From contig JABJKS010000089.1 in the NCBI GenBank assembly GCA_018660265.1, positions 62,001 through 126,000 on the forward strand: DNA of 64,000 nucleotides, in the 5' to 3' direction. Each line of letters begins with the position of its first letter. The stretch's first letter is position 1. Made by a program: the position numbers and the translations under genes. Below are positions 1 through 64,000 of the stretch, piece by piece. The DNA is from Rhodospirillaceae bacterium (lineage in GTDB: Bacteria > Pseudomonadota > Alphaproteobacteria > GCA-2731375). Below the pieces are notes generated by a model. The model was given only the letters and a program-made list of their open reading frames with translations. It was not told where the DNA came from and searched no databases.

Positions 1-3000
1 TTGACCATGCGCCGCCTCCACGGCGGCAATGCCCAATTCCGGCTGCCCCGACCAGCCATAGATCTCCGCCAACAGGGTCTGGATATAGGGTGTAATTTGT
101 AGTGCGCCCGTACCCTGATAAATTTTCAAGCCGTCCTGCAATATCGCCAACCCCTCTTCACCGTCCCCCAGTGCCGCCATGGCCCAGCCCTGCATCACCT
201 TGGCCCAGCCGAACCAATAGGGATAATCGTTCTGACGGGCCAACGCGATGGCTGCCTCCGCATGTTGGCGGGTTGCATCCGGTTCACGGCAGAATTGAAA
301 CATCGATGCGGCAAGGCCATGAGCATAGGCCTGACTGAAAGGGTGCTGGATGGCATCACCATGGGCCAGCGCCTGGTGAATATTGTCCCGCGCTGCCGCC
401 CCATCACCCAAAAACCAATGCACCCACGCCGTCATGCTCAAACCAATGACCGCAGGATCTGTGCCTTGCGAAAACTTCTGCATACCATGGCTTGCCGGAT
501 CGTAGATTTCGTTGGCGCGCTGCAGATCCGCCAGGGCGGCGGAGAAATCGCCCGTAAAGAACGAACACATCCCCACAGAGCGATACCCGCCCATCGCCAG
601 GTCGCGGTTGTCCTCTGCCAAGGCGATGGAGAGTTGACGTTGGGCCAGCTCCCGAGATTTTCCCACCTCGCCTTTCAGGAAGAAAACATTCCCCAATCCA
701 CGCAGGACGTTGACCTTCTTAGCACTGTCATCGCTGCTCTGGCTCAGGACATAGGCGCGTTGGTAATTCGCCTCCACGCTTGCCGCCGACCAACCCTCAA
801 CCGCCAGCAAAGACGCGCCCAAGGCCAGGCGAAAATCCAGTTCCTGCTCTGAACGCACCGGGCCCTCCTCTAGTTGGAGCAGTTCCGATAGGCCCTGCCG
901 CAGGTTCGATACCGCCTCCACCAACTCAGACCTTTCATTGGCGCGTTGCCCTGCTTCAAACCAATGATCGACGGCCTTGCGCGGTTGTTTGCCAGCAGAA
1001 AAATGGCGTGCGACCACTTCCGGTTCCGCCAACGCACGAGCGGGGAATTCGTGCAGCAAAACATCCGCCACCCGGCCATGATACCGCTGGCAGGTGCTGC
1101 GCAATAACGTCTCATATGCCGTATCCTGGACCAGGGAATGTTTGAAGCTGTATATGGCTTCGGGCGGAATGCCTCTGCACGAGATCAGTTCTGCATCGAC
1201 CGCCCGTTCCAAAGCCGCCTGTGAAGCCGCATGAGAGCCACCCAGAACCGCTGCCGCCAAATCATAGGGGAATGATCGCCCAATAACTGCGCCGATTTGC
1301 ACCACCTCTCGTGCGGAGCCAAGTCGGTCCAACCGTGCGATAAGAGAGGCCTGAAGGCTGGTGGGGATAGCCTCTATCGCGCCCCCATCAACACCGTCAT
1401 TGCCGGATGTCTCGGCCTCCAGGACCGATTTTGTCAGCTCCTCAATGTAAAGGGGAATGCCGTCCGCCCGCTCCGCTATGCCTTCGATCATCTGGCGCGG
1501 GAGCACCCCGCTGCCGATTGAAGCCGCAATTTCCAGGCTTTCCGCCCGGTCCAAACGGTTTAGGTCCATTGATATCAAATTCGGAAAATTCCGCACAGGG
1601 AAGGTATAGGACGGACGATGAGTGATCAGCATCAGAACCGGTGCCGCTTGGATTAAGGCCATGGTTTCGATCAACAATGCCTCCGTGGTCGGATCAATCC
1701 AATGGGCGTCCTCCAGACAGAACAGGACCGGCTGCTGTCGGCTGAGGTCAATTAGCTGTTGGTTCAGGGCAGCGATTGTATTTTTTCGGCGCTGCTGCGC
1801 GGTCTGCCCAGGGCTAGGAGACCGCCCCTCTTCCGGCAACGACATCAACGCCGCCAATAGGGGCCCGGTTTCTGTGATATCCTCACTTCCCAGGCGCAAA
1901 AGATTATCCAATTTGGCGCGTTTTTGACTATCTGTATCCTCCGGGGCGAACCGTGCTGTTCGCTCCAATCTTTGGATGACCGGGTAAAGTCCGGTGTTGG
2001 TGTGATGGGCCGAGCATTGAAAACCAAGATGGAAATGCGCCTGATCCGCAATATGTTCCCGCAGGGCAAGGGCCAAGCGGGATTTTCCAATGCCCGCCTC
2101 CCCGGACAATAAGACAACCTGACCCGCGCCTTCTTTTGCCGCTTGCCAGGATTGTTGTAGCACCGACAATTCGTGCCCACGGCCAAAAATGGGGCCTAAG
2201 TGAGGTCCATGGGCAGCCTCAAACCGGCTTTCCGCACCGCCTTCACCCGTTACCTGCCAGGCAGCAACAGGTTCAGCAAAGCCCTTTAAAAGATGCAGGC
2301 CAAGATCCTGCATGGCAAAATTGGCCCCGACCAACCGATGTGTGGTGGCACCGATGACGACCTGACCGGGTTCAGCAACGCCCTGCAAGCGAGCTGCAAG
2401 ATTTGGCGTCTGCCCCGTCACAGCCTGTTCTTCCAATGCCGCATCGCCTTCCAGGTCGCCAACGACCACCTGGCCGGTCGCGATGCCAAGGCGGGCGGAC
2501 AGGACCCCACCACCGGGTTGCTCAATCGTTCTGACTGCACGGGCGGCATCAAGGGCAGCCCTGACTGCGCGTTCTGCCTGATCCTCGTAGGCCCGTGGCC
2601 AGCCGAAATAGGCCAGCACGCCATCGCCCAGGAATTTTGCAACATGCCCGCCGTATTGTGTGATCGCGCCGACAACTGCGTCTTGATAAAGACGCATGAC
2701 GTTACGCAGAATTTCAGGGTCCAACCGCTGTGACAATTCGGTTGAGCCGACCAGGTCACAGAACATAATGGTCAGCAATCGGCGTTCTTCAACTTTGCTG
2801 ATTGGGTATTCGCCAACCTTTGGCTCTATCGCTGAGATTGCACCCAGCATGGCTGCTGCGTTGGCGATCCGCCGACGCGGTCCTAGAGGCAGGCCAAGGT
2901 CCTTCAGATCATTATCCGTAAGCAAGGCTACATCACGGAGCGCGACATGATTTGCCTCGAAAACATCACCCCAATGTTCGAGTTCAAGTGTCGTAAGCCA

Positions 3001-3021
3001 ATCGCGAATATTATCCGTCAT
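1..3021 (-). CDS. SAM / class III adenylate cyclase / AAA-ATPase / TPR protein (3' end beyond the window)
   Basis: Read on the minus strand from the ATG at 3021, 1007 codons stay open to the window edge, so the C-terminus is missing. Residues 1-60 look like a SAM-type helical domain. Residues 80-250 form a class III nucleotide cyclase domain, with metal-binding Asp in FCDLVGST (D89) and FLGDG (D133). Walker A GEAGIGKSR lies at 307-315 and Walker B LFCLEDAHWID at 433-443, giving a STAND/AAA-type NTPase. The rest is helical with TPR-like repeats. Family members are large cytoplasmic signal proteins thought to couple a sensed input to cAMP production. Substrate (ATP) and trigger are inferred. 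It is transcribed in the same direction as pssA but on the far side of a 116-bp gap. Confidence 0.9.
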   Translation of the reverse strand, partial: MTDNIRDWLTTLELEHWGDVFEANHVALRDVALLTDNDLKDLGLPLGPRRRIANAAAMLGAISAIEPKVGEYPISKVEERRLLTIMFCDLVGSTELSQRLDPEILRNVMRLYQDAVVGAITQYGGHVAKFLGDGVLAYFGWPRAYEDQAERAVRAALDAARAVRTIEQPGGGVLSARLGIATGQVVVGDLEGDAALEEQAVTGQTPNLAARLQGVAEPGQVVIGATTHRLVGANFAMQDLGLHLLKGFAEPVAAWQVTGEGGAESRFEAAHGPHLGPIFGRGHELSVLQQSWQAAKEGAGQVVLLSGEAGIGKSRLALALREHIADQAHFHLGFQCSAHHTNTGLYPVIQRLERTARFAPEDTDSQKRAKLDNLLRLGSEDITETGPLLAALMSLPEEGRSPSPGQTAQQRRKNTIAALNQQLIDLSRQQPVLFCLEDAHWIDPTTEALLIETMALIQAAPVLMLITHRPSYTFPVRNFPNLISMDLNRLDRAESLEIAASIGSGVLPRQMIEGIAERADGIPLYIEELTKSVLEAETSGNDGVDGGAIEAIPTSLQASLIARLDRLGSAREVVQIGAVIGRSFPYDLAAAVLGGSHAASQAALERAVDAELISCRGIPPEAIYSFKHSLVQDTAYETLLRSTCQRYHGRVADVLLHEFPARALAEPEVVARHFSAGKQPRKAVDHWFEAGQRANERSELVEAVSNLRQGLSELLQLEEGPVRSEQELDFRLALGASLLAVEGWSAASVEANYQRAYVLSQSSDDSAKKVNVLRGLGNVFFLKGEVGKSRELAQRQLSIALAEDNRDLAMGGYRSVGMCSFFTGDFSAALADLQRANEIYDPASHGMQKFSQGTDPAVIGLSMTAWVHWFLGDGAAARDNIHQALAHGDAIQHPFSQAYAHGLAASMFQFCREPDATRQHAEAAIALARQNDYPYWFGWAKVMQGWAMAALGDGEEGLAILQDGLKIYQGTGALQITPYIQTLLAEIYGWSGQPELGIAAVEAAHGQ

Positions 3022-3137
3022 CCTGGCCTCCGCCAGAAAGCCTTTAACGGGGCCCCGCCGGGAAGCCTATCAGGTTGGAGGTTTTATACCATGATCAAAT
3101 CGGAATATGGCCCAAGCGGCAAACGCGACGAATAGGA

Positions 3138-3962
3138 CTATTGCGTCTTGTCTTCGTTGATTTCCGCCTCGACCTCGGCCCCATCTGCATCGTCTACGGC
3201 CGGATCAGGCGTTGCGGCGGCAAGGCGTTGCTGGGCGCGGAAGCTGAACGGGATGGATATCAGATACAGCGCGCCAAGAACCGAGAGTACGAACCAGGGA
3301 TAGGTGGCCAATACGGCCGCGACAATGCCGACCACCACCAATAACGGCAGCACCATTTCACGGCGGATGCGAACCCGCTTGAAGGAATAAGTGGGGATCT
3401 GGCTGATCATCATGAAGGCGACCAACAAAAGCCAAATCGCCATGAACACCGGCTGGCGCATGATGCTGTCACCGATCTGAAAACTGACCGCGATGGGCAA
3501 CAGGGCAATGCAGGCCCCGGCAGGTGCTGCCATGCCGGTAAAGAAATAACTGGTCCAGGCCGGTTGGTCCGGATTATCAAGCGCGGTGTTAAAGCGGGCC
3601 AGCCGCAGGGCGCAGCAGGTTGAGTAGGCGAGCCCCGCAATCCAGCCAATGCCGCCCAGGACTTCCGTGCTCCATAAATAGATTACCAACGCCGGTGCGA
3701 CACCAAAAGCAATGAAGTCCGAGAGGGAGTCCAACTCGGCACCGAATTTCGTGGCACCTTTTAGCAACCGGGCCATGCGCCCGTCCAGGCCATCGAGAAT
3801 GCCGGCAACAATGATCGCAGCGACGGCGAGTTCCCATTTTTCCTGCATCGCAAAACGGATCGCCGACATGCCGGCGCACAGCGCCAGGACCGTTAGAATA
3901 TTCGGAATCAGGCTGTTGACCGGTAAATCCCGAAGCCGGCGATTCCTGCGTCCAATCTTCAT
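3138..3962 (-). CDS. pssA: CDP-diacylglycerol-serine O-phosphatidyltransferase
   Basis: This 274-residue inner-membrane enzyme makes phosphatidylserine from CDP-diacylglycerol and serine, the first step to phosphatidylethanolamine. The CDP-alcohol phosphatidyltransferase signature runs from D57 to D82 (DGLDGRMAR, then G74, D78, D82). Several hydrophobic helices follow. The C-terminal tail is acidic. The ATG overlaps the end of psd by 4 bp, so the pair is translationally coupled and the product of this enzyme feeds psd directly. The length fits the membrane-bound (type II) bacterial PssA class. Confidence 0.95.
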
Positions 3963-4651
3963 CGAACATCTCCCCGCCGCTGTTCTTCATCACCATCGCA
4001 ATCGGCCAGCACGGTTTCCCCCGCCACCGCCGTTTGCCCCACCGCCACCAAGGGCGCGGTAGCTGCATCAAGATAAACATCAACCCGGCTGCCAAAGCGG
4101 ATCAAGCCAAAGCGTTCGCCGGCGCGGACCCGCTGCCCCTCGAACAAACCGCAGACAATGCGCCGCGCAACAAGGCCCGCAATCTGGACGAAGGCAATAT
4201 CCTGGCCCATCGAAGTTGTCATGCGGATCGCCTGGCGTTCATTGTCGGTGGAGGCCTTATCCAGGGAGGCATTGAGGAACTTGCCCGGTCGATAAGACAC
4301 GGCGGTGATTTCGCCATCAATGGGGATGCGGTTCACATGCACATTGAATACGTTCATGAAGACGGCAATGCGCTGGCGGGGTTCATCGCCCATGCCCAGT
4401 TCGCCAGGCGGCACCGCCATCTCGATCGATTGGACGACGCCATCAGCGGGCGAAATGATCAAACCGTCACGGTTCGGCGTGGTGCGTTCGGGATCGCGGA
4501 AAAAATAGACGCACCAACACGTCAACAATACGCCAAGCCAGCCCAGGGGGTCGGCGATCCAAAACAGAATGATCGTCGCAACAGCAAAAATCGCGATGAA
4601 GCGATAGCCCTCCCGGTTGATCGGCACGATGACTGCTTTCAATGCGTCCAT
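3959..4651 (-). CDS. psd: phosphatidylserine decarboxylase proenzyme
   Basis: A 230-residue short-form (PSD-A-like) phosphatidylserine decarboxylase, which converts phosphatidylserine to phosphatidylethanolamine at the inner membrane. Two hydrophobic helices lie at about 17-52, followed by FRDPER and the self-cleavage site in [10 protein letters not shown]. Ser188 would become the pyruvoyl group after cleavage between G187 and S188. The gene lies directly upstream of pssA with a 4-bp ATGA overlap. The Psd-PssA order is common in Alphaproteobacteria. Confidence 0.95.
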
Positions 4652-4687
4652 AACGTTGTCAAATTCCCAATTTCGGCGATCGCATAA

Positions 4688-6565
4688 CTATTCCGCCGGT
4701 ACTTTATTCAGCGATAAATCATCCTTATCCAGACGCTGCAATTGTTGCAAGGCCTCTGCTTGTTCCTGTTGCCGTTGCCACATGGCGCTATAGACACCGG
4801 ATGCTGCCAACAATGCCTCATGCCGGCCTCGTTCGACAATGTGCCCGGCCTCGAGAACGATGATTTCATCCGCATCGACGATCGTCGACAGGCGATGGGC
4901 AATAACCAATGTGGTGCGATCACGGGAAACCAGGCGCAACGCAGCCTGGATCTCTTTCTCGGTCTGGGAATCCAGGGCCGATGTCGCCTCATCAAACAGC
5001 AATATCGCCGGATCTTTCAGGATGGTTCGGGCAATGGCTACACGTTGTTTTTCGCCGCCCGAAAGTTTCAGGCCACGCTCTCCGACAGCTGATTCATATC
5101 CATCGGGTAAAGCGGTGATAAAATCATGGATCTGGGCCAGCTTGGCCGCCGCCTCAATTTCCTCATCCGTGGCATCCACCCGGCCATATCGAATGTTGTA
5201 GCGAATACTATCGTTAAACAGCACCGTATCCTGGGGCACAATACCCACATTGGCGCGCAACGAGGCCTGGGTAACATCGCGGACATCCTGACCGTCGATC
5301 AGTACGCGCCCGCCTTGCACATCGTAAAAGCGGAACAGAATGCGGGAAATGGTTGATTTACCCGCGCCCGATGGGCCGACGATGGCCACCGTATGTCCCG
5401 CCGGCACAGAGAAATCCACCCCGTGCAGGATTTGCCGGTCCGGTCCATAGCCGAAATCGACGCCTTCAAACGTGACCGCCCCGTCCGTGATCTGCAAAGG
5501 CACGGCGTCAGGCTCATCAGCCACCTCCGCATGGACATTGATCAACTCAAACATCTTGTCCATATCCACCAGGCTCTGTTTGATCTCCCGATAGACAAAG
5601 CCCAAAAAGCCCAGGGGCTGATACAGCTGCATCATAAAGGTGTTGATCAGCACGAAATCGCCGATGGTCAGCTCCTTATCGATTACACCTTTTGCCGCCA
5701 GCACCATGACCGTGCACATACCAAAGGCGATGATCACCCCTTGACCGATATTCAACAGGGCCAGAGAGGTTTGGCTGCGCACGGCGGCAATTTCATAACG
5801 CGCCATGGATTGGTTGAAGCGATCCGCCTCGTGACCCTCGTTGCCAAAATACTTCACGGTTTCAAAGTTCAACAGACTGTCGATAGCCCGGGTGCTGGCC
5901 TCGCTGTCGGTGCGATTCATCTCGCGTCGATGCTTCAGACGCCATTCCGTGATGGTCAGGGTAAAAAGGATATAGACCCCTACGGATATCAGGGTGATGG
6001 TGGAATATCCCGGTCCATAGTTGATCAACAACACGCCGCAGACCAAAGAAAGCTCCAACAACGTCGGCAGGATGTTGAACAGGGAAAATCGCAGTAGAAA
6101 GTCGATCCCCTTGGTGCCCCGTTCGATGACCCGGCTTAATCCACCGGTTTGCCGATCCAGGTGGAACGCCAGAGAAAGCCTGTGCAAATGGCGAAAAACC
6201 TGCAAGGCGACCATGCGAAGGGCGTTTTGCCCCACTTTGGCAAAGACCGCGTCGCGCAACTCACCAAACGCCTGTCCCGCAACACGGGCGGCACCATAGG
6301 CCAGGATCATCAGCACCGGGATCGCGATCACCGTAGCCGTGGTTTCATCGCCACCCGTAATATTGAGCGTATCTATAACTTCCTTGTAGACGAAGGGAAT
6401 AAAAACAATCGCGACTTTCGCCAAGGCCAGCAACACCATGGCGACCACAACCCGGAACCGTAAATCCGGCCGCCCTTGGGGCCACAAATACGGCATCAAG
6501 GTCGCCAAGGTATGCCAATGGCTGCGGCTTGGCCCGTCCTCCGCCGGATTGAAACTACTGCGCAT
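4688..6565 (-). CDS. ATM1-type ABC exporter, fused permease and ATPase
   Basis: A 625-residue half-transporter. The N-terminal six-helix exporter domain contains ETVKYFGNEGHEADRF, typical of the ATM1/HMT1 branch. The nucleotide-binding domain has Walker A GPSGAGKST near residue 397, signature LSGGEKQRVAIAR and Walker B ILLFDEATSALDS. Bacterial ATM1-like proteins export glutathione-bound metals or sulfur species and protect against heavy metals. That role is inferred from the family. The gene lies 36 bp upstream of psd on the same strand, so it may lead the operon. The upstream gap holds a dispersed repeat. Confidence 0.9.
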   Translation of the reverse strand: MRSSFNPAEDGPSRSHWHTLATLMPYLWPQGRPDLRFRVVVAMVLLALAKVAIVFIPFVYKEVIDTLNITGGDETTATVIAIPVLMILAYGAARVAGQAFGELRDAVFAKVGQNALRMVALQVFRHLHRLSLAFHLDRQTGGLSRVIERGTKGIDFLLRFSLFNILPTLLELSLVCGVLLINYGPGYSTITLISVGVYILFTLTITEWRLKHRREMNRTDSEASTRAIDSLLNFETVKYFGNEGHEADRFNQSMARYEIAAVRSQTSLALLNIGQGVIIAFGMCTVMVLAAKGVIDKELTIGDFVLINTFMMQLYQPLGFLGFVYREIKQSLVDMDKMFELINVHAEVADEPDAVPLQITDGAVTFEGVDFGYGPDRQILHGVDFSVPAGHTVAIVGPSGAGKSTISRILFRFYDVQGGRVLIDGQDVRDVTQASLRANVGIVPQDTVLFNDSIRYNIRYGRVDATDEEIEAAAKLAQIHDFITALPDGYESAVGERGLKLSGGEKQRVAIARTILKDPAILLFDEATSALDSQTEKEIQAALRLVSRDRTTLVIAHRLSTIVDADEIIVLEAGHIVERGRHEALLAASGVYSAMWQRQQEQAEALQQLQRLDKDDLSLNKVPAE

Positions 6566-6904
6566 TATGTACCGTCATCCCCACAGGCTTTGCATAGCGG
6601 ACCCTGCCGCCTGCACGATATGTAAGACGTTTGAGCGAAAAGAAACAGGGGATAGCATGACAGCCCAAAACTTTTACCCAAAAACCTAGAGCATTTCCAA
6701 TCAGGAAATGCTCAGACTCCTAAGAATAGAGCAATTTTTCCAATCATTTAGAATCGCCCCAGTGCTTTGGGCGATTCACGTTGGATCGGAATTGCTCTAG
6801 GTCAGGCCCGGAAAAGCGGCACGGAGCCTAAGATATTAGCTAATTCGTTTACCTGAATTTAACTCTGCACAGGTGTAATCATTGTTGAATAGTGGAGTGT
6901 GTGG
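6566..6904. other. gene-free stretch between the ATM1-like gene and a hypothetical gene
   Basis: About 340 bp separate two divergently transcribed genes. The left part must hold the promoter of the ABC exporter. The centre is repeat copy A. On the right, GGAG at 6894-6897 serves as ribosome binding site for the next gene. I see no convincing coding sequence. Confidence 0.6.
6686..6800 (+). repeat. dispersed two-hairpin palindromic repeat, copy A
   Basis: The 115-bp element begins CTAGAGCATTTCC and ends GGAATTGCTCTAG, so its ends are inverted repeats. Inside are two near-perfect hairpins: GAGCATTTCC/GGAAATGCTC (6689-6713, 5-nt loop) and GAATCGCCC/GGGCGATTC (6751-6777). The second is enclosed by AGAGCAATT and AATTGCTCT. 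Copies B and C share the linker GACTC(C/T)TAAGAA and the CCAATCA(C/T)TTAG block. The element is non-coding and MITE- or REP-like. No transposase is visible. Confidence 0.85.
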
Positions 6905-7396
6905 ATGTCTGTCGATTACCAGGATGATTTAGCCGAAGATTGGGATATGGCGGAGGCCATGCCCGGTTCTGTAGATAATGGCGGCGAGGCAGCATTTTCC
7001 AATTTGAATGAAGCGTTGGAGCAGGCCGGTTCCGTCCTTGGGGATATGAGCGCTGAATTGCCGATTGCATTCCGCTTCGACTGGCAAAATATGGCTATTT
7101 TTTGCCAGATTATCGAACAGAATGATGGCATCATCCTGAAACTATCGGCGGATCTCGGCCCTATGCCGTTCAGCATCGAGAATAAGGGCCGGCGTTCCTA
7201 TTTAAGGCTGCTGCGCGGCCCAAATGTTGATCTGCCCATTGGCAAGTTCCTGGTAACGGAACAACGCCGCTTTCGCCATTGCGTGGAACGCCCGCTGAAC
7301 AGCGTCGTAAATGGCAGCAATATCGTCACAGCGGTCGTACAATCGTTGCTGTTGGCCCGGCCATATTACGAATTGGCGAAGACCGAACTTCGCTAA
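6905..7396 (+). CDS. conserved-looking hypothetical protein
   Basis: A 163-residue soluble protein with an acidic N-terminus (about 1-45) and a mixed alpha/beta body. I do not recognise the family. The ATG at 6905 is chosen because GGAG lies 7 bases upstream. An in-frame GTG at 6899 is a weaker alternative. There is no signal peptide or membrane segment. It stands alone between a repeat-bearing gap and convergent hspQ. The fold of the central part faintly resembles small sensory-transduction or YbjN-type regulators, but I cannot support a function. Confidence 0.7.
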   Translation: MSVDYQDDLAEDWDMAEAMPGSVDNGGEAAFSNLNEALEQAGSVLGDMSAELPIAFRFDWQNMAIFCQIIEQNDGIILKLSADLGPMPFSIENKGRRSYLRLLRGPNVDLPIGKFLVTEQRRFRHCVERPLNSVVNGSNIVTAVVQSLLLARPYYELAKTELR

Positions 7397-7448
7397 CTAA
7401 TTTTTGCTGACTAGACTTTGCCACGGCAGCGTTGTTTTCCAGAGCCGG

Positions 7449-7781
7449 CTAGTTGATCGGCATATCACGCCTAACGTAACGCCCGTCTTCAACGCCGGCA
7501 AAATAGTCATCCACTTCCGGGTGGCGCACCGGCGCATCGTTGTCGTCCGTTAGTAAATTCTGCTCCGACACATAGGCCACGTAGGTGGTTTGGGCATTTT
7601 CCGCCAACAGATGATAGAACGGCTGTTCACGGCGGGGGCGTACACTTTCCGGAATGGACATCAGCCATTCTTCGGAATTTGCGAAAACCGGATCAACGTC
7701 AAAAACCACGCCCCGAAACGGGTGAATGCGGTGTTTAACGACATCGCCGATCTGAAATTTTGCGACCATAATCGTCGTCAC
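7449..7781 (-). CDS. hspQ: heat shock protein HspQ (YccV-like, hemimethylated-DNA-binding domain family)
   Basis: This 110-residue protein matches the HspQ/YccV family along its whole length: FQIGDVVKHRIHPFRGVVFD at the start, then REQPFYHLLAE and YVSEQNLL, ending in a charged tail. In E. coli HspQ promotes turnover of damaged or regulatory proteins as a Lon specificity factor and binds hemimethylated oriC DNA. Which role applies here is unknown. The GTG at 7781 has GAGGAG 11 bases upstream. An in-frame ATG at 7769 is possible and would drop four residues. Confidence 0.92.
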   Translation of the reverse strand: MTTIMVAKFQIGDVVKHRIHPFRGVVFDVDPVFANSEEWLMSIPESVRPRREQPFYHLLAENAQTTYVAYVSEQNLLTDDNDAPVRHPEVDDYFAGVEDGRYVRRDMPIN

Positions 7782-7861
7782 GTCACCACAGGCTCCTCTA
7801 TCACGCGCCGAAATCTACTATCGGCTCGATTCTCTACGTCTACAAGTATCTATCTAGCACA

Positions 7862-8365
7862 TCATGATCCTTTGATCACCTGCCAACTTCCATCCGGTTG
7901 CCGACAGGCTGTGCCGTAGGCTTGTTGCACTTGATCGTTGATCACGACGCTATGTTGATATTCCCGGCAATAGCGACCGGTATTCGTCTGACCCTCGCGG
8001 GTGGTGCGGACTTCACCATAATGACCACTATCGGGATTGGACCATTCGATGCTTTCCCCCATTGGCGCGACATAGGCCTCTACCTGGGCATTTGTCATGG
8101 CCATGCGGTCAGCCCTGTCCAAAGAGCGACCAATTTCCGCCCCTACGAAAGCCCCCAGAATAGTGCCGGCAGCCACGGCAACGACACGTCCGCGGCCCTT
8201 GCCAATGCTGGAGCCCGCCAAAGCGCCGCCGACGGCACCCAGCAATGTACCAGCACCCTGTTTTGGGGCCTCTGTCGTAATACAGGCGCTCAATAATACT
8301 GCGGCTGCGGTGATCGCCGCGATGGGGGCGGCGGTTCGCTTGGTAAATCGATTTGAGGTGTTCAT
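7862..8365 (-). CDS. glycine-zipper lipoprotein, 17-kDa surface-antigen type
   Basis: 167 residues from the ATG at 8365. The N-terminus is a lipoprotein signal peptide ending in lipobox LLSAC. It is followed by two glycine-zipper hydrophobic segments (GTLLGAVGGALAGSSIGKG and GTILGAFVGAEIGRSLD) typical of rickettsial 17-kDa antigen/RT0821-like outer-membrane lipoproteins. A C-terminal surface-antigen domain contains YCREYQHSVVI and ends in a GSWQV strand. It is probably anchored in the outer membrane. Its role is structural or unknown. An upstream in-frame ATG at 8377 is less likely because it would only extend the signal region. Confidence 0.85.
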   Translation of the reverse strand: MNTSNRFTKRTAAPIAAITAAAVLLSACITTEAPKQGAGTLLGAVGGALAGSSIGKGRGRVVAVAAGTILGAFVGAEIGRSLDRADRMAMTNAQVEAYVAPMGESIEWSNPDSGHYGEVRTTREGQTNTGRYCREYQHSVVINDQVQQAYGTACRQPDGSWQVIKGS

Positions 8366-8531
8366 GACAGTCTCCAATTCCGGTTCTGCAATTTCAGTAT
8401 GGACAAGATGTCATGCCCTGCCTGAATGACGACTGAGGATCTTATTCATCTTAGGTTCATCTTTCAAAATGCGCTGAAGGTCCGTAGGATCAGGGGCCTA
8501 AGGGGAGACTAATCCAAAAGGCAGGGATGTA

Positions 8532-9425
8532 GTGGAGATCGACGCCGAAGACGCGAAAAAGACGATCCTGGATTATTGCCTGCGCAAGGGCGCGCTGGCG
8601 GCAGGGGTCGCTGATCTGGCGGCATTGGAACGTATTGCCCCGCCCGGCCATCGGCCAAGCGATCTTATGCCGAAAATCAAATCCGTGATCTCCCTTGGTG
8701 TCGGGGGCCAGACCCAGGGTGCCTGGTCCGTGCCCGCCAAGGCCATGGGCTATTTCGGATCTACCGAAACACGGGCCTATACCATCGCATATGGCGCAGC
8801 TTTCCTGATCGAAAGTCGATATCAGACTCCGGCGATTTATTGCCCCCCCGATATGGATAACGAAAAAGGCCCCCGCGTGCCTTTGCAAAGCCTGAAACTG
8901 CATGCCGAAGTCGCGGGCATCGGCGCGCGCTCTTTGGCGGGCGATATCCTGTTGCATCCTGAATTCGGTTATATGTACTTCGCCTCCATCTTCACCGAGC
9001 TGGAATTGCCCCCCGACCAGCCCATGGAAACGAACCCTTGTCCCGCACCTTCGTGCGTTGCCATGTACCGGCAGATTGGGCGCACGCCATGTCAGAAATT
9101 CTGCCCCGTGCAATGTCTGTCGGGCAGCATCGACGAAGACGGCAAACAGGCTGAAATGCATTACGACATGGCCGCCTGCGCCGAGATGAGCCAGCAATAC
9201 GAAGCCGTTCCCGCCATGTTGTCCGAGGCGATGGCGGCAGAGGACGCCCAGGGCCGGGAAGACGCCCTGTTCGATCCCGACAACAAGATGTTGTGGTACA
9301 AAATGTCGGTCGGGTCTGGCGGTCTGTTGGCGCAATGTTTCGAATGTATGCGGGTCTGTCCCATCGCCACGAAAGCGCCCCTGGCCGACCCCATTCGCCG
9401 GTCTATCGCCAAAGAGGGCGTTTGA
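8532..9425 (+). CDS. QueG-like 4Fe-4S iron-sulfur protein
   Basis: A 297-residue cytoplasmic protein starting at GTG. Cysteines are arranged as in epoxyqueuosine reductase and related corrinoid or Fe-S proteins: C170 and C175, then CQKFCPVQC (187-195) and CFECMRVCP (269-277). These could hold two 4Fe-4S clusters. The order is unusual compared with canonical QueG, and the DUF/HEAT C-terminal part is absent, so it is a relative rather than proven queG. It ends one base before the acyl-CoA ligase gene. Tight coupling suggests a redox role in the same pathway rather than tRNA modification. Confidence 0.8.
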   Translation: MEIDAEDAKKTILDYCLRKGALAAGVADLAALERIAPPGHRPSDLMPKIKSVISLGVGGQTQGAWSVPAKAMGYFGSTETRAYTIAYGAAFLIESRYQTPAIYCPPDMDNEKGPRVPLQSLKLHAEVAGIGARSLAGDILLHPEFGYMYFASIFTELELPPDQPMETNPCPAPSCVAMYRQIGRTPCQKFCPVQCLSGSIDEDGKQAEMHYDMAACAEMSQQYEAVPAMLSEAMAAEDAQGREDALFDPDNKMLWYKMSVGSGGLLAQCFECMRVCPIATKAPLADPIRRSIAKEGV

Positions 9426-9426
9426 G

Positions 9427-11367
9427 ATGGCGCGGGGATTTAGCAGGCAACAGATCGGCGTCACCGGCGCGATGATCGACAGTTATGGCGACCTGATTTT
9501 TCAGTTGAGCCACAACATGCAGACCCGCCGGGGCGATCCCATCAGAACACTCGATTTCGAAGGGATTGAGGCCAGCCGGGATGAGTTGGGGATGAGCGAC
9601 GGTCAGATTGCCGCCCGTGTTGGCCTCAGCGAACCACAGGTGATGTATATCCGCAATATGATGGAGCGGCGGAATTTCAACTCCCGCCATTATCATCGCC
9701 TGTTGGAATTGGGCGGGGGTAAACGCTTTCGCGAAGAACGCTTCACCGACCACACAGAACGCTTTCACTATCACGACGATGCCATCGCCCTGCGGGAGGC
9801 CATGGCGTTTGCCCCAGACCGGGCACGTCATTATAGCGAACAGGGCTGGTGGGCCGATGACACCCTAAGTGGCTGGCTGGCCCGCCATGTGAGCCAGCGG
9901 CCTGAGGCGGCAGCCATTATTCAAGGCGATCTGGTGATCAATTACGCAGACCTTGGGGACCGGGTGGATCGCTTGGCCGGCGGCCTGCATGGTTTAGGAC
10001 TGGGCCAGGGCGATGTGATCGCCGTGCAACTGCCGAACATCGCGGAATATCTGATCAGCTATCTGGCCATTGCCCGTCTGGGCGGGGTGATGACGACCCT
10101 GTACATGCCCCACCGGGAACGGGAATTCGAAACGCTGCTGACCCATAGCCGGGCCAGAGCTTTGATTTGTTTAAGCGATGCGGGTGGGTTCCCGGCCGCT
10201 GAAACAGCCCTGGGCCTCAAGCTTCCGAAACTTCAGTCTGTCATTGCCATTGGCCCGGTGGCATCTGCGGTGCCGGGTGCGGTCGCCTTCGAAGACCTGG
10301 CAAACGGCACAGCCAGCGCAAACAAGTTGAACCTACCCCTTCCCGTAGCTGCCGATCCGTTTCTGCTGCTCTATACCTCAGGCACCACGGCCAGCCCCAA
10401 AGCGGTGCCCCATAATTCTCATACCATGCTGGGCAATGCCCGCCTGGGCGCGGGGGAACACCTGTTGACGGCGGACGATGTAATCCTCTCAGCGCCCCCA
10501 TTCGGCCATCTTTTCGCCTTGTATTCTTTCCATCTGGCGCTTTATACGGGTGCCGCCAATTTGCTGTTAGCCACCTTTACGCCACCGGATTTGGCCAGGG
10601 TGGTCGAAGACGGCAGAGCCACAGCGCTGTTCACAGCGCCGGCCCATATGGCGGCTTGTCTGGGCATGGGCCTGTTCGACAAGCATGACTGGTCCTCTCT
10701 CTCCCTGGCAGTTCTATCGGGCAGCGCGGTACCCGGCGACATGGCCCGCGCTGTTGCCGTAAAAATGCCCAACTGCGCCATGACCCAGCTGTGGGGGATG
10801 ACGGAGACCCAGGGTGGATTATATTGCCGCCCCGGCGATGGCATCGATATCGCCTCCCGCTCCGCCGGGCGGCCTGCACCGGGCGTTGAAGCCCGGATCA
10901 GCGATGAGGGCGAATTGCAAGTTCGCGGCTCCATGCTGTTTCCCAGCTATTTCGATAATCCCGGTGCCAACGAGGCAGCCTTTACAGACGATGGTTGGTT
11001 TCGCAGCGGCGATTTGGCGGCCCGGGACGCCATTGGCAATATCGCCATCACGGGCCGTATCAAGGACATCATCAACCGCGGTGGGGTGAAATATAATCCA
11101 CGCGAAATCGAAGACCTGCTTGATGGCCATCCCGATATCGCACAATCCGCCATCGTGCCCATGCCCGATGACGTTTTGGGCGAGCGTGCCTGCTGCTTTG
11201 CCGTTGCAACAGATAAGAACCTGGACCTTAATCAGGTCTGTGCCTATTTATTGGAAAAGGGCATTGCCAAGACCAAGCTGCCGGAACGCCTGGTTCTGAT
11301 GGACGAGATGCCCATGACGCCGACACGAAAAATTATCAAGGGACGCCTCGTCCTGCCCGAAATCTAA
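9427..11367 (+). CDS. AMP-forming acyl-CoA ligase with an N-terminal HTH-like extension
   Basis: A 646-residue protein. Residues about 150-646 are an ANL-superfamily acyl-CoA synthetase: AMP-binding P-loop LLYTSGTTASPKA at about 313-325, QLWGMTETQGG, SGDLAARD, and GRIKDIINRGGVKYNPREIE, with the C-terminal catalytic lysine region TPTRKIIKGRL. Such enzymes activate a carboxylic acid to its CoA thioester. The acid is unknown. The first ~130 residues are extra and include a helix-turn-helix-like SDGQIAARVGLSEPQVMYIR. The ATG follows the QueG-like stop by one base, so the two are co-translated. Confidence 0.88.
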   Translation: MARGFSRQQIGVTGAMIDSYGDLIFQLSHNMQTRRGDPIRTLDFEGIEASRDELGMSDGQIAARVGLSEPQVMYIRNMMERRNFNSRHYHRLLELGGGKRFREERFTDHTERFHYHDDAIALREAMAFAPDRARHYSEQGWWADDTLSGWLARHVSQRPEAAAIIQGDLVINYADLGDRVDRLAGGLHGLGLGQGDVIAVQLPNIAEYLISYLAIARLGGVMTTLYMPHREREFETLLTHSRARALICLSDAGGFPAAETALGLKLPKLQSVIAIGPVASAVPGAVAFEDLANGTASANKLNLPLPVAADPFLLLYTSGTTASPKAVPHNSHTMLGNARLGAGEHLLTADDVILSAPPFGHLFALYSFHLALYTGAANLLLATFTPPDLARVVEDGRATALFTAPAHMAACLGMGLFDKHDWSSLSLAVLSGSAVPGDMARAVAVKMPNCAMTQLWGMTETQGGLYCRPGDGIDIASRSAGRPAPGVEARISDEGELQVRGSMLFPSYFDNPGANEAAFTDDGWFRSGDLAARDAIGNIAITGRIKDIINRGGVKYNPREIEDLLDGHPDIAQSAIVPMPDDVLGERACCFAVATDKNLDLNQVCAYLLEKGIAKTKLPERLVLMDEMPMTPTRKIIKGRLVLPEI

Positions 11368-11462
11368 ACCTGGAAGAAGAGATCCCCATGAAAGTAGAAA
11401 GTCTTGATTTCTGCTGAATTCGTCATGCCCGGATCAATCTGCCACGGAACAGTGGAAGGTCG

Positions 11463-11846
11463 CTAGTTGCGGGTAGCGTAATCGACTTCATAACCGACGG
11501 CGATGCAATCGGCATAGACGTCGGGTTTCTGCACGGACAGTCTGACGCGGGAAATAGTCTCTTCGCCATCGAAGATGCCCAGTAATTCACGCGCCAGGCT
11601 TTCCAGCAAGTTGTAATGGCGTGCCTGGGCCAGCTCCACGATCCGGGTGCGGATGTTGTCATAGTTCAACACCAGGGCAACATCTTCCTGTGGGTCGGGC
11701 AGATCAGGGCGCAGTTCTATTTCCAAGTCGATCAGCAACTGCTGCGGCCCCTCACGCTCATGCGGCAGCACACCGATTGAAACCGGGAACGATAGCTGGC
11801 GAAATTTGATGCGGTGACCGCTCAAGGTTCCTGTGAGGGGGGGCAT
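11463..11846 (-). CDS. folB: dihydroneopterin aldolase
   Basis: A 127-residue protein of the FolB/FolX fold. The N-terminal motif FPVSIGVLPHEREGPQ matches the family signature around the pterin site, and YDNIRTRI and YNLLESLAREL follow. FolB cleaves 7,8-dihydroneopterin to 6-hydroxymethyl-dihydropterin in folate synthesis. It starts 3 bp after the stop of the upstream SDR gene, whose pteridine-reductase-like features fit the same pathway. The carboxy end is short and lacks extra domains. Confidence 0.9.
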   Translation of the reverse strand: MPPLTGTLSGHRIKFRQLSFPVSIGVLPHEREGPQQLLIDLEIELRPDLPDPQEDVALVLNYDNIRTRIVELAQARHYNLLESLARELLGIFDGEETISRVRLSVQKPDVYADCIAVGYEVDYATRN

Positions 11847-11849
11847 AGC

Positions 11850-12623
11850 CTATTCCTCCGCCATAAATGAAACATCCCGGGGCATGCCCATCAGGGACTG
11901 ACCGCCGTCGATCGTGATGACCTCACCGGTCATGGAAGGTGCTGCAAGGATAAAGCGCAAGGCCGCCACCAATTGTGCCAAAGTCGCACTTTGGCCTAGT
12001 GGGTTTAGGGTATGGGCGTGGCGAAATCTTTCCTCGGTCTGATTGGTGCTGGGCAAAGTAATACCCGGCGCAATGCCGCAAACCCTGATCCGGGGGGCCA
12101 GTTCCATAGCCAATACCTTTGTCGCGCCCAACAAGCCGTACTTGGCGATGGTGTAGGAAAAGAAATCCGGGTTCAGGGCGAACATCTTGTTGTCCAGCAT
12201 GTTGACCACCACGCCTGTTTGATCGTCTTTCAAAATGCGGGCAAAATCACGGGCCAGGAAAACCGGTGCCCGCAAATTAACCGCCTGATGATCATTCCAG
12301 CTTTCCGTGGTCATGCTCCGGGCCCCGTCGTTTTCGAACAACGACGCATTATTGATTAAACAGCCCAGGGGCGGGGCATCTATCGCTGCCGCGTCGATCA
12401 ACGCAGCGACCGCGTCCTGATCCCGCAAATCCGCCTGCACCAGATGGCCCTGGCCGCCGTCCGCCTCGATCAACCCTAACAGTGCCTCCGCCGCCTGCTT
12501 TGAGGCGTGATAGTGGATCGCCGTATGCCAGCCGTCCGCCGCCATCGCCTGGGCCATTGCCGCCCCGACACGGATTGCACCGCCTGTAATCAATACCGTT
12601 TTTTGTGGAGTCTGTTTTGCCAT
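11850..12623 (-). CDS. short-chain dehydrogenase, pteridine-reductase-like
   Basis: A 257-residue SDR with a Rossmann nucleotide site at the start (VLITGGAIRVGAAMAQ; the TGG-x-x-RVG form is typical of FolM/PTR1 relatives), INNAS in the core, and catalytic YTIAK, with WNDHQAVNLRAP before it. NADPH is the expected cofactor because an arginine follows the glycine motif. The adjacent folB makes dihydropterin reduction the most likely role, but a general SDR function cannot be excluded. The gene is part of a leftward run with hemW, rdgB and rph upstream. Confidence 0.85.
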   Translation of the reverse strand: MAKQTPQKTVLITGGAIRVGAAMAQAMAADGWHTAIHYHASKQAAEALLGLIEADGGQGHLVQADLRDQDAVAALIDAAAIDAPPLGCLINNASLFENDGARSMTTESWNDHQAVNLRAPVFLARDFARILKDDQTGVVVNMLDNKMFALNPDFFSYTIAKYGLLGATKVLAMELAPRIRVCGIAPGITLPSTNQTEERFRHAHTLNPLGQSATLAQLVAALRFILAAPSMTGEVITIDGGQSLMGMPRDVSFMAEE

Positions 12624-12649
12624 GCCCCGTTATTGCCTTAGTGCCGCGT

Positions 12650-13813
12650 TCAAGGCAACAATTCCGCCAGAACCGCGTTCAAAACCTGTAGACCGTCTTT
12701 GCTGGCCATGAGGTCTTCGCCCCGCCATTGCAGCAAACCGCCCGCCAACAAACCCTCCAGGCCTGGCCCTGCCAGCCATTGCCGCAAAGATGTCCCCGTC
12801 TCGCCCAAGAAATCCGCACCGTTCACACCTTGGGTCAGGCGCATGCCCATCATCAGCATTTCCGTTGCCCGTTCTTCGACATTGAGGACGGTTTCTTTTG
12901 TCCGCCCCGCCCCCGACAGCCATTTTTCGGGCGAAGTCCGTTGAGAGGTCGCCAGACGCTGGCCGTCAATCAACAACCGGCCATGGGCACCGGGGCCGAT
13001 GCCAAGATATTCGCCATAGCGCCAATAGGCCAGATTGTGCCGGCTTTCCTGACCGGCTGCAGCATGATTGGAAATCTCATAGGCGGGCAGGCCGACTTGC
13101 AGGCACATTTCCTGGGTCAACTCATACAGATCGGCGGCCAGATCACTGTCCGCCGCCTGCACGGTGCCGTCAAAAGCTGTGCCTTTTTCAATGGTCAACT
13201 GATAGAGGGACAGATGGCTGGGGGCGAATTTCAAGGCCTGCGCCAATTCGGCCTGCCAGTCTTCAACGCCCTGATCTGGCCGGGCATAAATCAGATCGAA
13301 ATTGCAGCGGGAAAAAGTCTTGCGTGCCAGATCCAAGGCAGCCAAGGCCTCATCCGCATTGTGATTGCGGCCCAGGCGGCGCAAATCTTGATTATTGAGG
13401 GCCTGTACGCCCAGAGACAGACGATTAACCCCGGCGGATCGATAGCCCTTAAAACGCGCCGCTTCCACCGAAGTCGGGTTCGCCTCCAAGGTAATCTCTG
13501 CCCCCCCATCCATGGCCCAATGGCCGGCAATATTGTCCAGTACTGCGGCAACGGTTTCAGGCGGCATCAATGACGGTGTGCCGCCGCCGAAGAAAATACT
13601 GCTGACGATACGACCCGGCACACGGGCTGCGGCACGGTCGAGTTCCTCTACCAAGGCAGTCCGCCAGGCATCCTGGTCTACATTGTCGCGCACATGGCTG
13701 TTGAAATCGCAGTAGGGGCATTTGGCCAGGCAGAACGGCCAATGCAGATAAATCGCAAAGCCGCCCGAATTATGAGGGCCGTTTGGGGGGCTATGGCTCT
13801 TTGAAGCAGCCAT
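12650..13813 (-). CDS. hemW: radical SAM heme chaperone HemW
   Basis: 387 residues. The N-terminal [12 protein letters not shown] places C28, C32 and C35 in the CxxxCxxC cluster site of the HemN/HemW family, and the next residue pattern CDFNSH is HemW-like. [11 protein letters not shown] and the GAHGRL segment fit the radical SAM barrel. HemW binds heme and delivers it to target proteins, and usually lacks coproporphyrinogen oxidase activity. Its start overlaps the end of rdgB by 23 bp, as in many Alphaproteobacteria. Older annotations would call it an oxygen-independent coproporphyrinogen III oxidase. Confidence 0.93.
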
Positions 13814-14393
13814 CGATCAGCTTTTGAAAAGCTACAGCGCGATGAGATATTCGCTGTTTTTCGGCATAGTCCATTTCGCCGAAGGTGACGTCATAGCCGT
13901 CGGGCAGGAACATGGGATCATAGCCGAAGCCTTTGTCGCCCCGCGGCGGCCAAACCAGATCCCCATAGATCCGGCCCTCAAAACTTTCCAAATGACCATC
14001 AGGCCAGGCCAGGGTCAGAACAGATATGAAATAGGCCCGGCGATTGGGGTTATCCCCCAGCTTTTCCTGCACCAGGTCCATAGCCACCTTGAAATCCCGA
14101 TCCGGCCCGGCCCAGCGGGCGGAATAAAGACCGGGATCGCCGTTCAAGCCTTCCACGGCAAGACCACTATCATCGGCCAGGCACGGCAGGCCGGAGCCCC
14201 GCACAGCCGTTTCCGCCTTCAGGATCGCATTGGCCAGGAATGTATCGCCGGTTTCTTCAGGCTCCGGCAAATCCAATTGCCCGGCAGAGACCGCTTCCAT
14301 TGAAAATGGCGCCAACAGATCAGCGATTTCCACCACTTTACCTTCGTTATGGGATGCGACGACCAAACGGGGCTCTGCGAAGCGGCGGGCCAT
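13791..14393 (-). CDS. rdgB: XTP/dITP pyrophosphatase (non-canonical purine NTPase)
   Basis: 200 residues from the ATG at 14393, a start preferred over the ATG at 14408 because the conserved domain begins almost at once ([15 protein letters not shown]). Further family marks are [22 protein letters not shown] and [12 protein letters not shown]. The enzyme hydrolyses dITP, dXTP and their ribo forms to monophosphates and so keeps them out of DNA and RNA. It sits between rph and hemW with overlapping ends, an arrangement known from many Alphaproteobacteria. Confidence 0.94.
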
Positions 14394-14397
14394 GGAT

Positions 14398-15123
14398 CTA
14401 GCCCCCAAGGCCTCCTATGGCCTGTTTTTGCAGAACCACCAGTTCCCCGATACCTTTTTCAGCCAGGGCCATCAGGGCGTTAAATTGATCGCGCGAGAAC
14501 GGGTCTTCTTCCGCCGTGCCCTGGATTTCAACAATGCCCGCATTGCCTGTCAGGACAAAGTTGGCGTCTGCCTGGGCGTTCGAATCCTCGGCATAGTCCA
14601 GATCCAGCACGGCGGTATCTTTATACAAACCGCAGCTGACGGCGGCCACATGGTCGGTCAGAGGCATCTTTTCGATCAGACCGTCTTTCAACATGCCAGA
14701 AAGCGCAATATGCAGCGCAACCCAGGCCCCGGTGATGGATGCGGTACGGGTGCCGCCGTCTGCTTGCAGGACATCGCAGTCCAGGCGGATTTGACGTTCT
14801 CCCATAGCCTTCAAATCCGTCACCGCGCGCAGGGAACGGCCGATCAGGCGTTGAATTTCCTGGGTCCGGCCCGATTGCTTGCCGCGCGCTGCTTCACGGC
14901 CCGTACGGGTGTGGGTGGAACGGGGCAGCATGCCATATTCCGCCGTCACCCAGCCCTGGCCGCTGTTGCGCAAAAACGGTGGTACACGATCATCAATAGA
15001 GGCGGCGCAAAGGACATGGGTATCACCGAAACGGATCAGGCAGGAACCCTCGGCATATTTCGAAAAGCCCGGTTCCAATGTAACGTTACGAAGTTGATCA
15101 ACGGCACGGCCTGATGGACGCAT
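14398..15123 (-). CDS. rph: ribonuclease PH
   Basis: A 241-residue phosphorolytic 3'-5' exoribonuclease that trims tRNA 3' ends. Recognisable stretches are [13 protein letters not shown] at the start, [20 protein letters not shown] with the phosphate-binding arginines, and [25 protein letters not shown] lies 8 bases before the ATG. It is the first gene of the leftward run rph-rdgB-hemW-SDR-folB and is divergent from hrcA across a 127-bp gap, a classic alphaproteobacterial arrangement. Confidence 0.96.
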
Positions 15124-15250
15124 TGTATAGACTCCTCAAATTCGGGTATAAATTGTGGCGCTCTATCTAGCCCCCTGGGGGGCCGGCGTCTAGTGCCCTA
15201 ATGACTGGGCCGTATTGACGCTTTGCCGGGCCGTTACTACATTGGTCCCT

Positions 15251-16312
15251 ATGGCCATAAGACCACGACATTTGCCGGAAATCGGCGCATTGGATCAACG
15301 CAACCGGGAAATCTTTCGCGAGGTGGTGGAATCGTTCCTGGAAACCGGTTCTCCCGTCGGCTCCCGCACCCTGTCCCGGCGGTTGAGCCATAATCTCTCC
15401 CCCGCCTCCGTGCGCAACATCATGGCGGATTTAGAGGACGCCGGCCTGTTACATGCCCCCCATACCTCCGCCGGGCGATTGCCCACGGACCGGGGCTTGC
15501 GCATGTTCATTGACGGCTTTTTGGAGTTGGGGGATCTGGGCAACGAAGAACGAGCCGAGATTGAGGCCAATTGCACCGCCGCCGGTCGCAGTTTCGAGGA
15601 TATGTTGATCCAGGCATCCGAGATGCTGTCCGGCCTGTCCGGCTGGGCCGGTCTGGTCATGGCACCAAAGTTGGAAGCGCCCCTGAAGCACCTGGAATTC
15701 GTCTCGTTGGGCGATGGCCGGGCCCTGGTGGTGATCGTGGGGGAAAGCGGCGCGGTGGAAAACCGCATTATCGAAGTGCCGGCGGGCCTGCCACCATCTG
15801 CCCTGGTTGAAGCCTCCAACTACCTCAACGCCCGCCTGCGCGGTGCCACGTTGGGTGAAGCGCGACGCAATATCCTGGCGGAGATTGAAGGCCAGCGCGC
15901 AGAGTTGGATGCGGTGACAGCGCGGGTGGTGGAAAGCGGTCTGGCGATCTGGGGTGGCGATGACCAGCAACAGACCTTGATCGTACGTGGCCGGGCCAAT
16001 TTGCTGGAGGATATTACGGCGGTGGCGGATTTGGAACGTGTGCGCCAGCTATTTGCCGATCTGGAAAGCAAACAGGCGCTGATAGATGTCTTGGAGTTGG
16101 CCAACGAAGGGCCTGGCGTGCGGGTCTTTGTCGGTTCGGAAAGTCAATTGTTCTCGTTGACCGGGTCATCCATGATCGTTGCACCCTACACAAACAGCAA
16201 TCAAGAGGTGATCGGGGCCATTGGCGTGGTCGGGCCGACGCACCTGAACTATGCCCGTATCGTACCCATGGTGGATTACACCGCGCGGGTAATCGGACGC
16301 CTTATAGGTTGA
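15251..16312 (+). CDS. hrcA: heat-inducible transcription repressor HrcA
   Basis: 353 residues from the ATG at 15251. A TTG 36 bp upstream gives no conserved sequence. The N-terminal winged helix contains NREIFREVVESFLETGSPVG and SPASVRNIMADLEDAG, followed by the HrcA signature TSAGRLPTDRGLR. The C-terminal GAF-like part ends with GAIGVVGPTHLNYAR. HrcA binds CIRCE operators and represses groESL or dnaK when the GroEL chaperonin is free. No clear CIRCE (TTAGCACTC-N9-GAGTGCTAA) is visible in the gaps before hrcA or grpE, so its target lies elsewhere. Confidence 0.95.
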   Translation: MAIRPRHLPEIGALDQRNREIFREVVESFLETGSPVGSRTLSRRLSHNLSPASVRNIMADLEDAGLLHAPHTSAGRLPTDRGLRMFIDGFLELGDLGNEERAEIEANCTAAGRSFEDMLIQASEMLSGLSGWAGLVMAPKLEAPLKHLEFVSLGDGRALVVIVGESGAVENRIIEVPAGLPPSALVEASNYLNARLRGATLGEARRNILAEIEGQRAELDAVTARVVESGLAIWGGDDQQQTLIVRGRANLLEDITAVADLERVRQLFADLESKQALIDVLELANEGPGVRVFVGSESQLFSLTGSSMIVAPYTNSNQEVIGAIGVVGPTHLNYARIVPMVDYTARVIGRLIG

Positions 16313-16314
16313 CG

Positions 16315-16342
16315 CAATTTAAGTTGACCAATTTAAGTTGAC
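16315..16342 (+). repeat. 14-bp tandem duplication upstream of grpE
   Basis: CAATTTAAGTTGAC occurs twice head to tail directly after the hrcA stop codon, and a partial GGTTGAC precedes it. The unit could be a short slippage product or a regulator site for grpE. Nothing in the sequence decides between these. Confidence 0.7.
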
Positions 16343-16460
16343 CGGGAGACCCAATCGGTTCAAAAGGTCGCAGTCTCAATTCACGGGTACAAATTTTAAC
16401 CCCGACCCCCTATATCAAGCTCAAACATTCCACTAGCTAGCGCTTGTAACCGAGGACAAG

Positions 16461-17159
16461 ATGAACGAACCCGAAAATATCGAGAATTCGGACCAAGATA
16501 AGCCCGAAGCAGCGCAAATGGACGCGGAAATCGCAGCGACCGCCGAAGCGGTAGAGATTGACCCGGCGGACGCAGCGGCGGACGCTGATGAAGCAGCGGA
16601 GGCGGCTGCCGCTGAAGATGTGGCTGAACCCAATGAACTGGAAACGGCCCTAAGCGAAGTGGCCGACCTGAAAGACAAATTGCTGCGCGCCATGGCGGAG
16701 ACGGAAAATATCAAACGCCGGGGCGAGCGTGATAAGGCTGACCTGCGCAAATACGCCGTGGCCGATTTTGCCCGTGATATGCTGGCCGTCTCCGACAACC
16801 TGCAACGGGCCCTTTCCGCTGTTGATGATGCCGCACGTGAAGGCAACGCCGAACTGGCGCAATTGCTGGAAGGCGTCGACCTGACCCGGCGGGAGTTGCA
16901 AGGTCATTTCGAAAAACACGGCATCAAAGAGGTAAATCCTCTGGGCGAAAAACTGGACCCCAACCTGCACCAGGCGGTCGTGCAAATGGACGATCCCGAA
17001 GCCCCCCAAGGCACCGTGGTCCAGGTCATGCAGCCGGGCTATGTGATCCACGACCGCCTGCTACGCGCAGCCATGGTCGGCGTCGCCAAAGGCCCCGGAA
17101 CTCCAAAGCCGGCAGATGATGCGCCAAATGGTGGTCACAACGTCGATACTCAGGCCTAG
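16461..17159 (+). CDS. grpE: nucleotide exchange factor GrpE
   Basis: 232 residues. A long acidic, alanine-rich N-terminus (1-65) and a coiled coil (about 66-110) with RAMAETENIKRRGERDK are followed by the beta domain containing LDPNLHQAVVQMDDPE and VMQPGYVIHDRLLRAAMV, the GrpE signature. GrpE releases ADP from DnaK. It follows hrcA by 148 bp, and dnaK/dnaJ are not in the window. The N-terminal acidic extension is longer than in E. coli but common in Alphaproteobacteria. Confidence 0.95.
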   Translation: MNEPENIENSDQDKPEAAQMDAEIAATAEAVEIDPADAAADADEAAEAAAAEDVAEPNELETALSEVADLKDKLLRAMAETENIKRRGERDKADLRKYAVADFARDMLAVSDNLQRALSAVDDAAREGNAELAQLLEGVDLTRRELQGHFEKHGIKEVNPLGEKLDPNLHQAVVQMDDPEAPQGTVVQVMQPGYVIHDRLLRAAMVGVAKGPGTPKPADDAPNGGHNVDTQA

Positions 17160-17188
17160 GATCAGCAGATCTGTAAATAGAGGTTTTG

Positions 17189-18166
17189 ATGAATGATCTA
17201 GCGCCGTTAGTCGACCAATTTGCAAAGCTTGAACCTTGGCGCGGCAATTGCGCTGAGGGGCAGTTCGCGAATTTTCTGGGCGTGGTGACGGACCTGGAAT
17301 TTGTAGCGCGCCATCACCCCTCAAACGTTACCCAGACTGACGACGAGGGGAAAACGGTAATACAGCCGCCACGGATCAGTGATGGTGAGCCGTTTTTCGA
17401 ATATGCCGCAATCCACAAGGCCATTCAAAATGCCAATCAGAATGACCAGGACAAATTCGTCATGGTCGAACTTGGCGGCGGCTACGCAGCCCGTTGCGTC
17501 GACGCATACCAGGCCCTGCAAAGCCAAAAACCCATGCCGGCGCAATTGGTTATTGTCGAAGCTGAGCCGACACATTTTCAATGGGCCAAGCGGCATCTAA
17601 GGAATAACGGCATCGACCCGGACGATCATTGGCTGATCAATGCCGCCGTTTGCCCCGATTATGACCCCGTCATGTTCATGCAGGGTGCGGGCACCTATTA
17701 CAATTCCATTGTCGAACCCGGTGCGCTTGACAGGTTGGTAGAACAAGTGGTCGCATTGGACAACACGAGGCAGCTGTTGTTGAACCTTTTGGCCACGGGT
17801 GAAACAGGCGTGCAGGTCCCTTATAACAGCAGCATTGGCAGCGACCTTTTCCGCTACAAATTTGTCTCTGCCCTTCCTCTGGCGGATATTCTCGCCCCCC
17901 TAGCAATAGTCGATTTGATTGATATTGATATTCAGGGGGCAGAGAAAATTGTCCTGCCCCCGGCCATGGAAGCCCTGAACCGGCGCGTCAAGCGTATCCA
18001 TATCGGCACCCATGGAGCTGGCATTCATAGTGAGATTTGGGATCTGTTTTTTGACAATGAATGGAACTGCGAAATCGATTTTCCACCCGACACCCACAAC
18101 ACCACGCCATGGGGCGATTTCGAAACCTCTGACGGCATTCTGCATCTGTCCAATCCACGCCTTTGA
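17189..18166 (+). CDS. FkbM-like SAM-dependent methyltransferase
   Basis: 325 residues from the ATG at 17189, which has AGAGG 5 bases upstream. FVMVELGGGYAARCVDAYQAL is a SAM-binding glycine loop. VIVEAEPTHFQWAKRHL carries the acidic ribose-binding residue. DLIDIDIQGAEKIVLPP followed by VKRIHIGTHG matches the FkbM family core. Such enzymes O-methylate sugars or secondary metabolites. The acceptor is unknown. It sits alone downstream of grpE with no glycosyltransferases nearby, so its substrate cannot be guessed from context. Confidence 0.8.
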   Translation: MNDLAPLVDQFAKLEPWRGNCAEGQFANFLGVVTDLEFVARHHPSNVTQTDDEGKTVIQPPRISDGEPFFEYAAIHKAIQNANQNDQDKFVMVELGGGYAARCVDAYQALQSQKPMPAQLVIVEAEPTHFQWAKRHLRNNGIDPDDHWLINAAVCPDYDPVMFMQGAGTYYNSIVEPGALDRLVEQVVALDNTRQLLLNLLATGETGVQVPYNSSIGSDLFRYKFVSALPLADILAPLAIVDLIDIDIQGAEKIVLPPAMEALNRRVKRIHIGTHGAGIHSEIWDLFFDNEWNCEIDFPPDTHNTTPWGDFETSDGILHLSNPRL

Positions 18167-18344
18167 TTACCAGGCGCGTCGTCTCAGTCATCGCACGTAA
18201 GCTGACCAGGTTATTACGCTGGTTATAGAGTTCGCACGAGGTTGTTCATTCCACCCACCGCTGAAAAATTGATGTTTACAACAACAGAAATCAGACGCTG
18301 CAAGATCATAAACAACAGGCTGATAGTGTTCGAATTCGGAAAAC

Positions 18345-18677
18345 TCAAGTCTTGGCAGGCAATGTATCCACCCCGACATCTTTGGTTGCACGAACAAGTG
18401 CCTTATCCTGCGTGGCTAATGGGGCACCTTGTCTGATGGCAAGTTCCAAAATGGCGGCATCATAGTTTGTCAGGGATTGCGCACGAGCAAGAATTATTAT
18501 TACACGGAAGGCACGCGGCCCGGTTTCTTCACCGGGAACAATGGATAGGCTGGTGAGCAGATCCAAGTGGGCGATGTCTTTGCCGTGCTTTAAAATAAGC
18601 ACCTCCTCCCCCCGGCTTACCTTTTCGAGCAGAGCGGACAAATGAGTTTTCGCTTCAAATGCGCCGACTTTCATCAT
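18345..18677 (-). pseudogene. fused remnant of a Phd/VapC toxin-antitoxin pair
   Basis: A 110-residue open frame. The first ~40 residues are a Phd/YefM-type antitoxin N-terminus (VGAFEAKTHLSALLEKVSRG, EEVLILKHGKDIAHL). The last ~50 are the C-terminal part of a VapC PIN-domain toxin (LARAQSLTNYDAAILELAI, GAPLATQDKALVRATKDVGV). The antitoxin dimerisation and toxin-binding part and the N-terminal half of the PIN domain, with its first catalytic acids, are missing. The simplest reading is a deletion that joined the two genes in frame. The product might still bind the old operator but cannot be an active nuclease. Confidence 0.75.
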
Positions 18678-18790
18678 GCCGATGCCTCAATATAAACTAG
18701 AAATTCAAGCTTTGCGGCCTTGCGTAGGATTGGGCTCCCGGATCAACTCGGTTATTATAGTCCCGGCACAAGATCAGGGAGCCGCCGTTG

Positions 18791-19369
18791 ATGGCTAAGT
18801 TGTATTTTTATTATTCGTCCATGAACGCGGGCAAGAGCACGCTTTTGCTGCAATCGAGCTATAACTATCAAGAGATGGGCATGAAGACGATGCTGTTTAC
18901 GGCAGCGTTGGACGACCGTTTCGGCGATCCCAAGATCGGCTCCCGCATTGGGTTGGAGGCGGCTGCGACCTTGTATGGGCAGGATGATGATTTGCTGGCC
19001 CAGGTGGAGGCCCAACACGGGCTTGAGGCGATTTCCTGCGTTTTTGTTGACGAGGCGCAATTTCTGACAACCACCCAGGTCGATCAATTAAGTGATGTGG
19101 CCGATGTTTTGTCCATTCCCGTTATCACCTATGGCCTGCGGACGGATTTTCAGGGGCAGTTGTTTCCCGGCTCCCAACGCCTCCTCGCCATCGCCGATGA
19201 GATGAGAGAGGTGAAAACCATCTGCCATTGCGGGCGCAAGGCGACCATGGTCGTCCGCCTTGACGATGCAGGTAAGGCGATCAGGGACGGTGAACAAGTG
19301 GTGATCGGCGGCAATGACCGCTATGTCTCGGTCTGCCGGGCCCATTGGAAAGAAAAGATGTCGGCCTAA
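18791..19369 (+). CDS. tdk: thymidine kinase
   Basis: 192 residues from the ATG at 18791. The preceding TTG codon is not needed. Walker [12 protein letters not shown] is at the start, [10 protein letters not shown] carries the catalytic glutamate and Walker B, and [16 protein letters not shown] is the lasso region. CHCGRKA plus a later Cys in SVCRAHW fit the structural zinc site. The enzyme phosphorylates thymidine to dTMP in pyrimidine salvage. It is a type II (human TK1-like) enzyme of usual length. It stands as a single gene. Confidence 0.95.
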
Positions 19370-19390
19370 ACATTCCATAAAGGGACTATT

Positions 19391-19422
19391 CCCTTAACAT
19401 ACTATACCCTTGACATACTATT
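19391..19422 (+). repeat. 16-bp tandem repeat at the higBA promoter
   Basis: CCCTTAACATACTATA is followed at once by CCCTTGACATACTATT, two units that differ at two positions. The second unit contains the -35 box of the toxin-antitoxin promoter. Placement fits an operator for the XRE-type antitoxin, though that is inference. Confidence 0.6.
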
Positions 19423-19438
19423 CCATGAAAGTTATATT
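19410..19438 (+). promoter_or_regulatory. near-consensus sigma-70 promoter of the HigBA-like pair
   Basis: TTGACA (19410-19415) is separated by 17 bp from TATATT (19433-19438). Transcription would start near 19445, at or beside the toxin ATG (19444), so the message may be leaderless. Confidence 0.6.
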
Positions 19439-19443
19439 TTGAT

Positions 19444-19815
19444 ATGCACTGGAACGTTAGCCTTGGGGATGAATTTGATCCGAAGTTCGATGACTTACCT
19501 GAAGGTGTGCAGGATAAGCTTATCGCGATGATGAATTTATTGCAGCAGTTCGGCCCCGAATTGGCCCGGCCCAACGTCGATACGCTCAACGGATCCAAGC
19601 ACGCCAAAATGAAAGAACTGCGGTTTAGTGCCGATGACGGTGTTTGGCGCGCGGCTTTCGCTTTTGATCCCAAACGTAAAGCCATTGTGCTGATTTGCGG
19701 TGATAAACAAGGCAAGAATGAAAAGGCTTTTTACAAAACGCTGATCAGAAAGGCGGATAAACGCTTCGATGCCCCTTTGGAAAGGCTTAAAGAGCATAAA
19801 GGAAAAGGCAAATGA
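19444..19815 (+). CDS. RelE/HigB-like toxin of a type II toxin-antitoxin pair
   Basis: 123 residues with the RelE/HigB (phage Gp49-like) fold: VQDKLIAMMNLLQQFGPELA, then KMKELRFSADDGVWRAAFAF and a lysine-rich C-terminal helix. Members cleave mRNA at the ribosome. The gene comes before its antitoxin, as in higBA, and its stop overlaps the antitoxin ATG by 4 bp. It has no visible Shine-Dalgarno sequence and lies almost at the predicted transcription start. The pair looks intact, unlike the Phd/VapC remnant less than 1 kb away. Confidence 0.85.
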   Translation: MHWNVSLGDEFDPKFDDLPEGVQDKLIAMMNLLQQFGPELARPNVDTLNGSKHAKMKELRFSADDGVWRAAFAFDPKRKAIVLICGDKQGKNEKAFYKTLIRKADKRFDAPLERLKEHKGKGK

Positions 19816-20135
19816 GAACAGTTGATGATCTAATGAATGAGCTGCCGCCAAAACGCCGGCAGGCCGTCGCTAAAATGACGGATGAGTTGATCGCAGAGGA
19901 ATTAACCCTGCGCGCGTTGCGACAAGCGCATAAACGCACCCAGGAAGACGTGGCAAAGATCCTCGGCATCAAACAAAACGCCGTGTCAAAGTTGGAACAA
20001 CGGAGTGATCTGTTGCTGTCGACACTCAGCAATTATGTAAACGCCTTGGGGGGCCGCTTGCACCTTGTTGCGGAATTTCCGAACCGCCCTCCCGTCGCCC
20101 TTAAAGGGCTGGGGGATCTTGCGGCCAAGGATTGA
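19812..20135 (+). CDS. XRE-family antitoxin of the HigBA-like pair
   Basis: A 107-residue protein with a helix-turn-helix at about 40-70 (RTQEDVAKILGIKQNAVSKL) typical of HigA-type antitoxins. It should neutralise the preceding toxin by direct binding and repress the operon. The 4-bp overlap with the toxin gene gives coupled translation. The C-terminal segment LGGRLHLVAEFPNRPPV is shared by many XRE antitoxins of this class. Confidence 0.87.
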   Translation: MRTVDDLMNELPPKRRQAVAKMTDELIAEELTLRALRQAHKRTQEDVAKILGIKQNAVSKLEQRSDLLLSTLSNYVNALGGRLHLVAEFPNRPPVALKGLGDLAAKD

Positions 20136-20199
20136 GCCTGCCGCTTCCTCAGACTATACTTTCAAACTCAGACGCGACGAATGGAGGTCAGGCATCGCT

Positions 20200-21183
20200 A
20201 TGGTAGATCAGACGTTCGATATTCCGGTGATCGATATCGCCAGCCTTGACAGCAGTGATAGCGCCGATCAGGCCATTGCCGCGCAAGTGCGGGTCGCCTG
20301 TATGAATAGTGGCTTTTTTTATGTTTCCGGGCACGGGATCGACCCTGATTTGCTGACGGGCGCGTTTGCTGCCAATCGATCATTTCATGCCCGGCCCTTG
20401 GAAGAAAAGCTATCGATCAAATTGAACGCCTGGCATCGGGGCTATCAGGCCTTTGCCACTTCCAAACTGGTATCATCCGAACGGTTTGAAGCGGCGGTGG
20501 GTGCCAACCAGATGGAAAGCTATTTTCTGCGCCATGAAGTTCCAACCGATGACCCAACGTATCAAGCAAAGGCGTTGATGGGACCGAACCAATGGCCTGA
20601 TGATCCTGATTTCCGCGATGCCGTCGGCGGTTATAACGGGGCGGTGGTTGACCTGGGGATGCGCCTGTTGAGAATTTTTGCCTTGGCGGTGGGCGAGGCG
20701 GAGGATTATTTCCTGCCCTACTTTGACGGTCCCATAACCTGCCTGCGCCTGCTTCACTATCCGGCCATGAAAGAAACCCCGGCAACGGGGGATGTTGATC
20801 TTTATGGCATCAATCCACATACGGACTATGGCTTTATCACTATATTGGCCCAGGATGAGGTTGGCGGCCTTGAGATCCAGGCCGTGGACGGCACTTGGCT
20901 GCCCGCGCCCAGCCTGCCGGGTACATTGATTGTCAATATCGCGGATGCCCTGGCACGGTGGACCAACGGTGTTTTCAATTCGACGCCGCACCGGGTGATC
21001 AACAAAACAAACGACCGCAGCCGCTATTCCGTTGCTATGTTTTTTGATCCGAACTTTGATGCCGACATAGAATGCCTGGACCAATTTATCGAAAATGGCG
21101 GTTCCGCCAAACACAGCCCAATTCGATACGGCGAATATTTACAGGAACGACTGGACAGTAATTTTCCTGACCGTACCGGTTAG
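20200..21183 (+). CDS. 2-oxoglutarate/Fe(II) oxygenase, isopenicillin N synthase family
   Basis: 327 residues from the ATG at 20200, chosen because ATGGAGG lies just upstream and the family N-terminus (IPVIDIASLD, FFYVSGHGID) starts there. The iron ligands are in NPHTDYGF (His, Asp) and TPHRVI (His). RYSVAMFF supplies the 2-oxoglutarate-binding Arg-x-Ser. These proteins oxidise small molecules: hormones, antibiotics precursors, ethylene synthesis. The substrate here is unknown. It is a lone gene convergent with the crotonase gene, with 11 bp between stops. Confidence 0.85.
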   Translation: MVDQTFDIPVIDIASLDSSDSADQAIAAQVRVACMNSGFFYVSGHGIDPDLLTGAFAANRSFHARPLEEKLSIKLNAWHRGYQAFATSKLVSSERFEAAVGANQMESYFLRHEVPTDDPTYQAKALMGPNQWPDDPDFRDAVGGYNGAVVDLGMRLLRIFALAVGEAEDYFLPYFDGPITCLRLLHYPAMKETPATGDVDLYGINPHTDYGFITILAQDEVGGLEIQAVDGTWLPAPSLPGTLIVNIADALARWTNGVFNSTPHRVINKTNDRSRYSVAMFFDPNFDADIECLDQFIENGGSAKHSPIRYGEYLQERLDSNFPDRTG

Positions 21184-21194
21184 GGCCAATTGGG

Positions 21195-21998
21195 CTATTT
21201 CTTACGGTTCAAAAACGCGCCCAAGCGGTCTATGTGGCCATCGGTCTTGAACAGATAATTCTGGGCGTAAAGCTCGTACTCCAGGCAGGTTTCCAGATCC
21301 GTGGTTTCGCCCCGGAATAACGCCATTTTGGTCAGGGCCGCAGCGCGACGGGGATAGGCCTCGATCATTTGTTGGGCCGTACGTTCCGCTACCGCCTGCA
21401 GCTGGTCCGCTGGCACCACTTCCGTAAACAGGCCCAGGTCACAGCCCTGTTCCGCCTCGACATTGGCACCTGTCAGGATCAATTGCGCCGCCCGCATGGT
21501 GCCCACCATACGCGGCAACAAATAAGTACAACCCATATCCGCGCCCGAGGCACCAATCCGGCCAAAGGCGAAATAGTAGCTGGCAGTAGGTGCGGCAATG
21601 GCAATATCGCAAGCCAGGGCCAGGGAGGCACCACCACCGACGGCGGGGCCATTGACGGCAGCGATAACGGGCAGGTCCAGGCCGCGCAGACGCTTGATCA
21701 TACGGTTGACGCCGCGGATGACCATATATTGCCATTCCATATCGATCTCTTCCGCCGATACGATGCTACCCAGCTCCGCTCCACCACAAAAAACCGGCCC
21801 CCTGCCCGTCAGAATGATCACCCGGCAGTCGGGATCACCTTCCAATCGATCAAGGGCAGCGTTCATGGCGTCGGCAAAGGTCGCGCTCAACGGATTACGC
21901 TTGTCAGGCCGGTTCATGGTGATGCGCCCGATGCCTCCCGTCAGGCTGACCTCCAGCTCATCGCCGCTGCCAACTTCGATTTGTGTTGCTTCACTCAT
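21195..21998 (-). CDS. enoyl-CoA hydratase/isomerase family protein lacking hydratase glutamates
   Basis: 267 residues from the ATG at 21998 (GGAGG just upstream; the ATG at 22025 would add nine poorly conserved residues). Crotonase fold: RPDKRNPLS, GPVFCGGAEL and AVGGGASLALACDIAI. The two hydratase glutamates are replaced (Ser in GGGAS, and the sequence AFGRIGASGADMG instead of FGQPE), which looks like the PaaG/delta-isomerase branch. It therefore probably isomerises or otherwise rearranges an acyl-CoA rather than hydrating it. Substrate and pathway are unknown. Confidence 0.85.
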   Translation of the reverse strand: MSEATQIEVGSGDELEVSLTGGIGRITMNRPDKRNPLSATFADAMNAALDRLEGDPDCRVIILTGRGPVFCGGAELGSIVSAEEIDMEWQYMVIRGVNRMIKRLRGLDLPVIAAVNGPAVGGGASLALACDIAIAAPTASYYFAFGRIGASGADMGCTYLLPRMVGTMRAAQLILTGANVEAEQGCDLGLFTEVVPADQLQAVAERTAQQMIEAYPRRAAALTKMALFRGETTDLETCLEYELYAQNYLFKTDGHIDRLGAFLNRKK

Positions 21999-22192
21999 TG
22001 CAATACCTCCCATCCAGAACCACAACCAAGCTTAACCCATAGAAGCCGTGGGGCAAAAGCACAACGGTTCGCGTTTCCCGACGATCAGGAACATGTTTTC
22101 TGTTTGTTCTTTTTTGCTCGACTGTAATTAGGCGTTCTGCCATAGTTTCCTACAACTAATATTCGAGCGGATGGTAGCAGGGAGTTTCGGGC

Positions 22193-23725
22193 ATGGTGGC
22201 CCATGTGGGAACAGTGGCGTTTCAGGGTATTGACGCTCTGGCAGTGGATGTGCAGGTACAACTCGCCTCTGGCCTTCCGGCATTCACCGTCGTTGGATTG
22301 CCCGACAAGGCCGTGGCGGAAAGCCGGGAGCGGGTGCGCGGTGCCTTGGGCGCGATCGGTCTCGCCCTGCCGCCGAAACGTATCACCGTCAATCTTGCGC
22401 CGGCCGACATGCCGAAGGAAGGCAGCCATTACGATCTACCCATCGCCATTGGATTGCTGTTGGCCATGGATGTGCTGCCCATCGATGAGCTGTCGGAATA
22501 CAACGCGGTCGGTGAATTATCCCTGGATGGGGCCCTGACCCCGGTGGCGGGTGTGCTGCCTGCCGCCATGGCGGCACAGGCCCAGGGGCGCGGCCTGATC
22601 TGCCCTCGGGAACAGGGGGGTGAGGCGGCCTGGGCCGGCGAATTACGTGTCCTGGCACCTGGCAACCTGCTGGCCTTGATCAATCACTTTAAAGGCAGCC
22701 AGGTCCTACCCCAACCACAGCCCGAACTGGCGGAAGAGACCGGGGTTCAGCTGGACCTGATTGATATCAAGGGCCAGGAAAGCGCCAAAAGGGCGTTGGA
22801 GGTCGCGGCGGCGGGTGGCCACAACATGCTTTTGATCGGCCCGCCGGGGGCCGGAAAATCCATGTTGGCGGAGCGTCTGCCGGGCATCCTGCCGCCCTTG
22901 GATCCAGCGGAGGCGTTGGAAGTTTCCATGATCGCCTCCATCGCCGGACAGCTAAGTGACGGTCGTTTGCGCCGGCGGCGGCCCTTTCGCAATCCGCACC
23001 ATTCATCCTCCATGGCGGCGATGGTGGGCGGCGGCAGCAAGGCCCGTCCCGGCGAAGTCAGTCTGGCACATGGCGGGGTTTTGTTTCTGGATGAACTGCC
23101 GGAATGCAACCGCCAGGTTCTGGAAAGTCTGCGTCAACCCATCGAATCCGGTCGCGCCGTGGTGGCCCGCGCCAACGCCCACGTCACCTATCCCGCCCGC
23201 TTTCAATTCATCTCTGCCATGAACCCCTGCCGCTGCGGTCATTTGGGCGATCCGGAGCTGGGTTGCAGCCGTGCGCCCCGCTGTGCGGAAGACTATCAGC
23301 GAAAATTGTCCGGGCCGTTGCTGGACCGCATCGACATGCATATCCAGGTACCCAACGTCTCTGTTTCCGATCTGGATTTACCGCCCGCCTCAGAAGGTTC
23401 GGCAGAGGTCGCCATCCGTATTGCCCGCGCCAGGACACAGCAAAAGGAACGCTATCAAGCCGCCGCGGAGAAAAACCCGGGTTCGGAAGTTGTGCGCCTG
23501 AACGCCCAGGCGGATGGCAAATTGCTGGAGGCCGTGGCAACGCCCGATGCTGAGGGCCGCGCCCTGTTGCGGCAGGCAAGTGAACGCATGCACCTATCAG
23601 CCAGAGGCTATCATCGGGTCCTGCGCGTCGCCCGTACCCTGGCCGATCTGGAAAACAGCGCATCGGTGCATCGCGTCCACGTCGCCGAAGCGTTGAGCTA
23701 TCGCCGCCTCCGCACGGTGGCCTGA
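22193..23725 (+). CDS. comM: YifB/ComM-family Mg-chelatase-like AAA+ ATPase
   Basis: 510 residues. Residues 1-160 are the ChlI-like N-terminal domain (GLPAFTVVGLPDKAVAESRERVRGAL region, VNLAPADMPKEGSHYDLPIA). AAA+ core with Walker A IGPPGAGKS near 214-222 and VLFLDELPE as Walker B. The C-terminal Mg-chelatase-subunit domain ends in ALSYRRL. ComM is a branch-migration helicase needed for integration of DNA taken up by natural transformation. The start has GGGAG 9 bases upstream. The length is as usual. Confidence 0.93.
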   Translation: MVAHVGTVAFQGIDALAVDVQVQLASGLPAFTVVGLPDKAVAESRERVRGALGAIGLALPPKRITVNLAPADMPKEGSHYDLPIAIGLLLAMDVLPIDELSEYNAVGELSLDGALTPVAGVLPAAMAAQAQGRGLICPREQGGEAAWAGELRVLAPGNLLALINHFKGSQVLPQPQPELAEETGVQLDLIDIKGQESAKRALEVAAAGGHNMLLIGPPGAGKSMLAERLPGILPPLDPAEALEVSMIASIAGQLSDGRLRRRRPFRNPHHSSSMAAMVGGGSKARPGEVSLAHGGVLFLDELPECNRQVLESLRQPIESGRAVVARANAHVTYPARFQFISAMNPCRCGHLGDPELGCSRAPRCAEDYQRKLSGPLLDRIDMHIQVPNVSVSDLDLPPASEGSAEVAIRIARARTQQKERYQAAAEKNPGSEVVRLNAQADGKLLEAVATPDAEGRALLRQASERMHLSARGYHRVLRVARTLADLENSASVHRVHVAEALSYRRLRTVA

Positions 23726-23816
23726 ACAACCGCTGCCGAACTGATCCCGCTTTGCCAACCAGATATATTATGACTAGTATCAAATCGCGTCGTACGACAT
23801 CCAAGGGGTTGGGGGA

Positions 23817-24668
23817 ATGGGATCGAACAACGATGATGAACGTGACATCCGATCCGTCTACGCAGACGACGGCATCGAACTTCAATATGAAGTGCTTGGC
23901 GATGGGCCAGCCATCGTCTTATTGCACGGTGCCCTGGTTGGACGGGCGGCGTTTTCCCGCCAACGCAAGGTACTGGCGGAAAAATATCGCCTGATCCTGG
24001 TCAGCGAACGGGCCCATGACGGCAGCGATGCCACTCTGCCGGAAGACTACGGCTTTGCCACCAGCGAGGTCAGGGACGTTGTCACGGTGATGGATGCGGA
24101 AAAGGTTGAGCGCACGCATGTGATCGCCCATTCATCGGGCGGAGCCACGGCGTTTCTATTAGCGAGGCAGCACCCCCAGCGGGTTGACCGATTGGTCCTG
24201 ATAGAGCCGACCCTGCACAATCTCCTCCCGCCCGAGGGTTTGGCACCTGTGGTATCAGATTTCGAGGCCATTAAGCGCGCCCGCGAAACCGGTAGCGACG
24301 AGGCCACCATGCGCGCCTGTATGGATACTATTGCCGGTGATGCATGGAGGGCCCTGGACGACGATGCGAAGACGAAACGGCTTACCAAACTTGTACCCAT
24401 GGCATCCATCGTTGTACCGCACCTCAAAGGTCTACTTGAAATTGAAGTTTCACCGGCCGACCTGATCGCCCTGGCGGCACCCACTTTGCTGTTCTATGGC
24501 GGCGCATCCTTTGACTTTGAGGCCTTGATCGCGGCCGCCTGGTCCCGCCACCGGCCGGACATTGAGCTGATCACGATCGCCGGTGCCAGTCATAATCTGC
24601 ATCATGAACACCCGGATGTCGTAAATCCTTTGATAATCGACTTCCTGGACACTACCCCAAGGTTGTAA
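23817..24668 (+). CDS. alpha/beta hydrolase
   Basis: 283 residues with the alpha/beta hydrolase fold: IVLLHGALVGRAAF gives the oxyanion-hole HG, VIAHSSGGATAF is the nucleophile elbow with alanine in place of the first glycine of GxSxG, and ITIAGASHNLHHEHP carries the catalytic histidine. The aspartate is likely in the TLLFYGGAS neighbourhood. It is cytoplasmic, with no signal peptide. Substrate cannot be told. It is a lone gene on the plus strand, 91 bp after comM. Confidence 0.85.
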   Translation: MGSNNDDERDIRSVYADDGIELQYEVLGDGPAIVLLHGALVGRAAFSRQRKVLAEKYRLILVSERAHDGSDATLPEDYGFATSEVRDVVTVMDAEKVERTHVIAHSSGGATAFLLARQHPQRVDRLVLIEPTLHNLLPPEGLAPVVSDFEAIKRARETGSDEATMRACMDTIAGDAWRALDDDAKTKRLTKLVPMASIVVPHLKGLLEIEVSPADLIALAAPTLLFYGGASFDFEALIAAAWSRHRPDIELITIAGASHNLHHEHPDVVNPLIIDFLDTTPRL

Positions 24669-24801
24669 AACAGCCTATTGGTGCCGCGTTGCCGTCGTGA
24701 TCGCAAAATGCCATGATGTCGATGTGTCGTCGCCCAGCCTTTTGGACGCCACCATACATATGCGAAACCAAGTCCGGCGATAATCGATGAATTGGTAGCC
24801 C

Positions 24802-27084
24802 ATGAAGCTATTTCGAATTCTGGCTCAGAACCGATATTTAGGTCCGTTGATGGCCTGCATCGGCATCGCGGTAATTGTGCTTTTGTACAATATCGACGAA
24901 ATTCGCGGCGCTCCTACAAAAGCACTTGGCCCCAAGTCAGTAACTGCCGCCGCCATCCTGATTGCGGCAGTACTTGCGATCATGGTTTACGATACCCGGC
25001 GAAAATTCACCCGTCTGAATAATCAAGCCGAACGGGTTGCCGAAATGGCGGATCGTCTGACGGTGGCGATGGAGGCATTGAACGATGCCAACGCGGATTT
25101 GCGCCAATCCGAAGAGCGCTACCGTGGCTTGGTGGAAACCCAAGATGCCTTGATCGTGCGCCGCACAGAAGAGGGCCGCCTTACCTTCGTAAACAGCGCC
25201 TTTTGCGATCAATTCGCCATGACGGCGTTGGAATTGGAAGGCAGCCATTTCACCCCGGACGTTCATCCTGAAGACAGCGGCGTTGCCGAACAGCTGCTGC
25301 CCGGACTGGGGGTCCCCCCCTATAATATCCGCTATGACCAACGGGTTTTGACGCGCGAGGGCTGGCGTTGGATCGCCTGGGTCGATTATGCCATTCGCGA
25401 TGACCGGGAGCAGACCCGGGAAATTCAGTCTATCGGCCGTGATGTCACGGCACGCAAACTGGCGGAAGAACAATTGAAAAGTGCCCGGGATGAAGCGGAA
25501 GCGGCAAATCGTGCCAAATCCAGTTTCCTGGCAACCGTGAGCCACGAAATCCGCACGCCCATGAATGGCATTCTGGGTATGACCCGGCTGTTGTTGGAAA
25601 CCGAATTGACGGAACAGCAATACGGCTATGCGGGCGCGGTTCGGGATTCCGGTGAGGCGCTACTGGCCATCATCAATGACATCCTTGACTATTCCAAAAT
25701 CGAGGCAGGCAAACTGGCCCTCCAGGAACGGCCTTTTAATCTGGTCAATACGGTCGAACAGGCCTGCGAGCTGTTGGCAGCACGGGCTGTAGAACGGGAC
25801 ATTGCCATCGGCGCGACCTTTGCCGCGAATGTACCGGAATTCTTATATGGTGACGCCGGGCGCCTGCGTCAGGTGATCTTGAACCTGGGCGGCAATGCCA
25901 TCAAATTCACCGACCAGGGTGGGGTCATGGTCGCGGTATCCGTGACCTTTGAAAGTGAGGCTGGGGTCGTGGTGTTGTTCGAAGTTACGGATTCGGGCAT
26001 CGGCATCGAAGAGGATGTGCAAGACAGCCTGTTCGAAGAGTTCAGCCAGGTAGATTCGGGCAGCACCCGTCGCTACGGCGGCACGGGCCTGGGCTTAGCC
26101 ATTTCCCAACGGATCGTACAACGTATGAAGGGGCAGATTGGCGTTGAAAGCACGAAAGGCGGCGGTAGCGTCTTTTGGTTCATGATCGACCTGGCCATAG
26201 ATTCCACCGCCACAGACCCCCCCCTTGACGGCAATGCCCTACGGGGCCAGCGGATATTGCTTTGCGATCGCAACAAAGTCTCGTGCGAAATTATCGCCCG
26301 CAGCCTATCCGCCCTGGGCGCCATCGTCAGCGCCCACAACGATTCGGATCAAGCCCTGCACGCCGTGGCGGAGGCTGAGGCCGCAGGCAAGGCTTTTGAC
26401 GCCGCACTGATAGATGGCGTTTTGCCCCAGCAGACCATCACAAGCCTGGGCGAGGCAGTACAGAAGATTTCAGCCGGCCAGGAATGCCGCCTTGTCTTGT
26501 TGTTGCAGGTCGACCAGCACCTGCGCCTGGAACCCTATCGCCAAAATGGCTTCGAATATTATCTGGTTCGGCCCATTCGCCGCCGCACCCTGGTTCAGAT
26601 ATTGACCGAGGTCCGTACCGACGATGGCGAATGGCTGGACAGTCGTCTGTCCCAGGCAATCGTGACACCGGCCGAGGTCGAAGCCAAGGCCCCGCCCCGT
26701 ATATTGCTGGCCGAAGACAACCGCATCAACCAGATGCTGGCAGAGGCGATCTTGGGCAAACTGGGTCTGGAAACGGAATGTGTGGAGAATGGCCGCCTGG
26801 CGGTAGAGGCCGTGCAGCGGGGCGATTATTCCCTGGTACTGATGGATGTTAACATGCCCCAGATGGACGGCCTGCAGGCAACGCGCGAGATCCGGGCCAT
26901 GGATGGTAACAAGGCGTCCATTCCGATCATTGCCATGACAGCCTCGGCCATGGATGAAGATCGCCAGCGCTGCGCCGCCGCCGGGATGAATGACTATATC
27001 TCAAAGCCGATTGAGGTGGACGAGTTGGAACGAATGATCGGCCAATGGACAGATGTCCCAACCGTCGAAACTAAGGCGTCATGA
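24802..27084 (+). CDS. hybrid sensor histidine kinase with two receiver domains
   Basis: 760 residues. Two hydrophobic helices (about 13-30 and 47-63) anchor it in the membrane. A PAS domain (105-220) ends in GRDVTARKL. HisKA has the phosphorylated histidine in ATVSHEIRTPMNG (H248). The HATPase domain has GNAIKFTDQGG and GTGLGLAIS. The first receiver (about 480-600) is divergent. The second (about 635-750) has ILLAEDNRINQ, phospho-Asp 682 in LMDVNMPQMDG and a SKPI lysine. It probably signals by phosphorelay to an unlinked partner. No DNA-binding domain is present. The stop lies 4 bp before the GTG of the permease gene. Confidence 0.93.
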   Translation: MKLFRILAQNRYLGPLMACIGIAVIVLLYNIDEIRGAPTKALGPKSVTAAAILIAAVLAIMVYDTRRKFTRLNNQAERVAEMADRLTVAMEALNDANADLRQSEERYRGLVETQDALIVRRTEEGRLTFVNSAFCDQFAMTALELEGSHFTPDVHPEDSGVAEQLLPGLGVPPYNIRYDQRVLTREGWRWIAWVDYAIRDDREQTREIQSIGRDVTARKLAEEQLKSARDEAEAANRAKSSFLATVSHEIRTPMNGILGMTRLLLETELTEQQYGYAGAVRDSGEALLAIINDILDYSKIEAGKLALQERPFNLVNTVEQACELLAARAVERDIAIGATFAANVPEFLYGDAGRLRQVILNLGGNAIKFTDQGGVMVAVSVTFESEAGVVVLFEVTDSGIGIEEDVQDSLFEEFSQVDSGSTRRYGGTGLGLAISQRIVQRMKGQIGVESTKGGGSVFWFMIDLAIDSTATDPPLDGNALRGQRILLCDRNKVSCEIIARSLSALGAIVSAHNDSDQALHAVAEAEAAGKAFDAALIDGVLPQQTITSLGEAVQKISAGQECRLVLLLQVDQHLRLEPYRQNGFEYYLVRPIRRRTLVQILTEVRTDDGEWLDSRLSQAIVTPAEVEAKAPPRILLAEDNRINQMLAEAILGKLGLETECVENGRLAVEAVQRGDYSLVLMDVNMPQMDGLQATREIRAMDGNKASIPIIAMTASAMDEDRQRCAAAGMNDYISKPIEVDELERMIGQWTDVPTVETKAS

Positions 27085-27088
27085 CCGC

Positions 27089-28444
27089 GTGAACGAGCCT
27101 TCCGACGACAACACCGGCAGCATAGACAAAGGCTGGCTTTCCGCTGTCCGGGTCTATACAGACCGTCGGGTCATCGCCATCTTGTTTCTTGGTTTTTCCT
27201 CCGGCATGCCGTTGCTGTTGACCTTTTCAACCCTGTCCATCTGGCTGGCAGAGGAAGGTATTTCGAAAACCGCCATCGGCCTGTTCGCCCTGGTGGGCAT
27301 GCCCTATTCCCTGAAATTCGTCTGGGCACCATTGATAGACCGCCTGCATCTCCCGCTTTTGACCCCATGGCTGGGTCGCCGCCGCGGTTGGGCGATCCTG
27401 ACACAACTGGCCCTGATGATCGGCATCGTCGGACTGGGCAGTAATGACCCTGCCAATGGCGCCTGGAGCATGGCCGCCTGGGCCTTGTTCGTGACCTTTT
27501 CTTCCGCCAGCCAGGATGTCGTGATCGATGCCTACAGGGTGGAGATTTTGGAGGAACGGCAATACGGCGCCGGTGCGGCCATGATCGTCGCCGGCTATCG
27601 TATTGGCATGCTGGCATCAGGCGCGGGTGCATTGTTTTTGGCGGAAGCATTCAGCTGGTTCTGGGTCTATGTGGCCATGGCGGCATTGATGGGTATCGGC
27701 ATGTTGGCGATCTTGTTGAACCCGGAACCCAATCACGCCACCGGCCACGCCACCGGTGCCGGCACCAGCCCCGGCACAAGCGTAGGGCGCAGCAATCCAA
27801 TACAGTGGTTGCGTGAGGCTGTTGTGGAACCGTTCGCCGAATTTCTCGGCCGGGGCGGCTGGCTGCCGATCCTGTTGTTTGTCGTGTTCTACAAATTTGG
27901 CGACAGCCTGGCGGGCATCATGGCCGGGCCGTTCTATGTGGAAATCGGTTTCTCTAAATCAGAGATCGCCTCCGTCTCGAAAATATTCGGCCTGGCGGCA
28001 ACCTTGATCGGCGGTTTCCTGGGCGGCATGCTGGTGGTCCGACGAGGCATCATGCAAAGCCTGTTGTGGTGCGGCCTATTGCAAATGCTCTCCAACCTGA
28101 TGTTTGCGGTTCAGGCCGTTGTCGGCCATGACACATCCATGCTGGCCCTGACCATTGCGGTGGAGAATGTGGCGGGCGGTATGGGCACTGCGGCCTTCGT
28201 GGCCTACCTATCCGCCCTGTGCAATATAGCCTATACGGCGACGCAGTACGCCTTGCTGTCATCCCTTATGGCGCTGGCCCGCACCGCCCTGTCGGCACCG
28301 TCGGGTATGTTGGCGGAAAGCACCAGTTGGGTCAGTTTCTTCCTGGTGACGACGGTTGCAGCGATCCCTGGTCTATTATTGCTATGGTGGTTGATGCGAC
28401 GGGGTATCGTGCCCCGTTCCGAGCTTAATACCAAGTTGCGGTGA
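27089..28444 (+). CDS. AmpG-like MFS permease
   Basis: 451 residues from the GTG at 27089, with AAGGCG 10 bases upstream. An ATG at 27053 inside the kinase gene is an alternative. About 12-14 hydrophobic helices. FLGFSSGMPLLLTFSTLSIWL, KFVWAPLIDR and FSSASQDVVIDAYRVE are hallmarks of AmpG muropeptide permeases, which bring GlcNAc-anhydroMurNAc peptides from the periplasm for recycling. A repetitive loop, HATGHATGAGTSPGTS, lies between the two halves. The kinase upstream might sense envelope state, but that is inference. Confidence 0.87.
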   Translation: MNEPSDDNTGSIDKGWLSAVRVYTDRRVIAILFLGFSSGMPLLLTFSTLSIWLAEEGISKTAIGLFALVGMPYSLKFVWAPLIDRLHLPLLTPWLGRRRGWAILTQLALMIGIVGLGSNDPANGAWSMAAWALFVTFSSASQDVVIDAYRVEILEERQYGAGAAMIVAGYRIGMLASGAGALFLAEAFSWFWVYVAMAALMGIGMLAILLNPEPNHATGHATGAGTSPGTSVGRSNPIQWLREAVVEPFAEFLGRGGWLPILLFVVFYKFGDSLAGIMAGPFYVEIGFSKSEIASVSKIFGLAATLIGGFLGGMLVVRRGIMQSLLWCGLLQMLSNLMFAVQAVVGHDTSMLALTIAVENVAGGMGTAAFVAYLSALCNIAYTATQYALLSSLMALARTALSAPSGMLAESTSWVSFFLVTTVAAIPGLLLLWWLMRRGIVPRSELNTKLR

Positions 28445-28459
28445 TAAGATCATGGAACC

Positions 28460-28972
28460 ATGACCTTGAGCATTGAAATAGTCGAGGCGGACATTACGAC
28501 CTTGGATGTGGACGCCATCGTCAATGCAGCGAACGAACAACTGCGCCGGGGCGGTGGTGTCTGTGGCGCCATCCACGCAGCAGCCGGACCTGGGTTGGAG
28601 CAGGAATGCCTGACATTGGGCGGCTGCCCCACTGGCCAGGCGCGCATGACCGGGGGCCATGACCTCGTCGCACGCCATGTGATCCACGCCGTGGGACCTG
28701 TCTGGTATGGTGGAGATCACGACGAAGCGACGCTGTTGGCCAGTTGCTATCGCCATTGCTATCAATTGGCCGACCTGGCGAACCTGACGTCCATCGCTTT
28801 TCCCGCCATCTCCACTGGCATATTCGGCTATCCTTTGGTGGCAGCGACAGAGATCGCCGTGGGCGCAGCGAGAGCCTATCAAGCGGACCCTGGCAGTCTG
28901 CGCCGCATCGTCCTTTGCTGTTTCGGAACCGATGTAGCCGAGATTTATTCTAGAGCCGCCAACCAGACTTGA
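28460..28972 (+). CDS. macrodomain protein (ADP-ribose / O-acetyl-ADP-ribose hydrolase type)
   Basis: A 170-residue protein made of one macrodomain: VEADITTLDVDAIVNAANEQL, GGGVCGAIHAAAG and FPAISTGIFGYPL match the YmdB/MacroD class. These enzymes remove ADP-ribose from proteins or nucleic acids and hydrolyse O-acetyl-ADP-ribose. Asn and Asp of the ADP-ribose site (DAIVNAAN) are present. It starts 15 bp after the permease stop. Its 3' end overlaps the convergent DUF1499 gene by 28 bp. Confidence 0.92.
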   Translation: MTLSIEIVEADITTLDVDAIVNAANEQLRRGGGVCGAIHAAAGPGLEQECLTLGGCPTGQARMTGGHDLVARHVIHAVGPVWYGGDHDEATLLASCYRHCYQLADLANLTSIAFPAISTGIFGYPLVAATEIAVGAARAYQADPGSLRRIVLCCFGTDVAEIYSRAANQT

Positions 28973-29448
28973 ATGCGGGCTTCATTGACCCCGAAATCAC
29001 TGCGTCCATAGTGGGAGCGGCTGTAGATGGCCAAGGTTGAACGGCTTTCATCCAAGGGTATGAAACGCACGGTAATGCTGTCGGGAAACCGCATCAATTT
29101 GCTGCGCTGGACAAAGTCATACTGCAGACCAGGGCCATCTTTTGCGCCCGCCGTGATGCGCGGCTGATCAGCCAGCATCGTCATCCAACGGTCTTTCAAG
29201 GCAATGGCAGAAATGGCAAAGACCGGGCTGATCATATGGGGCTTGGCTTGGCAGTGCCCCTCGGGACAAACCAGAAACTGGTTCGGCTTTGGGGTCAGCT
29301 GCAATGTTTTGAAATCCACCACCAACGCCTCCATTGGACCAAAAACAACGGTGAGGGATTTTTCCGCCCCCAGAACAACGAAGACCACCACCAACAGAGC
29401 GGCCAAGGCAACAACCGCCTTAATGCTGTTTTTCAACTGTTTACCCAT
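28945..29448 (-). CDS. DUF1499 family protein with N-terminal membrane anchor
   Basis: 167 residues from the ATG at 29448, preferred because AGGGAG lies just upstream. A longer frame back to 29523 runs into repeat copy B. One N-terminal hydrophobic segment (about 8-27, VVALAALLVVVFVVLGA) is followed by the DUF1499 domain: PNQFLVCPEGHC, VQRSKLMRFPDSITV and YSRSHYGRSDFGVNEARIQ. It faces the periplasm or is membrane-anchored. The function of the family is unknown. It overlaps the macrodomain gene tail to tail. Confidence 0.82.
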   Translation of the reverse strand: MGKQLKNSIKAVVALAALLVVVFVVLGAEKSLTVVFGPMEALVVDFKTLQLTPKPNQFLVCPEGHCQAKPHMISPVFAISAIALKDRWMTMLADQPRITAGAKDGPGLQYDFVQRSKLMRFPDSITVRFIPLDESRSTLAIYSRSHYGRSDFGVNEARIQVWLAALE

Positions 29449-29465
29449 CGCCCTATACTCCCTGA

Positions 29466-29575
29466 AGCATTTCCGACAAGGAAATGCTCCGACTCTTAAG
29501 AATCGAGCAATTTTTCCAATCACTTAGAATCGCCCAGGGAATTTGGGCGATTCTCTTTTGATCGGAATTGCTCTA
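29466..29575 (+). repeat. dispersed two-hairpin palindromic repeat, copy B
   Basis: Same design and orientation as the copy at 6686. Hairpin AGCATTTCC/GGAAATGCT (29466-29488) is followed by the shared linker, then GAATCGCCC/GGGCGATTC (29527-29553), and the end GGAATTGCTCTA. It fills the gap between two minus-strand genes. Its last bases CTA are, on the minus strand, the TAG stop codon of the DUF917 gene. Confidence 0.85.
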
Positions 29576-30664
29576 ATCCAAATCTTCAACCGGCACAAAT
29601 GCGTCCGCCAAACCGAACGCTGCCGGGCCAAACGCCGCCAGGGCCGCCTCGGTGCGCATGATGGCTGGGGCGGAAACAGCCATGACCGTGACCCGTTGGC
29701 CATAGCGTAACCGCTCTGTCGTGATCGGCTGGGCCATCTCCGTATCCAGAATGCAGACTAAATCCGGCACCATGGCACGCAAAACATCGCCCTGACGGGC
29801 CACCAGAAACTCGTTCTGAAACTCGATGGTCAGAGGCAAACCAGCAGCCTCCTCATCAACAATGCTGACCTTGCCAATGGCCCAGCCCTGCCGCGTCTCC
29901 CGCGTCAGATCCATAACCTTACCCTGATACAGAACCTTTGCATGGCCATAGTGGGTCCCAGCCAACATCTCCACCAAGGCCGCGAAAGGCTCCCGGTTTT
30001 CAGCCCGGGACTCCCGTAGATTGGCCCCAATCGCCTGGCATAGGGACGTCGTGCCGGGAATTGCGACCCGTCGGGCCGTCCTCCCGTCCATGGGATAGGA
30101 TGCCATGGCTGCGCGTGCGCCCATGCGAATGGCGATGCCCCGGGCGATATATTCCGCCCTGGTGTCATCGTCGATATCCAAAATCGTGGTATCGCCGTGT
30201 TCCGAGGCGAGAGCAAATGGTGCGGAGGAAACCCCATAAACCGAGAATGTGACCATCTGCAATTCGGGAAAGGCCCGCCCCATACCGTCCGCATCAATCA
30301 CCGGCTTGCCCAGCATGGCAGCAATATAGATCGGCATCATTGAGTTGGAGCCCCCCGCTTCGAAGGCCAGCAGTGCATCGATGGACCGGCCCAGATGCTT
30401 TTCCAGGGCCAGGACGGCGGCGGCGGGTTGATCGGCCCCCATGATCTTTTCGATGGCCACCGTAGGCGCGCCCAGATTACCGCAGGAGACGACCAGGGCG
30501 TCGTCTTCCAGCTCATCCAGGGACAGCAGGGTGACGGGGCCGTTTTCTATCATGGCCCGGCGGGTCATCAAAGTGGCGATATAGGGATCACCACCGCCGC
30601 CCGTACCCAGGAAGGTGGCGCCTAAGGCAATATCGTCCAGATCTTCAAGACCGATTTTGATCAT
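29573..30664 (-). CDS. DUF917 family protein (hydantoinase-associated)
   Basis: 363 residues. DDIALGATFLGTGGGGDPYIATLM at the start and DADGMGRAFPELQMVTFSV in the middle are DUF917 marks. DUF917 proteins usually pair with hydantoinase/oxoprolinase-type ATP-dependent amidohydrolases, as here: the start overlaps the preceding hydantoinase gene by 4 bp. The partner complex probably opens a cyclic amide or related ring. The stop codon is contributed by repeat copy B, so the original C-terminus may have been slightly altered. Confidence 0.88.
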   Translation of the reverse strand: MIKIGLEDLDDIALGATFLGTGGGGDPYIATLMTRRAMIENGPVTLLSLDELEDDALVVSCGNLGAPTVAIEKIMGADQPAAAVLALEKHLGRSIDALLAFEAGGSNSMMPIYIAAMLGKPVIDADGMGRAFPELQMVTFSVYGVSSAPFALASEHGDTTILDIDDDTRAEYIARGIAIRMGARAAMASYPMDGRTARRVAIPGTTSLCQAIGANLRESRAENREPFAALVEMLAGTHYGHAKVLYQGKVMDLTRETRQGWAIGKVSIVDEEAAGLPLTIEFQNEFLVARQGDVLRAMVPDLVCILDTEMAQPITTERLRYGQRVTVMAVSAPAIMRTEAALAAFGPAAFGLADAFVPVEDLD

Positions 30665-32235
30665 TGCCCACCCCCGTCCAGATCACCGACAACCTTGACC
30701 CGCAGGCGGGTGGCATTGCCCGGCAGATAGCTAAGGGGTATTTCATCCATCTCCACAACACGTACCGTCGCGGCATCGGCACCGGCTTCAACGGCCTGCG
30801 CCCTGGCCTCCTCCCTGGCTGCCGCCACCGCCTGGTCCCGGCTGATGCCGTCCAGGGAAAAAATCCGGTCGCATTCCCCGCCCACCATGGCGATGGAGGC
30901 ACCAATGGCATTGGCCACCTGACCGTGGCCGGGCCGGACAATTTCACCACCCGCAATATGGCTGCCGCCCAGAACCGGCGCGCCGCCACCGACCAGGATC
31001 ACCGGCAGGCTGGCAGCACTTGGGCGGACCCGCTCCAACGCCCGGGCGACCATTTCGACCGCCTGGTTCAGTGCCGCGTCTACATTTTCAAGACCGGCAA
31101 CTTCTTCGCCATCACCCAAATTCATCTGTCCACCGGCGACGGCAATATCGCTCATGGTCAAGGTATCGCCGCCAAAGACCAGAGCACGCTGTTGCAGTTC
31201 AAAGCCGACCGAGTCTGGCCCGATCCGGGCACCGCCATCGCGCACCAGACTGCCGCCGCCGAGGCCAAGGGCGAGGAGGTCCGGCATGCGGAAATTTGTC
31301 CGTACCCCGCCGACTTCCACGGTCATGGCGGCTTCCCGTGGAAAGCCATCCAGTAACAAGCCGATGTCCGTCGTGGTGCCGCCGACATCCACGACCAGGG
31401 CATCATTCAAGCCGGACAACACCGCCGCCCCGCGCATGGAATTGGTCGGGCCAGAGGCAAAGGTTAGGACCGGGTATCGGGCCGCATGCGCCGCCGTCAT
31501 CAAGGTGCCGTCGTTCTGGCTGATATACAGTGGTGCCGCGAGGCCAAGATCATCAATGGCCTGGCTGAAAGCGCCCAGGACCACGCCCGCCAGACCGGAC
31601 AGGGCGGCATTCAGAATGGCGGCGTTTTCCCGCTCCAACAAGCCAATGCGGCCAATGCGGTGGGACAGGGTGATTGCGGCAGCGGGCAATTCCCGACGCA
31701 ATATGGCCTCGGCCCGATGTTCCATCTCCGCATCCAGGGGTGAAAACACAGAGGTGATCGCGACGGCATCAATGCCCTGATCGCGAATTTTCCTGGCAGC
31801 CGCTGACAGTTCGGCCTCGTCCAGGGGAGAGATTTCCCGACCGTCAAACTCCAATCCGCCGTGAAGAAAATAGTAATCCCCGCCTACCACGGCGCGGAGG
31901 TCTTCCGGCCAATCCGTCATCGGCGGCACCGCCGTGGTGGCGGGTGCAGCCAGACGCAGAACGGCAACCCGGTTCAGACGCCGGCGTTCAATGACCGCAT
32001 TGGTGAATTGCGTGGTGCCCAGCATGACCGCGAAGATATCACCCGCCACGGCCCCGCCCTGTTCCAACACCGCGCCGGCGGCGGCAACGATGGCATCCGT
32101 GATGCGCGCGCCGGTCGATACCTTGTGCCAGGCGACAACCCGATCGCCGTCCATCAAAACCGCATCCGTATTGGTGCCGCCAACATCGATGCCCAAGCGC
32201 AGCCTGGGATGATGCGACGGCGGCGTCTTATTCAT
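30661..32235 (-). CDS. hydantoinase/oxoprolinase family protein (HyuA-like)
   Basis: 524 residues with the ASKHA-type nucleotide site of HyuA/OplA proteins: [17 protein letters not shown] near 14-30, [13 protein letters not shown] around 90-102 and [16 protein letters not shown] near 285-300. The family hydrolyses hydantoins, 5-oxoproline or carboxylates acetone-type substrates with ATP. The substrate here is unknown. It overlaps uvrA upstream (4 bp) and the DUF917 gene downstream (4 bp). The overlap with uvrA places a catabolic pair behind an SOS-controlled gene. Confidence 0.9.
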
Positions 32236-35216
32236 GCCGCAGATTTCCGCTTCGCCCCAGAACTAGATTTGGAACTAGATTTGGATTTGGATTTGGATTT
32301 CGGCTTCGCCTTAGATTTTGGCGTTGCCTTTGGCTTCACTTTGGTTTTCGTTATGGTTTTCGTTTTGGCGGGCGCGGGAAGTGCCGGTTGCCGCCGCAGC
32401 AGATCCTTCAGATAATGCCCGGTGTAACTTTCCGCCACGGTCGCCACGTCCTCCGGCGTGCCTTCGGCAACAATACGACCGCCGCCACTGCCCCCCTCGG
32501 GACCCAGATCGATGACCCAATCGGCGGTCTTGATAACTTCCAGGTTATGTTCGATGACCACGATGGTGTTGCCCGCATCGACCAGGGCATGCAGGACATC
32601 CAGCAACTTGCGCACATCATCAAAATGCAGGCCCGTGGTTGGTTCGTCCAGGATATACAGGGTCCGCCCTGTGGCACGGCGGGACAGCTCCTTGGCCAGC
32701 TTGACCCGTTGCGCCTCACCCCCTGACAATGTCGTGGCCTGCTGGCCAACATGGATATAACCCAGACCGACCTTTTGCAGGGTGACCATCTTGTCCCGCA
32801 CCACGGGCACGGCCTTAAAGAACTCCGCCCCTTCATCCACGGTCATGTCCAGCACATCGGCGATGGATTTGCCCCGGAACTTAATTTCCAGGGTTTCCCG
32901 ATTATAACGCCGGCCCAGACAGACATCACATTGCACATAAATGTCGGGCAGAAAATGCATCTCGATCTTGACCAGGCCATCGCCCTGACAGGCCTCGCAC
33001 CGCCCGCCCTTGACGTTGAAGGAAAAGCGCCCCGGTTTATAACCCCGCAGCACCGCCTCCGGCAGGGCGGCGAACCAATCCCTGATGGGGGTAAAGGCCC
33101 CCGTGTAGGTCGCCGGGTTGGAGCGCGGCGTCCGACCAATGGGGGATTGATCAATGTCCACCACCTTGTCGAGAAAATGCAGACCTTCAATTTTTCTGAA
33201 TGCGCCCGGATGATCCCGCGCCCCGTTCAGGAATTTGGCCAGGGCTTTGTACAGCGTCTCTATCAACAGGGTTGATTTACCACTGCCCGAAACCCCGGTG
33301 AAACAGGTGAATGTCCCCAAGGGAATATGGGCATCGACGTTTTGCAGATTGTTGGACGATGCCCCGATGACAGCCAGCTGCTGCCCTTTCGTGGCCTGCC
33401 GCCGCTTTTGCGGCAGCGGGATCTGTTTCATGCCGGTCAGATATTGCCCGGTCAAACTGTCCGGTGCGGCCATGATTTCTTCCGGCGTGCCGTGGGCCAC
33501 CAGATAGCCGCCATGTTCACCCGCCGCCGGGCCCAGATCAAAGACATAGTCCGCGCTGCGGATCGCCTCCTCATCATGCTCCACCACGATCACGGAATTG
33601 CCCAGATCCCGCAGGTTCACCAGGGTTTCCAACAATCGCGCATTGTCCCGCTGATGCAGCCCGATGGAAGGTTCATCCAGCACGTAGAGAACACCCGTCA
33701 GGCCCGAGCCGATTTGCGAGGCCAGGCGAATGCGTTGACTTTCACCCCCCGACAAAGTGCCCGATGCCCTGGATAACGTGAGGTATTCCAGCCCCACGTT
33801 GACCAGAAAGCCCAGGCGGTCATTGATCTCCTTGAGAACCCGGCCGCCGATCTCCATCTGTCGCGGGGTCAATGAATTTTCAAGGGTGGCGAACCAATTC
33901 CGCGCATCCAAAATTGACAAAGCCGTCGCCTTGCCGATGTTTTTGTCCGCGATCCGGACCACCAATGCCTCTTCCTTCAGACGATGGCCGTCGCAGGTCT
34001 CGCACGTGGTGATATTCTGGTACCGCTCCAACTCCTCCCGCACCCAGGCGGAGTCTGTTTCCCGATAACGCCGTTCCATATTGGGAATGACGCCTTCGAA
34101 CGGTTTCGATGTCTTATAGCTGCGCAGACCATCGTCGTAGGTCATCTCAACCTTGGTCTTGCCGGTGCCATACAGGATGGCCTTGCGGACCTTTTCAGGC
34201 AGTTCATGCCAGGGATAGGTGGTGGAGATTTTGAAGTGCCGGGCCAGGCTGTCCAGGGTTTGGGTATAGTAGGGTGAGGTCGTCTTGGACCAGGGTGCCA
34301 CGGCCCCGTCACGCAGGCTCAAATTCTCATCCGGTATGGACAGTTCGGGATCAAAATAGAGTTGATTGCCCAGGCCGTCGCAGGAGGGACAGGCACCAAA
34401 GGGATTGTTGAAGGAAAACAGTCGCGGCTCTATCTCGGCAATTGTGAAGCCTGAAACAGGGCAGGCAAAGCGGGCCGAGAATGTCGTCTGCGTCTCGCCA
34501 TCAGCCGTTTCCACCACCGCCAGACCGTCGGCCAGGTCCAGGGCGATTTCCAAACTGTCCGCCAGGCGGGTCTGTAGATCATCCCGCAGCACGACACGGT
34601 CCACCACAACGGAGATATCGTGCTTGATGTTCTTTTCCAGGGCCGGCACCTGGTCAAGTTCATACAATTCGCCGTCAACTTTAATCCGCTGAAAGCCGCG
34701 CTTCATCAGGTCGGCGAATTCCTTGCGGTATTCGCCTTTGCGGCCACGGGCGATGGGGGCCAGCAGATACAGTCGGCTGCCGGTTTCCATCTCCATGATC
34801 CGGTCGACCATCTGACTGATGGTCTGGCTTTCGATGGGCAGGCCGGTGGCGGGCGAATAGGGAATGCCAATGCGGGCCCACAACAGACGCATATAGTCAT
34901 AAATTTCCGTCACCGTGCCAACAGTGGAACGCGGGTTGCGCGAGGTGGTCTTCTGCTCAATAGAAATTGCCGGGGACAAACCGTCAATATGATCCATATC
35001 GGGCTTGTTCATTAACTGCAGGAACTGCCGGGCATAGGCCGACAGGCTTTCCACGTAACGGCGCTGCCCTTCGGCATAAATGGTATCGAAGGCCAGTGAG
35101 GATTTACCGCTGCCCGACAGGCCGGTGATCACGACCAATTGGTCCCGGGGGATCTGGACGTCAATGTTCTTCAGGTTATGTTCGCGGGCGCCGTGGACGG
35201 AGATGAATTTTTGCAT
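32232..35216 (-). CDS. uvrA: excinuclease ABC subunit A with an extra Lys/Ser-rich tail
   Basis: 994 residues. Two ABC-type ATPase modules: Walker [13 protein letters not shown] near 32-43 and [10 protein letters not shown] in the second half. Signatures are [13 protein letters not shown] and [16 protein letters not shown]. Zinc-binding Cys pairs are in CPSCDGLG and [14 protein letters not shown]. UvrA finds bulky DNA lesions with UvrB in nucleotide excision repair. The last ~48 residues are a low-complexity Lys/Ser/Pro/Thr tail beyond the usual ~945-residue length, which may add DNA affinity. An SOS box lies 33 bp upstream of the ATG. Confidence 0.96.
32258..32310 (-). repeat. short tandem repeat coding the UvrA tail
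   Basis: GGATTT hexamers and the longer unit GGAACTAGATTT repeat within this stretch, encoding alternating Lys and Ser. Repeat slippage could change tail length between strains. Confidence 0.65.
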
Positions 35217-35249
35217 GGTTCGACTTTATTGTTTCGAATCTCTAAAAAA

Positions 35250-35264
35250 GAACATAACATGAAC
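35250..35264 (-). promoter_or_regulatory. LexA (SOS) box of uvrA, alphaproteobacterial type
   Basis: On the minus strand GTTC-ATGTTAT-GTTC, exactly GTTC-N7-GTTC, the LexA site known from Rhodobacter and other Alphaproteobacteria. It overlaps a possible -10 (TTATGT) that sits 16 bp from TTGCGG. It is nearer uvrA (33 bp before its start) than ssb (160 bp before its start), so it may control both but most likely uvrA. Confidence 0.8.
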
Positions 35265-35423
35265 ATTACGTGACCGCAAAATCGGTCATAAAATCGCCTA
35301 CTAATTTCTGTGCGATGCCCTGGACTGACCATTATGCGTCGATTCACGGTGGCGAGAACAGGGCCGATGTGGCTATAGTCACTATACGGATTCGCAAGCT
35401 ATATTTAAGGGTCGGATATAACC

Positions 35424-35945
35424 ATGGCAGGCAGCGTCAACAAGGTCATTTTGGTGGGAAATCTGGGCCGCGACCCGGAAGTGCGCAATATGCAGAACGG
35501 CGACCCCATCGTTCATCTCAATCTTGCCACCTCTGAATCGTGGAAGGATAAAAATTCCGGCGAACGGCGGGAAAAGACTGAATGGCACCGGGTGGTCATT
35601 TTTAACGAAAATCTGGGTCGAATCGCCCAGCAATATCTGCGCAAAGGCTCCAAGGTTTATATTGAAGGGCAATTGCAGACCCGCAAATGGCAGGATCAAA
35701 GCGGCGTTGAAAAATATACCACCGAGGTGGTGCTGCAACGTTTCCGTGGTGAGTTGACCATGTTGGATGGCCGCAATGACGGTGGCGGCGGTGGTGGCGG
35801 CGGAAACTACGGTGGCGGTGGTGGCGGCGGTGGTGGCAGCTTCAACGATGGCGACAGCGGCGGCGGCAGTGGCGGCGGCGGCGGCGGCGGTTATGGCAGC
35901 GGTGGTGGTGGTGGCGGCGATTTGGACGATGAAATTCCCTTCTAG
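35424..35945 (+). CDS. ssb: single-stranded DNA-binding protein
   Basis: 173 residues. The OB-fold (1-110) begins [18 protein letters not shown] and includes [20 protein letters not shown] long glycine-rich linker (about 115-163, many GGG runs from GGC/GGT codons) leads to the acidic tip DLDDEIPF, which recruits repair and replication enzymes. It is divergent from uvrA, with which it shares a 207-bp control region. The linker DNA is a near-repetitive GGT/GGC tract and so may vary in length. Confidence 0.97.
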
Positions 35946-35983
35946 CCGAATTTCCAGGCAACCTATCTAAGCCTGCCTACACG

Positions 35984-36208
35984 ATGGCGGTCCGGCATCT
36001 GGTCATTGAATCTATCGAAACCCCTGATGGCGACCGTTGCGTGGACGTCTTTCGCCGGGCAGATAATACCTATGGCTTCGAAGAATATCGCCGTGATCTG
36101 GAAGATCCCCGTGGCTGGTTCCCTATCGCCCACCATCGCGATACCATCTATCAGAATGAAGCTGACGCCAGGGCCGCTGCCAAGGCTAAAGTAAGTTGGT
36201 TACCGTAA
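35984..36208 (+). CDS. small conserved-looking hypothetical protein
   Basis: 74 residues, rich in charged and aromatic residues (FRRADNTYGFEEYRRDLEDP, GWFPIAHH). It starts 38 bp after ssb and ends 18 bp before the aminotransferase gene, in the same direction, so it is probably co-transcribed with the latter. There is no signal peptide or membrane segment. I do not recognise a named family. Codon usage and tight spacing support it as a real gene. Confidence 0.65.
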   Translation: MAVRHLVIESIETPDGDRCVDVFRRADNTYGFEEYRRDLEDPRGWFPIAHHRDTIYQNEADARAAAKAKVSWLP

Positions 36209-36226
36209 AACTTTAGGGAGACTGCC

Positions 36227-37426
36227 GTGGAATTCGCCCCTCGTATGAGCCGCTTTAAGCCCTCGCCCAGCCAGATCGCCTCCGCCCGGGTGCGGGACCT
36301 CCAGGCGGAGGGTCGGACCATCATCAAGCTGACCGCGGGGGAGCCTGACTTTCCGGCCCCCGACCATGCCAAAAGGGCGGTCCTGGATTTGATGGAGCGG
36401 AATGACATTCAGTACACGCCCATCAACGGCACCCTGGCCATGCGCCAGGCGGTACAGGCGAAGTTCAAGCGCGACAACGATCTGGATTATGCCCTGGATC
36501 AAATCGCCGTGGGATCAGGTGCCAAACAGGTGCTGTTCAATACGCTGATGGCGACCGTATCAGCGGGGGATGAGGTCATCATTCCCGGACCCTATTGGGC
36601 CTCCTACCCCGATATGGTCAAGCTGGCGGGCGGTACACCGGTTTTCGTATCGGCAGGGCAGAACGAGAAATTCAAGATGCGCCCGTCGGAGCTGGCGGCG
36701 GCGATCACACCACAGACCAAATGGTTCATGTTCTGCTCCCCCTCCAACCCCACGGGGGCGGCCTATTCCTGGGACGAATTGCAGGCCCTGGCGGATGTTC
36801 TGTTGGCCCACCCCCATGTGCATATCCTGACCGACGATGTCTACGAGCATCTGATTTTCGATGACCATAAATTTGCCACCCTGGCCCAGGTCGAACCTCG
36901 GCTTTACGATCGCACGGTAACCTGCAATTCCGTCTCCAAGGCATTTTCAATGACCGGGTTTCGCGTCGGTTATGCGGGCGGGCCGAAAGATATCATCGCC
37001 AAAATGTCGAATATGCAATCCCAAAGCACCGCCGGCGTCTCTGCCCTGGGTCAGGCCGCAGCCGTCGCCGCCCTGAACGGCCCCCAGGATCTGTTGGCGG
37101 AGCGGGCCGCGAATTTACAACGGCGGCGCGGCATCCTGTTTGAAAAACTGAATGCCGCCAAAGGGTTAAGTTGTGATCTGCCCGACGGTGCCATGTACAT
37201 CTTCTGCTCCTGCGCAGGGGCCATCGGCAAACGGGGGCCGGACGGGCGTGTTATCGAAACGGACACGGATTTCACGATGTATCTACTCGATTCCGTCGGC
37301 GTCGCCGTCGTTCAGGGCGTGGCCTATGGCTTATCGCCTTATTTTAGGGCCAGCTTTGTCGCGCCGGAGGAAGATCTGATCCGCGGCGGTGATTTGATCC
37401 AGGAAGCCTGTGCGGCATTGGTGTGA
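36227..37426 (+). CDS. class I/II pyridoxal-phosphate aminotransferase (aspartate aminotransferase-like)
   Basis: 399 residues from the GTG at 36227 (GGGAG 8 bases upstream). An ATG at 36245 is a second option. The PLP lysine K238 lies in NSVSKAFSMTGFRVGYAGG. CSPSNPTGAAY and LTDDVYEHLIFD with its Asp/Tyr match subgroup I-gamma aspartate/prephenate aminotransferases. It transfers amino groups between aspartate or aromatic amino acids and 2-oxo acids. AspC-like annotation is likely, but substrate choice cannot be proven. Confidence 0.92.
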   Translation: MEFAPRMSRFKPSPSQIASARVRDLQAEGRTIIKLTAGEPDFPAPDHAKRAVLDLMERNDIQYTPINGTLAMRQAVQAKFKRDNDLDYALDQIAVGSGAKQVLFNTLMATVSAGDEVIIPGPYWASYPDMVKLAGGTPVFVSAGQNEKFKMRPSELAAAITPQTKWFMFCSPSNPTGAAYSWDELQALADVLLAHPHVHILTDDVYEHLIFDDHKFATLAQVEPRLYDRTVTCNSVSKAFSMTGFRVGYAGGPKDIIAKMSNMQSQSTAGVSALGQAAAVAALNGPQDLLAERAANLQRRRGILFEKLNAAKGLSCDLPDGAMYIFCSCAGAIGKRGPDGRVIETDTDFTMYLLDSVGVAVVQGVAYGLSPYFRASFVAPEEDLIRGGDLIQEACAALV

Positions 37427-37469
37427 TATCGCAATAGACTAATGCCGCATTTCCGGGCAGCATTACCCT

Positions 37470-39812
37470 ATGACAAAGAACATTATCGGTATTGGCGCTG
37501 CCGTACAGCGTAAAGAGGACCACCGCTTCCTAACGGGAACCGGTCGGTTCAGTGATGACATCAAACAACCCAGGACCCTTGCCTCGGTGGTTCTGCGGTC
37601 ACCCCTGCCGCATGGTGAGATAACCACCATCGATGTAAGCGCGGCGCGGGCCGCACCAGGGGTTGTCCTGGTCTTGACGGCGGCCGATCTGGCGGACGAG
37701 ATTGCCGGGCCCATGCTCTCTCTGTCCAATGTGCCGCCATTCGATATTGGCCACCGCGATGGTCGCCCCGGCGCGGATGCTTCGCAATATCCCCTGGCCC
37801 AGGACCGGGTACGCTTTCTGGGCGAACCGGTGGCCTTCGTGGTCGCCGAGACTTTGGCCCAGGCCCAGGACGCTGCTGAGCGGATCATCGTCGATTACAC
37901 GCCGTTGCCCTCTGTCATGGAGTTTGAGGACGCCCTCGCTCCGAAAGCCGAACAGATCTGGGCCGATGCCCCGGGCAACATATCCTTTGACCATGATGTT
38001 GGCGACGAAGCCGCAACAGAAGCCGCCTTTGCCAAGGCCCATCATGTGGCCCGCCTGCCCCTGATCAACAACCGCGTCGTCATCGCCTTTATGGAGCCGC
38101 GATCTGCCATTGCCTCTTATGACGCCGCGAGTGAACGGCTGACATTGCAGGCGGGCTGCCAGGCCGCCCACAACCTGCGTGCGGCCCTAACCTCCATATT
38201 GGATATCGAACAGGACCGCCTGCATGTGATTGTGCCGGACACGGGCGGCGGATTCGGTGCCCGCAACGGCGTCTATCCGGAGTTTGTGCTGACCCTGGTC
38301 GCGGCCCGCCGTCTGGGCCGCGACGTTAAATGGACGGCCACCCGCAGCGAGGCCTTTTTGACCGACTTTCAGGCCCGCGATCACATATTCCATGGTGAAC
38401 TGGCCCTGGACAAGGAAGGTCATTTTCTGGGCCTGCGGGTCCGGGCCGATTGGCGTCATGGGGCCTATATCGCCTCCCGCAGTGTCTGGGTCATGGCGCA
38501 TTTTCTGGCCCAGGTCATGGGCGGCGGTTATCGCATGCCGACGGCCTATTTGAACCAACGGGGCGTCGTCACAAATACCGCACCGATGGGTGCCTATCGG
38601 GGCATTGGCCGGTTGGAAATAAACTATGTCCTGGAACGGTTGATCGACCAGGCCGGCCATGAGATGAACATAGACCCCCTGACCCTGCGGCAGCGGAATT
38701 TACTGAACGATGGGGACCTGCCCTGGACCATGCCCGGTGGCGCAGTGGTCACGACCGGAGAATTTACCGCCAATCTGGCCCGCGCGGTGGAACTGGCTGA
38801 TTGGCATGGTGCCCCCGCGCGGGCCAAGGCTGCACAAGCCCAGGGCCGACTGCACGGCATCGGCATGGGCATGTATGCGGAGAACGATGGCAGCACCCCA
38901 ACGGAGTTCGCCGAGATTGCCGTCGGCGCAGCGGGCCGGGTTACCGCATATCTTGGCACCCAGGATTTCGGCATGGGGCATGCCACCATGTATTCGCAAA
39001 TCCTGTCGGAAAAACTAGGTGTGGATTTCGACGCTATCGACGTGGTCTTTGGCGATAGCGACCTTGTCAAACGGGGTGCGGGCTCTCACGGTTCCCGTTC
39101 CGCCCGCATGGGCGGCACGGCGGCGGCGATGGGGGCGGACAAGGTCATTGCCACGGCCCGTGAAACGGCGGCCGATATGCTGGAAGCGGCCGCCGATGAC
39201 ATTACTTTTGAAGACGGCAGCTTTACCATCGCCGGGACGGACCGCACGGTAACCCTGTTTGAGGTTGCCGCCAAAATAGAGGCGGCGGGCGAAAAACTGG
39301 CGGGAGATGCTGATTTCGACGTTGCCGGGGAAACGATCAGCAACGGCGTGCATATCTGCGAGCTGACCGTTGATCCCGATGACGGTTCCATTCGTTTGGA
39401 GAACTATTCAGTCGTCGCCGACGTCGGGCGGATGGTAAATCCCATGATTGTCCATGGCCAGTTGCACGGCGGGGTCACCCAGGGTATCGGCCAGGCGTTA
39501 TGGGAGCGGGTGGTCTACGATCCCGACAATGGCCAAACCCTGACCGGCAGCCTGATGGATTATTGCCTGCCCAGAGCCGACAATCTGCCGAACTTTAATA
39601 TCGAATGCAATGAGGTGGCGGAACTGGACAACCCCATCGGTGCCAAAGGTGCGGGGGAAAGTGCCACCACCGGGGCACCAGCCGCCGTGATGAATGCCCT
39701 GGCCAATGCATTACAAAGCGTCGGGGCTGCGGCCGTCGACATGCCGGCAACGCCGGAAAAGGTCTGGCAGTCTTTGCGCACGGCAGGCGCGGCGGTTAGA
39801 AATTCTAGTTAA
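37470..39812 (+). CDS. xanthine-dehydrogenase-family molybdopterin-binding (CoxL-like) subunit
   Basis: 780 residues. The N-terminal a/b-hammerhead (RKEDHRFLTGTGRFSDDI) is followed by the molybdenum-cofactor domains, with GGGFGARNGVYPEF, AYRGIGRLE (in place of the usual AYRGAGRPE) and GAKGAGESATTGAP carrying the catalytic Glu730. Such subunits hydroxylate CO, aldehydes, heterocycles or nicotinate-like substrates, with FAD and 2Fe-2S partner subunits. Neither partner gene is in the surrounding DNA, so partners must be elsewhere. The AYRGAGR variation suggests an unknown substrate. Confidence 0.9.
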   Translation: MTKNIIGIGAAVQRKEDHRFLTGTGRFSDDIKQPRTLASVVLRSPLPHGEITTIDVSAARAAPGVVLVLTAADLADEIAGPMLSLSNVPPFDIGHRDGRPGADASQYPLAQDRVRFLGEPVAFVVAETLAQAQDAAERIIVDYTPLPSVMEFEDALAPKAEQIWADAPGNISFDHDVGDEAATEAAFAKAHHVARLPLINNRVVIAFMEPRSAIASYDAASERLTLQAGCQAAHNLRAALTSILDIEQDRLHVIVPDTGGGFGARNGVYPEFVLTLVAARRLGRDVKWTATRSEAFLTDFQARDHIFHGELALDKEGHFLGLRVRADWRHGAYIASRSVWVMAHFLAQVMGGGYRMPTAYLNQRGVVTNTAPMGAYRGIGRLEINYVLERLIDQAGHEMNIDPLTLRQRNLLNDGDLPWTMPGGAVVTTGEFTANLARAVELADWHGAPARAKAAQAQGRLHGIGMGMYAENDGSTPTEFAEIAVGAAGRVTAYLGTQDFGMGHATMYSQILSEKLGVDFDAIDVVFGDSDLVKRGAGSHGSRSARMGGTAAAMGADKVIATARETAADMLEAAADDITFEDGSFTIAGTDRTVTLFEVAAKIEAAGEKLAGDADFDVAGETISNGVHICELTVDPDDGSIRLENYSVVADVGRMVNPMIVHGQLHGGVTQGIGQALWERVVYDPDNGQTLTGSLMDYCLPRADNLPNFNIECNEVAELDNPIGAKGAGESATTGAPAAVMNALANALQSVGAAAVDMPATPEKVWQSLRTAGAAVRNSS

Positions 39813-40410
39813 AGGTCACCCCCGCCAGGGCCCTGGCCCGTCGGTCTCCCGGCCAAATACCAGGACTATCCGGTGCCACTGTTTGCGAGAAAATTACTGT
39901 GCCCTGTAGGGGTTCATCCAAGGTAACCTGACCGCCGTCGTTGGAAACCTCCACCACGCCGTTGAGGAGCAGGACGCCATAGACACCGTCGATCTGGCCA
40001 ACCCAGAAATCCGTGCCGCGGATACCAATGGTTGCCACCGGCGTCACAATGCGCAGGCTGCGGTGGCCCAGGCGACCGGAGGCAAATCGCATGCCGCCTT
40101 TCAGCAAATTTATGACGCCACCGCCACGACCGTCATAAATGAATTCGTCCAAGACAACCTTTGCCGCGGCCCCAATGGTCAATTCGCTGCCATCCTTGAA
40201 CAACAGTCCTGCGCGGGCGTTTTCTCCGGTCAGAACTGCCTCACCCGCAAATACGGGCAAATTCTTTTGCAAATCCCGGCGTGCACCGGCCAGCTCGCCG
40301 GCTACATGAGATTGGACACGCGCAACTTTGCCAATCGCCTTATTTTCCGCATACGCGGGGAAGTTCAGGCAGAGCAACAGCATAACAATTGTGACAGCGG
40401 CTCGGTTCAT
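39805..40410 (-). CDS. FecR-domain secreted protein
   Basis: 201 residues with an N-terminal signal peptide ending PAYA (about 1-21). The FecR domain follows: VFAGEAVLTGENARAGLLFKDGSELTIGAA, then IVTPVATIGIRGTDFWVGQ and GVYGVLLLNGVVEVSN. FecR proteins of this stand-alone type are periplasmic and often associated with adhesins or surface polymers rather than iron sensing. Its 3' end overlaps the CoxL-like gene by 8 bp, convergent. The porin gene starts 81 bp away in the other direction. Confidence 0.85.
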   Translation of the reverse strand: MNRAAVTIVMLLLCLNFPAYAENKAIGKVARVQSHVAGELAGARRDLQKNLPVFAGEAVLTGENARAGLLFKDGSELTIGAAAKVVLDEFIYDGRGGGVINLLKGGMRFASGRLGHRSLRIVTPVATIGIRGTDFWVGQIDGVYGVLLLNGVVEVSNDGGQVTLDEPLQGTVIFSQTVAPDSPGIWPGDRRARALAGVTFN

Positions 40411-40491
40411 AACGGTTCCAGCTTTTCCAATTTCAACGTAACATGACGCGCGAACTCAAATAATTCAACATAACAAAAATGGCTCTTCTGG

Positions 40492-41694
40492 ATGTCGATA
40501 CCTCGCGTCTCTGCAATATTGGTCTGTGTACTGATGCTCTCGCCCAATCTTGCGCAGGCATTCAATGCCTATGGGTCCGTGCGCTATCGCACGGAAGTGG
40601 TCGATCAACAGACCCAATCGCGAACCGGCGTCGCCAATACATTGCGCCTACGGGCCGGTCTGGTCACACACCCCATGGCCGGTTTTAGCGCTTTGCTTGA
40701 AGGTACGGGGGTTGCCGAAATCGGCCCGCGCCGATCCAGCAATGCCGCCCGCCCGGATAGCCGTTATCCAACCATAAACGATCCACAGAACCTGGACCTG
40801 ACCCAGGCGGCAATCCGCTACCGACCCGTGGAGCCGATTGCCCTGCGCCTTGGCCGACAGCGCATTGCCCGCGATAACCAGCGTTTCATTGGGCCCGTGG
40901 GCTTCCGCCAGACCCAGCAGACGTTCGACGCAGCATCTTTCTCCCTTGCGGATTATAAGGATTGGTTCCTCGACTATGATTACCTTTGGCAGGTTCGTCG
41001 TGTTGTCGGTCGTCGTGCGGGCAATGGGGCCGGTGCCCTTGATAGCGACAGCCACCTAATTCATGGCAGCTATCGAGGCATCAATAGCTGGCAATTTACT
41101 GCCTATGCCTACCTGTTTGACGTCGAGAACGATGCCTTCGACCTGGCCACATATGGCGGCTGGGCCCGGCATACCTGGCAACAGGGAATGGTAAAGTTTG
41201 CAGTTCGCGGTGAAGCTGCCTATCAACGGCCCCATAGAGAACAACCGGTGCCCGGATCCTATCATTACGGCCTGCTCGATGCACAGGCCCGCCACGGCCC
41301 CTGGATGTTGGGCCTTGGCCTGGAACAACTATCGGGCGATGCCACGGGGGCATTTCAAACACCCTTTGCGACCCTGCACAAATTCCAGGGTGCTACGGAT
41401 CAATTCCTCACAACGCCCCGGAATGGCGTAACGGATGGGTATTTGCAGGTTGCCTACAAGATCGGTGGCAGCCCATTCGACGTTGCAACAATATCCCATG
41501 TCCGTTTTTCAGGCACGGCACATGAGTTCCGCAGCGCTGATGGCGGTCGCCACCTGGGCCGGGAATATGGACTGACGGCAGAGCTGGGTTTTGAGAACGC
41601 GACCCGCATTACATTGCAGGGGGCCCGTTATGTGGCCGGAAACTTTTCGCAAGATACTGACAAGCTTTGGCTCAGTTTCGAAGCCGAGTTTTGA
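40492..41694 (+). CDS. outer-membrane porin, alginate-export/OprD-like beta barrel
   Basis: 400 residues. Signal peptide ending LAQA at about 22. The rest is beta-rich with alternating hydrophobic strands. LRLGRQRIARDNQRFIGPVGFRQ is the alginate-export (AlgE-type) family core. The last residue is Phe, as needed for barrel insertion by BAM. It probably lets a small, perhaps anionic, compound cross the outer membrane. The MFS exporter gene follows 14 bp later, so the two may move the same compound. Confidence 0.82.
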   Translation: MSIPRVSAILVCVLMLSPNLAQAFNAYGSVRYRTEVVDQQTQSRTGVANTLRLRAGLVTHPMAGFSALLEGTGVAEIGPRRSSNAARPDSRYPTINDPQNLDLTQAAIRYRPVEPIALRLGRQRIARDNQRFIGPVGFRQTQQTFDAASFSLADYKDWFLDYDYLWQVRRVVGRRAGNGAGALDSDSHLIHGSYRGINSWQFTAYAYLFDVENDAFDLATYGGWARHTWQQGMVKFAVRGEAAYQRPHREQPVPGSYHYGLLDAQARHGPWMLGLGLEQLSGDATGAFQTPFATLHKFQGATDQFLTTPRNGVTDGYLQVAYKIGGSPFDVATISHVRFSGTAHEFRSADGGRHLGREYGLTAELGFENATRITLQGARYVAGNFSQDTDKLWLSFEAEF

Positions 41695-41708
41695 CAGGTT
41701 CCTGAATT

Positions 41709-43205
41709 ATGCGATCGTTCACCTTCCGGCAATGGCTGATCCTGCTCACGGTGCAGTTCGCAACCCTGTTGTTTGGGGCCACCATGACATCCGTGGCGGT
41801 CATATTGCCGCAAATGAAGGGCGCACTGTCGGCAACCCAGGATCAGGTTTCCTGGATCATCACTTTCAATTTGGTCGCCACCGCCATCGCCACGCCATTG
41901 ACCGGCTGGCTGGCGTCCAAATTCGGCTGGCGCAATTTGATGGTGGGCTCCATCATCGGCTTCACCACTTTCTCGGTCCTGGCAGGTACCGCCGACTCCC
42001 TGGAGATCATGTTGATCACGCGGGTGGCCCAGGGTTTTGTGGGGGCGCCGATTTTTCCCCTCGGTCAGGCCATCATCCTGGCCAGTTTTTCCCGGTCCCA
42101 GCATCCCTTCGTCTTGATGGCTTGGGGCGTGGGCGGGGTTATGGGGCCAATTCTGGGTCCGTTATTCGGCGGCTTGGTTGCAGAATTGTTCAATTGGCGT
42201 TGGGCTTTTTACATGATCCTGCCCATGGGGATTATCGCCGCCCTTTTTGCCTTTGCCGCCCTGTCTAATGAAGAGAAGGGCAGCGCCCATAAGTTTGATT
42301 ATCTGGGCTTTGGCCTAATCGCAATTGCCATCGGCGCGACACAATTGATGTTTGACCGCGGACAACGTCTTGATTGGCTGGAATCCTACGAAATTCAGCT
42401 GGAACTGCTGTTGGCCGTGGTGTTCTTTTATCTATTCATGGTGCATATCCTCACCTCCCGCCACGCCCTGTTTGACCCGGCCACGTTCAAGGACCGAAAT
42501 TTCACCATCGGCGTCATTCTGGCGACCATTATGGGGGCGCTGCAATTTACCCCCATGGTTCTGTTTCCGCCGTTGCTGCAGGAATTACGCGGCTATCCTG
42601 ATGCCATTGTCGGCTATCTGATCTCGGCCCGGGGCATGGGCAATTTTTTGAGCTTTTTCTTTGTCGTCCAGTTCACCCGCTTCAACCCCCGGCTTTGTTT
42701 ATTTTTCGGCCTGGCCCTGCAATCCATCGCGGCGTTATGGATGGCATCCCTTGATATCAATATGACGACGTCGGATGTTTTCTGGACCAATATTCTCCAC
42801 GGCATCGGCTTTGGCACGGCTTATACCCCCATGGCGGTTTTAGCTTTTTCAACATTGTCGCCACGACTTTTAACTCAGGGAAATGCCATTTTTGCCCTGT
42901 TACGCCTGTTGGGCAGCAGTATCTTCATCTCGCTCACCTTGGTGGTGTTTTTCCGCTCCAGCGCCGAGGCGGGCATAAATCTGAACAGCCTGATCGATGC
43001 CTTTGATCTACGGAACCTCAGCGTCTGGATTACGACACTGGGGGAAACTGACCAGCCCGCCATGCGCCTACGTCTGTTGGCGGAGGTCAGACAGCAAGCC
43101 TCCATGATCGGCTATATCAACGCCTTCTATTTGCTGACCATTGCTTCATCCATAGCGGCACCCTTGGCCTTTTTCTTTGTAACCAAACGAAGCCCCAGGT
43201 CATAG
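41709..43205 (+). CDS. DHA2-family MFS drug exporter (EmrB/QacA-like)
   Basis: 498 residues with about 14 hydrophobic helices. WIITFNLVATAIATPLTGWLA and FIGVAS-like motifs around GFVGAPIFPLGQAIIL fit the DHA2 (EmrB) branch of drug:H+ antiporters. In Gram-negatives EmrB usually works with an EmrA membrane-fusion protein and an outer-membrane channel. Here no EmrA lies beside it, but a porin precedes it by 14 bp. The exported compound is unknown. Confidence 0.88.
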   Translation: MRSFTFRQWLILLTVQFATLLFGATMTSVAVILPQMKGALSATQDQVSWIITFNLVATAIATPLTGWLASKFGWRNLMVGSIIGFTTFSVLAGTADSLEIMLITRVAQGFVGAPIFPLGQAIILASFSRSQHPFVLMAWGVGGVMGPILGPLFGGLVAELFNWRWAFYMILPMGIIAALFAFAALSNEEKGSAHKFDYLGFGLIAIAIGATQLMFDRGQRLDWLESYEIQLELLLAVVFFYLFMVHILTSRHALFDPATFKDRNFTIGVILATIMGALQFTPMVLFPPLLQELRGYPDAIVGYLISARGMGNFLSFFFVVQFTRFNPRLCLFFGLALQSIAALWMASLDINMTTSDVFWTNILHGIGFGTAYTPMAVLAFSTLSPRLLTQGNAIFALLRLLGSSIFISLTLVVFFRSSAEAGINLNSLIDAFDLRNLSVWITTLGETDQPAMRLRLLAEVRQQASMIGYINAFYLLTIASSIAAPLAFFFVTKRSPRS

Positions 43206-43309
43206 CGAACGACAAAACTGTGGTCACCATAGCGCCCGGCTTCGCGGAACGTTATATTTCGTCCATCCTGTTTGAGGATATCGACGTATAAATAATTCGA
43301 GTACAGCGT

Positions 43310-44731
43310 ATGCAAGCCGAATTGGAAGCCGTCCTGAAGCGGGAAATTCCCAGGTGTCAGGCACTGATATCAGCTGAACGCCTCTCAGGCGGGGCCAGTC
43401 AGGAAACCTATCGTTTAACCATTCGGGAGTCGGATGGCGGCGATAGGCTGTTGGCCCTGCGTAGAGCGCCTGGTGGACACGATGAGGGCCGGGTCTCCTA
43501 CTATCCGGGCCTGGCAGCGGAAGCATTGTTGATGCAGTCCGCCAAAGCCGCAGGCGTGCCTGAGCCTGAGGTTTTTTATGTTCTGAAAGACCGCGACGGC
43601 CTGGGCAACGGTTTCATCATGTCCTGGTTAGAGGGGGAGGCGCTGGGCGCGCGGATCGTCCGCTCCCCCGACTTGGCGGAGATACGGCCAAAACTGGCCT
43701 ACGAATGCGGCCAGATCCTGGCCCGTATTCATGCCATTGACCTAAAGGCCACCGGCCTTGATCAGTGCCTGTCCCGGTTAAGCCCGGAAGAATACGTGCA
43801 CAATACCTGGGATCGCTACAAGGCATTTAACACGCCGCAACCCATGATCGATTATACGGGACGGTGGTTGTTGGATCATTTGCCCGATGTGGGTGCGGAA
43901 GCGTTGGTGCACAACGATTTTCGCAACGGCAATTTAATGATTTCCCCAAAAGGCGTGGTCGCCGTGTTGGATTGGGAGGTGGCCCATATTGGCGATCCGA
44001 TGCGGGATCTGGGCTGGATTTGCACCAATTCCTGGCGCTTTGGCCGTACCGACCTAGCCGTGGGCGGGTTCGGTACTTACGATGATTTGTTTGCCGGCTA
44101 TCAATCCGTGTCGGGACAGGTAGTAGATCCCCAGCGGGTGAAATTTTGGGAAGTGTTCGGGTCTTTCTGGTGGGCCATTGGTTGTCTAGGCATGGCGGAC
44201 CATTACCGCACGGGTCCCGATGCCTCGGTCGAGCGTCCGGCCATTGGTCGGCGCAGTTCCGAATGTCAAGTGGATTGCGTCAATCTGCTGATCCCAGGGC
44301 CGGTCGAATTGGTCTCGGAGCCTGACAGTACGAACGACGAGATGCCCCGGAACGATGAACTGTTGATCAGCGTGCGTAATTTTCTGCATGGCGACGTGAT
44401 GGCAGAGACAGAAGGGCGGACAAATTTCATGGCCCGGGTGGCCGGTAATTCCCTGGATATCGTCCTGCGCGATCAAGCCCTGGGGCCGGCGCATCGCCAC
44501 CTGGAACGGCAACGCCTGAACGCATTGTTCGTCGCAGACGACAGCCTGGAAAATTTACGCTGGCGCCTGGTCAATGGACTACGCCTGGGCGAAATGGCCC
44601 TTGATCATCCCGGCCTGGCACATCATCTACGCCAGACCGTGGTCAACCAGATCGCCATAGATCAACCAAAATACTCCGGCTTCAAGACGGCATTGGGTCA
44701 CAATACCTCCGAACGCTCTAGGTTCCGGTAA
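43310..44731 (+). CDS. APH-like phosphotransferase family protein with a C-terminal extra domain
   Basis: 473 residues. The aminoglycoside phosphotransferase/choline-kinase fold covers about 1-330: the catalytic loop is ALVHNDFRNGNLMI (around 200-210), and AVLDWEVAHIGDPMRDLGW has the Mg-binding Asp. The C-terminal ~120 residues are a helical domain (NFLHGDVM to HHLRQTVVNQIA) seen after phosphotransferases linked to acyl-CoA dehydrogenases (DUF6285-like). It probably phosphorylates a hydroxyacyl or related small metabolite rather than an antibiotic. It overlaps the crotonase gene by 14 bp tail to tail. Confidence 0.85.
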   Translation: MQAELEAVLKREIPRCQALISAERLSGGASQETYRLTIRESDGGDRLLALRRAPGGHDEGRVSYYPGLAAEALLMQSAKAAGVPEPEVFYVLKDRDGLGNGFIMSWLEGEALGARIVRSPDLAEIRPKLAYECGQILARIHAIDLKATGLDQCLSRLSPEEYVHNTWDRYKAFNTPQPMIDYTGRWLLDHLPDVGAEALVHNDFRNGNLMISPKGVVAVLDWEVAHIGDPMRDLGWICTNSWRFGRTDLAVGGFGTYDDLFAGYQSVSGQVVDPQRVKFWEVFGSFWWAIGCLGMADHYRTGPDASVERPAIGRRSSECQVDCVNLLIPGPVELVSEPDSTNDEMPRNDELLISVRNFLHGDVMAETEGRTNFMARVAGNSLDIVLRDQALGPAHRHLERQRLNALFVADDSLENLRWRLVNGLRLGEMALDHPGLAHHLRQTVVNQIAIDQPKYSGFKTALGHNTSERSRFR

Positions 44732-45518
44732 ACTTCGCGGGACGTTTTTCGACGAAGGCCGCCAGGCCCTCCTTGGCGTCGTTGGTCTTGCCCAGTTCCA
44801 CATTCACCGTCTTAAAATCCGCCACCGCAGTATCAAAGCCCTTTTCGATATACTTGCGGGAATTGGCAATGGTCGCCTTCACCGCCAAGGGTGCCTGGGC
44901 GCAGATTTTTTCCGCCAGTTCAATCGCCCGGTCCAGCTGCTGGCCCGTGGGCACCACTTCCTGGATATAGTTGAAGCGCAGCGCCGTTGCCGCATCGAAC
45001 TCATCGTCCGTCAACAAATACCGCATGGCATTGCCGTAACCGGCGCGCTGGACCATACGGATGGTCGCACCCCCCGTGGCCATCAGGTTGCGCTGTACTT
45101 CCAGTTGAGAAAAACGGCAGTCCTCAGCCGCGATAACGATATCGCAGGCCAGCATCAGCTCGACCCCAATGGTGTAAGTGATACCCTGAACAGCGGCGAC
45201 AATGGGCTTGCTACGGTGCGGGCCGGTAAGACCGAAACAATCGATATTGCCCTCGCCATAGATGGAGCCACCCTTGGCCCGGTGCGGTGTCATCGCCGGC
45301 ATATCCAGGCCCGCTGTGGTATGAGGCCCAACCGCATAAAGAACGCCGCATAGCAGGTCATCGTCATTTTCAAGCAAGGTATAGGCATCGCCCAGTTCCT
45401 GGCCCATTTTCGGTGTGTAGCCGTTGAATTTGTGGGGCCGGTCAACACCCATCAACAGCAACGGGCCACGGCGCTCTACATTGACGCGGCCATCCGGGTT
45501 TGAGGGATCATCTGCCAT
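44718..45518 (-). CDS. enoyl-CoA hydratase/isomerase (crotonase) family protein
   Basis: 266 residues with the crotonase fold: RPHKFNGYTPKMGQEL, TTAGLDM, ITYTIGVELMLACDIVIA. Glutamates corresponding to both hydratase acid/base residues are present, in IGVELM and FSQLEV. The oxyanion region MATGGATIRM is less typical. It is the last gene of a long leftward run that starts near 54132. Its substrate would be an acyl-CoA from that pathway. It starts 20 bp after the Abhydrolase_10-type gene. Confidence 0.87.
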   Translation of the reverse strand: MADDPSNPDGRVNVERRGPLLLMGVDRPHKFNGYTPKMGQELGDAYTLLENDDDLLCGVLYAVGPHTTAGLDMPAMTPHRAKGGSIYGEGNIDCFGLTGPHRSKPIVAAVQGITYTIGVELMLACDIVIAAEDCRFSQLEVQRNLMATGGATIRMVQRAGYGNAMRYLLTDDEFDAATALRFNYIQEVVPTGQQLDRAIELAEKICAQAPLAVKATIANSRKYIEKGFDTAVADFKTVNVELGKTNDAKEGLAAFVEKRPAKFTGT

Positions 45519-45538
45519 TATTGTGTACTCCTAAAATT

Positions 45539-47488
45539 CTAGTTTGCCATGACGGCGTCATAACGCGCTGCAGCGATACCCACGCACAGGGGGATATCTT
45601 CATTCAAAAGATACCGTAACGAGACCAGGGCAGCAGCAGCGGCCTCGACCTGCCGCAAATAGTCATCCCGGTCGCCATAGCGTTCGCCGATCGAGGGGCG
45701 GGGATCGCCCGTGGCATCGCGCCCGGCCTTATCCTTGGCAAACGGTATTGTGGAACCAATATATTCCAGCAGCTGCCCCGCCCCGCCCGTATCACCATGG
45801 CGAGGGTTGAAACCTGTATGGGAGGCGACGGGCACGGCCACATCAGGCATCGGTATACCGGCGGCCTCACAGCCGTTCTCGTTCACGGTCGAAACCCAAT
45901 CAGGATAGGGTGCTGCGCCCAAAGTCGCCGGGAACAGCCCGATGCCCCGGTCCGCATCTGGTCCGAGGTCCATTGGATAAATCCAGGTCATGGCCTCCCC
46001 ATCCGGCAGGGCCAATCCTGGCGTACCGGACAATGCGGCCATCACGTCCGCGCGTGAGCCGCGACGATCTTTGTTGGGATATGAACTACCGGGCGGGGCG
46101 ACATCGTCCCTTACCCAGATCAGCAGGTTCGCCAGGGCTGCGCGGTACAGGGGGCGATAGTCGACTATATTCATATAATTCTGGCCATGACTGCCAAACA
46201 TGGTGCGCCGGGCCAGTACGGCGACACCTGGCCCGTGCTGGGTTGAGGCGAATAGATAGCGGCGCACATTGTCGGGCAGCTCCGCATCCCCACCTGTATC
46301 CAGATCGCAATGGCTTAACCCCGCATCACCGCGCCAATATTCCGAAGAGGTGTCGGTATAGATGATCTTAGGCATGCCGCCCTTGGCGATCTGACGATCA
46401 AACAGACCCTCGATCTTCTCACTCAAAGGATCGGTCTGGGGCAGATCGGCGAACGGAAACTGATGGCCAAACGACGGCGTCGGCTGGACCGAAGGCTGGG
46501 CATAACGGTGGTTGAACTCGCCGCGCCGGCCACCGGCAATGTGCGCCAACATGCCGTCAAAGGCAGGCCGTCCCGCCTCATCCAGGTTCAGGCCGAAATA
46601 GAGATAGGTGCGTAGAAAGCGCCCGCACTGGGACTGCCCCTCCCCCACCGCATGATCGATTTCGCCGGCCGTGGGCGCGTCGGCGTCATAGCGCAGGTAG
46701 GAGGCCAGATCCCGGGTCGCCAACATGCCGGTACCAACCACGGGGCAATCGCGCGGCGTATATAGCAGGTCATAGATGCGCCCGGTCGCAAATCCGCCGT
46801 CCAGCCAGACATGGCCTGCCGCATCAAAGTGCCATGTGGCCCTGTCAATAACCTCCGCCGCACCATATACACCGTCGCGCACCATCAGGGCGGCATCAGG
46901 CTCGTTGTTATCAGCGGCAATAATCAGTTGGTGGCGTCCCAGATCGCCCACATGCTGATCCGTCAATGGCAGGCTGTCGCAGGCCGCATTTACTTGCAGG
47001 CGCAACTGCATTTGGCTCGCGGGTCGGCGTGCCTCTATTGGCACCTGTGGCGGCATCAGGCCGATGCGCATACGTTCGGGCGTACGGGGCACATCCCACT
47101 GCCAGCCGGCCCAGGCCACAGTCCAGCCATGTTCGAAAAGGAAACCGTCACCGGCAGCGATATCGGCGGAATTATCCGTGGTCATGGGGGATTGATTGAA
47201 CCGCGCCAGCACCCGCTTGCCCCGGTTCGGCACCTGCATCAACAAGGCCCTGTTACCCTGCCTCACCAGCAAAGGCCGCAGGATGGTCACATCGCCGCTG
47301 TAGTGAACCAGGCCGTCATTGTCGCGGGGTGCAAGATCCAGATCCACCACACCGGCGTTGGCCGCATGCAACGGATCTGCCGTGTAGTGAGCGATAGCCT
47401 CTATCCGCTCATACGGGCCGACAGCGCCAAACGATTGGCCATTTTCATAGGGTTCACGGGACAAAATCTCAAGACGGGACAACGGCAT
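45539..47488 (-). CDS. Abhydrolase_10-type alpha/beta hydrolase
   Basis: 649 residues. VGPYERIEAIAHYTADP at the start is the usual N-terminus of the family annotated as alpha/beta hydrolase domain (Abhydrolase_10). The nucleophile is Ser286 in GEGQSQCGRFLRT. A catalytic Asp and His would lie in the C-terminal half, near DTSSEYWRGD and NHRY or ASTQHG. No signal peptide is visible. The enzymes are probable esterases of large substrates. It follows the paralogue gene by 5 bp and precedes the crotonase by 20 bp, so it belongs to the same transcription unit. Confidence 0.82.
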   Translation of the reverse strand: MPLSRLEILSREPYENGQSFGAVGPYERIEAIAHYTADPLHAANAGVVDLDLAPRDNDGLVHYSGDVTILRPLLVRQGNRALLMQVPNRGKRVLARFNQSPMTTDNSADIAAGDGFLFEHGWTVAWAGWQWDVPRTPERMRIGLMPPQVPIEARRPASQMQLRLQVNAACDSLPLTDQHVGDLGRHQLIIAADNNEPDAALMVRDGVYGAAEVIDRATWHFDAAGHVWLDGGFATGRIYDLLYTPRDCPVVGTGMLATRDLASYLRYDADAPTAGEIDHAVGEGQSQCGRFLRTYLYFGLNLDEAGRPAFDGMLAHIAGGRRGEFNHRYAQPSVQPTPSFGHQFPFADLPQTDPLSEKIEGLFDRQIAKGGMPKIIYTDTSSEYWRGDAGLSHCDLDTGGDAELPDNVRRYLFASTQHGPGVAVLARRTMFGSHGQNYMNIVDYRPLYRAALANLLIWVRDDVAPPGSSYPNKDRRGSRADVMAALSGTPGLALPDGEAMTWIYPMDLGPDADRGIGLFPATLGAAPYPDWVSTVNENGCEAAGIPMPDVAVPVASHTGFNPRHGDTGGAGQLLEYIGSTIPFAKDKAGRDATGDPRPSIGERYGDRDDYLRQVEAAAAALVSLRYLLNEDIPLCVGIAAARYDAVMAN

Positions 47489-47493
47489 GCAAA

Positions 47494-48471
47494 CTAACTC
47501 CGCAGATTACGCACAGGCCTGGTCACAGATTGGGAACCACCGGCCCAAATTGGCAGGTGGGTCATTTTAACGCCTGGCCCCCCGGTGACAATAGGGTGCA
47601 CATCCTCTGCATCCCGCACCAGATCGGGAAAGCCCGACAAATAGGTCTGAATACGCCCCAGGTCCCAGCCGTTCTTGGCGATTTGATGTGCCAATTCGGG
47701 CGGCAATAGAAAGAACTGCTCCCCCAACGCCCGCAGACGCCCGGCAGAGGCCACCGCGCGGGTCGCGGCCATGGTAGTCGCCATGGGTTCCAGGATGGCC
47801 TCAGGCGTATCGCCGCCGCCCGCAGGCAATACCTCGACAGTGCCCGAGACGCCCAGCACGGTGACAGCGCTTGCCCCAGCATCCAGGCCACGCCGCATCG
47901 GCAGGGTCGGGAGAGTTCCATCCCCGCCCTCGGGAAAACAGAAACCGTATTTGCCCGGCTGACCCATTGTTGCCATGTCGCCAATACCCGCCCGCGCACC
48001 GGCGATATTCAGCATGACCAGGGCCATGGCCCGACCCAAGGTGGCGTTGGCCCGGTTGCCTGGACCCAAAAGATTGGTGCCGGCGTTCATGCCCAGACTT
48101 TCCACGACGGGGCCGTGCACGATGGTGACCACGGCCGGGGTGCCTGTGGTCGTCAGGATACCAAGCAGATTAAAGTCGGGCTCCAGACAAGCCTCCGCCG
48201 CGGTCAATACTATGGGCAGGGCAGCCGGCGCACAGCCCGCCAGCACACAATTGTAAGCAACGGCGGCTGTGGTCAGGTCCCCGAACAGGGGCACCATCTG
48301 GCCATATGATTTATTCGGCGCGGCCACCCCATCCAGCATGGCTGCGAGGCGTGCCTTGGTCGGTGACACCAAGGGCAGACCATCGCCAAGGTTTTGCTCT
48401 GCAAGAATGGCCTGAGCCTCTTCCCAAGGGACAGCCTCGTCAAAGATCGGTAAGTCGGCCAAGGCTTCCAT
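47494..48471 (-). CDS. uncharacterised family protein, paralogue of the 48747-49787 product (copy 2)
   Basis: 325 residues. It shares GDGLPLVSPT, an A(V/N)AxAGC/AGA core, LDP-like EPDFNLLGILTTTGTPA, GxxRANATxGRAxxLxxxNxxGA and GKYGFCFPE with the neighbouring paralogue, in the same order. The motifs GNRANATLGRAMAL and MGQPGKYGFCF define the family here, but I cannot name its function. The only Shine-Dalgarno-like AGGA upstream is in the terminal repeat of the 266-bp element, 7 bases before the ATG. It may still depend on the upstream operon for its promoter. Confidence 0.8.
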   Translation of the reverse strand: MEALADLPIFDEAVPWEEAQAILAEQNLGDGLPLVSPTKARLAAMLDGVAAPNKSYGQMVPLFGDLTTAAVAYNCVLAGCAPAALPIVLTAAEACLEPDFNLLGILTTTGTPAVVTIVHGPVVESLGMNAGTNLLGPGNRANATLGRAMALVMLNIAGARAGIGDMATMGQPGKYGFCFPEGGDGTLPTLPMRRGLDAGASAVTVLGVSGTVEVLPAGGGDTPEAILEPMATTMAATRAVASAGRLRALGEQFFLLPPELAHQIAKNGWDLGRIQTYLSGFPDLVRDAEDVHPIVTGGPGVKMTHLPIWAGGSQSVTRPVRNLRS

Positions 48472-48473
48472 CT

Positions 48474-48739
48474 AGTGTCCTGGTTCAGAAATACGTCATG
48501 TTTAGGATCGGTTCTCCGGACCTCCGGGTAGGAGGCATTCCGCCGGCGATGCGGCCCATCGTCAAGGGATGCCGACGCCATCCGGAGCTCCGGAAAACCG
48601 ACCAATTTGGCGGTCTAAGAGGCCCCTCGGACGTCGTTGTGCAGCCCTCATGATGCAACAACATCACGACGGGCCACACGCCTAGCCGAGGGGCCTCTTA
48701 GACCGTCCTAAATACGGCGTATTTCTGAACCAGGACACT
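48474..48739. mobile_element. 266-bp MITE-like element with perfect 22-bp terminal inverted repeats
   Basis: Left end AGTGTCCTGGTTCAGAAATACG (48474-48495), right end its exact reverse complement (48718-48739). The similarity continues imperfectly inward (ATGTTTAGGA against TATTTAGGAC). A second, internal pair of 20-bp inverted repeats reads GGTCTAAGAGGCCCCTCGG and its reverse complement (48612-48630, 48686-48704). No open frame of size is inside, so it is a non-autonomous element or the ends of a lost insertion sequence. No clear target duplication is visible. Confidence 0.85.
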
Positions 48740-48746
48740 TGTCTGG

Positions 48747-49787
48747 TCAAACGTGCGCCACCCGCACAGAGCAGGCGGCAGTGAAACCAAAGGGCGGGAT
48801 ATAGGCGGAATGCTTACCGGGCCCACCGGCGACCAGAATATGAAAATCCTCCGGCGTCTTGACCATAGGGTAGTGATCATCCACGAGCGGGCGATCCATT
48901 TCGTCATAGCTGACCTGGTTTTCTTCCGAGACTTTGGAGATATGCAGGGCGGAGCGCGTGAATAAATCCGCCTGGATGTCCGCAATGCTCCAGCCATCCC
49001 GGTGCAGGGTCTGGGCATGTTCGGGGCCCAGGATCAGGAATATCGGCGCATTGCAATAGATGGCATTGGCACCAGGTTGGCTGATGGTACCGGCAACAGT
49101 GGTCAGAATGCCAACCCCGGTGGTGGAGGCATGATCGTTGATGTTATGGGGTGCCTCGGCGGGAATGGCCGTCACCACACTGTCGTCTGCGGCAAAGCCC
49201 CGGCGCACATGGAACGGCTCCCACGGGCTTTCCTCCTCATTCTCGCCGAAGCAAAAAGCGTATTTGGCAGGTGTCCCCTGGGTGGAGCGGTCCATGATGC
49301 CGGGCTTGGCCCCGCCCACATTCATCAGGATCAATTGCAAGGCCCGGCCAATCGTGGCATTGGCCTGACGGCCCTGACCAAAACAGTTGGAGGAGCAGTT
49401 GACGTTAAGCTGATTGCGGATGGGTCCGTTGAGCAGGATCATCGGTGCACAGGAATGCGTGGTGGCCAGACTGCCGTGCAGATTATACTCCGGGTCCAGC
49501 ACAGCCCGGGCCGCAGCCAACACGGCGGGGAAATATTCCGGCCGGGCACCGGCCATGACGGCGTTGGCCGCCATGGCCTGCATCGTCGGGATCACCCTTC
49601 GTGGCGACATCGATGGCAGGGGTTCGTTATCGCCATGGCAGGTGGCAACAAACCGCTCAACCAGCTCTTCCGTGGGCATAACCAGGGGAAAGCCATCGCC
49701 CCATCCCTGATCGAACGCATACTCATTCCATTGCGCTTGATCCATATCATCAAGATCAAGGGTTTCCGTCTCTGCAGCAGTTTCCAT
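48747..49787 (-). CDS. uncharacterised family protein, paralogue of the 47494-48471 product (copy 1)
   Basis: 346 residues from the ATG at 49787. An earlier ATG at 49832 falls within repeat copy C. Shared motifs: FDQGWGDGFPLVMPTEE, AANAVMAGARPEYFPAVLAAA, LDPEYNLHGSLATTHSCAPM, GQGRQANATIGRALQLILM and GTPAKYAFCFGENEEESPWEP. The same string of motifs occurs in families that surround UGSC selenoprotein genes, and here the next gene upstream is one. The function is unknown. The conserved Cys and acidic residues could form an active site, but I have no direct evidence for that. Confidence 0.8.
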   Translation of the reverse strand: METAAETETLDLDDMDQAQWNEYAFDQGWGDGFPLVMPTEELVERFVATCHGDNEPLPSMSPRRVIPTMQAMAANAVMAGARPEYFPAVLAAARAVLDPEYNLHGSLATTHSCAPMILLNGPIRNQLNVNCSSNCFGQGRQANATIGRALQLILMNVGGAKPGIMDRSTQGTPAKYAFCFGENEEESPWEPFHVRRGFAADDSVVTAIPAEAPHNINDHASTTGVGILTTVAGTISQPGANAIYCNAPIFLILGPEHAQTLHRDGWSIADIQADLFTRSALHISKVSEENQVSYDEMDRPLVDDHYPMVKTPEDFHILVAGGPGKHSAYIPPFGFTAACSVRVAHV

Positions 49788-49818
49788 AGATTTAGTCTTT
49801 ACACTCCATGAAGGATCC

Positions 49819-49926
49819 AGAGCATGTTTCATTTAGACATGCCCACGACCTTGGGACTCTTAAGAACCGAGCGATTGAACCAATCACTTAGGTCGCGCAA
49901 GCAATTCCAAATAATTGAAAATTGCC
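49819..49926 (+). repeat. dispersed palindromic repeat, diverged copy C
   Basis: Shares GACTCTTAAGAACCGAGC and CCAATCACTTAG with copies A and B, and has a hairpin-like start (GCATGT at 49822-49827, ACATGC at 49837-49842). The right hairpin is degraded. It fills the gap between the selenoprotein stop and the next gene of the operon. Confidence 0.6.
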
Positions 49927-50445
49927 CTACAGCTCGATAGCAGCCTTTAGCCCGTTGCTTGCAGTATCAATGCGCTCTGCCAGCTCCTCAGCATTCAGGC
50001 CGCCAATGGGATGCTTCACGACAATGACGTGAGGGTCCATTTTGCGCGCCTTGGCCTGGGCCTGTACCAAAGGCAGGAAAGTATCGGTGGTCAGGATAAA
50101 ATTGGTAACGCCGCGTTTTTCAAGTTCGATGCTGTCATGGAAACTCCACGACGAACATGCCCCTCAATCCGCTATAGCGAGGATCGCGGCCCTGTACTTG
50201 CCGGCCAATTCGTCATACATCCCATCAGCCGCCGGCTGGGCCGGGCTGTCCTTCAGGGTATAATCAATATTGTCCGTATTGCGATAGGCGCTCATCTTCG
50301 AACGCATGCCTTCGAGCAATTCTTTCGCATTAGGCTTGGAATTAGAAAACAGAATGATAGGATCCTTGCTCCAATCGACGGAGTTGGCGGCAACCTGTTC
50401 GTTGCTTGGGGCTTCTTCGCCAAAGGATGGATTGACAATTCGCAT
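49927..50445 (-). CDS. UGSC-type selenoprotein with in-frame UGA (selenocysteine at residue 94)
   Basis: 172 residues if TGA at 50164-50166 is read as selenocysteine. The ATG at 50445 has AAGGGAG ahead. The start MRIVNPSFGEEA is followed by a helix-rich first half. At the TGA the protein reads U-G-A-C-S-S-W, a UGSC-like redox motif, then HDSIELEKRGVTNFILTTD, FLPLVQAQAKARKMDP and VIVVKHPIGGLNAEELAERI, ending at TAG (49927-49929). This is how UGSC family proteins continue after the redox site. Reading the TGA as stop would remove that conserved half. It is probably a thioredoxin-like-redox or selenium-dependent enzyme of unknown substrate, within the catabolic run. Confidence 0.85.
50134..50152 (-). 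ncRNA. candidate bacterial SECIS hairpin in the selenoprotein mRNA
   Basis: On the minus strand, 8 bp can pair (GTCGTGGA with TCCATGAC, one G-U wobble) around the loop GTT. The first loop base is 20 nt after the UGA, which matches the spacing of the E. coli fdhF element, whose loop also has G and U. This is inside coding sequence. Confidence 0.6.
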
Positions 50446-50515
50446 GTTGGATCTCCCTTCAAGAACTAGGTTAAGCCAGGGCAACCCAAAATAGCAAGGC
50501 CGGCACGATCACGAT

Positions 50516-52801
50516 TTAGATGCTTTTGGGCGGCGGCGGGAAGGGCGCGGGATCCAAAAAGCGCGTCAGTACATTGCCTGTGATCTGTGCCACATTGTTT
50601 TCATAGCCATTGTGAGCCAGGCTGGAAATCCAGGCGATGGAGCCCGTAGCGAAAACCCCGCCGCCGTGTGGGCATTCAAAAAACACCATATCCGCGCGCA
50701 CATTGGGGTCATTGAAATGCGGCATGGTGGAAAGAAAATCTTCTTTAGTACGCAGCATGTCATCGCCAAAATCATCCGCCCGCGCCAAAACCAATGCATG
50801 CGCCGGGGTGCCGTCGCGGGTATCCCAACGGTCAATCTCTTCGCCAGCGGCACCATTGCCGATGGAGCCGAAATTGCCGATAGGCCCGGCCCCAATACCT
50901 GCCAAGGCAAAGGCGGCACGGGGGTCATCGGCACCGGCCTGACGCTCGTAGGGGCTGCTGTATTCGAACCCCTGGGCGGCAAATCCAATGCCCACCAACT
51001 GGTTCGGTGGCCGACCGTTGCGCCGCCACAAACCACCATATTCGCCATTGAAGGATTGGTAATATTCCCCCACCGGCGACATCCAGGCCCGGGTTCCGTC
51101 CTCGGCCCGGCGCACCTCGATCACGCCCGGCTTGTCATCGTGAAATGCAATCCGCCAGTAAAATCCATTGCCGCCCAGGTACATCAGGCGGCCGCCCTGG
51201 CTTAGATAGCGTTCGATACCATCCAGCATAGCCGTGGAATGATATTCCGGATGGCTGCCGGTCATGACGCAACGATAGGGCTGCAGTAACCCAGCGCCCT
51301 CCGTGTGCAGTTCCTCATCCGTGATGATATCGACCGGTTGGTCAATATGATCCAGCCAGGCCAGAATGTTCAGATCCGCCGGCAGACCCCAGGGCCGGTT
51401 ATCGCCCGGCTTCATATTCATCACCGGGCGCAGGCGGGAAGAATAGTGAATACCGCTGCGGTCATCGTGATTGTCGTAAAGGGAGCCGCCGACCTCCTCA
51501 TGCCGGGCCAGAAATGCGTCGTTGACCCATTCCGGATGGCCGGCACCAAATATCAGATTAGGCTGCAAACGTTGCCGGGTATTGGCATAGGCCATATAGG
51601 ATGCGGTCGGCACCAACCAGGCTACATCCGCTCTGGCCTCGCCCTTTGGCGGCAGCACAAAGAAGGGAATGCGGTCGACATCATCGCCATGATGCAAACG
51701 GGCGGCATAGACACCACTGGGCAGATCATCCGGCACGGTATAGGTAAAATCCGTCTCCCAGCCTGCATCATACAGATCATCGTGATGAAAATGGATGGCG
51801 CCATATTGCTCCGGCGCGTGACGCCAATTATGTTCGCTGCCATCCCAATTATGGCCGGTGACCCCGCGTGTGGGCAGATTAATCACCTCGCCGTGCAGGC
51901 CATGGCGGGACAGGTCCGTAATCCGGTCCGTGGAAATATCAGCGGCAAAATCCCAACAGCCTAAGATGTCGTTCGTTAAGGTTTCGGCGATGCCGGGCCC
52001 GGAAGCCGCTGCCATTTCAGCATCGGTCAGGGCACGGTTCGCAAGGCGCGGGCGATCAATCTTGCCGTTGAAATGCGCTGTGGCCCTTTCACCGCCCCCC
52101 GCTGCGAATTGAAATGGTGCCGCCGCTGCGCCTAACCCTAGACCCGATACCAGGGTTTCCGATCTTTCAACGGGGTCTGATATGACCTGATCGCCAGGGC
52201 CGGTCGCCAACGGCCGTTGCACCAACCGCGCCTGGCCGCTTGCACTATCATAACTGGCCGCGACGAATGCCCATTGTCCCCGGCGTAGAGGCACATTGGT
52301 GCTGAGCATTAGCTGCCGCCCCTGATCTTCACCGACCCTTAGGGCCAAGGCACCGGTTTCGTCCAGCAGAAGGGCAAACCCCGCGCCTGGATCATCCCAA
52401 CCGCGCCCCATGATGACCTGCCGCCGCGCACCTGGCAGTGTCGGACAAATCATAGCCTGTAGGGTAAAGCTGTGTAGCTCTGCCAAGGCCACCTGAGCAT
52501 CGACGCTGCCATGGGAACCCCGATGAATGGCCTGAAACCGACCTTCATAAGACCGCCCTGCATAAGATTGTGCAAAGGGGGCTTTAACCACCGCCTCCAA
52601 CACCCCGACGCCGTCTGGGCTGCTGTCCCCACCCGTGACCCGAACAAGGTCTGCTTCGTAGGGGCCGTCTTCATAACTACAGACTTTGAAATCCAGGCGC
52701 TGGCCGGGCCTTGCCGATATGGGATTGCAGTAACCGGTTATGGTTTTACGGCGCAGTTGGCCCTCGTCGTTAGATTTGGGGTCAGATTTGGGGGCGGACA
52801 T
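50516..52801 (-). CDS. N,N-dimethylformamidase large (beta) subunit-like protein
   Basis: 761 residues. N-terminal ITGYCNPISARPGQRLDFKV and a LamG-like stretch (about 100-260) are followed by the dimethylformamidase beta-subunit domain: VPDDLPSGVYAARLHHGDD, DIITDEELHTEGAG, VMTGSHPEYHSTAMLDGIE and GRLMYLGGNGFYW. DmfA-type enzymes hydrolyse small amides to formate/amine. The small alpha subunit gene is not adjacent, so it may act alone or on a different amide. There is a 70-bp gap to the selenoprotein downstream and 95 bp to the amidohydrolase upstream, all same-strand. Confidence 0.87.
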   Translation of the reverse strand: MSAPKSDPKSNDEGQLRRKTITGYCNPISARPGQRLDFKVCSYEDGPYEADLVRVTGGDSSPDGVGVLEAVVKAPFAQSYAGRSYEGRFQAIHRGSHGSVDAQVALAELHSFTLQAMICPTLPGARRQVIMGRGWDDPGAGFALLLDETGALALRVGEDQGRQLMLSTNVPLRRGQWAFVAASYDSASGQARLVQRPLATGPGDQVISDPVERSETLVSGLGLGAAAAPFQFAAGGGERATAHFNGKIDRPRLANRALTDAEMAAASGPGIAETLTNDILGCWDFAADISTDRITDLSRHGLHGEVINLPTRGVTGHNWDGSEHNWRHAPEQYGAIHFHHDDLYDAGWETDFTYTVPDDLPSGVYAARLHHGDDVDRIPFFVLPPKGEARADVAWLVPTASYMAYANTRQRLQPNLIFGAGHPEWVNDAFLARHEEVGGSLYDNHDDRSGIHYSSRLRPVMNMKPGDNRPWGLPADLNILAWLDHIDQPVDIITDEELHTEGAGLLQPYRCVMTGSHPEYHSTAMLDGIERYLSQGGRLMYLGGNGFYWRIAFHDDKPGVIEVRRAEDGTRAWMSPVGEYYQSFNGEYGGLWRRNGRPPNQLVGIGFAAQGFEYSSPYERQAGADDPRAAFALAGIGAGPIGNFGSIGNGAAGEEIDRWDTRDGTPAHALVLARADDFGDDMLRTKEDFLSTMPHFNDPNVRADMVFFECPHGGGVFATGSIAWISSLAHNGYENNVAQITGNVLTRFLDPAPFPPPPKSI

Positions 52802-52896
52802 AAGGTGGCATTTCCTCGGAATTTATGAAGGATATTTTGCCCCGACTATAGCGGACAAACGCTACCCCGCTCCGAAATTTCGAACAATTTAAATCC

Positions 52897-54132
52897 TTAC
52901 GCCATATCATTTTTCAAGATCACGCCGCCTTTCAAAATCAAGGACAAAGCTTCGCCTTGGCCGTCCAGGCAGGAAATGTCCTCCAGGGGATTGCCGCGCA
53001 CGGCGATCAAATCGGCATAGGCACCAGATGCAACGACGCCCAGCTCACCCTCCATATTTAGCAATTTGGCATTTTGAGAGGTGGCGGAGCGTAATACATC
53101 CACCTCCGGCATGACCTGGGCGCGGATGACGAACTCGTTCGATTGATCTTTGTGCATACCGCCCAGCAAATCCGTGCCAAGGCCGATATTGACCCCCATT
53201 TCGTGGGCCAAGGCCAAAGCTTCCAGCCCCTGGATCCTGACATCATCCACCTTGGCCACGCTGACGGGCGGCAGGCCATAGTCGGCCCCATATTTATGCA
53301 GTGAGTTGTAGGTCACCAGGGTCGGCACCAGCCAGGCATCCTTTTCCCGCATCAACTCCAAGCTGGCACGATCGATCAGATTGCCATGTTCGATGGAGCG
53401 CACGCCCAGGCGTACACAGCGGGAAATAGCTTCCGGGGTGTAGGCATGCGCCATGACATAAGTACGCCAGGATGTCGCCTCCCACACGGCAGCTGCAATC
53501 TCCTCCTCGGAATATTGCAAATTCCAGATGGGATCGGTGGGGGAGGCCACCCCGCCCGAAGCCATGATCTTGATCTGGGTGGCACCCCGGCGCAATTCCG
53601 TACGCGCGGCCTTTCGCACTTCGTCGACGCCATCAGCAATGGCGGTAAATTGCGCGCTGGGCAGGCAGCATTGGCAGCCTTCCCAATCATAGACCCGGGG
53701 ACGGCTGTCACCATGGCCGCCTGTCTGGCTAAGCACCCGCCCGGAATAAAACAGTCTGGGCCCGGCGATCAGGCCTTCCTCAATCGCCATGGCCATGCCC
53801 CAATCAGCGCCGCCCGCATCCCGCACTGCGGTAAAGCCCCGCTGCAACATCCCCTCGGCGATGCGCCCACCCCGCATGGCGGTCAACGAAGCGGGATCAT
53901 TGCCGATACTGCCCAAATCAGCGGTGGTCGCGATCAAATGCACATGGGCATCGATCAACCCCGGCATCAACACCTGGCCGCCCAGGTCAATCACCTGATC
54001 ACCCTTGGGTACGACACCCCCCTGGCCGACCTCCTTGATGCGATCATCCTCAATCACAACATAGGTATCGTCCACAAGGTCGGGGGATTGCCCATCGAAA
54101 AGCAAGGCGTTGTGCAGCACCGTCAGGGTCAT
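52897..54132 (-). CDS. metal-dependent amidohydrolase (imidazolonepropionase-like)
   Basis: 411 residues from the ATG at 54132, with GGAG 7 bases ahead. An ATG at 54144 gives four more residues. Metal-binding motifs: GLIDAHVHL (HxH), the lysine region TQIKIMASGG, MAHAY, SIEHGN and GLGTDLLGG with the final Asp. The family includes prolidase-type, imidazolonepropionase and cyclic-amide hydrolases. It leads the leftward catabolic run and is divergent from the cupin gene, with 121 bp between them. Hydrolysis of a C-N or lactone/lactam bond is the likely role. Confidence 0.88.
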   Translation of the reverse strand: MTLTVLHNALLFDGQSPDLVDDTYVVIEDDRIKEVGQGGVVPKGDQVIDLGGQVLMPGLIDAHVHLIATTADLGSIGNDPASLTAMRGGRIAEGMLQRGFTAVRDAGGADWGMAMAIEEGLIAGPRLFYSGRVLSQTGGHGDSRPRVYDWEGCQCCLPSAQFTAIADGVDEVRKAARTELRRGATQIKIMASGGVASPTDPIWNLQYSEEEIAAAVWEATSWRTYVMAHAYTPEAISRCVRLGVRSIEHGNLIDRASLELMREKDAWLVPTLVTYNSLHKYGADYGLPPVSVAKVDDVRIQGLEALALAHEMGVNIGLGTDLLGGMHKDQSNEFVIRAQVMPEVDVLRSATSQNAKLLNMEGELGVVASGAYADLIAVRGNPLEDISCLDGQGEALSLILKGGVILKNDMA

Positions 54133-54253
54133 TGTACTCTCCATATAATATTGCGGTTAGCTTTCGCGACAATTTCGAAACGGTCAAGCGGGAAAAAAAC
54201 TGGCATGGCGGGAAACCCCTGATTACAGTCAGGGTCAAGTTTTGGAGCCTTTC

Positions 54254-54559
54254 ATGAGCGATCTTTTACAGCGCGACAAATTCAGCACCCCGGTGGAGCA
54301 AAACCTGGTCACGGCGGATTGGCGCGCACGCGGCTATTCCTGCGGCCTGTTCGTTGACCCGCCCGGCCAGCAATGGCTGGATTTTACCCACAGCACTAAT
54401 GAACTGGTCACCGTCGTCGAGGGTCGCCTGGACATGACCGTGGGTGATGTGCGGATTGAAATGGGCCCGGGTGATGAGGTTTTTATTCCAGCCAATGCCA
54501 CGCACTCGGTCTGCAATATTCACGACGGCATATCGCGTTGGCTGTACGGCTACGATTGA
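54254..54559 (+). CDS. small cupin-domain protein
   Basis: 101 residues from the ATG at 54254 (GGAG just upstream). One cupin barrel: FTHSTNELVTVVEGRLDMTVG and GPGDEVFIPANATHSVCNI, with His/Glu residues for metal binding. It could be a small isomerase, dioxygenase or sensor. It is followed by the SnoaL-like gene (11 bp gap) and the FMN oxidase, all same direction, opposite the amidohydrolase operon. Confidence 0.86.
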   Translation: MSDLLQRDKFSTPVEQNLVTADWRARGYSCGLFVDPPGQQWLDFTHSTNELVTVVEGRLDMTVGDVRIEMGPGDEVFIPANATHSVCNIHDGISRWLYGYD

Positions 54560-54570
54560 GGGATCAGCAG

Positions 54571-54981
54571 ATGACAATGAACAAATTGGACCGTGAGACA
54601 TTGGAGAGATTGACCCAAGACTTCACGGAAACCTTCAACGGCACCGACATTGACGCCATGATGAGCTATTTCGCCGCTGACGGTAGTCTCTATGACCAAC
54701 ATGACGGTGCCCAGGCACAAGGCGACGCGGCGATCCGGGCCGCCTTTCAACCACAGTTCGATGGTGAATTCGGCACGATGCAATTTGTCATGGAAGATTT
54801 GTTCGTAGACCCTGAACAGGGCAAGACCATGGTCAGCTGGCTTTGCAGTTTCGATACCAAGCGTGGACGCACGGGCTGGCGCGGCCTGGATATCCTGCAT
54901 TTCAATGAACAGGGCAAAATCATCATTAAGCGCACCTATGCCAAGGCCAAGGTCCTGCAACTGGTACCTGCCCCAGGATAG
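54571..54981 (+). CDS. SnoaL-like / NTF2-fold protein
   Basis: 136 residues from the ATG at 54571. NTF2-like fold: FTETFNGTDIDAMMSYFAADGSLYD followed by GDAAIRAAFQPQF and DILHFNEQGKIIIKRTYAKA. Members are isomerases, cyclases, dehydratases or scaffold proteins acting on small metabolites. The DNA gap of 11 bp to the cupin gene and 59 bp to the FMN-dependent enzyme gene suggests one operon. The substrate is unknown. Confidence 0.82.
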   Translation: MTMNKLDRETLERLTQDFTETFNGTDIDAMMSYFAADGSLYDQHDGAQAQGDAAIRAAFQPQFDGEFGTMQFVMEDLFVDPEQGKTMVSWLCSFDTKRGRTGWRGLDILHFNEQGKIIIKRTYAKAKVLQLVPAPG

Positions 54982-55040
54982 GGCTGAACTGATCTGACCA
55001 GATCTAAATAAACCAGAATAGATTTGTGGAGAGTTAAAAC

Positions 55041-56138
55041 GTGTTTCGAGATGATCGCAGTAATCCAGCCTTCCAACGGCGCTTTCAGGCCCTGCATGAA
55101 ATTGCGGCTGAGGCCCACGCCCGCCTGCCCCGCAATATTTGGGACTATATGCGCGGCGCGACGGAGACCGAGACAACCGCCAAGCGTAACCGTCTGGCCC
55201 TGGATACCCTGGCCCTGCGCGCCCGCGTACTGCGGGATGTACAGGACATCGATCTATCCAGCACATTCCTGGGCGCTGATCTGGATCTGCCCCTGACGTT
55301 TGCCCCCATTGGATCGTTGGAATCGTTTGATCCCGAAGGTGGTGCGGCCGCCGCACGGGCCGCTGCGCGCCACGGCATGATGACCACGTTAAGTTCCGTC
55401 TCCGCCCCGGGGTTGGAGGCGACGGCAGCGGCGGCGGAAGGCCCCAAAATCTTTCAGCTATATGTGCGCGGCGATACGGCCTGGGTTGATGATCATGTCC
55501 ACCGGGCCGTTGCCGCAGGTTACACCGCGTTTTGCCTGACTGTTGACGTGGCCGTCTACAGCCGGCGGGAGCGGGATATCGTCAACCGCTTCGTCAAGCC
55601 CTGGCGCCGGGACGCTGAGGGTCAGGATTTCCAAGCCGCCCTGAATTGGAAAGACGTCGAACGCTTCAAGGCAACCCACAACATACCTTTGTTGCTCAAA
55701 GGCATCATGACGGCGGAGGATGCGGCGATAGCTTGCGACCATGGCGTCGATGGCGTCTGGGTTTCCAATCATGGCGGTAGGCAATTGGACCAGGCCCAGG
55801 GTGCCATGGCCGTCCTGCCAGAGATCGTGGATATTGTCGCGGGCCGGGCGGCGATCATTGTCGATGGCGGCTTTTTGCGTGGCACGGATATCATCAAGGC
55901 CATGGCCCTGGGTGCCGATTTGGTGGCGTTGGGGCGGTTGACCGCAATGGGACTGGGCGCAGGCGGCGAGGAAGGCTTGGTCCGGGCCATGGATTTACTG
56001 GCCGAGGAGATGCAGATCGCCATGGGCCTGTTGGGGCAGACCCGTCTGGCAGATTTATCCCCTGACGATCTGACCACGGCACCCGCTGTTGATGCCCCCG
56101 ATGTCCTGAGCGCGTTTCCCCATCTCAACGTGGAATAA
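55041..56138 (+). CDS. FMN-dependent alpha-hydroxy-acid oxidase/dehydrogenase
   Basis: 365 residues from the GTG at 55041. TIM-barrel family of lactate/glycolate oxidase: LPRNIWDYMRGATE at the start, FAPIGSLESFDPEGG, the phosphate-binding VWVSNHGGRQLD (catalytic His, substrate Arg) and VDGGFLRGTDIIKAMALGADLVALGR at the FMN phosphate site. It oxidises a 2-hydroxy acid to the 2-oxo acid. The first FMN motif differs from lactate oxidase, so the exact acid is open. It closes the plus-strand part of the catabolic region. Confidence 0.9.
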   Translation: MFRDDRSNPAFQRRFQALHEIAAEAHARLPRNIWDYMRGATETETTAKRNRLALDTLALRARVLRDVQDIDLSSTFLGADLDLPLTFAPIGSLESFDPEGGAAAARAAARHGMMTTLSSVSAPGLEATAAAAEGPKIFQLYVRGDTAWVDDHVHRAVAAGYTAFCLTVDVAVYSRRERDIVNRFVKPWRRDAEGQDFQAALNWKDVERFKATHNIPLLLKGIMTAEDAAIACDHGVDGVWVSNHGGRQLDQAQGAMAVLPEIVDIVAGRAAIIVDGGFLRGTDIIKAMALGADLVALGRLTAMGLGAGGEEGLVRAMDLLAEEMQIAMGLLGQTRLADLSPDDLTTAPAVDAPDVLSAFPHLNVE

Positions 56139-56142
56139 TCAG

Positions 56143-56736
56143 CTAGCGCAGGTCCGGCAGACTGGCCAGCATACGGCGGGCCAGATCATCCAGCATAGAC
56201 GCCACCGCATCGTCATCGTTTTGAAATTCCGCCGCCCGGAACAAGGCGATGGGAAGAGAGAATAGAGACAAAGGCACGTCACCGGAATTACGCGAGGCAT
56301 TTGCGTGTGATTGCCATAACAAGGTGCCATCACGGGCGCGAATAATCTCCGCCCCAATACTGATATATTTCTGCGACCAGATCAGAGCATTATCATGGCC
56401 TGCGCCCAGAACCTGCCAGCGCAGGAATGCCGGGCAGCGGGTCGCTGCTGCGAAATGGCGGGCATCGCCCGGATGCTCCAGATCCACCGCCATGGCGCGC
56501 ACCAGACGGCGGCGTTCAAGGGGGTGGATAACCCGATCCACCCGCCCGCTCAATTGCCGGGCCAGGGCGGCGGCAATCCGTTGCCCCCCTGCTATACCGG
56601 CATCCATCGGGCCATCGAGGACAACAATACAATTCGGTGCGGTTTCATAATAGGCGCGCAGGGCGTTGTTCGATGCAGCCGTTGCGATGTCTGAAATCAG
56701 GCTCAAAAGGAAAATTATTACCAAGTGTCGGATCAT
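56143..56736 (-). CDS. secreted hypothetical protein of the envelope cluster
   Basis: 197 residues with an N-terminal signal peptide (about 1-21, ending ATAAS). The mature part has mixed alpha/beta sequence with ALRAYYETAPNCIVVLDGP at its start and IISIGAEIIRARDGTLLWQ-like elements (KYISIGAEIIRARDG), resembling the CsgG/GNA1162-type lipoprotein-like fold. I cannot assign it firmly. It is probably periplasmic. It lies 3 bp from the next upstream gene and is the last gene of the minus-strand cluster, convergent with the FMN oxidase gene. Confidence 0.75.
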   Translation of the reverse strand: MIRHLVIIFLLSLISDIATAASNNALRAYYETAPNCIVVLDGPMDAGIAGGQRIAAALARQLSGRVDRVIHPLERRRLVRAMAVDLEHPGDARHFAAATRCPAFLRWQVLGAGHDNALIWSQKYISIGAEIIRARDGTLLWQSHANASRNSGDVPLSLFSLPIALFRAAEFQNDDDAVASMLDDLARRMLASLPDLR

Positions 56737-56739
56737 CTT

Positions 56740-57672
56740 TTAACTCCGCCGGCACCGGTTGCCCAACAATATGCTGCCCGCGACGTTGTGGCCATCGACT
56801 TGAATATCCCGCACTTGGATCGCGCCCTTGGCCAGGTAATAGCGGGCCCTGATCGCCCCAGCTTTTTTGTAACCGTCGGCCAATATCTGTTGCAGACCGT
56901 CCAGCAATTGCGCATCCACGGCGCGCGGAAAAATTCGCATGGCGGGACTGTAGGATGAGATGCCGTGACGCCGCGCGATGGTATTCAGGTCATCACGCTC
57001 TGCCGGAACCAACCGCCCCGTTGGTTGCCTGGCGAAGCCGCTATAAAGATCATTGTTTGGGTGCCAGGCTTGCCCGGCCGGGTTGCCGGCCACGAATAAA
57101 TCCCCCGTCCGGTCCCGCAAAGCCACCCGCATACCAAAGCATTCCCTGAACCGGCGATAAAGGCGGGCGCGCTCCGCCGCGTCACCAGGCCAGGCCAATT
57201 CGATTGCCGGACCGCGGCCATGCTCCAACAAGCGCAATAGCACCCGGCCATGGGCTGTATCGGTTTTTGCCGGTGTTACCAGGACTGGCTTTGCCACCGC
57301 GGCAACAGGTTCAATCGGTTGTGGTATCTGTTCCGCCGACTTTGCCGCAACGGGCTTCAAAGGCTGAACAATCGCCGGTGCGGGTTTCTCGATGACCGTA
57401 GGCTTTAGTGCCGTCATTGGTTGTATGGGTGGTGCAGACGGCACTGGCGACACTGCTGGCACTGTGGGCGCTGTAACCCTGGGCCGAGGCGGGGCGGGCA
57501 GCGAAACGGTCTTGGGTTCAGTTTTCTCAACCGCCGTCTGTTTCGGCACCGCCATCGGTTTGGTTGCTTGGTTTTGCGGTTGCAAGGCTGGCTGCGGCGC
57601 GCCCAACAGCATTGCCGCCAACAAGGCACTCAGCCCCACCGATGCACCGGCAATGATGTATCTACGCGCCAT
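56740..57672 (-). CDS. membrane-anchored proline-rich protein of the envelope cluster
   Basis: 310 residues. One N-terminal membrane helix (about 6-25, IIAGASVGLSALLAAMLLG), then a proline/alanine/valine-rich stalk (about 30-130) with PAPP and KPT repeats like TonB/TolA spacers, then a folded C-terminal domain (about 140-310) with RVLLRLLEHGRGPAIELAWP. The layout suggests it spans the periplasm. No family is recognised. It overlaps nothing but is 3 bp from the neighbour. Confidence 0.75.
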   Translation of the reverse strand: MARRYIIAGASVGLSALLAAMLLGAPQPALQPQNQATKPMAVPKQTAVEKTEPKTVSLPAPPRPRVTAPTVPAVSPVPSAPPIQPMTALKPTVIEKPAPAIVQPLKPVAAKSAEQIPQPIEPVAAVAKPVLVTPAKTDTAHGRVLLRLLEHGRGPAIELAWPGDAAERARLYRRFRECFGMRVALRDRTGDLFVAGNPAGQAWHPNNDLYSGFARQPTGRLVPAERDDLNTIARRHGISSYSPAMRIFPRAVDAQLLDGLQQILADGYKKAGAIRARYYLAKGAIQVRDIQVDGHNVAGSILLGNRCRRS

Positions 57673-57675
57673 GGA

Positions 57676-58221
57676 TTATCGTATCCGGCTTGAGGCGAAC
57701 AGCAATTCCATTTCTTCCGAGAGGGCATGCAATTCCTTGCGACGTTGTTGCGGGCTCATGAAAGCGGTCTGTTCCGTGGCATATTTCGTGGGACCGGTTG
57801 CCATTACTTCGGCCCGGCGCTTTTGCACTGCCGGGTCATGAATGGCGGGTGGGATCAGGTTCGGTGCCGCCGTGCGCTGGGCTGCCGGCTTGATGGCTGG
57901 TGCCCTTGGCGCTGAAATTTTCTCGGTAACCGGAATGGGCGGCACGGTCTGCCGCACGGCCACTTCGATGGGCGCGGCCTTAACCGGCGCTAACTTAACC
58001 GGCACTGGCGCAACCGGAACCGAGGCAACCGGTTTCGCCGCTTCCGTCTGCATGACCTTATCCATGATCGCGGCAGTGGCCTTGCGTCCCGCCTGCAGGG
58101 TGTTTTGCGCCGCGATAGAGGTTTTGTGCAGGACGCCATCGCCTGTCTCGGGAAGCTGACCGCCATTAAACAAATAGAACAGTGAACCAACGACGACGAG
58201 ATTGAAGATTAGGAATCGCAT
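57676..58221 (-). CDS. small membrane-anchored hypothetical protein of the envelope cluster
   Basis: 181 residues. One N-terminal hydrophobic segment (about 3-20, FLIFNLVVVGSLFYLF), then an Ala/Pro/Val-rich middle, and a polar C-terminal helix (QQRRKELHALSEEMELLFAS). It looks like a periplasm-facing protein with a long flexible spacer. No family is recognised. Its start overlaps the end of the channel-like gene by 13 bp, so the two are co-translated. Confidence 0.7.
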   Translation of the reverse strand: MRFLIFNLVVVGSLFYLFNGGQLPETGDGVLHKTSIAAQNTLQAGRKATAAIMDKVMQTEAAKPVASVPVAPVPVKLAPVKAAPIEVAVRQTVPPIPVTEKISAPRAPAIKPAAQRTAAPNLIPPAIHDPAVQKRRAEVMATGPTKYATEQTAFMSPQQRRKELHALSEEMELLFASSRIR

Positions 58222-58748
58222 GAGTTGATACCTCCCAAAGTGGTTGTGGTTGTTTTTGCCTCAACCCAGGCCGCGCTAATTGACAGCAACGCCCGCAACA
58301 GGGCCGAGATGGGCAAGCCGATCACCGTGGTCATAAAGGCCAGGCTGAAACGTTCCGTCAGACCGCGGATCACCTCTTGCACCGTATCAGGGGTCAGGGC
58401 TTGCCCCGCCAATTCGCCGATGCCCAGTGAGATTCCGAACAGCGTATAGGTGAGGGCCAGGGTGGCGATACCGTTGGCGGCATGCAGCCCCGCTTCGTGC
58501 CAGGCCTGACGCTGTTCGGGACTTATGCCGCGATCCAACAGACGCTGCCAGCAATACAAAGTGCCCAGGATCAGTACGGATAACAGACCGAGGAAGATGC
58601 CGCCCAACACGCGGGTGGCCCAGGCCAGAATATCGCCAGGCTCCGGTGCGCCCATGGCCAGTGCGATGGCCAGGACAAGAACCACGGCGCCCAAAAAATA
58701 ACTCAGCGCGCGGGAGCCGCCGTTCATTAAAGCGATGGCGCCGGTCAT
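58209..58748 (-). CDS. MotA/TolQ/ExbB-like proton-channel protein
   Basis: 179 residues with four hydrophobic segments (about 13-33, 38-67, 92-112, 137-160). The segment GIATLALTYTLFGISLGIGE followed by LAFMTTVIGLPISALLRALL matches the MotA/TolQ/ExbB core, where two pore helices use the proton gradient to drive a partner protein. The single-TM proline-rich proteins beside it could be such partners (TolR/ExbD/MotB-like). It is shorter than TolQ or MotA. The gene overlaps the next one by 13 bp. Confidence 0.72.
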   Translation of the reverse strand: MTGAIALMNGGSRALSYFLGAVVLVLAIALAMGAPEPGDILAWATRVLGGIFLGLLSVLILGTLYCWQRLLDRGISPEQRQAWHEAGLHAANGIATLALTYTLFGISLGIGELAGQALTPDTVQEVIRGLTERFSLAFMTTVIGLPISALLRALLSISAAWVEAKTTTTTLGGINSCDS

Positions 58749-58749
58749 C

Positions 58750-59145
58750 CTACCGCCGCCCTTGCTTGGCGGACATCAGACTTTGCGTCGAAATACCCAA
58801 CTGACTTAACCAGGTGTCACCAATTGCACGATTTTTTTCGGCCGAGGCATGCACCAGAAACGTCAGATCATAATTGGCAAAGGCCCGGCGCACTTGCGGT
58901 GTGTTGCGGCCCACCAGCTTGTCATCGCGCAGGACCATTCGCTCCAGATCCAACAGGCGGCGCTGGGCCGCCTCGATCCGTACCTGGCGTTCAGCCGGCG
59001 TAATCTCCCCATCCAGCAGGGTTTCGATCAACAAAGCGCGTTCGCGCTCCATATTAGCCAGAGTGTCGGCCTTTACAGGTACCGCGATCGCGGTAACGGC
59101 CATCAGAGCCGCGGCGGGCAAGGCCATTTTGAATATCTTTTTCAT
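58750..59145 (-). CDS. secreted helical protein of the envelope cluster
   Basis: 131 residues from the ATG at 59145; an upstream in-frame ATG at 59304 would only add poor sequence antisense to the neighbour. Signal peptide ends at about VKA (residue 25). The mature protein is helical (LANMERERALLIETLLDGEI, AAQRRLLDLERMVL), a coiled-coil-like pattern. No family is recognised. It ends 1 bp before the channel-like gene starts. Confidence 0.75.
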   Translation of the reverse strand: MKKIFKMALPAAALMAVTAIAVPVKADTLANMERERALLIETLLDGEITPAERQVRIEAAQRRLLDLERMVLRDDKLVGRNTPQVRRAFANYDLTFLVHASAEKNRAIGDTWLSQLGISTQSLMSAKQGRR

Positions 59146-59170
59146 CGTTCTACGCCTTTCAATTTCAGTG

Positions 59171-60046
59171 CTAGTTGACGAAGTATTTGACCGCCGATGC
59201 GGGAGAGGAAACGCTGGGCAGGTCGCTATCGCCCAGTTCCGCATCCATGACGCTTTCCGATAAAGCCATGGCGTCGAGGGCGACCAATTTGGCCATGTAG
59301 CCAATGATGTTCTGTTCCTGCTCCAGGATCGCGACGCCTGCTTGCGTGTCAGCCAACATCTGCCGGATGAAATCCGCCTTGGTGGCCGGTTGCCCCGCCA
59401 TTTGTGCCCGGACGTTCATGGGATGGGAGGAGATGGCCGCGACCAGGGCTTCCACCGCAGACATATTGCCGGCGTATTCCTGGGCGTATCTGCTTTCGGG
59501 CACGGTGGGTGCCGACAATACGGTAAGATCGACCTTTGCCAGGGAACCCTGAAAGCGCGACCGGGCCTTTTCCTGCTGTGAGACCAATTGTACCCTGGCA
59601 GGGGTCATGGCACCTTTTTCCCGACCGAGTTTTTTGAGCAGTTTTTCCAATGTGCGCTGCTTTGTCAGCATGTGCCGTTGGCGAAGATCAGCCTTGCGTT
59701 TCATCAAGGTTATGAATTCCCGCTTCTGGGCCAGGAATTGATGGCGCAGTTCCACCGCCAATTCCCCATCCGCCTGTTGAATGGCGCTGGCCAGGTCTTC
59801 CAGGGTCTGCCCCTTCAGGCCGATCTCGCTATCAGCATCCTGAATGGCGCCTGACAACGGGCTTTGCGCGAAGTCATGGTCGAGCGACTTTTTCAGATAA
59901 TTGGCCGGCAGCTTGATCAACTTTTCACTCGCCACAGGCCGCCAACTAGGTAGGTCCGCAGCTTTAGCCAGGGCAGTGTTTGGTGCCGTCATGGCCAATG
60001 CCAGTGCCAATGAGGGCCCAATGAATAGATACCGCTTGATGTTCAT
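59171..60046 (-). CDS. secreted coiled-coil protein of the envelope cluster
   Basis: 291 residues from the ATG at 60046. Signal peptide (about 1-27, ending ALA). The middle (about 75-160) has long charged helices, GELAVELRHQFLAQKREFITL and QRTLEKLLKKLGREKG, predicted as coiled coil. The C-terminal half is also helical. It is likely periplasmic and may cross-link cluster partners. No family is recognised. The gene is 14 bp downstream of the lipoprotein gene. Confidence 0.75.
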   Translation of the reverse strand: MNIKRYLFIGPSLALALAMTAPNTALAKAADLPSWRPVASEKLIKLPANYLKKSLDHDFAQSPLSGAIQDADSEIGLKGQTLEDLASAIQQADGELAVELRHQFLAQKREFITLMKRKADLRQRHMLTKQRTLEKLLKKLGREKGAMTPARVQLVSQQEKARSRFQGSLAKVDLTVLSAPTVPESRYAQEYAGNMSAVEALVAAISSHPMNVRAQMAGQPATKADFIRQMLADTQAGVAILEQEQNIIGYMAKLVALDAMALSESVMDAELGDSDLPSVSSPASAVKYFVN

Positions 60047-60060
60047 AACGTGCCCCTCCC

Positions 60061-60657
60061 CTAGTTCCGGGTCCAATAACGCACCCGGCGCAATTCGGAT
60101 TTCATATGGGTCGAGACATTCGCAACGGAAAATTCGCCCACTGCCGTACGGTCACGTAGACCCAACAACATCTCCATACTTTCCGTGAAAGAGGAGCCAT
60201 CGGCGAAATACAGATCGGAGCCCGCAAAGGTCTTCTTGAATGTCTCAAGGTTGCCCCGGGCGCGTGCCACATCACCGCCTTTGAAATGGTTCTGGATGCC
60301 GACAGCATAAGTCCGCATACGTTCATCCACGGCGACGCCTGCAGCCTCGGGGCCGACCTCCGCCTCGCATTTCTCGATCAATCTGGCAGATGCCAGATAG
60401 CGGGCGGGCGATCCCTCCGCCTTGGCCTGACCATCCAGCGCCAAAGCATCATCCCGACACTGGCGATAGTCCCGCATGGCCGAAATCTCCGCAAAGCGCG
60501 CCTGGCGAAAGCCGATGCCTTCATGCTGTTGTGACGTGGTCATGGGATTGCAGGCCGCAGCCAGTAATCCAAATCCAATTGCCAATACGCTTAAGCGGGC
60601 GGTCTTTTGCCTCTGCCTCGCCGTCTGTCCGCTGTTCGGCTGTTTAATCTGCCGCAT
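60061..60657 (-). CDS. lipoprotein of the envelope cluster
   Basis: 198 residues. A basic N-terminus (about 1-20) precedes a hydrophobic signal and lipobox LLAAAC, so the mature protein is lipid-anchored, probably in the outer membrane. The mature part is helical with CRDDALALDGQAKAEGS and RARGNLETFKKTFAGSDLY, TPR-like in look. No family is recognised. It could be the outer-membrane anchor of the cluster's complex. It follows the Lon-like protein gene after about 110 bp. Confidence 0.75.
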   Translation of the reverse strand: MRQIKQPNSGQTARQRQKTARLSVLAIGFGLLAAACNPMTTSQQHEGIGFRQARFAEISAMRDYRQCRDDALALDGQAKAEGSPARYLASARLIEKCEAEVGPEAAGVAVDERMRTYAVGIQNHFKGGDVARARGNLETFKKTFAGSDLYFADGSSFTESMEMLLGLRDRTAVGEFSVANVSTHMKSELRRVRYWTRN

Positions 60658-60767
60658 GATCCGACCCTTTCCCTGGTTTCGGTGTGCAATTCAGGTTCAT
60701 GGGAACCTATGCAGGGGTCAGGCCGGGTTTTTTTCGATTGGGACGAAATTTTCAGGAAATTTTTGGC

Positions 60768-62249
60768 TTAGCGCGAAATTTCATGCAACAAACTGGCAGT
60801 TTTCAGCTCTCCACCGTCTGCTGGTCGGTCATCACGAATGGGTTTGGTTGAGGTCACCAATGTCAGGCGATAGCGTACGGGACCAGTGCCGAGAAATGGC
60901 AGATCGATGGACCAATCCCGGCGGCCCTTGACCAGACGCCGGCCACTTAAATCCGAGGGCGGGTGCCGGGTGCCAACCATGCGGCCCTGCAACATTTCCA
61001 CCTTCACCATCGCATAAACGGGCATTTCACCCAATTCCATGCGCAGCAACAAACCGCAAAGGCTTAACCCTTCCGAAGGTTTGGCCTGTTGCGGGCCAAG
61101 CAATGGTACGGCAAGCACATCCGCCTGCGCCTTGCCGAAATAGACATGCTCACATTGATAGCCATGCGGGGCGTGACGTTCCAAAACGGCAAGGGATACA
61201 GGATTAGGGGGCGGAGGCGGTTGTGTCGTTGGCGGGGCCGCCACGGCCTTTGGCCTCGTTGGCTTCGGAATGGTCGGTTTTGGCGTGAACAGTTCCTGAA
61301 CCGGCGGCGTTCTTCTCGCTTTTGGAATTGGAGGATTTGGTTTGGGCGGCGCAGAAACCTGGATATTTGGTTCCGGCAACTTGATTGCCGGGGCCAGCGG
61401 AATAGCTGGTTTCTCCACGGCTGGTATTACAGTAGATGATTTCACCGGGGGCGGTTTCGCCACAGGTGGTTTTACGACAGTTGGTTTTATTTCAGGTGGC
61501 TTCTCTGGGGGCGGTGTTTCACGGGCGACTTTAACAGGCGGCGGGGCCGGCTCCGGCTGAGACAGGAATACATAAGCGCCGACCGCCAATACCAGGGCCA
61601 TGAGCACCAGCTCCCATGGCCGCCGCCGCTTGGGTTGCGGTTGCACGGCCTCTACAGCCGCGATCTCGCCCTGCCCGAAAGGAATACCAAAATCCCGGCC
61701 CAGATCCGCAACATTTATGCCCGCCAGAACAGAAATGCCCTCTGTTATATCTGCCGCCAAGGCACGTTCATGATCAGGTCCCGATGGTACGACGATGATG
61801 GGCGATCTGCCCGCCGCCTGCCATTCGTTCAACTTGGACCGGGCAGCATGCAGCTTTTCCGGAATGTGGCCGACGCCTCCCACCAAGCCGTCGAAATCAA
61901 CCAGGCCGGTCAGACATAGGATTGTGTCCGCCTCGTCCACGTCCCGGCACAAATGGCAGGCTTCATCGGCCAGAACCGCGTGGGCCATGAAAGCCGCCAA
62001 TTGCCAACTGTCACCGCTGTTGATGGGGTCGGAGACTTCCAGGCGAAAGCCGCCTTTGGGAAATGGGCCGAAAAACCGCTCCACCGGGCCGCCGCCGGGA
62101 TAGACAAAATCGTCGTAGCGGTCACTGATCGACAGCCGCTCAGAGCCGCGCCCCACGACCATCATGGATAATGGCGCGCGTTCGTGGGTGATCCGCTGGA
62201 TCTGTACCAGGCCGCCGGTCGTCAGGGCGAATATGGCAACGTCTTTCAC
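60768..62249 (-). CDS. membrane protein with Lon(S16)-like cytoplasmic domain, proline-rich stalk and C-terminal domain
   Basis: 493 residues. Residues about 70-190 look like a Lon-type S16 peptidase domain: SGDSWQLAAFMAHAV would carry Ser81, and LTGLVDFDGLVGGVG followed by HIPEKLHAA would carry Lys132, as in GPSAG...VGGIKEKLLAA of Lon. One membrane helix (about 212-229) follows, then a ~110-residue Pro/Lys/Pro stalk (KPPVAKPPPVK and similar) and a beta-rich C-terminal domain. The topology puts the S16-like part in the cytoplasm and the stalk in the periplasm. The start overlaps the next gene by 4 bp. The S16 assignment is my reading of motifs, not a search result. Confidence 0.75.
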   Translation of the reverse strand: MKDVAIFALTTGGLVQIQRITHERAPLSMMVVGRGSERLSISDRYDDFVYPGGGPVERFFGPFPKGGFRLEVSDPINSGDSWQLAAFMAHAVLADEACHLCRDVDEADTILCLTGLVDFDGLVGGVGHIPEKLHAARSKLNEWQAAGRSPIIVVPSGPDHERALAADITEGISVLAGINVADLGRDFGIPFGQGEIAAVEAVQPQPKRRRPWELVLMALVLAVGAYVFLSQPEPAPPPVKVARETPPPEKPPEIKPTVVKPPVAKPPPVKSSTVIPAVEKPAIPLAPAIKLPEPNIQVSAPPKPNPPIPKARRTPPVQELFTPKPTIPKPTRPKAVAAPPTTQPPPPPNPVSLAVLERHAPHGYQCEHVYFGKAQADVLAVPLLGPQQAKPSEGLSLCGLLLRMELGEMPVYAMVKVEMLQGRMVGTRHPPSDLSGRRLVKGRRDWSIDLPFLGTGPVRYRLTLVTSTKPIRDDRPADGGELKTASLLHEISR

Positions 62250-62800
62250 CGCAGTAGAGCCTGGGTCCGGGGATCCCGCAACAGGGTCATGATGGGGTTG
62301 TCCGCCTGGACGATAAATTGGACGACACCACGATGGGCTTTAGGTAGTGGGAAACGGTGGCAATGATCCGCCTCGTCACACAGCAACAACAGCTCCGGCG
62401 CGGGCGCGTCAGCACCGCCATCCAATTCCACCACGATAATGAACTGATCCGCCTCCGCCTGGCTCGCCTCAACCGAAATTTGACAGCCAACGCCGCGCCG
62501 TACGGGGATCGCCTCCGAACTGGCGGCAATGACGTCGGCCAACTGATACATCGACGCCACCCGTTGAAATTCCCTATAGGTTCGGCGCAGAGCCAAGTTG
62601 GAGGATAATGCCGCCTCCAACGCCCCATCGGGTGCCGGATCAAGGGCCATTGCATGGGCATACAGGCGGCTGGCGGATATGGACGCCGGCTGGTTCTCCA
62701 TCACACTGCCATCAGCCAAATCCTGACTGGTAACATTCTCGGCGAAGCGCTGCCGCGCCGCCTCCCGTTCAGCCCCCTCAGGCAATTTGATCTCGATCAT
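62246..62800 (-). CDS. soluble hypothetical protein of the envelope cluster
   Basis: 184 residues from the ATG at 62800 (ATG GAG-type neighbourhood; an ATG at 62830 would add ten residues). Helical N-terminal half (SASRLYAHAMALDPAPDGAL), then a beta-rich C-terminal domain ending LRDPRTQALLR. No signal peptide, so it is probably cytoplasmic, perhaps a regulator. Its stop overlaps the start of the Lon-like protein gene by 4 bp, so the two are translated together and likely interact. Confidence 0.72.
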   Translation of the reverse strand: MIEIKLPEGAEREAARQRFAENVTSQDLADGSVMENQPASISASRLYAHAMALDPAPDGALEAALSSNLALRRTYREFQRVASMYQLADVIAASSEAIPVRRGVGCQISVEASQAEADQFIIVVELDGGADAPAPELLLLCDEADHCHRFPLPKAHRGVVQFIVQADNPIMTLLRDPRTQALLR

Positions 62801-62834
62801 CGCCGTCTCCTCGTTCCGCAAATCGCCCAACCGC

Positions 62835-63335
62835 TCATTTGTAGGATCCCAGACGAACCTGTCGTTGATAGTCTAACCTAAGTCCCTGCACCTTGCGTAC
62901 ATAGGAATGGGTGGCGGGAATAATTCGTGCGGCAGGCAAATCGCCGACCGCCGAACCACCGTTGTAGAATGATAACGCCAGATCCACCCGCCCGCGATAG
63001 CGCCGCAGCAGACGCTTTAAAAAATGCAGCCCCAGACGCACATTAATACGCGGTTGCCATAGCTGATCCGGGGTGATGCCGTATTCCTCCCACGCGGTGC
63101 GGGGCATGATCTGCATCACCCCGCGCGCGCCCTTGTGACTGACCACATTCGGCTTGAAATTGCTTTCCGCCTGCGCCACTGCCAGGGCCAGATCCGCCGC
63201 GACCCCAATATTTCGCGCCTCGGCCACCACAAGACGTTGAATTTCAGCCCGCGACCCAGCTTGCCCCGCAGCATGAACTTCGCCAAACAGACCGGTTGCC
63301 AAAATCACCGTCAGCAATAACAATTTGCCCGGCAT
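62835..63335 (-). CDS. SLT-type lytic transglycosylase
   Basis: 166 residues. Signal peptide (about 1-22, ending VHA). The SLT domain has the catalytic Glu in AVAQAESNFKP, then GVMQIMPRTAWEEYG and the usual FLKRLLRRY and ALSFYNGG strings. It cuts glycan strands of peptidoglycan to 1,6-anhydro ends, often to open a path for envelope machines. It is a near neighbour of a second SLT gene (3 bp apart). Confidence 0.92.
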   Translation of the reverse strand: MPGKLLLLTVILATGLFGEVHAAGQAGSRAEIQRLVVAEARNIGVAADLALAVAQAESNFKPNVVSHKGARGVMQIMPRTAWEEYGITPDQLWQPRINVRLGLHFLKRLLRRYRGRVDLALSFYNGGSAVGDLPAARIIPATHSYVRKVQGLRLDYQRQVRLGSYK

Positions 63336-63338
63336 GAC

Positions 63339-64000
63339 TTAACCCCTCCCACCGTGCCGGCGGCCGCGATAGGGAGAGAAATCATCCAAATCAGCGTGGT
63401 CATGATGCTGGTGGGTATGGCGCAGATGACGCTGTGCCAGACGCCTGCGGGTATGTTCCGCACGGGCAGCGCGACGGGCGGCGCGCGCTTTGCGTACCAT
63501 ATCCAGCCTGCGAAGGTGACGCCAATCAGCTTCTGCAACCGCTTCGACGTTCATTTCTGTCGACGCATCACCAAGGTATTCAGGGTGCCGCTCAACCTTA
63601 TTGGCAACAGTGCGGGCGGGTTTCCAGCTTTCCTTTGACGGCGGGGCGGGCGTATCCCAGACCGCAGCCTGCGCGGCATAGCGCTTTTCCCATTTCAGAA
63701 CGGATTGCACATAGCGCCGGGTGAAGCCATGGGCCTTGGCACCCGCGCCACGGCCATGCAGACTGCCGCCGTTATAATGCGACAGAGCCAAATCCCAGCG
63801 TCCGCCATATCGATCAATCAATTGCTCCAAAAAACTCAGGCCCAGTTGAATATTCAGGCGTGGGTCCCACAACTCATCCTCGCCAACGCCAAATTCATCG
63901 CGCGCTGTTCGCGGCATGATCTGCATCACCCCCCGGGCCCCGCGTTCGGACAATGCGGCGACTTGAAAATCAGATTCCACTTTTGCCAGGGCCAGGGCAA
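63339..64000 (-). CDS. SLT-type lytic transglycosylase (5' end outside the window)
   Basis: The frame stays open to the window edge, so the start (with the probable signal peptide) is missing. SLT core: catalytic Glu in LAKVESDFQ (just inside the window), GVMQIMPRTARDEFG, FLEQLIDRYGGRWDLALSHYNGG. The C-terminal part (about the last 90 residues) is basic with many Arg/His (HLRHTHQHHDHAD), unusual for the family, possibly for cell-wall or metal binding. It is a paralogue of the following transglycosylase and probably the first visible gene of the cluster. Confidence 0.9.
   Translation of the reverse strand, partial: ALALAKVESDFQVAALSERGARGVMQIMPRTARDEFGVGEDELWDPRLNIQLGLSFLEQLIDRYGGRWDLALSHYNGGSLHGRGAGAKAHGFTRRYVQSVLKWEKRYAAQAAVWDTPAPPSKESWKPARTVANKVERHPEYLGDASTEMNVEAVAEADWRHLRRLDMVRKARAARRAARAEHTRRRLAQRHLRHTHQHHDHADLDDFSPYRGRRHGGRG

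Follow-up and report, generated by a model that had tools for sequence, protein, structure and literature searches.

The question raised by this locus is what a selenoprotein does amid a small set of catabolic genes, and with which of its neighbours it works. The locus lies in a 64,000-nt stretch of DNA (the window) from a Rhodospirillaceae bacterium (GCA_018660265.1, contig JABJKS010000089.1, positions 62,001-126,000, forward strand). On the minus strand it holds genes for a protein of the crotonase/enoyl-CoA hydratase family (44718..45518; ECH_1 PF00378, 1.5e-33; 330 bits against the NF005126 cut-off of 261), a large esterase-like alpha/beta hydrolase (45539..47488; PF20091, 6.1e-35; no relative at E<=0.01 in a search of solved structures), two paralogues, the selenoprotein, a large subunit resembling that of dimethylformamidase (DMFase) and a prolidase-like amidohydrolase. 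A divergent operon on the plus strand encodes a small cupin (54242..54559; Cupin_2 PF07883, 3.2e-13), a SnoaL-like protein (54538..54981; SnoaL_2 PF12680, 2.3e-13) and an FMN-dependent alpha-hydroxy-acid oxidase/dehydrogenase (55041..56138; FMN_dh PF01070, 5e-105), which also matches lactate and glycolate oxidase structures. All named genes were identified by profile or solved-structure matches, and the gene set listed in an earlier note, which had read it as one pathway for the stepwise breakdown of an amide- or ester-containing compound to a hydroxy acid and acyl-CoA, is present in full. The flanking gene, encoding an APH-type phosphotransferase with DUF6285 (43310..44731, plus strand; PF01636, 3.9e-32; PF19802, 4.3e-26), is convergent with the island, and this synteny is kept in three relatives (L179, L183 and L187). 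A scan of the window with Rfam at gathering thresholds gave no match. The host is a marine-type bacterium, and the island is small.

That the island has a gene for a predicted selenoprotein, as the earlier note had it, was borne out. The gene (49929..50445, minus strand) is broken up in a mechanical ORF list by an in-frame TGA (50164-50166, minus strand); when this codon is read as Sec, the product of about 171 residues, with Sec94 within the motif UGAC, belongs to the UGSC family PF24696 (1.8e-31; 110 bits against a gathering cut-off of 25) and scores below the equivalog cut-off of NCBIfam NF041046 (111.6 versus 125 bits). In relatives the codon at the Sec position is TGA, TAG or one for Cys. 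Directly after the TGA there is a SECIS-like hairpin (50121..50163, minus strand; MFE -15.8 kcal/mol), with a z of -2.4 against mononucleotide shuffles, and the same hairpin recurs in relatives. The host genome encodes SelB (430.9 bits) and tRNA-Sec (66.1 bits) and harbors five other TGA-containing UGSC genes, so that each of its six UGSC matches holds one TGA. The gene carries a Sec coding signature and encodes a predicted selenoprotein.

Next to it lie the two paralogues that the earlier note had left without a recognized family. They are copy 1 (48747..49832, minus strand) and copy 2 (47494..48471, minus strand; included in partner alignments A2 and A4), 32% identical to each other, and it holds that neither has a Pfam or NCBIfam match in profile searches; they are no side feature, however, as both belong to a family that is the near-obligate partner of UGSC. 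Among 289 alphaproteobacterial genomes, UGSC was found in 28 and the partner in the same 28, and 70 of the 76 UGSC genes have a same-strand partner no more than 2 kb away. No neighbour was found for six of these 76 UGSC rows and four of the 91 partner rows, some perhaps because seven partner candidates were scored per genome. All six UGSC genes of the host genome have an adjacent partner. In a set of 86 loci, 80 of which were fetched by partner similarity, UGSC lies within 2.6 kb of 112 of the 116 partner domains (counting matches that cover at least 200 profile positions), and 20 of the 116 are fused to UGSC in one reading frame. Loci with a natural fusion or with a Cys form of UGSC occur in Cupriavidus pauculus (L111), Natrialba asiatica (L083) and Mycobacterium gordonae (L116), of which cultured strains exist. 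At one same-genus locus (L188), UGSC occurs without a partner in the 4.3 kb downstream. A fusion of UGSC to 'Unknown_1' was reported in PMC2398784, and 'Unknown_1' may be the present partner family; a literature search revealed no work on this family, nor did we find it described in print as a near-obligate companion of UGSC. Between the two partner genes sits a MITE-like inverted-repeat element (48474..48739, no strand; 59-nt arms, 75% complementary) that has further copies elsewhere in the genome; in the closest relative (L186) the gap there is 39 bp, and the element has no part in island function.

The partner family resembles nothing that could be named with assurance. When 72 partner sequences (alignment A4, chosen from 106 eligible plus copy 2 of the window) were compared with Pfam, there were isolated weak matches at most, and no pyruvoyl-subunit family (GrdE/PrdA) was among them. 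The predicted model of copy 1 (pLDDT 95.5) had no match to known structures at E<=0.001 in Foldseek, the weak matches being to cyclic amide hydrolases (E 0.03-0.1, TM about 0.2). A known fold was rejected: the best Z, 6.0, covers a sub-domain only, and hence amounts to 'no clear match' and is no proof of a new fold. Many residues are invariant in the alignment of the family. Cys69, conserved in 69 of 72 aligned members, was considered as an essential catalytic residue and rejected, because Ala takes its place in copy 1 of the window species and in the closest relative. Of the other alignments, A3 was built from 66 of the 91 UGSC rows eligible for it and A5 from 19 of 29 listed proteins.

Two lines of evidence bear on the chemistry of the pair, the first being its linkage to thioredoxin-type redox genes. 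Of 20 partner frames selected for their length, 18 have an N-terminal CxxC domain; these domains are related to those of L019 and L020 and weakly match AhpC-TSA and thioredoxin. Since our greedy ORF caller was unreliable in GC-rich loci, so that neighbour-cluster counts in the 86 loci are lower bounds, TrxB-like genes were recounted with tblastn: a TrxB-like reductase lies within about 410 bp of the UGSC-partner pair at 13 of the 86 loci, all 13 sequences contain CxxC, and the 13 loci include 11 of the 12 two-partner-type loci outside the genus of the window. Six of eight further two-partner-type regions, one of which repeats L043, also have such a gene. The second line is a distant profile similarity to glycine and D-proline reductase. 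Using hhalign, UGSC aligned with alphaproteobacterial PF07355 proteins at 88.8% and a score of 47.2, over 68 columns only and Sec on Sec, against 21.8 for the best of 200 column shuffles and 12.5 for the reversed control. UGSC seems to be distantly related to the Sec domain of GrdB/PrdB. Recognized membership in PF07355 was rejected: when 66 UGSC members were searched at E<=10, with HMMER filtering that removes most matches above 0.1, this family was not among the best 25 of 29 families. The partner was likewise rejected as a recognizable GrdB/PrdB-type domain (0.4% against PF07355 proteins), and the island annotation contains nothing recognizable as a pyruvoyl subunit, GrdA or GrdC.

We consider the chances about even that UGSC and its partner make up one enzyme, a selenoenzyme reductase supplied with electrons by thiols, which might break a C-N, C-O or C-S bond. 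UGSC would bear the reactive selenol, on Sec94, with the resolving cysteine three residues on (U-G-A-C), and the partner, here as two paralogues, would probably be the substrate-binding part of what we infer to be one physical complex. The selenol would attack or reduce a bond of the substrate, leaving a selenenylsulfide (U-xx-C), which would be re-reduced by thioredoxin-type thiols and ultimately by NAD(P)H, in a manner resembling the presumed working of protein B of glycine/D-proline reductase. Since it would be placed among hydrolases and a crotonase, such a reductase would most likely serve in the aerobic breakdown of a carboxylic compound, where its step would be the reductive cleavage of a C-N, C-O or C-S bond. 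A broader reading, to which we give clearly less than an even chance as a whole, is that UGSC and its partner represent a new class of aerobic, Sec-dependent two-component reductase, distantly akin to the glycine/proline reductase of clostridia, with thioredoxin-type donors, present as a module in many catabolic gene sets of Proteobacteria, Actinobacteria, Chloroflexi and others, and with the partner as a new substrate-choosing fold. If true, a selenoprotein that ranks among the commonest uncharacterised ones of aquatic settings would be breaking C-N, C-O or C-S bonds of dissolved organic matter by reduction. With its near-obligate partner and probable electron donors named, the orphan UGSC becomes an enzyme open to expression and assay.

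Whether the remaining island genes belong to the same pathway is a separate matter. The earlier note's selenoprotein-linked catabolic island was sought in other genomes of the host genus and found there, and its recurrence is therefore more than chance: at one locus (L182, also L044) all island genes follow one another as in the window, with identities of 70-88%, and part of this order is seen in other members of the genus. The genus core is UGSC-partner1-partner2-hydrolase-crotonase, both the PF20091 hydrolase and the crotonase (86-98% identical) being found at eight same-genus loci; L180, fetched as window-type, turned out to be of a different type and is not counted for the genus, and L190-L192 are not window-type. 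The island is modular, however, and is not kept as a block. Genes for the DMFase-like enzyme, amidohydrolase, cupin, SnoaL-like protein and oxidase are absent in several members of the genus: at L185 there is no DMFase-like gene and the amidohydrolase gene is reduced to a remnant, the cupin-SnoaL-oxidase cassette does not occur in the stretch seen at L181, L187 and L189, and L184 has only UGSC and the partners. Outside the genus, the loci seen retain only UGSC and the two paralogues, and none of the remaining island genes, distant crotonases excepted, was found at the other 78 of 80 loci. It could thus be, with a probability appreciable but short of one half, that the DMFase-like enzyme, the amidohydrolase and the cupin-SnoaL-oxidase cassette form a pathway separate from UGSC and its partners; the independent variation just described favors this, whereas the full order at L182, its partial retention elsewhere in the genus, and the placing of most genes on one strand with short gaps speak against it. 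Such a separation can coexist with the proposed reductase. In any case, the amidases and the oxidase cassette are present in some relatives and absent in others, and so give little guidance on the substrate. Of the earlier proposal of one stepwise pathway for an amide or ester the catabolic character stands, its amide part is weakly supported, and a hydroxy acid and acyl-CoA may or may not be its end products. Inferring the substrate from neighbours was also tried on the 86 loci and rejected; the commonest clusters, judged by eye, are solute-binding proteins, CoA-transferases, crotonases and short-chain dehydrogenases, which do not point to any one theme.

The pair might also not be a reductase at all. 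In an isomerisation, transfer or lyase reaction the selenol could serve as the nucleophile or be the leaving group, and the thiol systems would then do no more than keep it reduced. Many loci, including that of the window, have no electron-transfer gene beside the pair, the window island has no Trx or TrxB gene, and the neighbours of the pair include hydrolases, CoA-transferases, crotonases and dehydrogenases, all of which would suit such a role, but the repeated links to CxxC domains and TrxB-like genes seem to go beyond the needs of maintenance, and we regard this explanation as unlikely. Less likely still is that the pair acts in thiol repair or as a selenol peroxidase, guarding the pathway from the peroxide that flavin oxidases, among them the FMN hydroxy-acid oxidase, would make, with the partner as a scaffold. 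Sec, UxxC, the CxxC domains and the TrxB-like neighbours would be equally at home in a peroxidase and in a reductase, and there are the oxidase in the island and the weak AhpC-TSA matches of some N-terminal domains, but several same-genus loci keep UGSC without the oxidase, UGSC has a distant profile similarity to GrdB/PrdB-type domains, the invariant residues of the partner are as expected for binding or catalysis, and the model of UGSC does not suggest a thioredoxin fold. The UGSC model (pLDDT 91.9) is alternating alpha/beta and Rossmann-like, as are its top structural matches, and none of the 50 matches listed is named thioredoxin; PMC2398784 had proposed a thioredoxin-like fold for the family.

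Among known systems, the DMFase-like protein (50516..52801, minus strand; DMFA2_C PF20254, 3.3e-95), an iron amidohydrolase of the large subunit type that also resembles N-acyl-amino-acid acylases, aligns nearly full length with N,N-dimethylformamidase (6lvb, 1.6e-140) and with the N-acetyl-(R)-beta-phenylalanine acylase 8huy (1.4e-136). It keeps the 2-Tyr-1-Glu iron site, Y399, Y440 and E521, together with H519 (hand count on the alignment). The small subunit, which is needed for activity in the Paracoccus enzyme (PMC7686228), has no gene adjoining that of the large subunit, where the flanking gaps of 70 and 95 bp leave no room for one. The earlier note was right about this absence but took it as a mark of non-standard chemistry, for which it is weak evidence and not clearly odd, because the solved acylase scores almost as high as DMFase (460 versus 473 bits) and the iron ligands are kept. 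The prolidase-like amidohydrolase (52897..54144, minus strand; Amidohydro_1 PF01979, 7.6e-46) aligns over residues 4-413 with the amidohydrolase/prolidase structures 3feq and 3n2c (4.6e-132, 444 bits), falls short of the Xaa-Pro dipeptidase equivalog cut-off NF051886 (273.4 versus 500 bits), and is a remnant or absent in some relatives.

The UGSC family itself is already known, common and uncharacterised, and PMC13188914 places it among the selenoproteins identified by bioinformatics that are largely uncharacterised. By its Pfam match the window protein belongs to this family, with a UGxC motif at the TGA, but its motif is UGAC rather than UGSC; new relative to the known family are the partner family, the TrxB link, the Trx-like fusions and the GrdB-like profile match. 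With GrdB/PrdB (PF07355), UGSC shares the UxxC Sec motif, and the two domains align at Sec. Thioredoxin is the reductant of glycine reductase (PMC13188914), and TrxB-like genes often lie beside UGSC. The systems differ in that UGSC goes undetected by PF07355 and its partner is unrelated by profile. Furthermore, the hosts of UGSC presumably include many aerobic lineages, unlike those of the GrdB/PrdB system. If UGSC and its partner are indeed a reductase of the glycine reductase type, such chemistry would extend beyond the anaerobes.

The genome comprises 5.55 Mb in 121 contigs, with the window at positions 62001-126000 of contig C109, and every gene that the earlier note had named is present there. 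Transcribed in this order on the minus strand are genes for a prolidase-like amidohydrolase (52897-54144), a homologue of the N,N-dimethylformamidase (DMFase) large subunit (50516-52801), the UGSC selenoprotein (49929-50445), two copies of an unnamed family, here termed the partner (copy 1, 48747-49832; copy 2, 47494-48471), a PF20091 hydrolase (45539-47488) and, last, a crotonase (44718-45518); the plus-strand set (54242-56138) encodes a cupin, a SnoaL-like protein and an FMN hydroxy-acid oxidase. A MITE-like element with terminal inverted repeats occupies 48474-48739, between the two partner genes. Elsewhere the genome contains three almost complete copies of it (94-96%) along with several that are partial or more divergent, and since L186, the closest relative, lacks the element at this position, its insertion is probably recent. 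Elsewhere in the window, two overlapping genes at 29573-32235 resemble by eye a DUF917/hydantoinase-oxoprolinase pair, possibly a further cyclic-amide function, and small genes at 18345-18677 and 19444-19815 look, again by eye, like toxin-antitoxin components.

By sequence criteria the UGSC gene is a genuine selenoprotein gene, as had been proposed: once the TGA is translated as Sec, the product of 49929-50445 fits PF24696 at 1.8e-31, and both SelB and tRNA-Sec are present in the genome. UGSC occurs in all 15 genomes examined from the order, and a single TGA is found in each of the six UGSC genes of this genome and in 75 of 76 matches among 289 alphaproteobacterial genomes (the class sample). 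A hairpin 3′ of the TGA in this gene and its relatives stands out modestly when compared with mononucleotide shuffles (z about -2 to -3.4), and coding conservation explains part of this signal. PF07355, the family of protein B of glycine and D-proline reductase (GrdB/PrdB), was matched in 31 of the 289 genomes, mostly by TGA-containing proteins; six matches fall in this genome (contigs C84, C51, C31, C7 and C4), and the one that was read (L157) contains an in-frame TGA. Six UGSC genes and six PF07355 matches make a large predicted selenoproteome. The Sec position is TAG in Blastococcus (L051) and Geodermatophilus (L052), which is already known from the UAG-coded UGSC-motif selenoproteins of Geodermatophilaceae mentioned in the portion of PMC5330540 consulted; in the haloarchaeon Natrialba asiatica (L083), a UGSC-partner pair has Cys in place of Sec.

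Searches of Pfam and NCBIfam gave no family for either island paralogue, in keeping with their earlier description as an unknown family, and 72 aligned relatives gave no Pfam family beyond isolated weak matches. The partner structure model (pLDDT 95.5) has no clear match among PDB structures. UGSC and partner are almost certainly paired. This genome has eight partner copies, at least one at each of the six UGSC loci. When the best 80 of at least 574 relatives in named genomes were taken together with these six loci, 112 of 116 partner domains lay no more than 2.6 kb from a UGSC on their own strand, and 20 of the 116 shared one frame with it; the four that had no such neighbour lie in L054, L059, L089 and L114. 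As the 80 loci had been fetched via the partner, the class sample served as a test not started from the partner alone: UGSC was found in 28 genomes and the partner in the identical 28 (hypergeometric value 1.5e-39, ignoring kinship among genomes), with a partner within 2 kb of 70 of 76 UGSC genes and no UGSC near 4 of 91 partner rows. Cross-detection does not account for this, because the two profiles are dissimilar (0.3% probability). A Cys kept in 69 of 72 aligned members is replaced by Ala in partner copy 1, a change that, among genus members with the motif seen, occurs elsewhere only in L186. The contig carries another UGSC locus about 27 kb past the island selenoprotein (C109:139455-141095; L021 13455-15095), where a Sec-containing UGSC and its partner are fused into one protein; the genes 3′ of it encode a PhnD-like binding protein and, named by eye, a GMC-type oxidoreductase.

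The island is modular. Other genomes of the family supplied ten window-type loci, nine of them in the same genus, and UGSC, both partners, hydrolase and crotonase occur together in eight of the ten. Two of these loci, L187 and L182, are not independent of L041 and L044, whose contigs have equal lengths. L184, from another genus, has UGSC and partners only; in L188 (G008:C263), unrelated sequence adjoins UGSC after 10225 and partner genes are missing downstream, perhaps through an assembly break. Conservation of the island elsewhere holds for this core, whereas the DMFase-like gene (6/10), the cupin-SnoaL-oxidase cassette (4/10) and the amidohydrolase (3/10, one a remnant in L185) are variably present, with the contigs of L183 and L186 ending too early to tell. 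The other 78 of the best 80 (of at least 574) partner loci yielded none of the accessory genes apart from distant crotonases. Both DMFase and N-acetyl-(R)-beta-phenylalanine acylase, an enzyme that is active without a small subunit, can be aligned with the DMFase-like protein. By hand count this protein keeps Y399, Y440, E521 and H519 of Paracoccus DMFase, whose large subunit is inactive by itself according to the part of PMC7686228 consulted. The closest solved structure to the island amidohydrolase is an amidohydrolase/prolidase. As for the amide- or ester-containing compound put forward previously, these homologies hint at N-acyl or prolyl amides, but both genes vary among relatives, and enzymes that come and go are little guide to the UGSC substrate.

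Thiol-redox links surround the pair. L019 and L020 carry an N-terminal CxxC domain on the partner, and a related domain was found in 18 of 20 partner frames from other genomes, selected for length. Matches of these domains to Pfam and PDB were weak (AhpC-TSA and thioredoxin, best 4e-5 and 0.022), so the label thioredoxin-like leans also on the CxxC and the V-P-T stretch after it, presumably a thioredoxin motif. At 13 of 86 loci a TrxB-like flavoprotein gene is found no further than about 410 bp from UGSC and partner, with CxxC in all 13 copies. It is present in 11 of the 12 two-partner (window-type) loci outside the window's genus (L043, L045-L053 and L058; none in L042) and in six of eight further two-partner regions, of which L204, its contig being as long as that of L043, is probably the same record; within the window's own genus, the stretches read have none at this locus.

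The UGSC family is known and uncharacterised in the portions of the literature consulted (including PMC2398784 and PMC5330540), and the open-licence texts searched, as far as available, reported neither the partner family nor its links to TrxB and GrdB, with the possible exception of the 'Unknown_1' fusion of PMC2398784. The UGSC model (pLDDT 91.9) has an alternating alpha/beta fold with Rossmann-like top structural matches, and differs from the Trx-like fold suggested in the consulted part of PMC2398784. An alignment of PF07355 proteins compared with 66 UGSC proteins gave 88.8% probability and a score of 47.2, placing Sec over Sec and the +3 Cys over Cys, against a maximum of 21.8 in 200 column shuffles and 12.5 on reversal; this is good evidence, at the level of profiles, that UGSC may be distantly related, over 68 columns, to the PF07355 proteins of the class sample. 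UGSC and partner would form one enzyme, with selenol chemistry in UGSC and a resolving Cys; that it is fed by thiols is probable, and thioredoxin-type donors would re-reduce UGSC after turnover. If UGSC works like protein B of glycine and proline reductase, reductive cleavage would be its likeliest reaction, and we tentatively propose a GrdB-like reduction by UGSC and its partner.

What the first reader, a model, noticed from the sequence alone, without database searches (positions are those of the whole stretch)
49927..50445. In-frame UGA read as selenocysteine in a UGSC-type protein
Standard gene calling stops at 50164-50166 and leaves a 93-codon stub. The reading frame continues for 78 codons to TAG with a UGAC motif, HDSIELEKRG and HPIGGLNAEEL, in the order known for UGSC family proteins described from marine metagenomes. 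The motif here is U-G-A-C rather than UGSC. The downstream half has no other in-frame stop and looks conserved. This is a probable selenoprotein in an alphaproteobacterium, located in a catabolic operon rather than a formate dehydrogenase locus.
Basis: partly seen in the sequence, partly recalled or inferred. Interest (0 to 1): 0.85.

Follow-up and report, generated by a model that had tools for sequence, protein, structure and literature searches.

The report
Selenoprotein reductase subunit with unannotated partner
The gene really does read a UGA stop codon as selenocysteine, and its protein (a 'UGSC' family selenoprotein) is almost always encoded beside or fused to an unnamed partner protein, which gives a concrete, testable idea of what this common but unexplained selenoprotein family does.

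Summary
The gene lies on the minus strand (50445-49927), with TGA as codon 94 and TAG as the stop. It matches Pfam UGSC (PF24696, 110 bits). The genome encodes selA, selB, selC (tRNA-Sec) and selD. All 80 of the nearest named relatives keep TGA there. A textbook bacterial SECIS hairpin follows it, with four of five degenerate hairpin codons invariant in 81 sequences. Coding downstream of the TGA is under purifying selection. UGAC instead of UGSC is a minor variant of one ancient subfamily.

New here: the next two genes (o361, o325), with no Pfam and no significant NCBIfam or PDB match, are paralogs of the domain fused to other UGSC proteins. In 385 alphaproteobacterial genomes this partner occurs in exactly the 38 that have UGSC; 99 of 103 UGSC genes have it adjacent or fused. 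A thioredoxin-reductase-like flavoprotein is often in the operon. UGSC is remotely homologous to the Sec domain of GrdB/PrdB (glycine/D-proline reductases). Best reading: the Sec subunit of a family of NAD(P)H-driven substrate reductases, with six paralogs in this genome. The recoding is close to certain; the enzymatic role is inferred.

The parts
49927..50445 (-). UGSC-family selenoprotein gene, 172 aa with Sec94 (motif U-G-A-C)
50164..50166 (-). in-frame TGA (Sec codon 94)
   Evidence: TGA in 80 of 80 nearest named relatives
50119..50166 (-). bacterial SECIS element: 8-bp upper stem (hairpin 50152-50134), GUU apical loop (50144-50142), 19 nt between UGA and loop, MFE -17.8 kcal/mol
   Evidence: constraints from PMC13188914
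48747..49832 (-). o361, partner protein type A (361 aa, no Pfam); invariant H119, H126, C128, C150, C194
47494..48471 (-). o325, partner protein type B (325 aa), paralog of o361 (32.5% identical)
50516..52801 (-). DMFA2_C protein (N,N-dimethylformamidase beta-like C-terminus plus Laminin_G_3), 761 aa, 70 nt upstream of UGSC; near clade only
45539..47488 (-). Abhydrolase_10 protein, 649 aa, its start close to the end of o325
44718..45518 (-). crotonase/enoyl-CoA hydratase family protein
52897..54144 (-). amidohydrolase (Xaa-Pro dipeptidase-like), probable first gene of the operon

Best explanation
The gene encodes a selenoprotein: UGA94 is decoded as Sec by SelB and tRNA-Sec under the direction of the SECIS hairpin just downstream (shown, as far as sequence can show it). 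The protein is the small catalytic subunit of a multi-subunit reductase whose other parts are the o361/o325 proteins encoded next to it. By remote homology to the Sec domain of GrdB/PrdB, Sec94 probably attacks an electrophilic atom of a substrate held by o361/o325; Cys97 (UxxC) then resolves the bond to a selenenyl sulfide, and a thioredoxin-reductase-like flavoprotein, or another thiol donor, re-reduces it with NAD(P)H. Each of the six paralogs in this genome would serve a different substrate; in the window the substrate is prepared or processed by the amidohydrolase, DMFA2-like, alpha/beta-hydrolase and crotonase proteins of the operon. Shown: recoding machinery, SECIS, conservation, partner linkage, remote homology. 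Inferred: complex formation, chemistry, electron donor, substrate class.
For: Sec decoding: all four sel genes in the genome. TGA in 80 of 80 near relatives and in 99 of 103 family members, with Cys at that position in the other four. In a 385-genome sample selA is present in 34 of 35 genomes with Sec-type UGSC against 22 of 350 others, Fisher p=1e-32. The SECIS hairpin meets all four published constraints; 96 of 99 Sec members meet them against 24% of synonymous recodings; hairpin codons TCG, AGT, TTC and GAC are invariant in 81 sequences, while none of 68 other conserved degenerate codons is. Module: partner found in exactly the same 38 of 385 genomes as UGSC and the same 4 of 299 in a second sample; adjacent or fused in 99 of 103; UGSC-o361-o325 together in 76 of 80 named loci. 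TrxR-like gene directly upstream in about 54-58 of 80 named loci, with CxxCDG in 53 of 54, and downstream in fused types, one of them in this genome. Homology to GrdB/PrdB-like Sec proteins: hhalign Prob 91%, E=1.1e-6, Sec columns aligned; best of 59 shuffled controls scored 21 against 46.7. The model is a Rossmann-like alpha/beta fold with U94 at the start of a helix.
Against: No protein-level data. No TrxR-like gene was found beside this gene in the window, so its electron donor must be encoded elsewhere. Four of 103 UGSC genes have no adjacent partner, and one of 80 near relatives (L159) has none despite 4.4 kb of downstream sequence. The o361 model has no confident PDB match, so substrate binding is a guess. 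The GrdB/PrdB link is remote; with the narrow subfamily alignment hhalign gave only Prob 4.5%.
Confidence: 0.65

Rival explanations
1. The gene ends at the TGA: a 93-residue protein, with the downstream frame a relic or a sequencing error.
For: Standard gene calling stops there; TGA is an ordinary stop elsewhere in this operon (o361 ends in TGA).
Against: TGA at the same codon in 80 of 80 relatives; low dN/dS after the TGA; SECIS with invariant synonymous codons; Cys in the homologs of G326 and G363, genomes with no selA match.
Confidence: 0.02
2. UGSC is a stand-alone thioredoxin-like thiol oxidoreductase for general redox or detoxification, as suggested in 2008 (PMC2398784), and its linkage to o361/o325 only reflects shared inheritance.
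For: UxxC motif; the 2008 paper calls the fold likely Trx-like; TrxR-like neighbours.
Against: The predicted fold is a Rossmann-like doubly wound sheet; the partner was not found in any sampled genome without UGSC, and it is upstream, downstream or fused in different subfamilies, which shared inheritance alone does not predict; alignment to the GrdB/PrdB Sec domain.
Confidence: 0.15
3. UGSC-o361-o325 is not a reductase of small substrates but a selenium- or sulfur-transfer or assembly module.
For: Rossmann-like subunit with UxxC; five invariant Cys/His in the type A partner could bind a metal or cluster; weak Foldseek likeness to class I fumarase (E 1.6e-3, TM about 0.25).
Against: Neighbouring genes vary by subfamily and look catabolic (amidohydrolase, hydrolase, crotonase, SDR and others), which fits many substrates better than one housekeeping transfer.
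Confidence: 0.15

Closest known systems
UGSC-containing selenoprotein family (Pfam PF24696, NCBIfam NF041046; PMC2398784)
   Same: Same family over residues 3-163; Sec at the same place; a fusion with an 'Unknown_1' domain was already noted in 2008.
   Different: Motif UGAC; below the NCBIfam equivalog cut-off; stand-alone UGSC with two partner genes instead of a fusion. The constant linkage to the partner was not found described in the papers read.
GrdB/PrdB selenoproteins of glycine and D-proline reductase (Pfam PF07355)
   Same: Remote homology of the Sec domain with Sec columns aligned; UxxC motif, UxxCxxC in many paralogs; TrxR-like gene in many operons.
   Different: UGSC proteins do not match PF07355 itself; o361/o325 match no known reductase subunit; neighbours are not glycine or proline reductase genes.
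Thioredoxin reductase (CxxCDG type)
   Same: A TrxR-like flavoprotein lies next to UGSC in most near relatives.
   Different: Not encoded next to this gene in the window; its role as donor is inferred.

Membership tests
Bacterial selenoprotein | In-frame UGA conserved at a Sec/Cys position in homologs | tested here: met
Bacterial selenoprotein | selA, selB, selC and selD in the genome | tested here: met
Bacterial selenoprotein | bSECIS: loop 3-9 nt with G in its first two positions, stem 4-16 bp, spacing 16-37 nt, MFE <= -7.5 | tested here: met
   loop GUU, 8 bp, 19 nt, -17.8 kcal/mol; no Rfam SECIS model matches
Bacterial selenoprotein | Selenium in the purified protein | not testable with these tools
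   needs 75Se labelling or mass spectrometry
UGSC family (Pfam PF24696) | Score over Pfam gathering cut-off (25 bits) | tested here: met
   110 bits
UGSC family (NCBIfam NF041046 equivalog) | Score over equivalog cut-off (125 bits) | tested here: not met
   111.6 bits: a divergent subfamily, not filed as this equivalog
UGSC family | Literal motif U-G-S-C | tested here: not met
   UGAC here, in the six nearest named relatives and in two same-genus genomes; UGSC in the other 74 of the same subfamily; clade support 1.0
GrdB/PrdB family (PF07355) | Sequence match to PF07355 | tested here: not met
   no match among 65 members at E<=10; only remote profile-profile homology
Thioredoxin fold | beta-alpha-beta-alpha-beta-beta-alpha topology | tested here: inconclusive
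   AlphaFold model (pLDDT 81) is a doubly wound alpha/beta fold; a model of the Cys version, not a solved structure

The most novel reading that the evidence does not exclude
UGSC plus the unannotated o361/o325 family is a whole new class of Sec-dependent reductases, related to glycine/proline reductase but used by diverse, probably non-fermenting alphaproteobacteria, with many paralogs per genome each acting on a different environmental compound.
Probability: 0.45. Interest if true: 0.8.

Novelty: new variant of a known kind. Interest (0 to 1): 0.6.

Why it matters
UGSC proteins are among the most abundant selenoproteins in aquatic metagenomes (PMC2398784) and have had no known function since 2008. 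A partner family that always co-occurs, a recurrent TrxR-like neighbour and a link to GrdB/PrdB turn 'unknown redox protein' into a defined complex that can be expressed and assayed. It also means that standard gene calling would truncate six such genes in this one genome.

Tried and rejected
Sequence search of the PDB with UGSC or its partner gave nothing significant. Foldseek/VIA on the partner gave only weak, local likenesses (class I fumarase, cyclic amide hydrolase, chorismate mutase), not used as evidence of fold. Rfam has no matching SECIS family. hhalign of the narrow UGSC alignment against PrdB-like proteins was inconclusive; only the family-wide alignment gave a clear result. Synonymous-codon entropy over the whole stretch 95-104 was only marginal (Mann-Whitney p=0.07); the signal is confined to hairpin codons 99-104, a sub-range chosen after the fold was known. 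A Fisher test used wrong counts and was redone.

Full report
OBSERVATION. The gene runs on the minus strand from ATG at 50445 (AAGGGAG just upstream) to TAG at 49929-49927, with TGA at 50166-50164 as codon 94. Reading TGA as Sec gives 172 residues. Pfam UGSC (PF24696) matches residues 3-163 with 110 bits, E=1.8e-31, across the TGA. NCBIfam's NF041046 matches at 111.6 bits but under its equivalog cut-off of 125.

MACHINERY. The same assembly (5.5 Mb, 97% complete) holds tRNA-Sec (66 bits; ARAGORN SeC, anticodon TCA), selA (579 bits) next to selB (431 bits), and selD (391 bits), the last with an in-frame TGA of its own. In 385 genomes of the class, selA over its cut-off is present in 34 of the 35 that have Sec-type UGSC genes (the exception is a 77%-complete assembly) and in 22 of 350 others; two of the three genomes with only Cys-type members lack it (Fisher p=1e-32, not corrected for relatedness of the genomes).

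CONSERVATION. A scan of named genomes with the subfamily alignment returned 80 loci; one of its two search patterns could only match a Cys codon at this point, yet all 80 carry TGA at codon 94. Across the family in the class, 99 of 103 members have one TGA at this point and four have Cys. Against 12 relatives dN/dS after the TGA is 0.07-0.19, about as low as before it. UGAC occurs here, in the six nearest named relatives and in two same-genus genomes; the rest of the same well-supported subfamily has UGSC, so the motif difference is a single Ser/Ala exchange, not another family.

SECIS. The 48 nt from the UGA fold at -17.8 kcal/mol, z=-2.4, into a stem with an 8-bp top and a GUU loop 19 nt after the UGA. 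This meets all four constraints of the published bacterial model (PMC13188914). 96 of 99 Sec-type family members meet the model, against 24% of synonymous recodings of the same stretches and 23% of other positions in the same genes. In 81 subfamily sequences the hairpin codons TCG (Ser), AGT (Ser), TTC (Phe) and GAC (Asp) never vary; the only varying degenerate codon, CAC/CAT, swaps a G-C for a G-U pair. None of 68 other conserved degenerate codons in the gene is invariant.

PARTNER. The two genes after UGSC, o361 and o325, have no Pfam match and no significant NCBIfam or PDB match. They are paralogs (32.5% identical), and both match the roughly 350-residue domain fused C-terminally to about 24 other UGSC proteins. 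This is probably the 'Unknown_1' fusion noted in 2008, though that alignment was not available to compare. A profile of the partner hits exactly the 38 of 385 genomes that have UGSC and none of the other 347 (p=2e-53), and exactly the same 4 of 299 in a second, partly overlapping sample. In 99 of 103 places it is adjacent (upstream or downstream by subfamily) or fused; in three of the four exceptions the genome has a partner gene on another contig, and the fourth lies at a contig end. In the named loci UGSC, o361 and o325 occur together in 76 of 80; two exceptions end within about 100 nt, and one (L159) really lacks the pair downstream. Type A partners have invariant H119, H126, C128, C150 and C194; type B lacks the first three, suggesting one catalytic or metal-binding and one supporting copy (inference).

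REDOX CONTEXT. In most near relatives (54-58 of 80) the gene directly upstream encodes a TrxR-like flavoprotein (Pyr_redox_2), with CxxCDG in 53 of 54. Fused-type UGSC operons carry a TrxR-like gene downstream, including one in this genome. In eight named loci a SelB gene lies about 2 kb upstream. The window clade instead has an amidohydrolase, a DMFA2_C protein, Abhydrolase_10 and a crotonase in the same operon.

HOMOLOGY AND FOLD. The model of UGSC (pLDDT 81) is a five-strand Rossmann-like alpha/beta fold with U94 at the start of a helix, not the thioredoxin-like fold suggested earlier; matches at this Z are to a common architecture, so this shows the fold type only. Profile comparison of the whole UGSC family with GrdB/PrdB-like proteins, most of them Sec-type, from the same class gave Prob 91%, E=1.1e-6, with Sec on Sec; the best of 59 column shuffles scored 21 against 46.7.

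PARALOGS. The genome has six UGSC genes, each with one in-frame TGA, in six separate clades of the family tree shared with 5 to 21 genomes (support 0.62 to 1.0). It also has six GrdB/PrdB-like matches; four were examined and carry an in-frame TGA at the Sec position. With selD this makes it a selenoprotein-rich alphaproteobacterium.

CONCLUSION. Sec decoding is about as certain as sequence can make it. The function proposed, a Sec-dependent substrate reductase of the GrdB/PrdB kind whose substrate subunit is the o361/o325 family, is the best-supported explanation but has no biochemical evidence yet.

Noticed in passing
G000 contigs C84, C51, C31, C7, C4 (loci L243, L259, L264, L266 examined): Six further GrdB/PrdB-like matches in this genome; the four examined carry an in-frame TGA in a U-P-x-C/D motif and would be truncated by standard gene calling.
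   Followed up: partly
G000 C31:57158-58084 (L018) and C97:58106-59017 (L019): Two selD genes: one with an in-frame TGA, one inside a long 787-aa frame, possibly an Ndh-SelD fusion.
   Followed up: no
L230 1532-3412 and seven other named loci: selB lies about 2 kb upstream of the UGSC operon; selA or selB lie within about 8 kb of UGSC genes in G091, G123, G341 and G057.
   Followed up: partly
L165, L168, L174, L175, L177, L178: Some relatives appear to carry three partner genes in a row after UGSC.
   Followed up: no
G195 C146, G080 C72, G065 C119: Three Sec-type UGSC genes without an adjacent partner; a partner gene is on another contig of each genome.
   Followed up: partly
window 43310-44731 +: APH-type phosphotransferase fused to DUF6285, convergent with the operon.
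   Followed up: no
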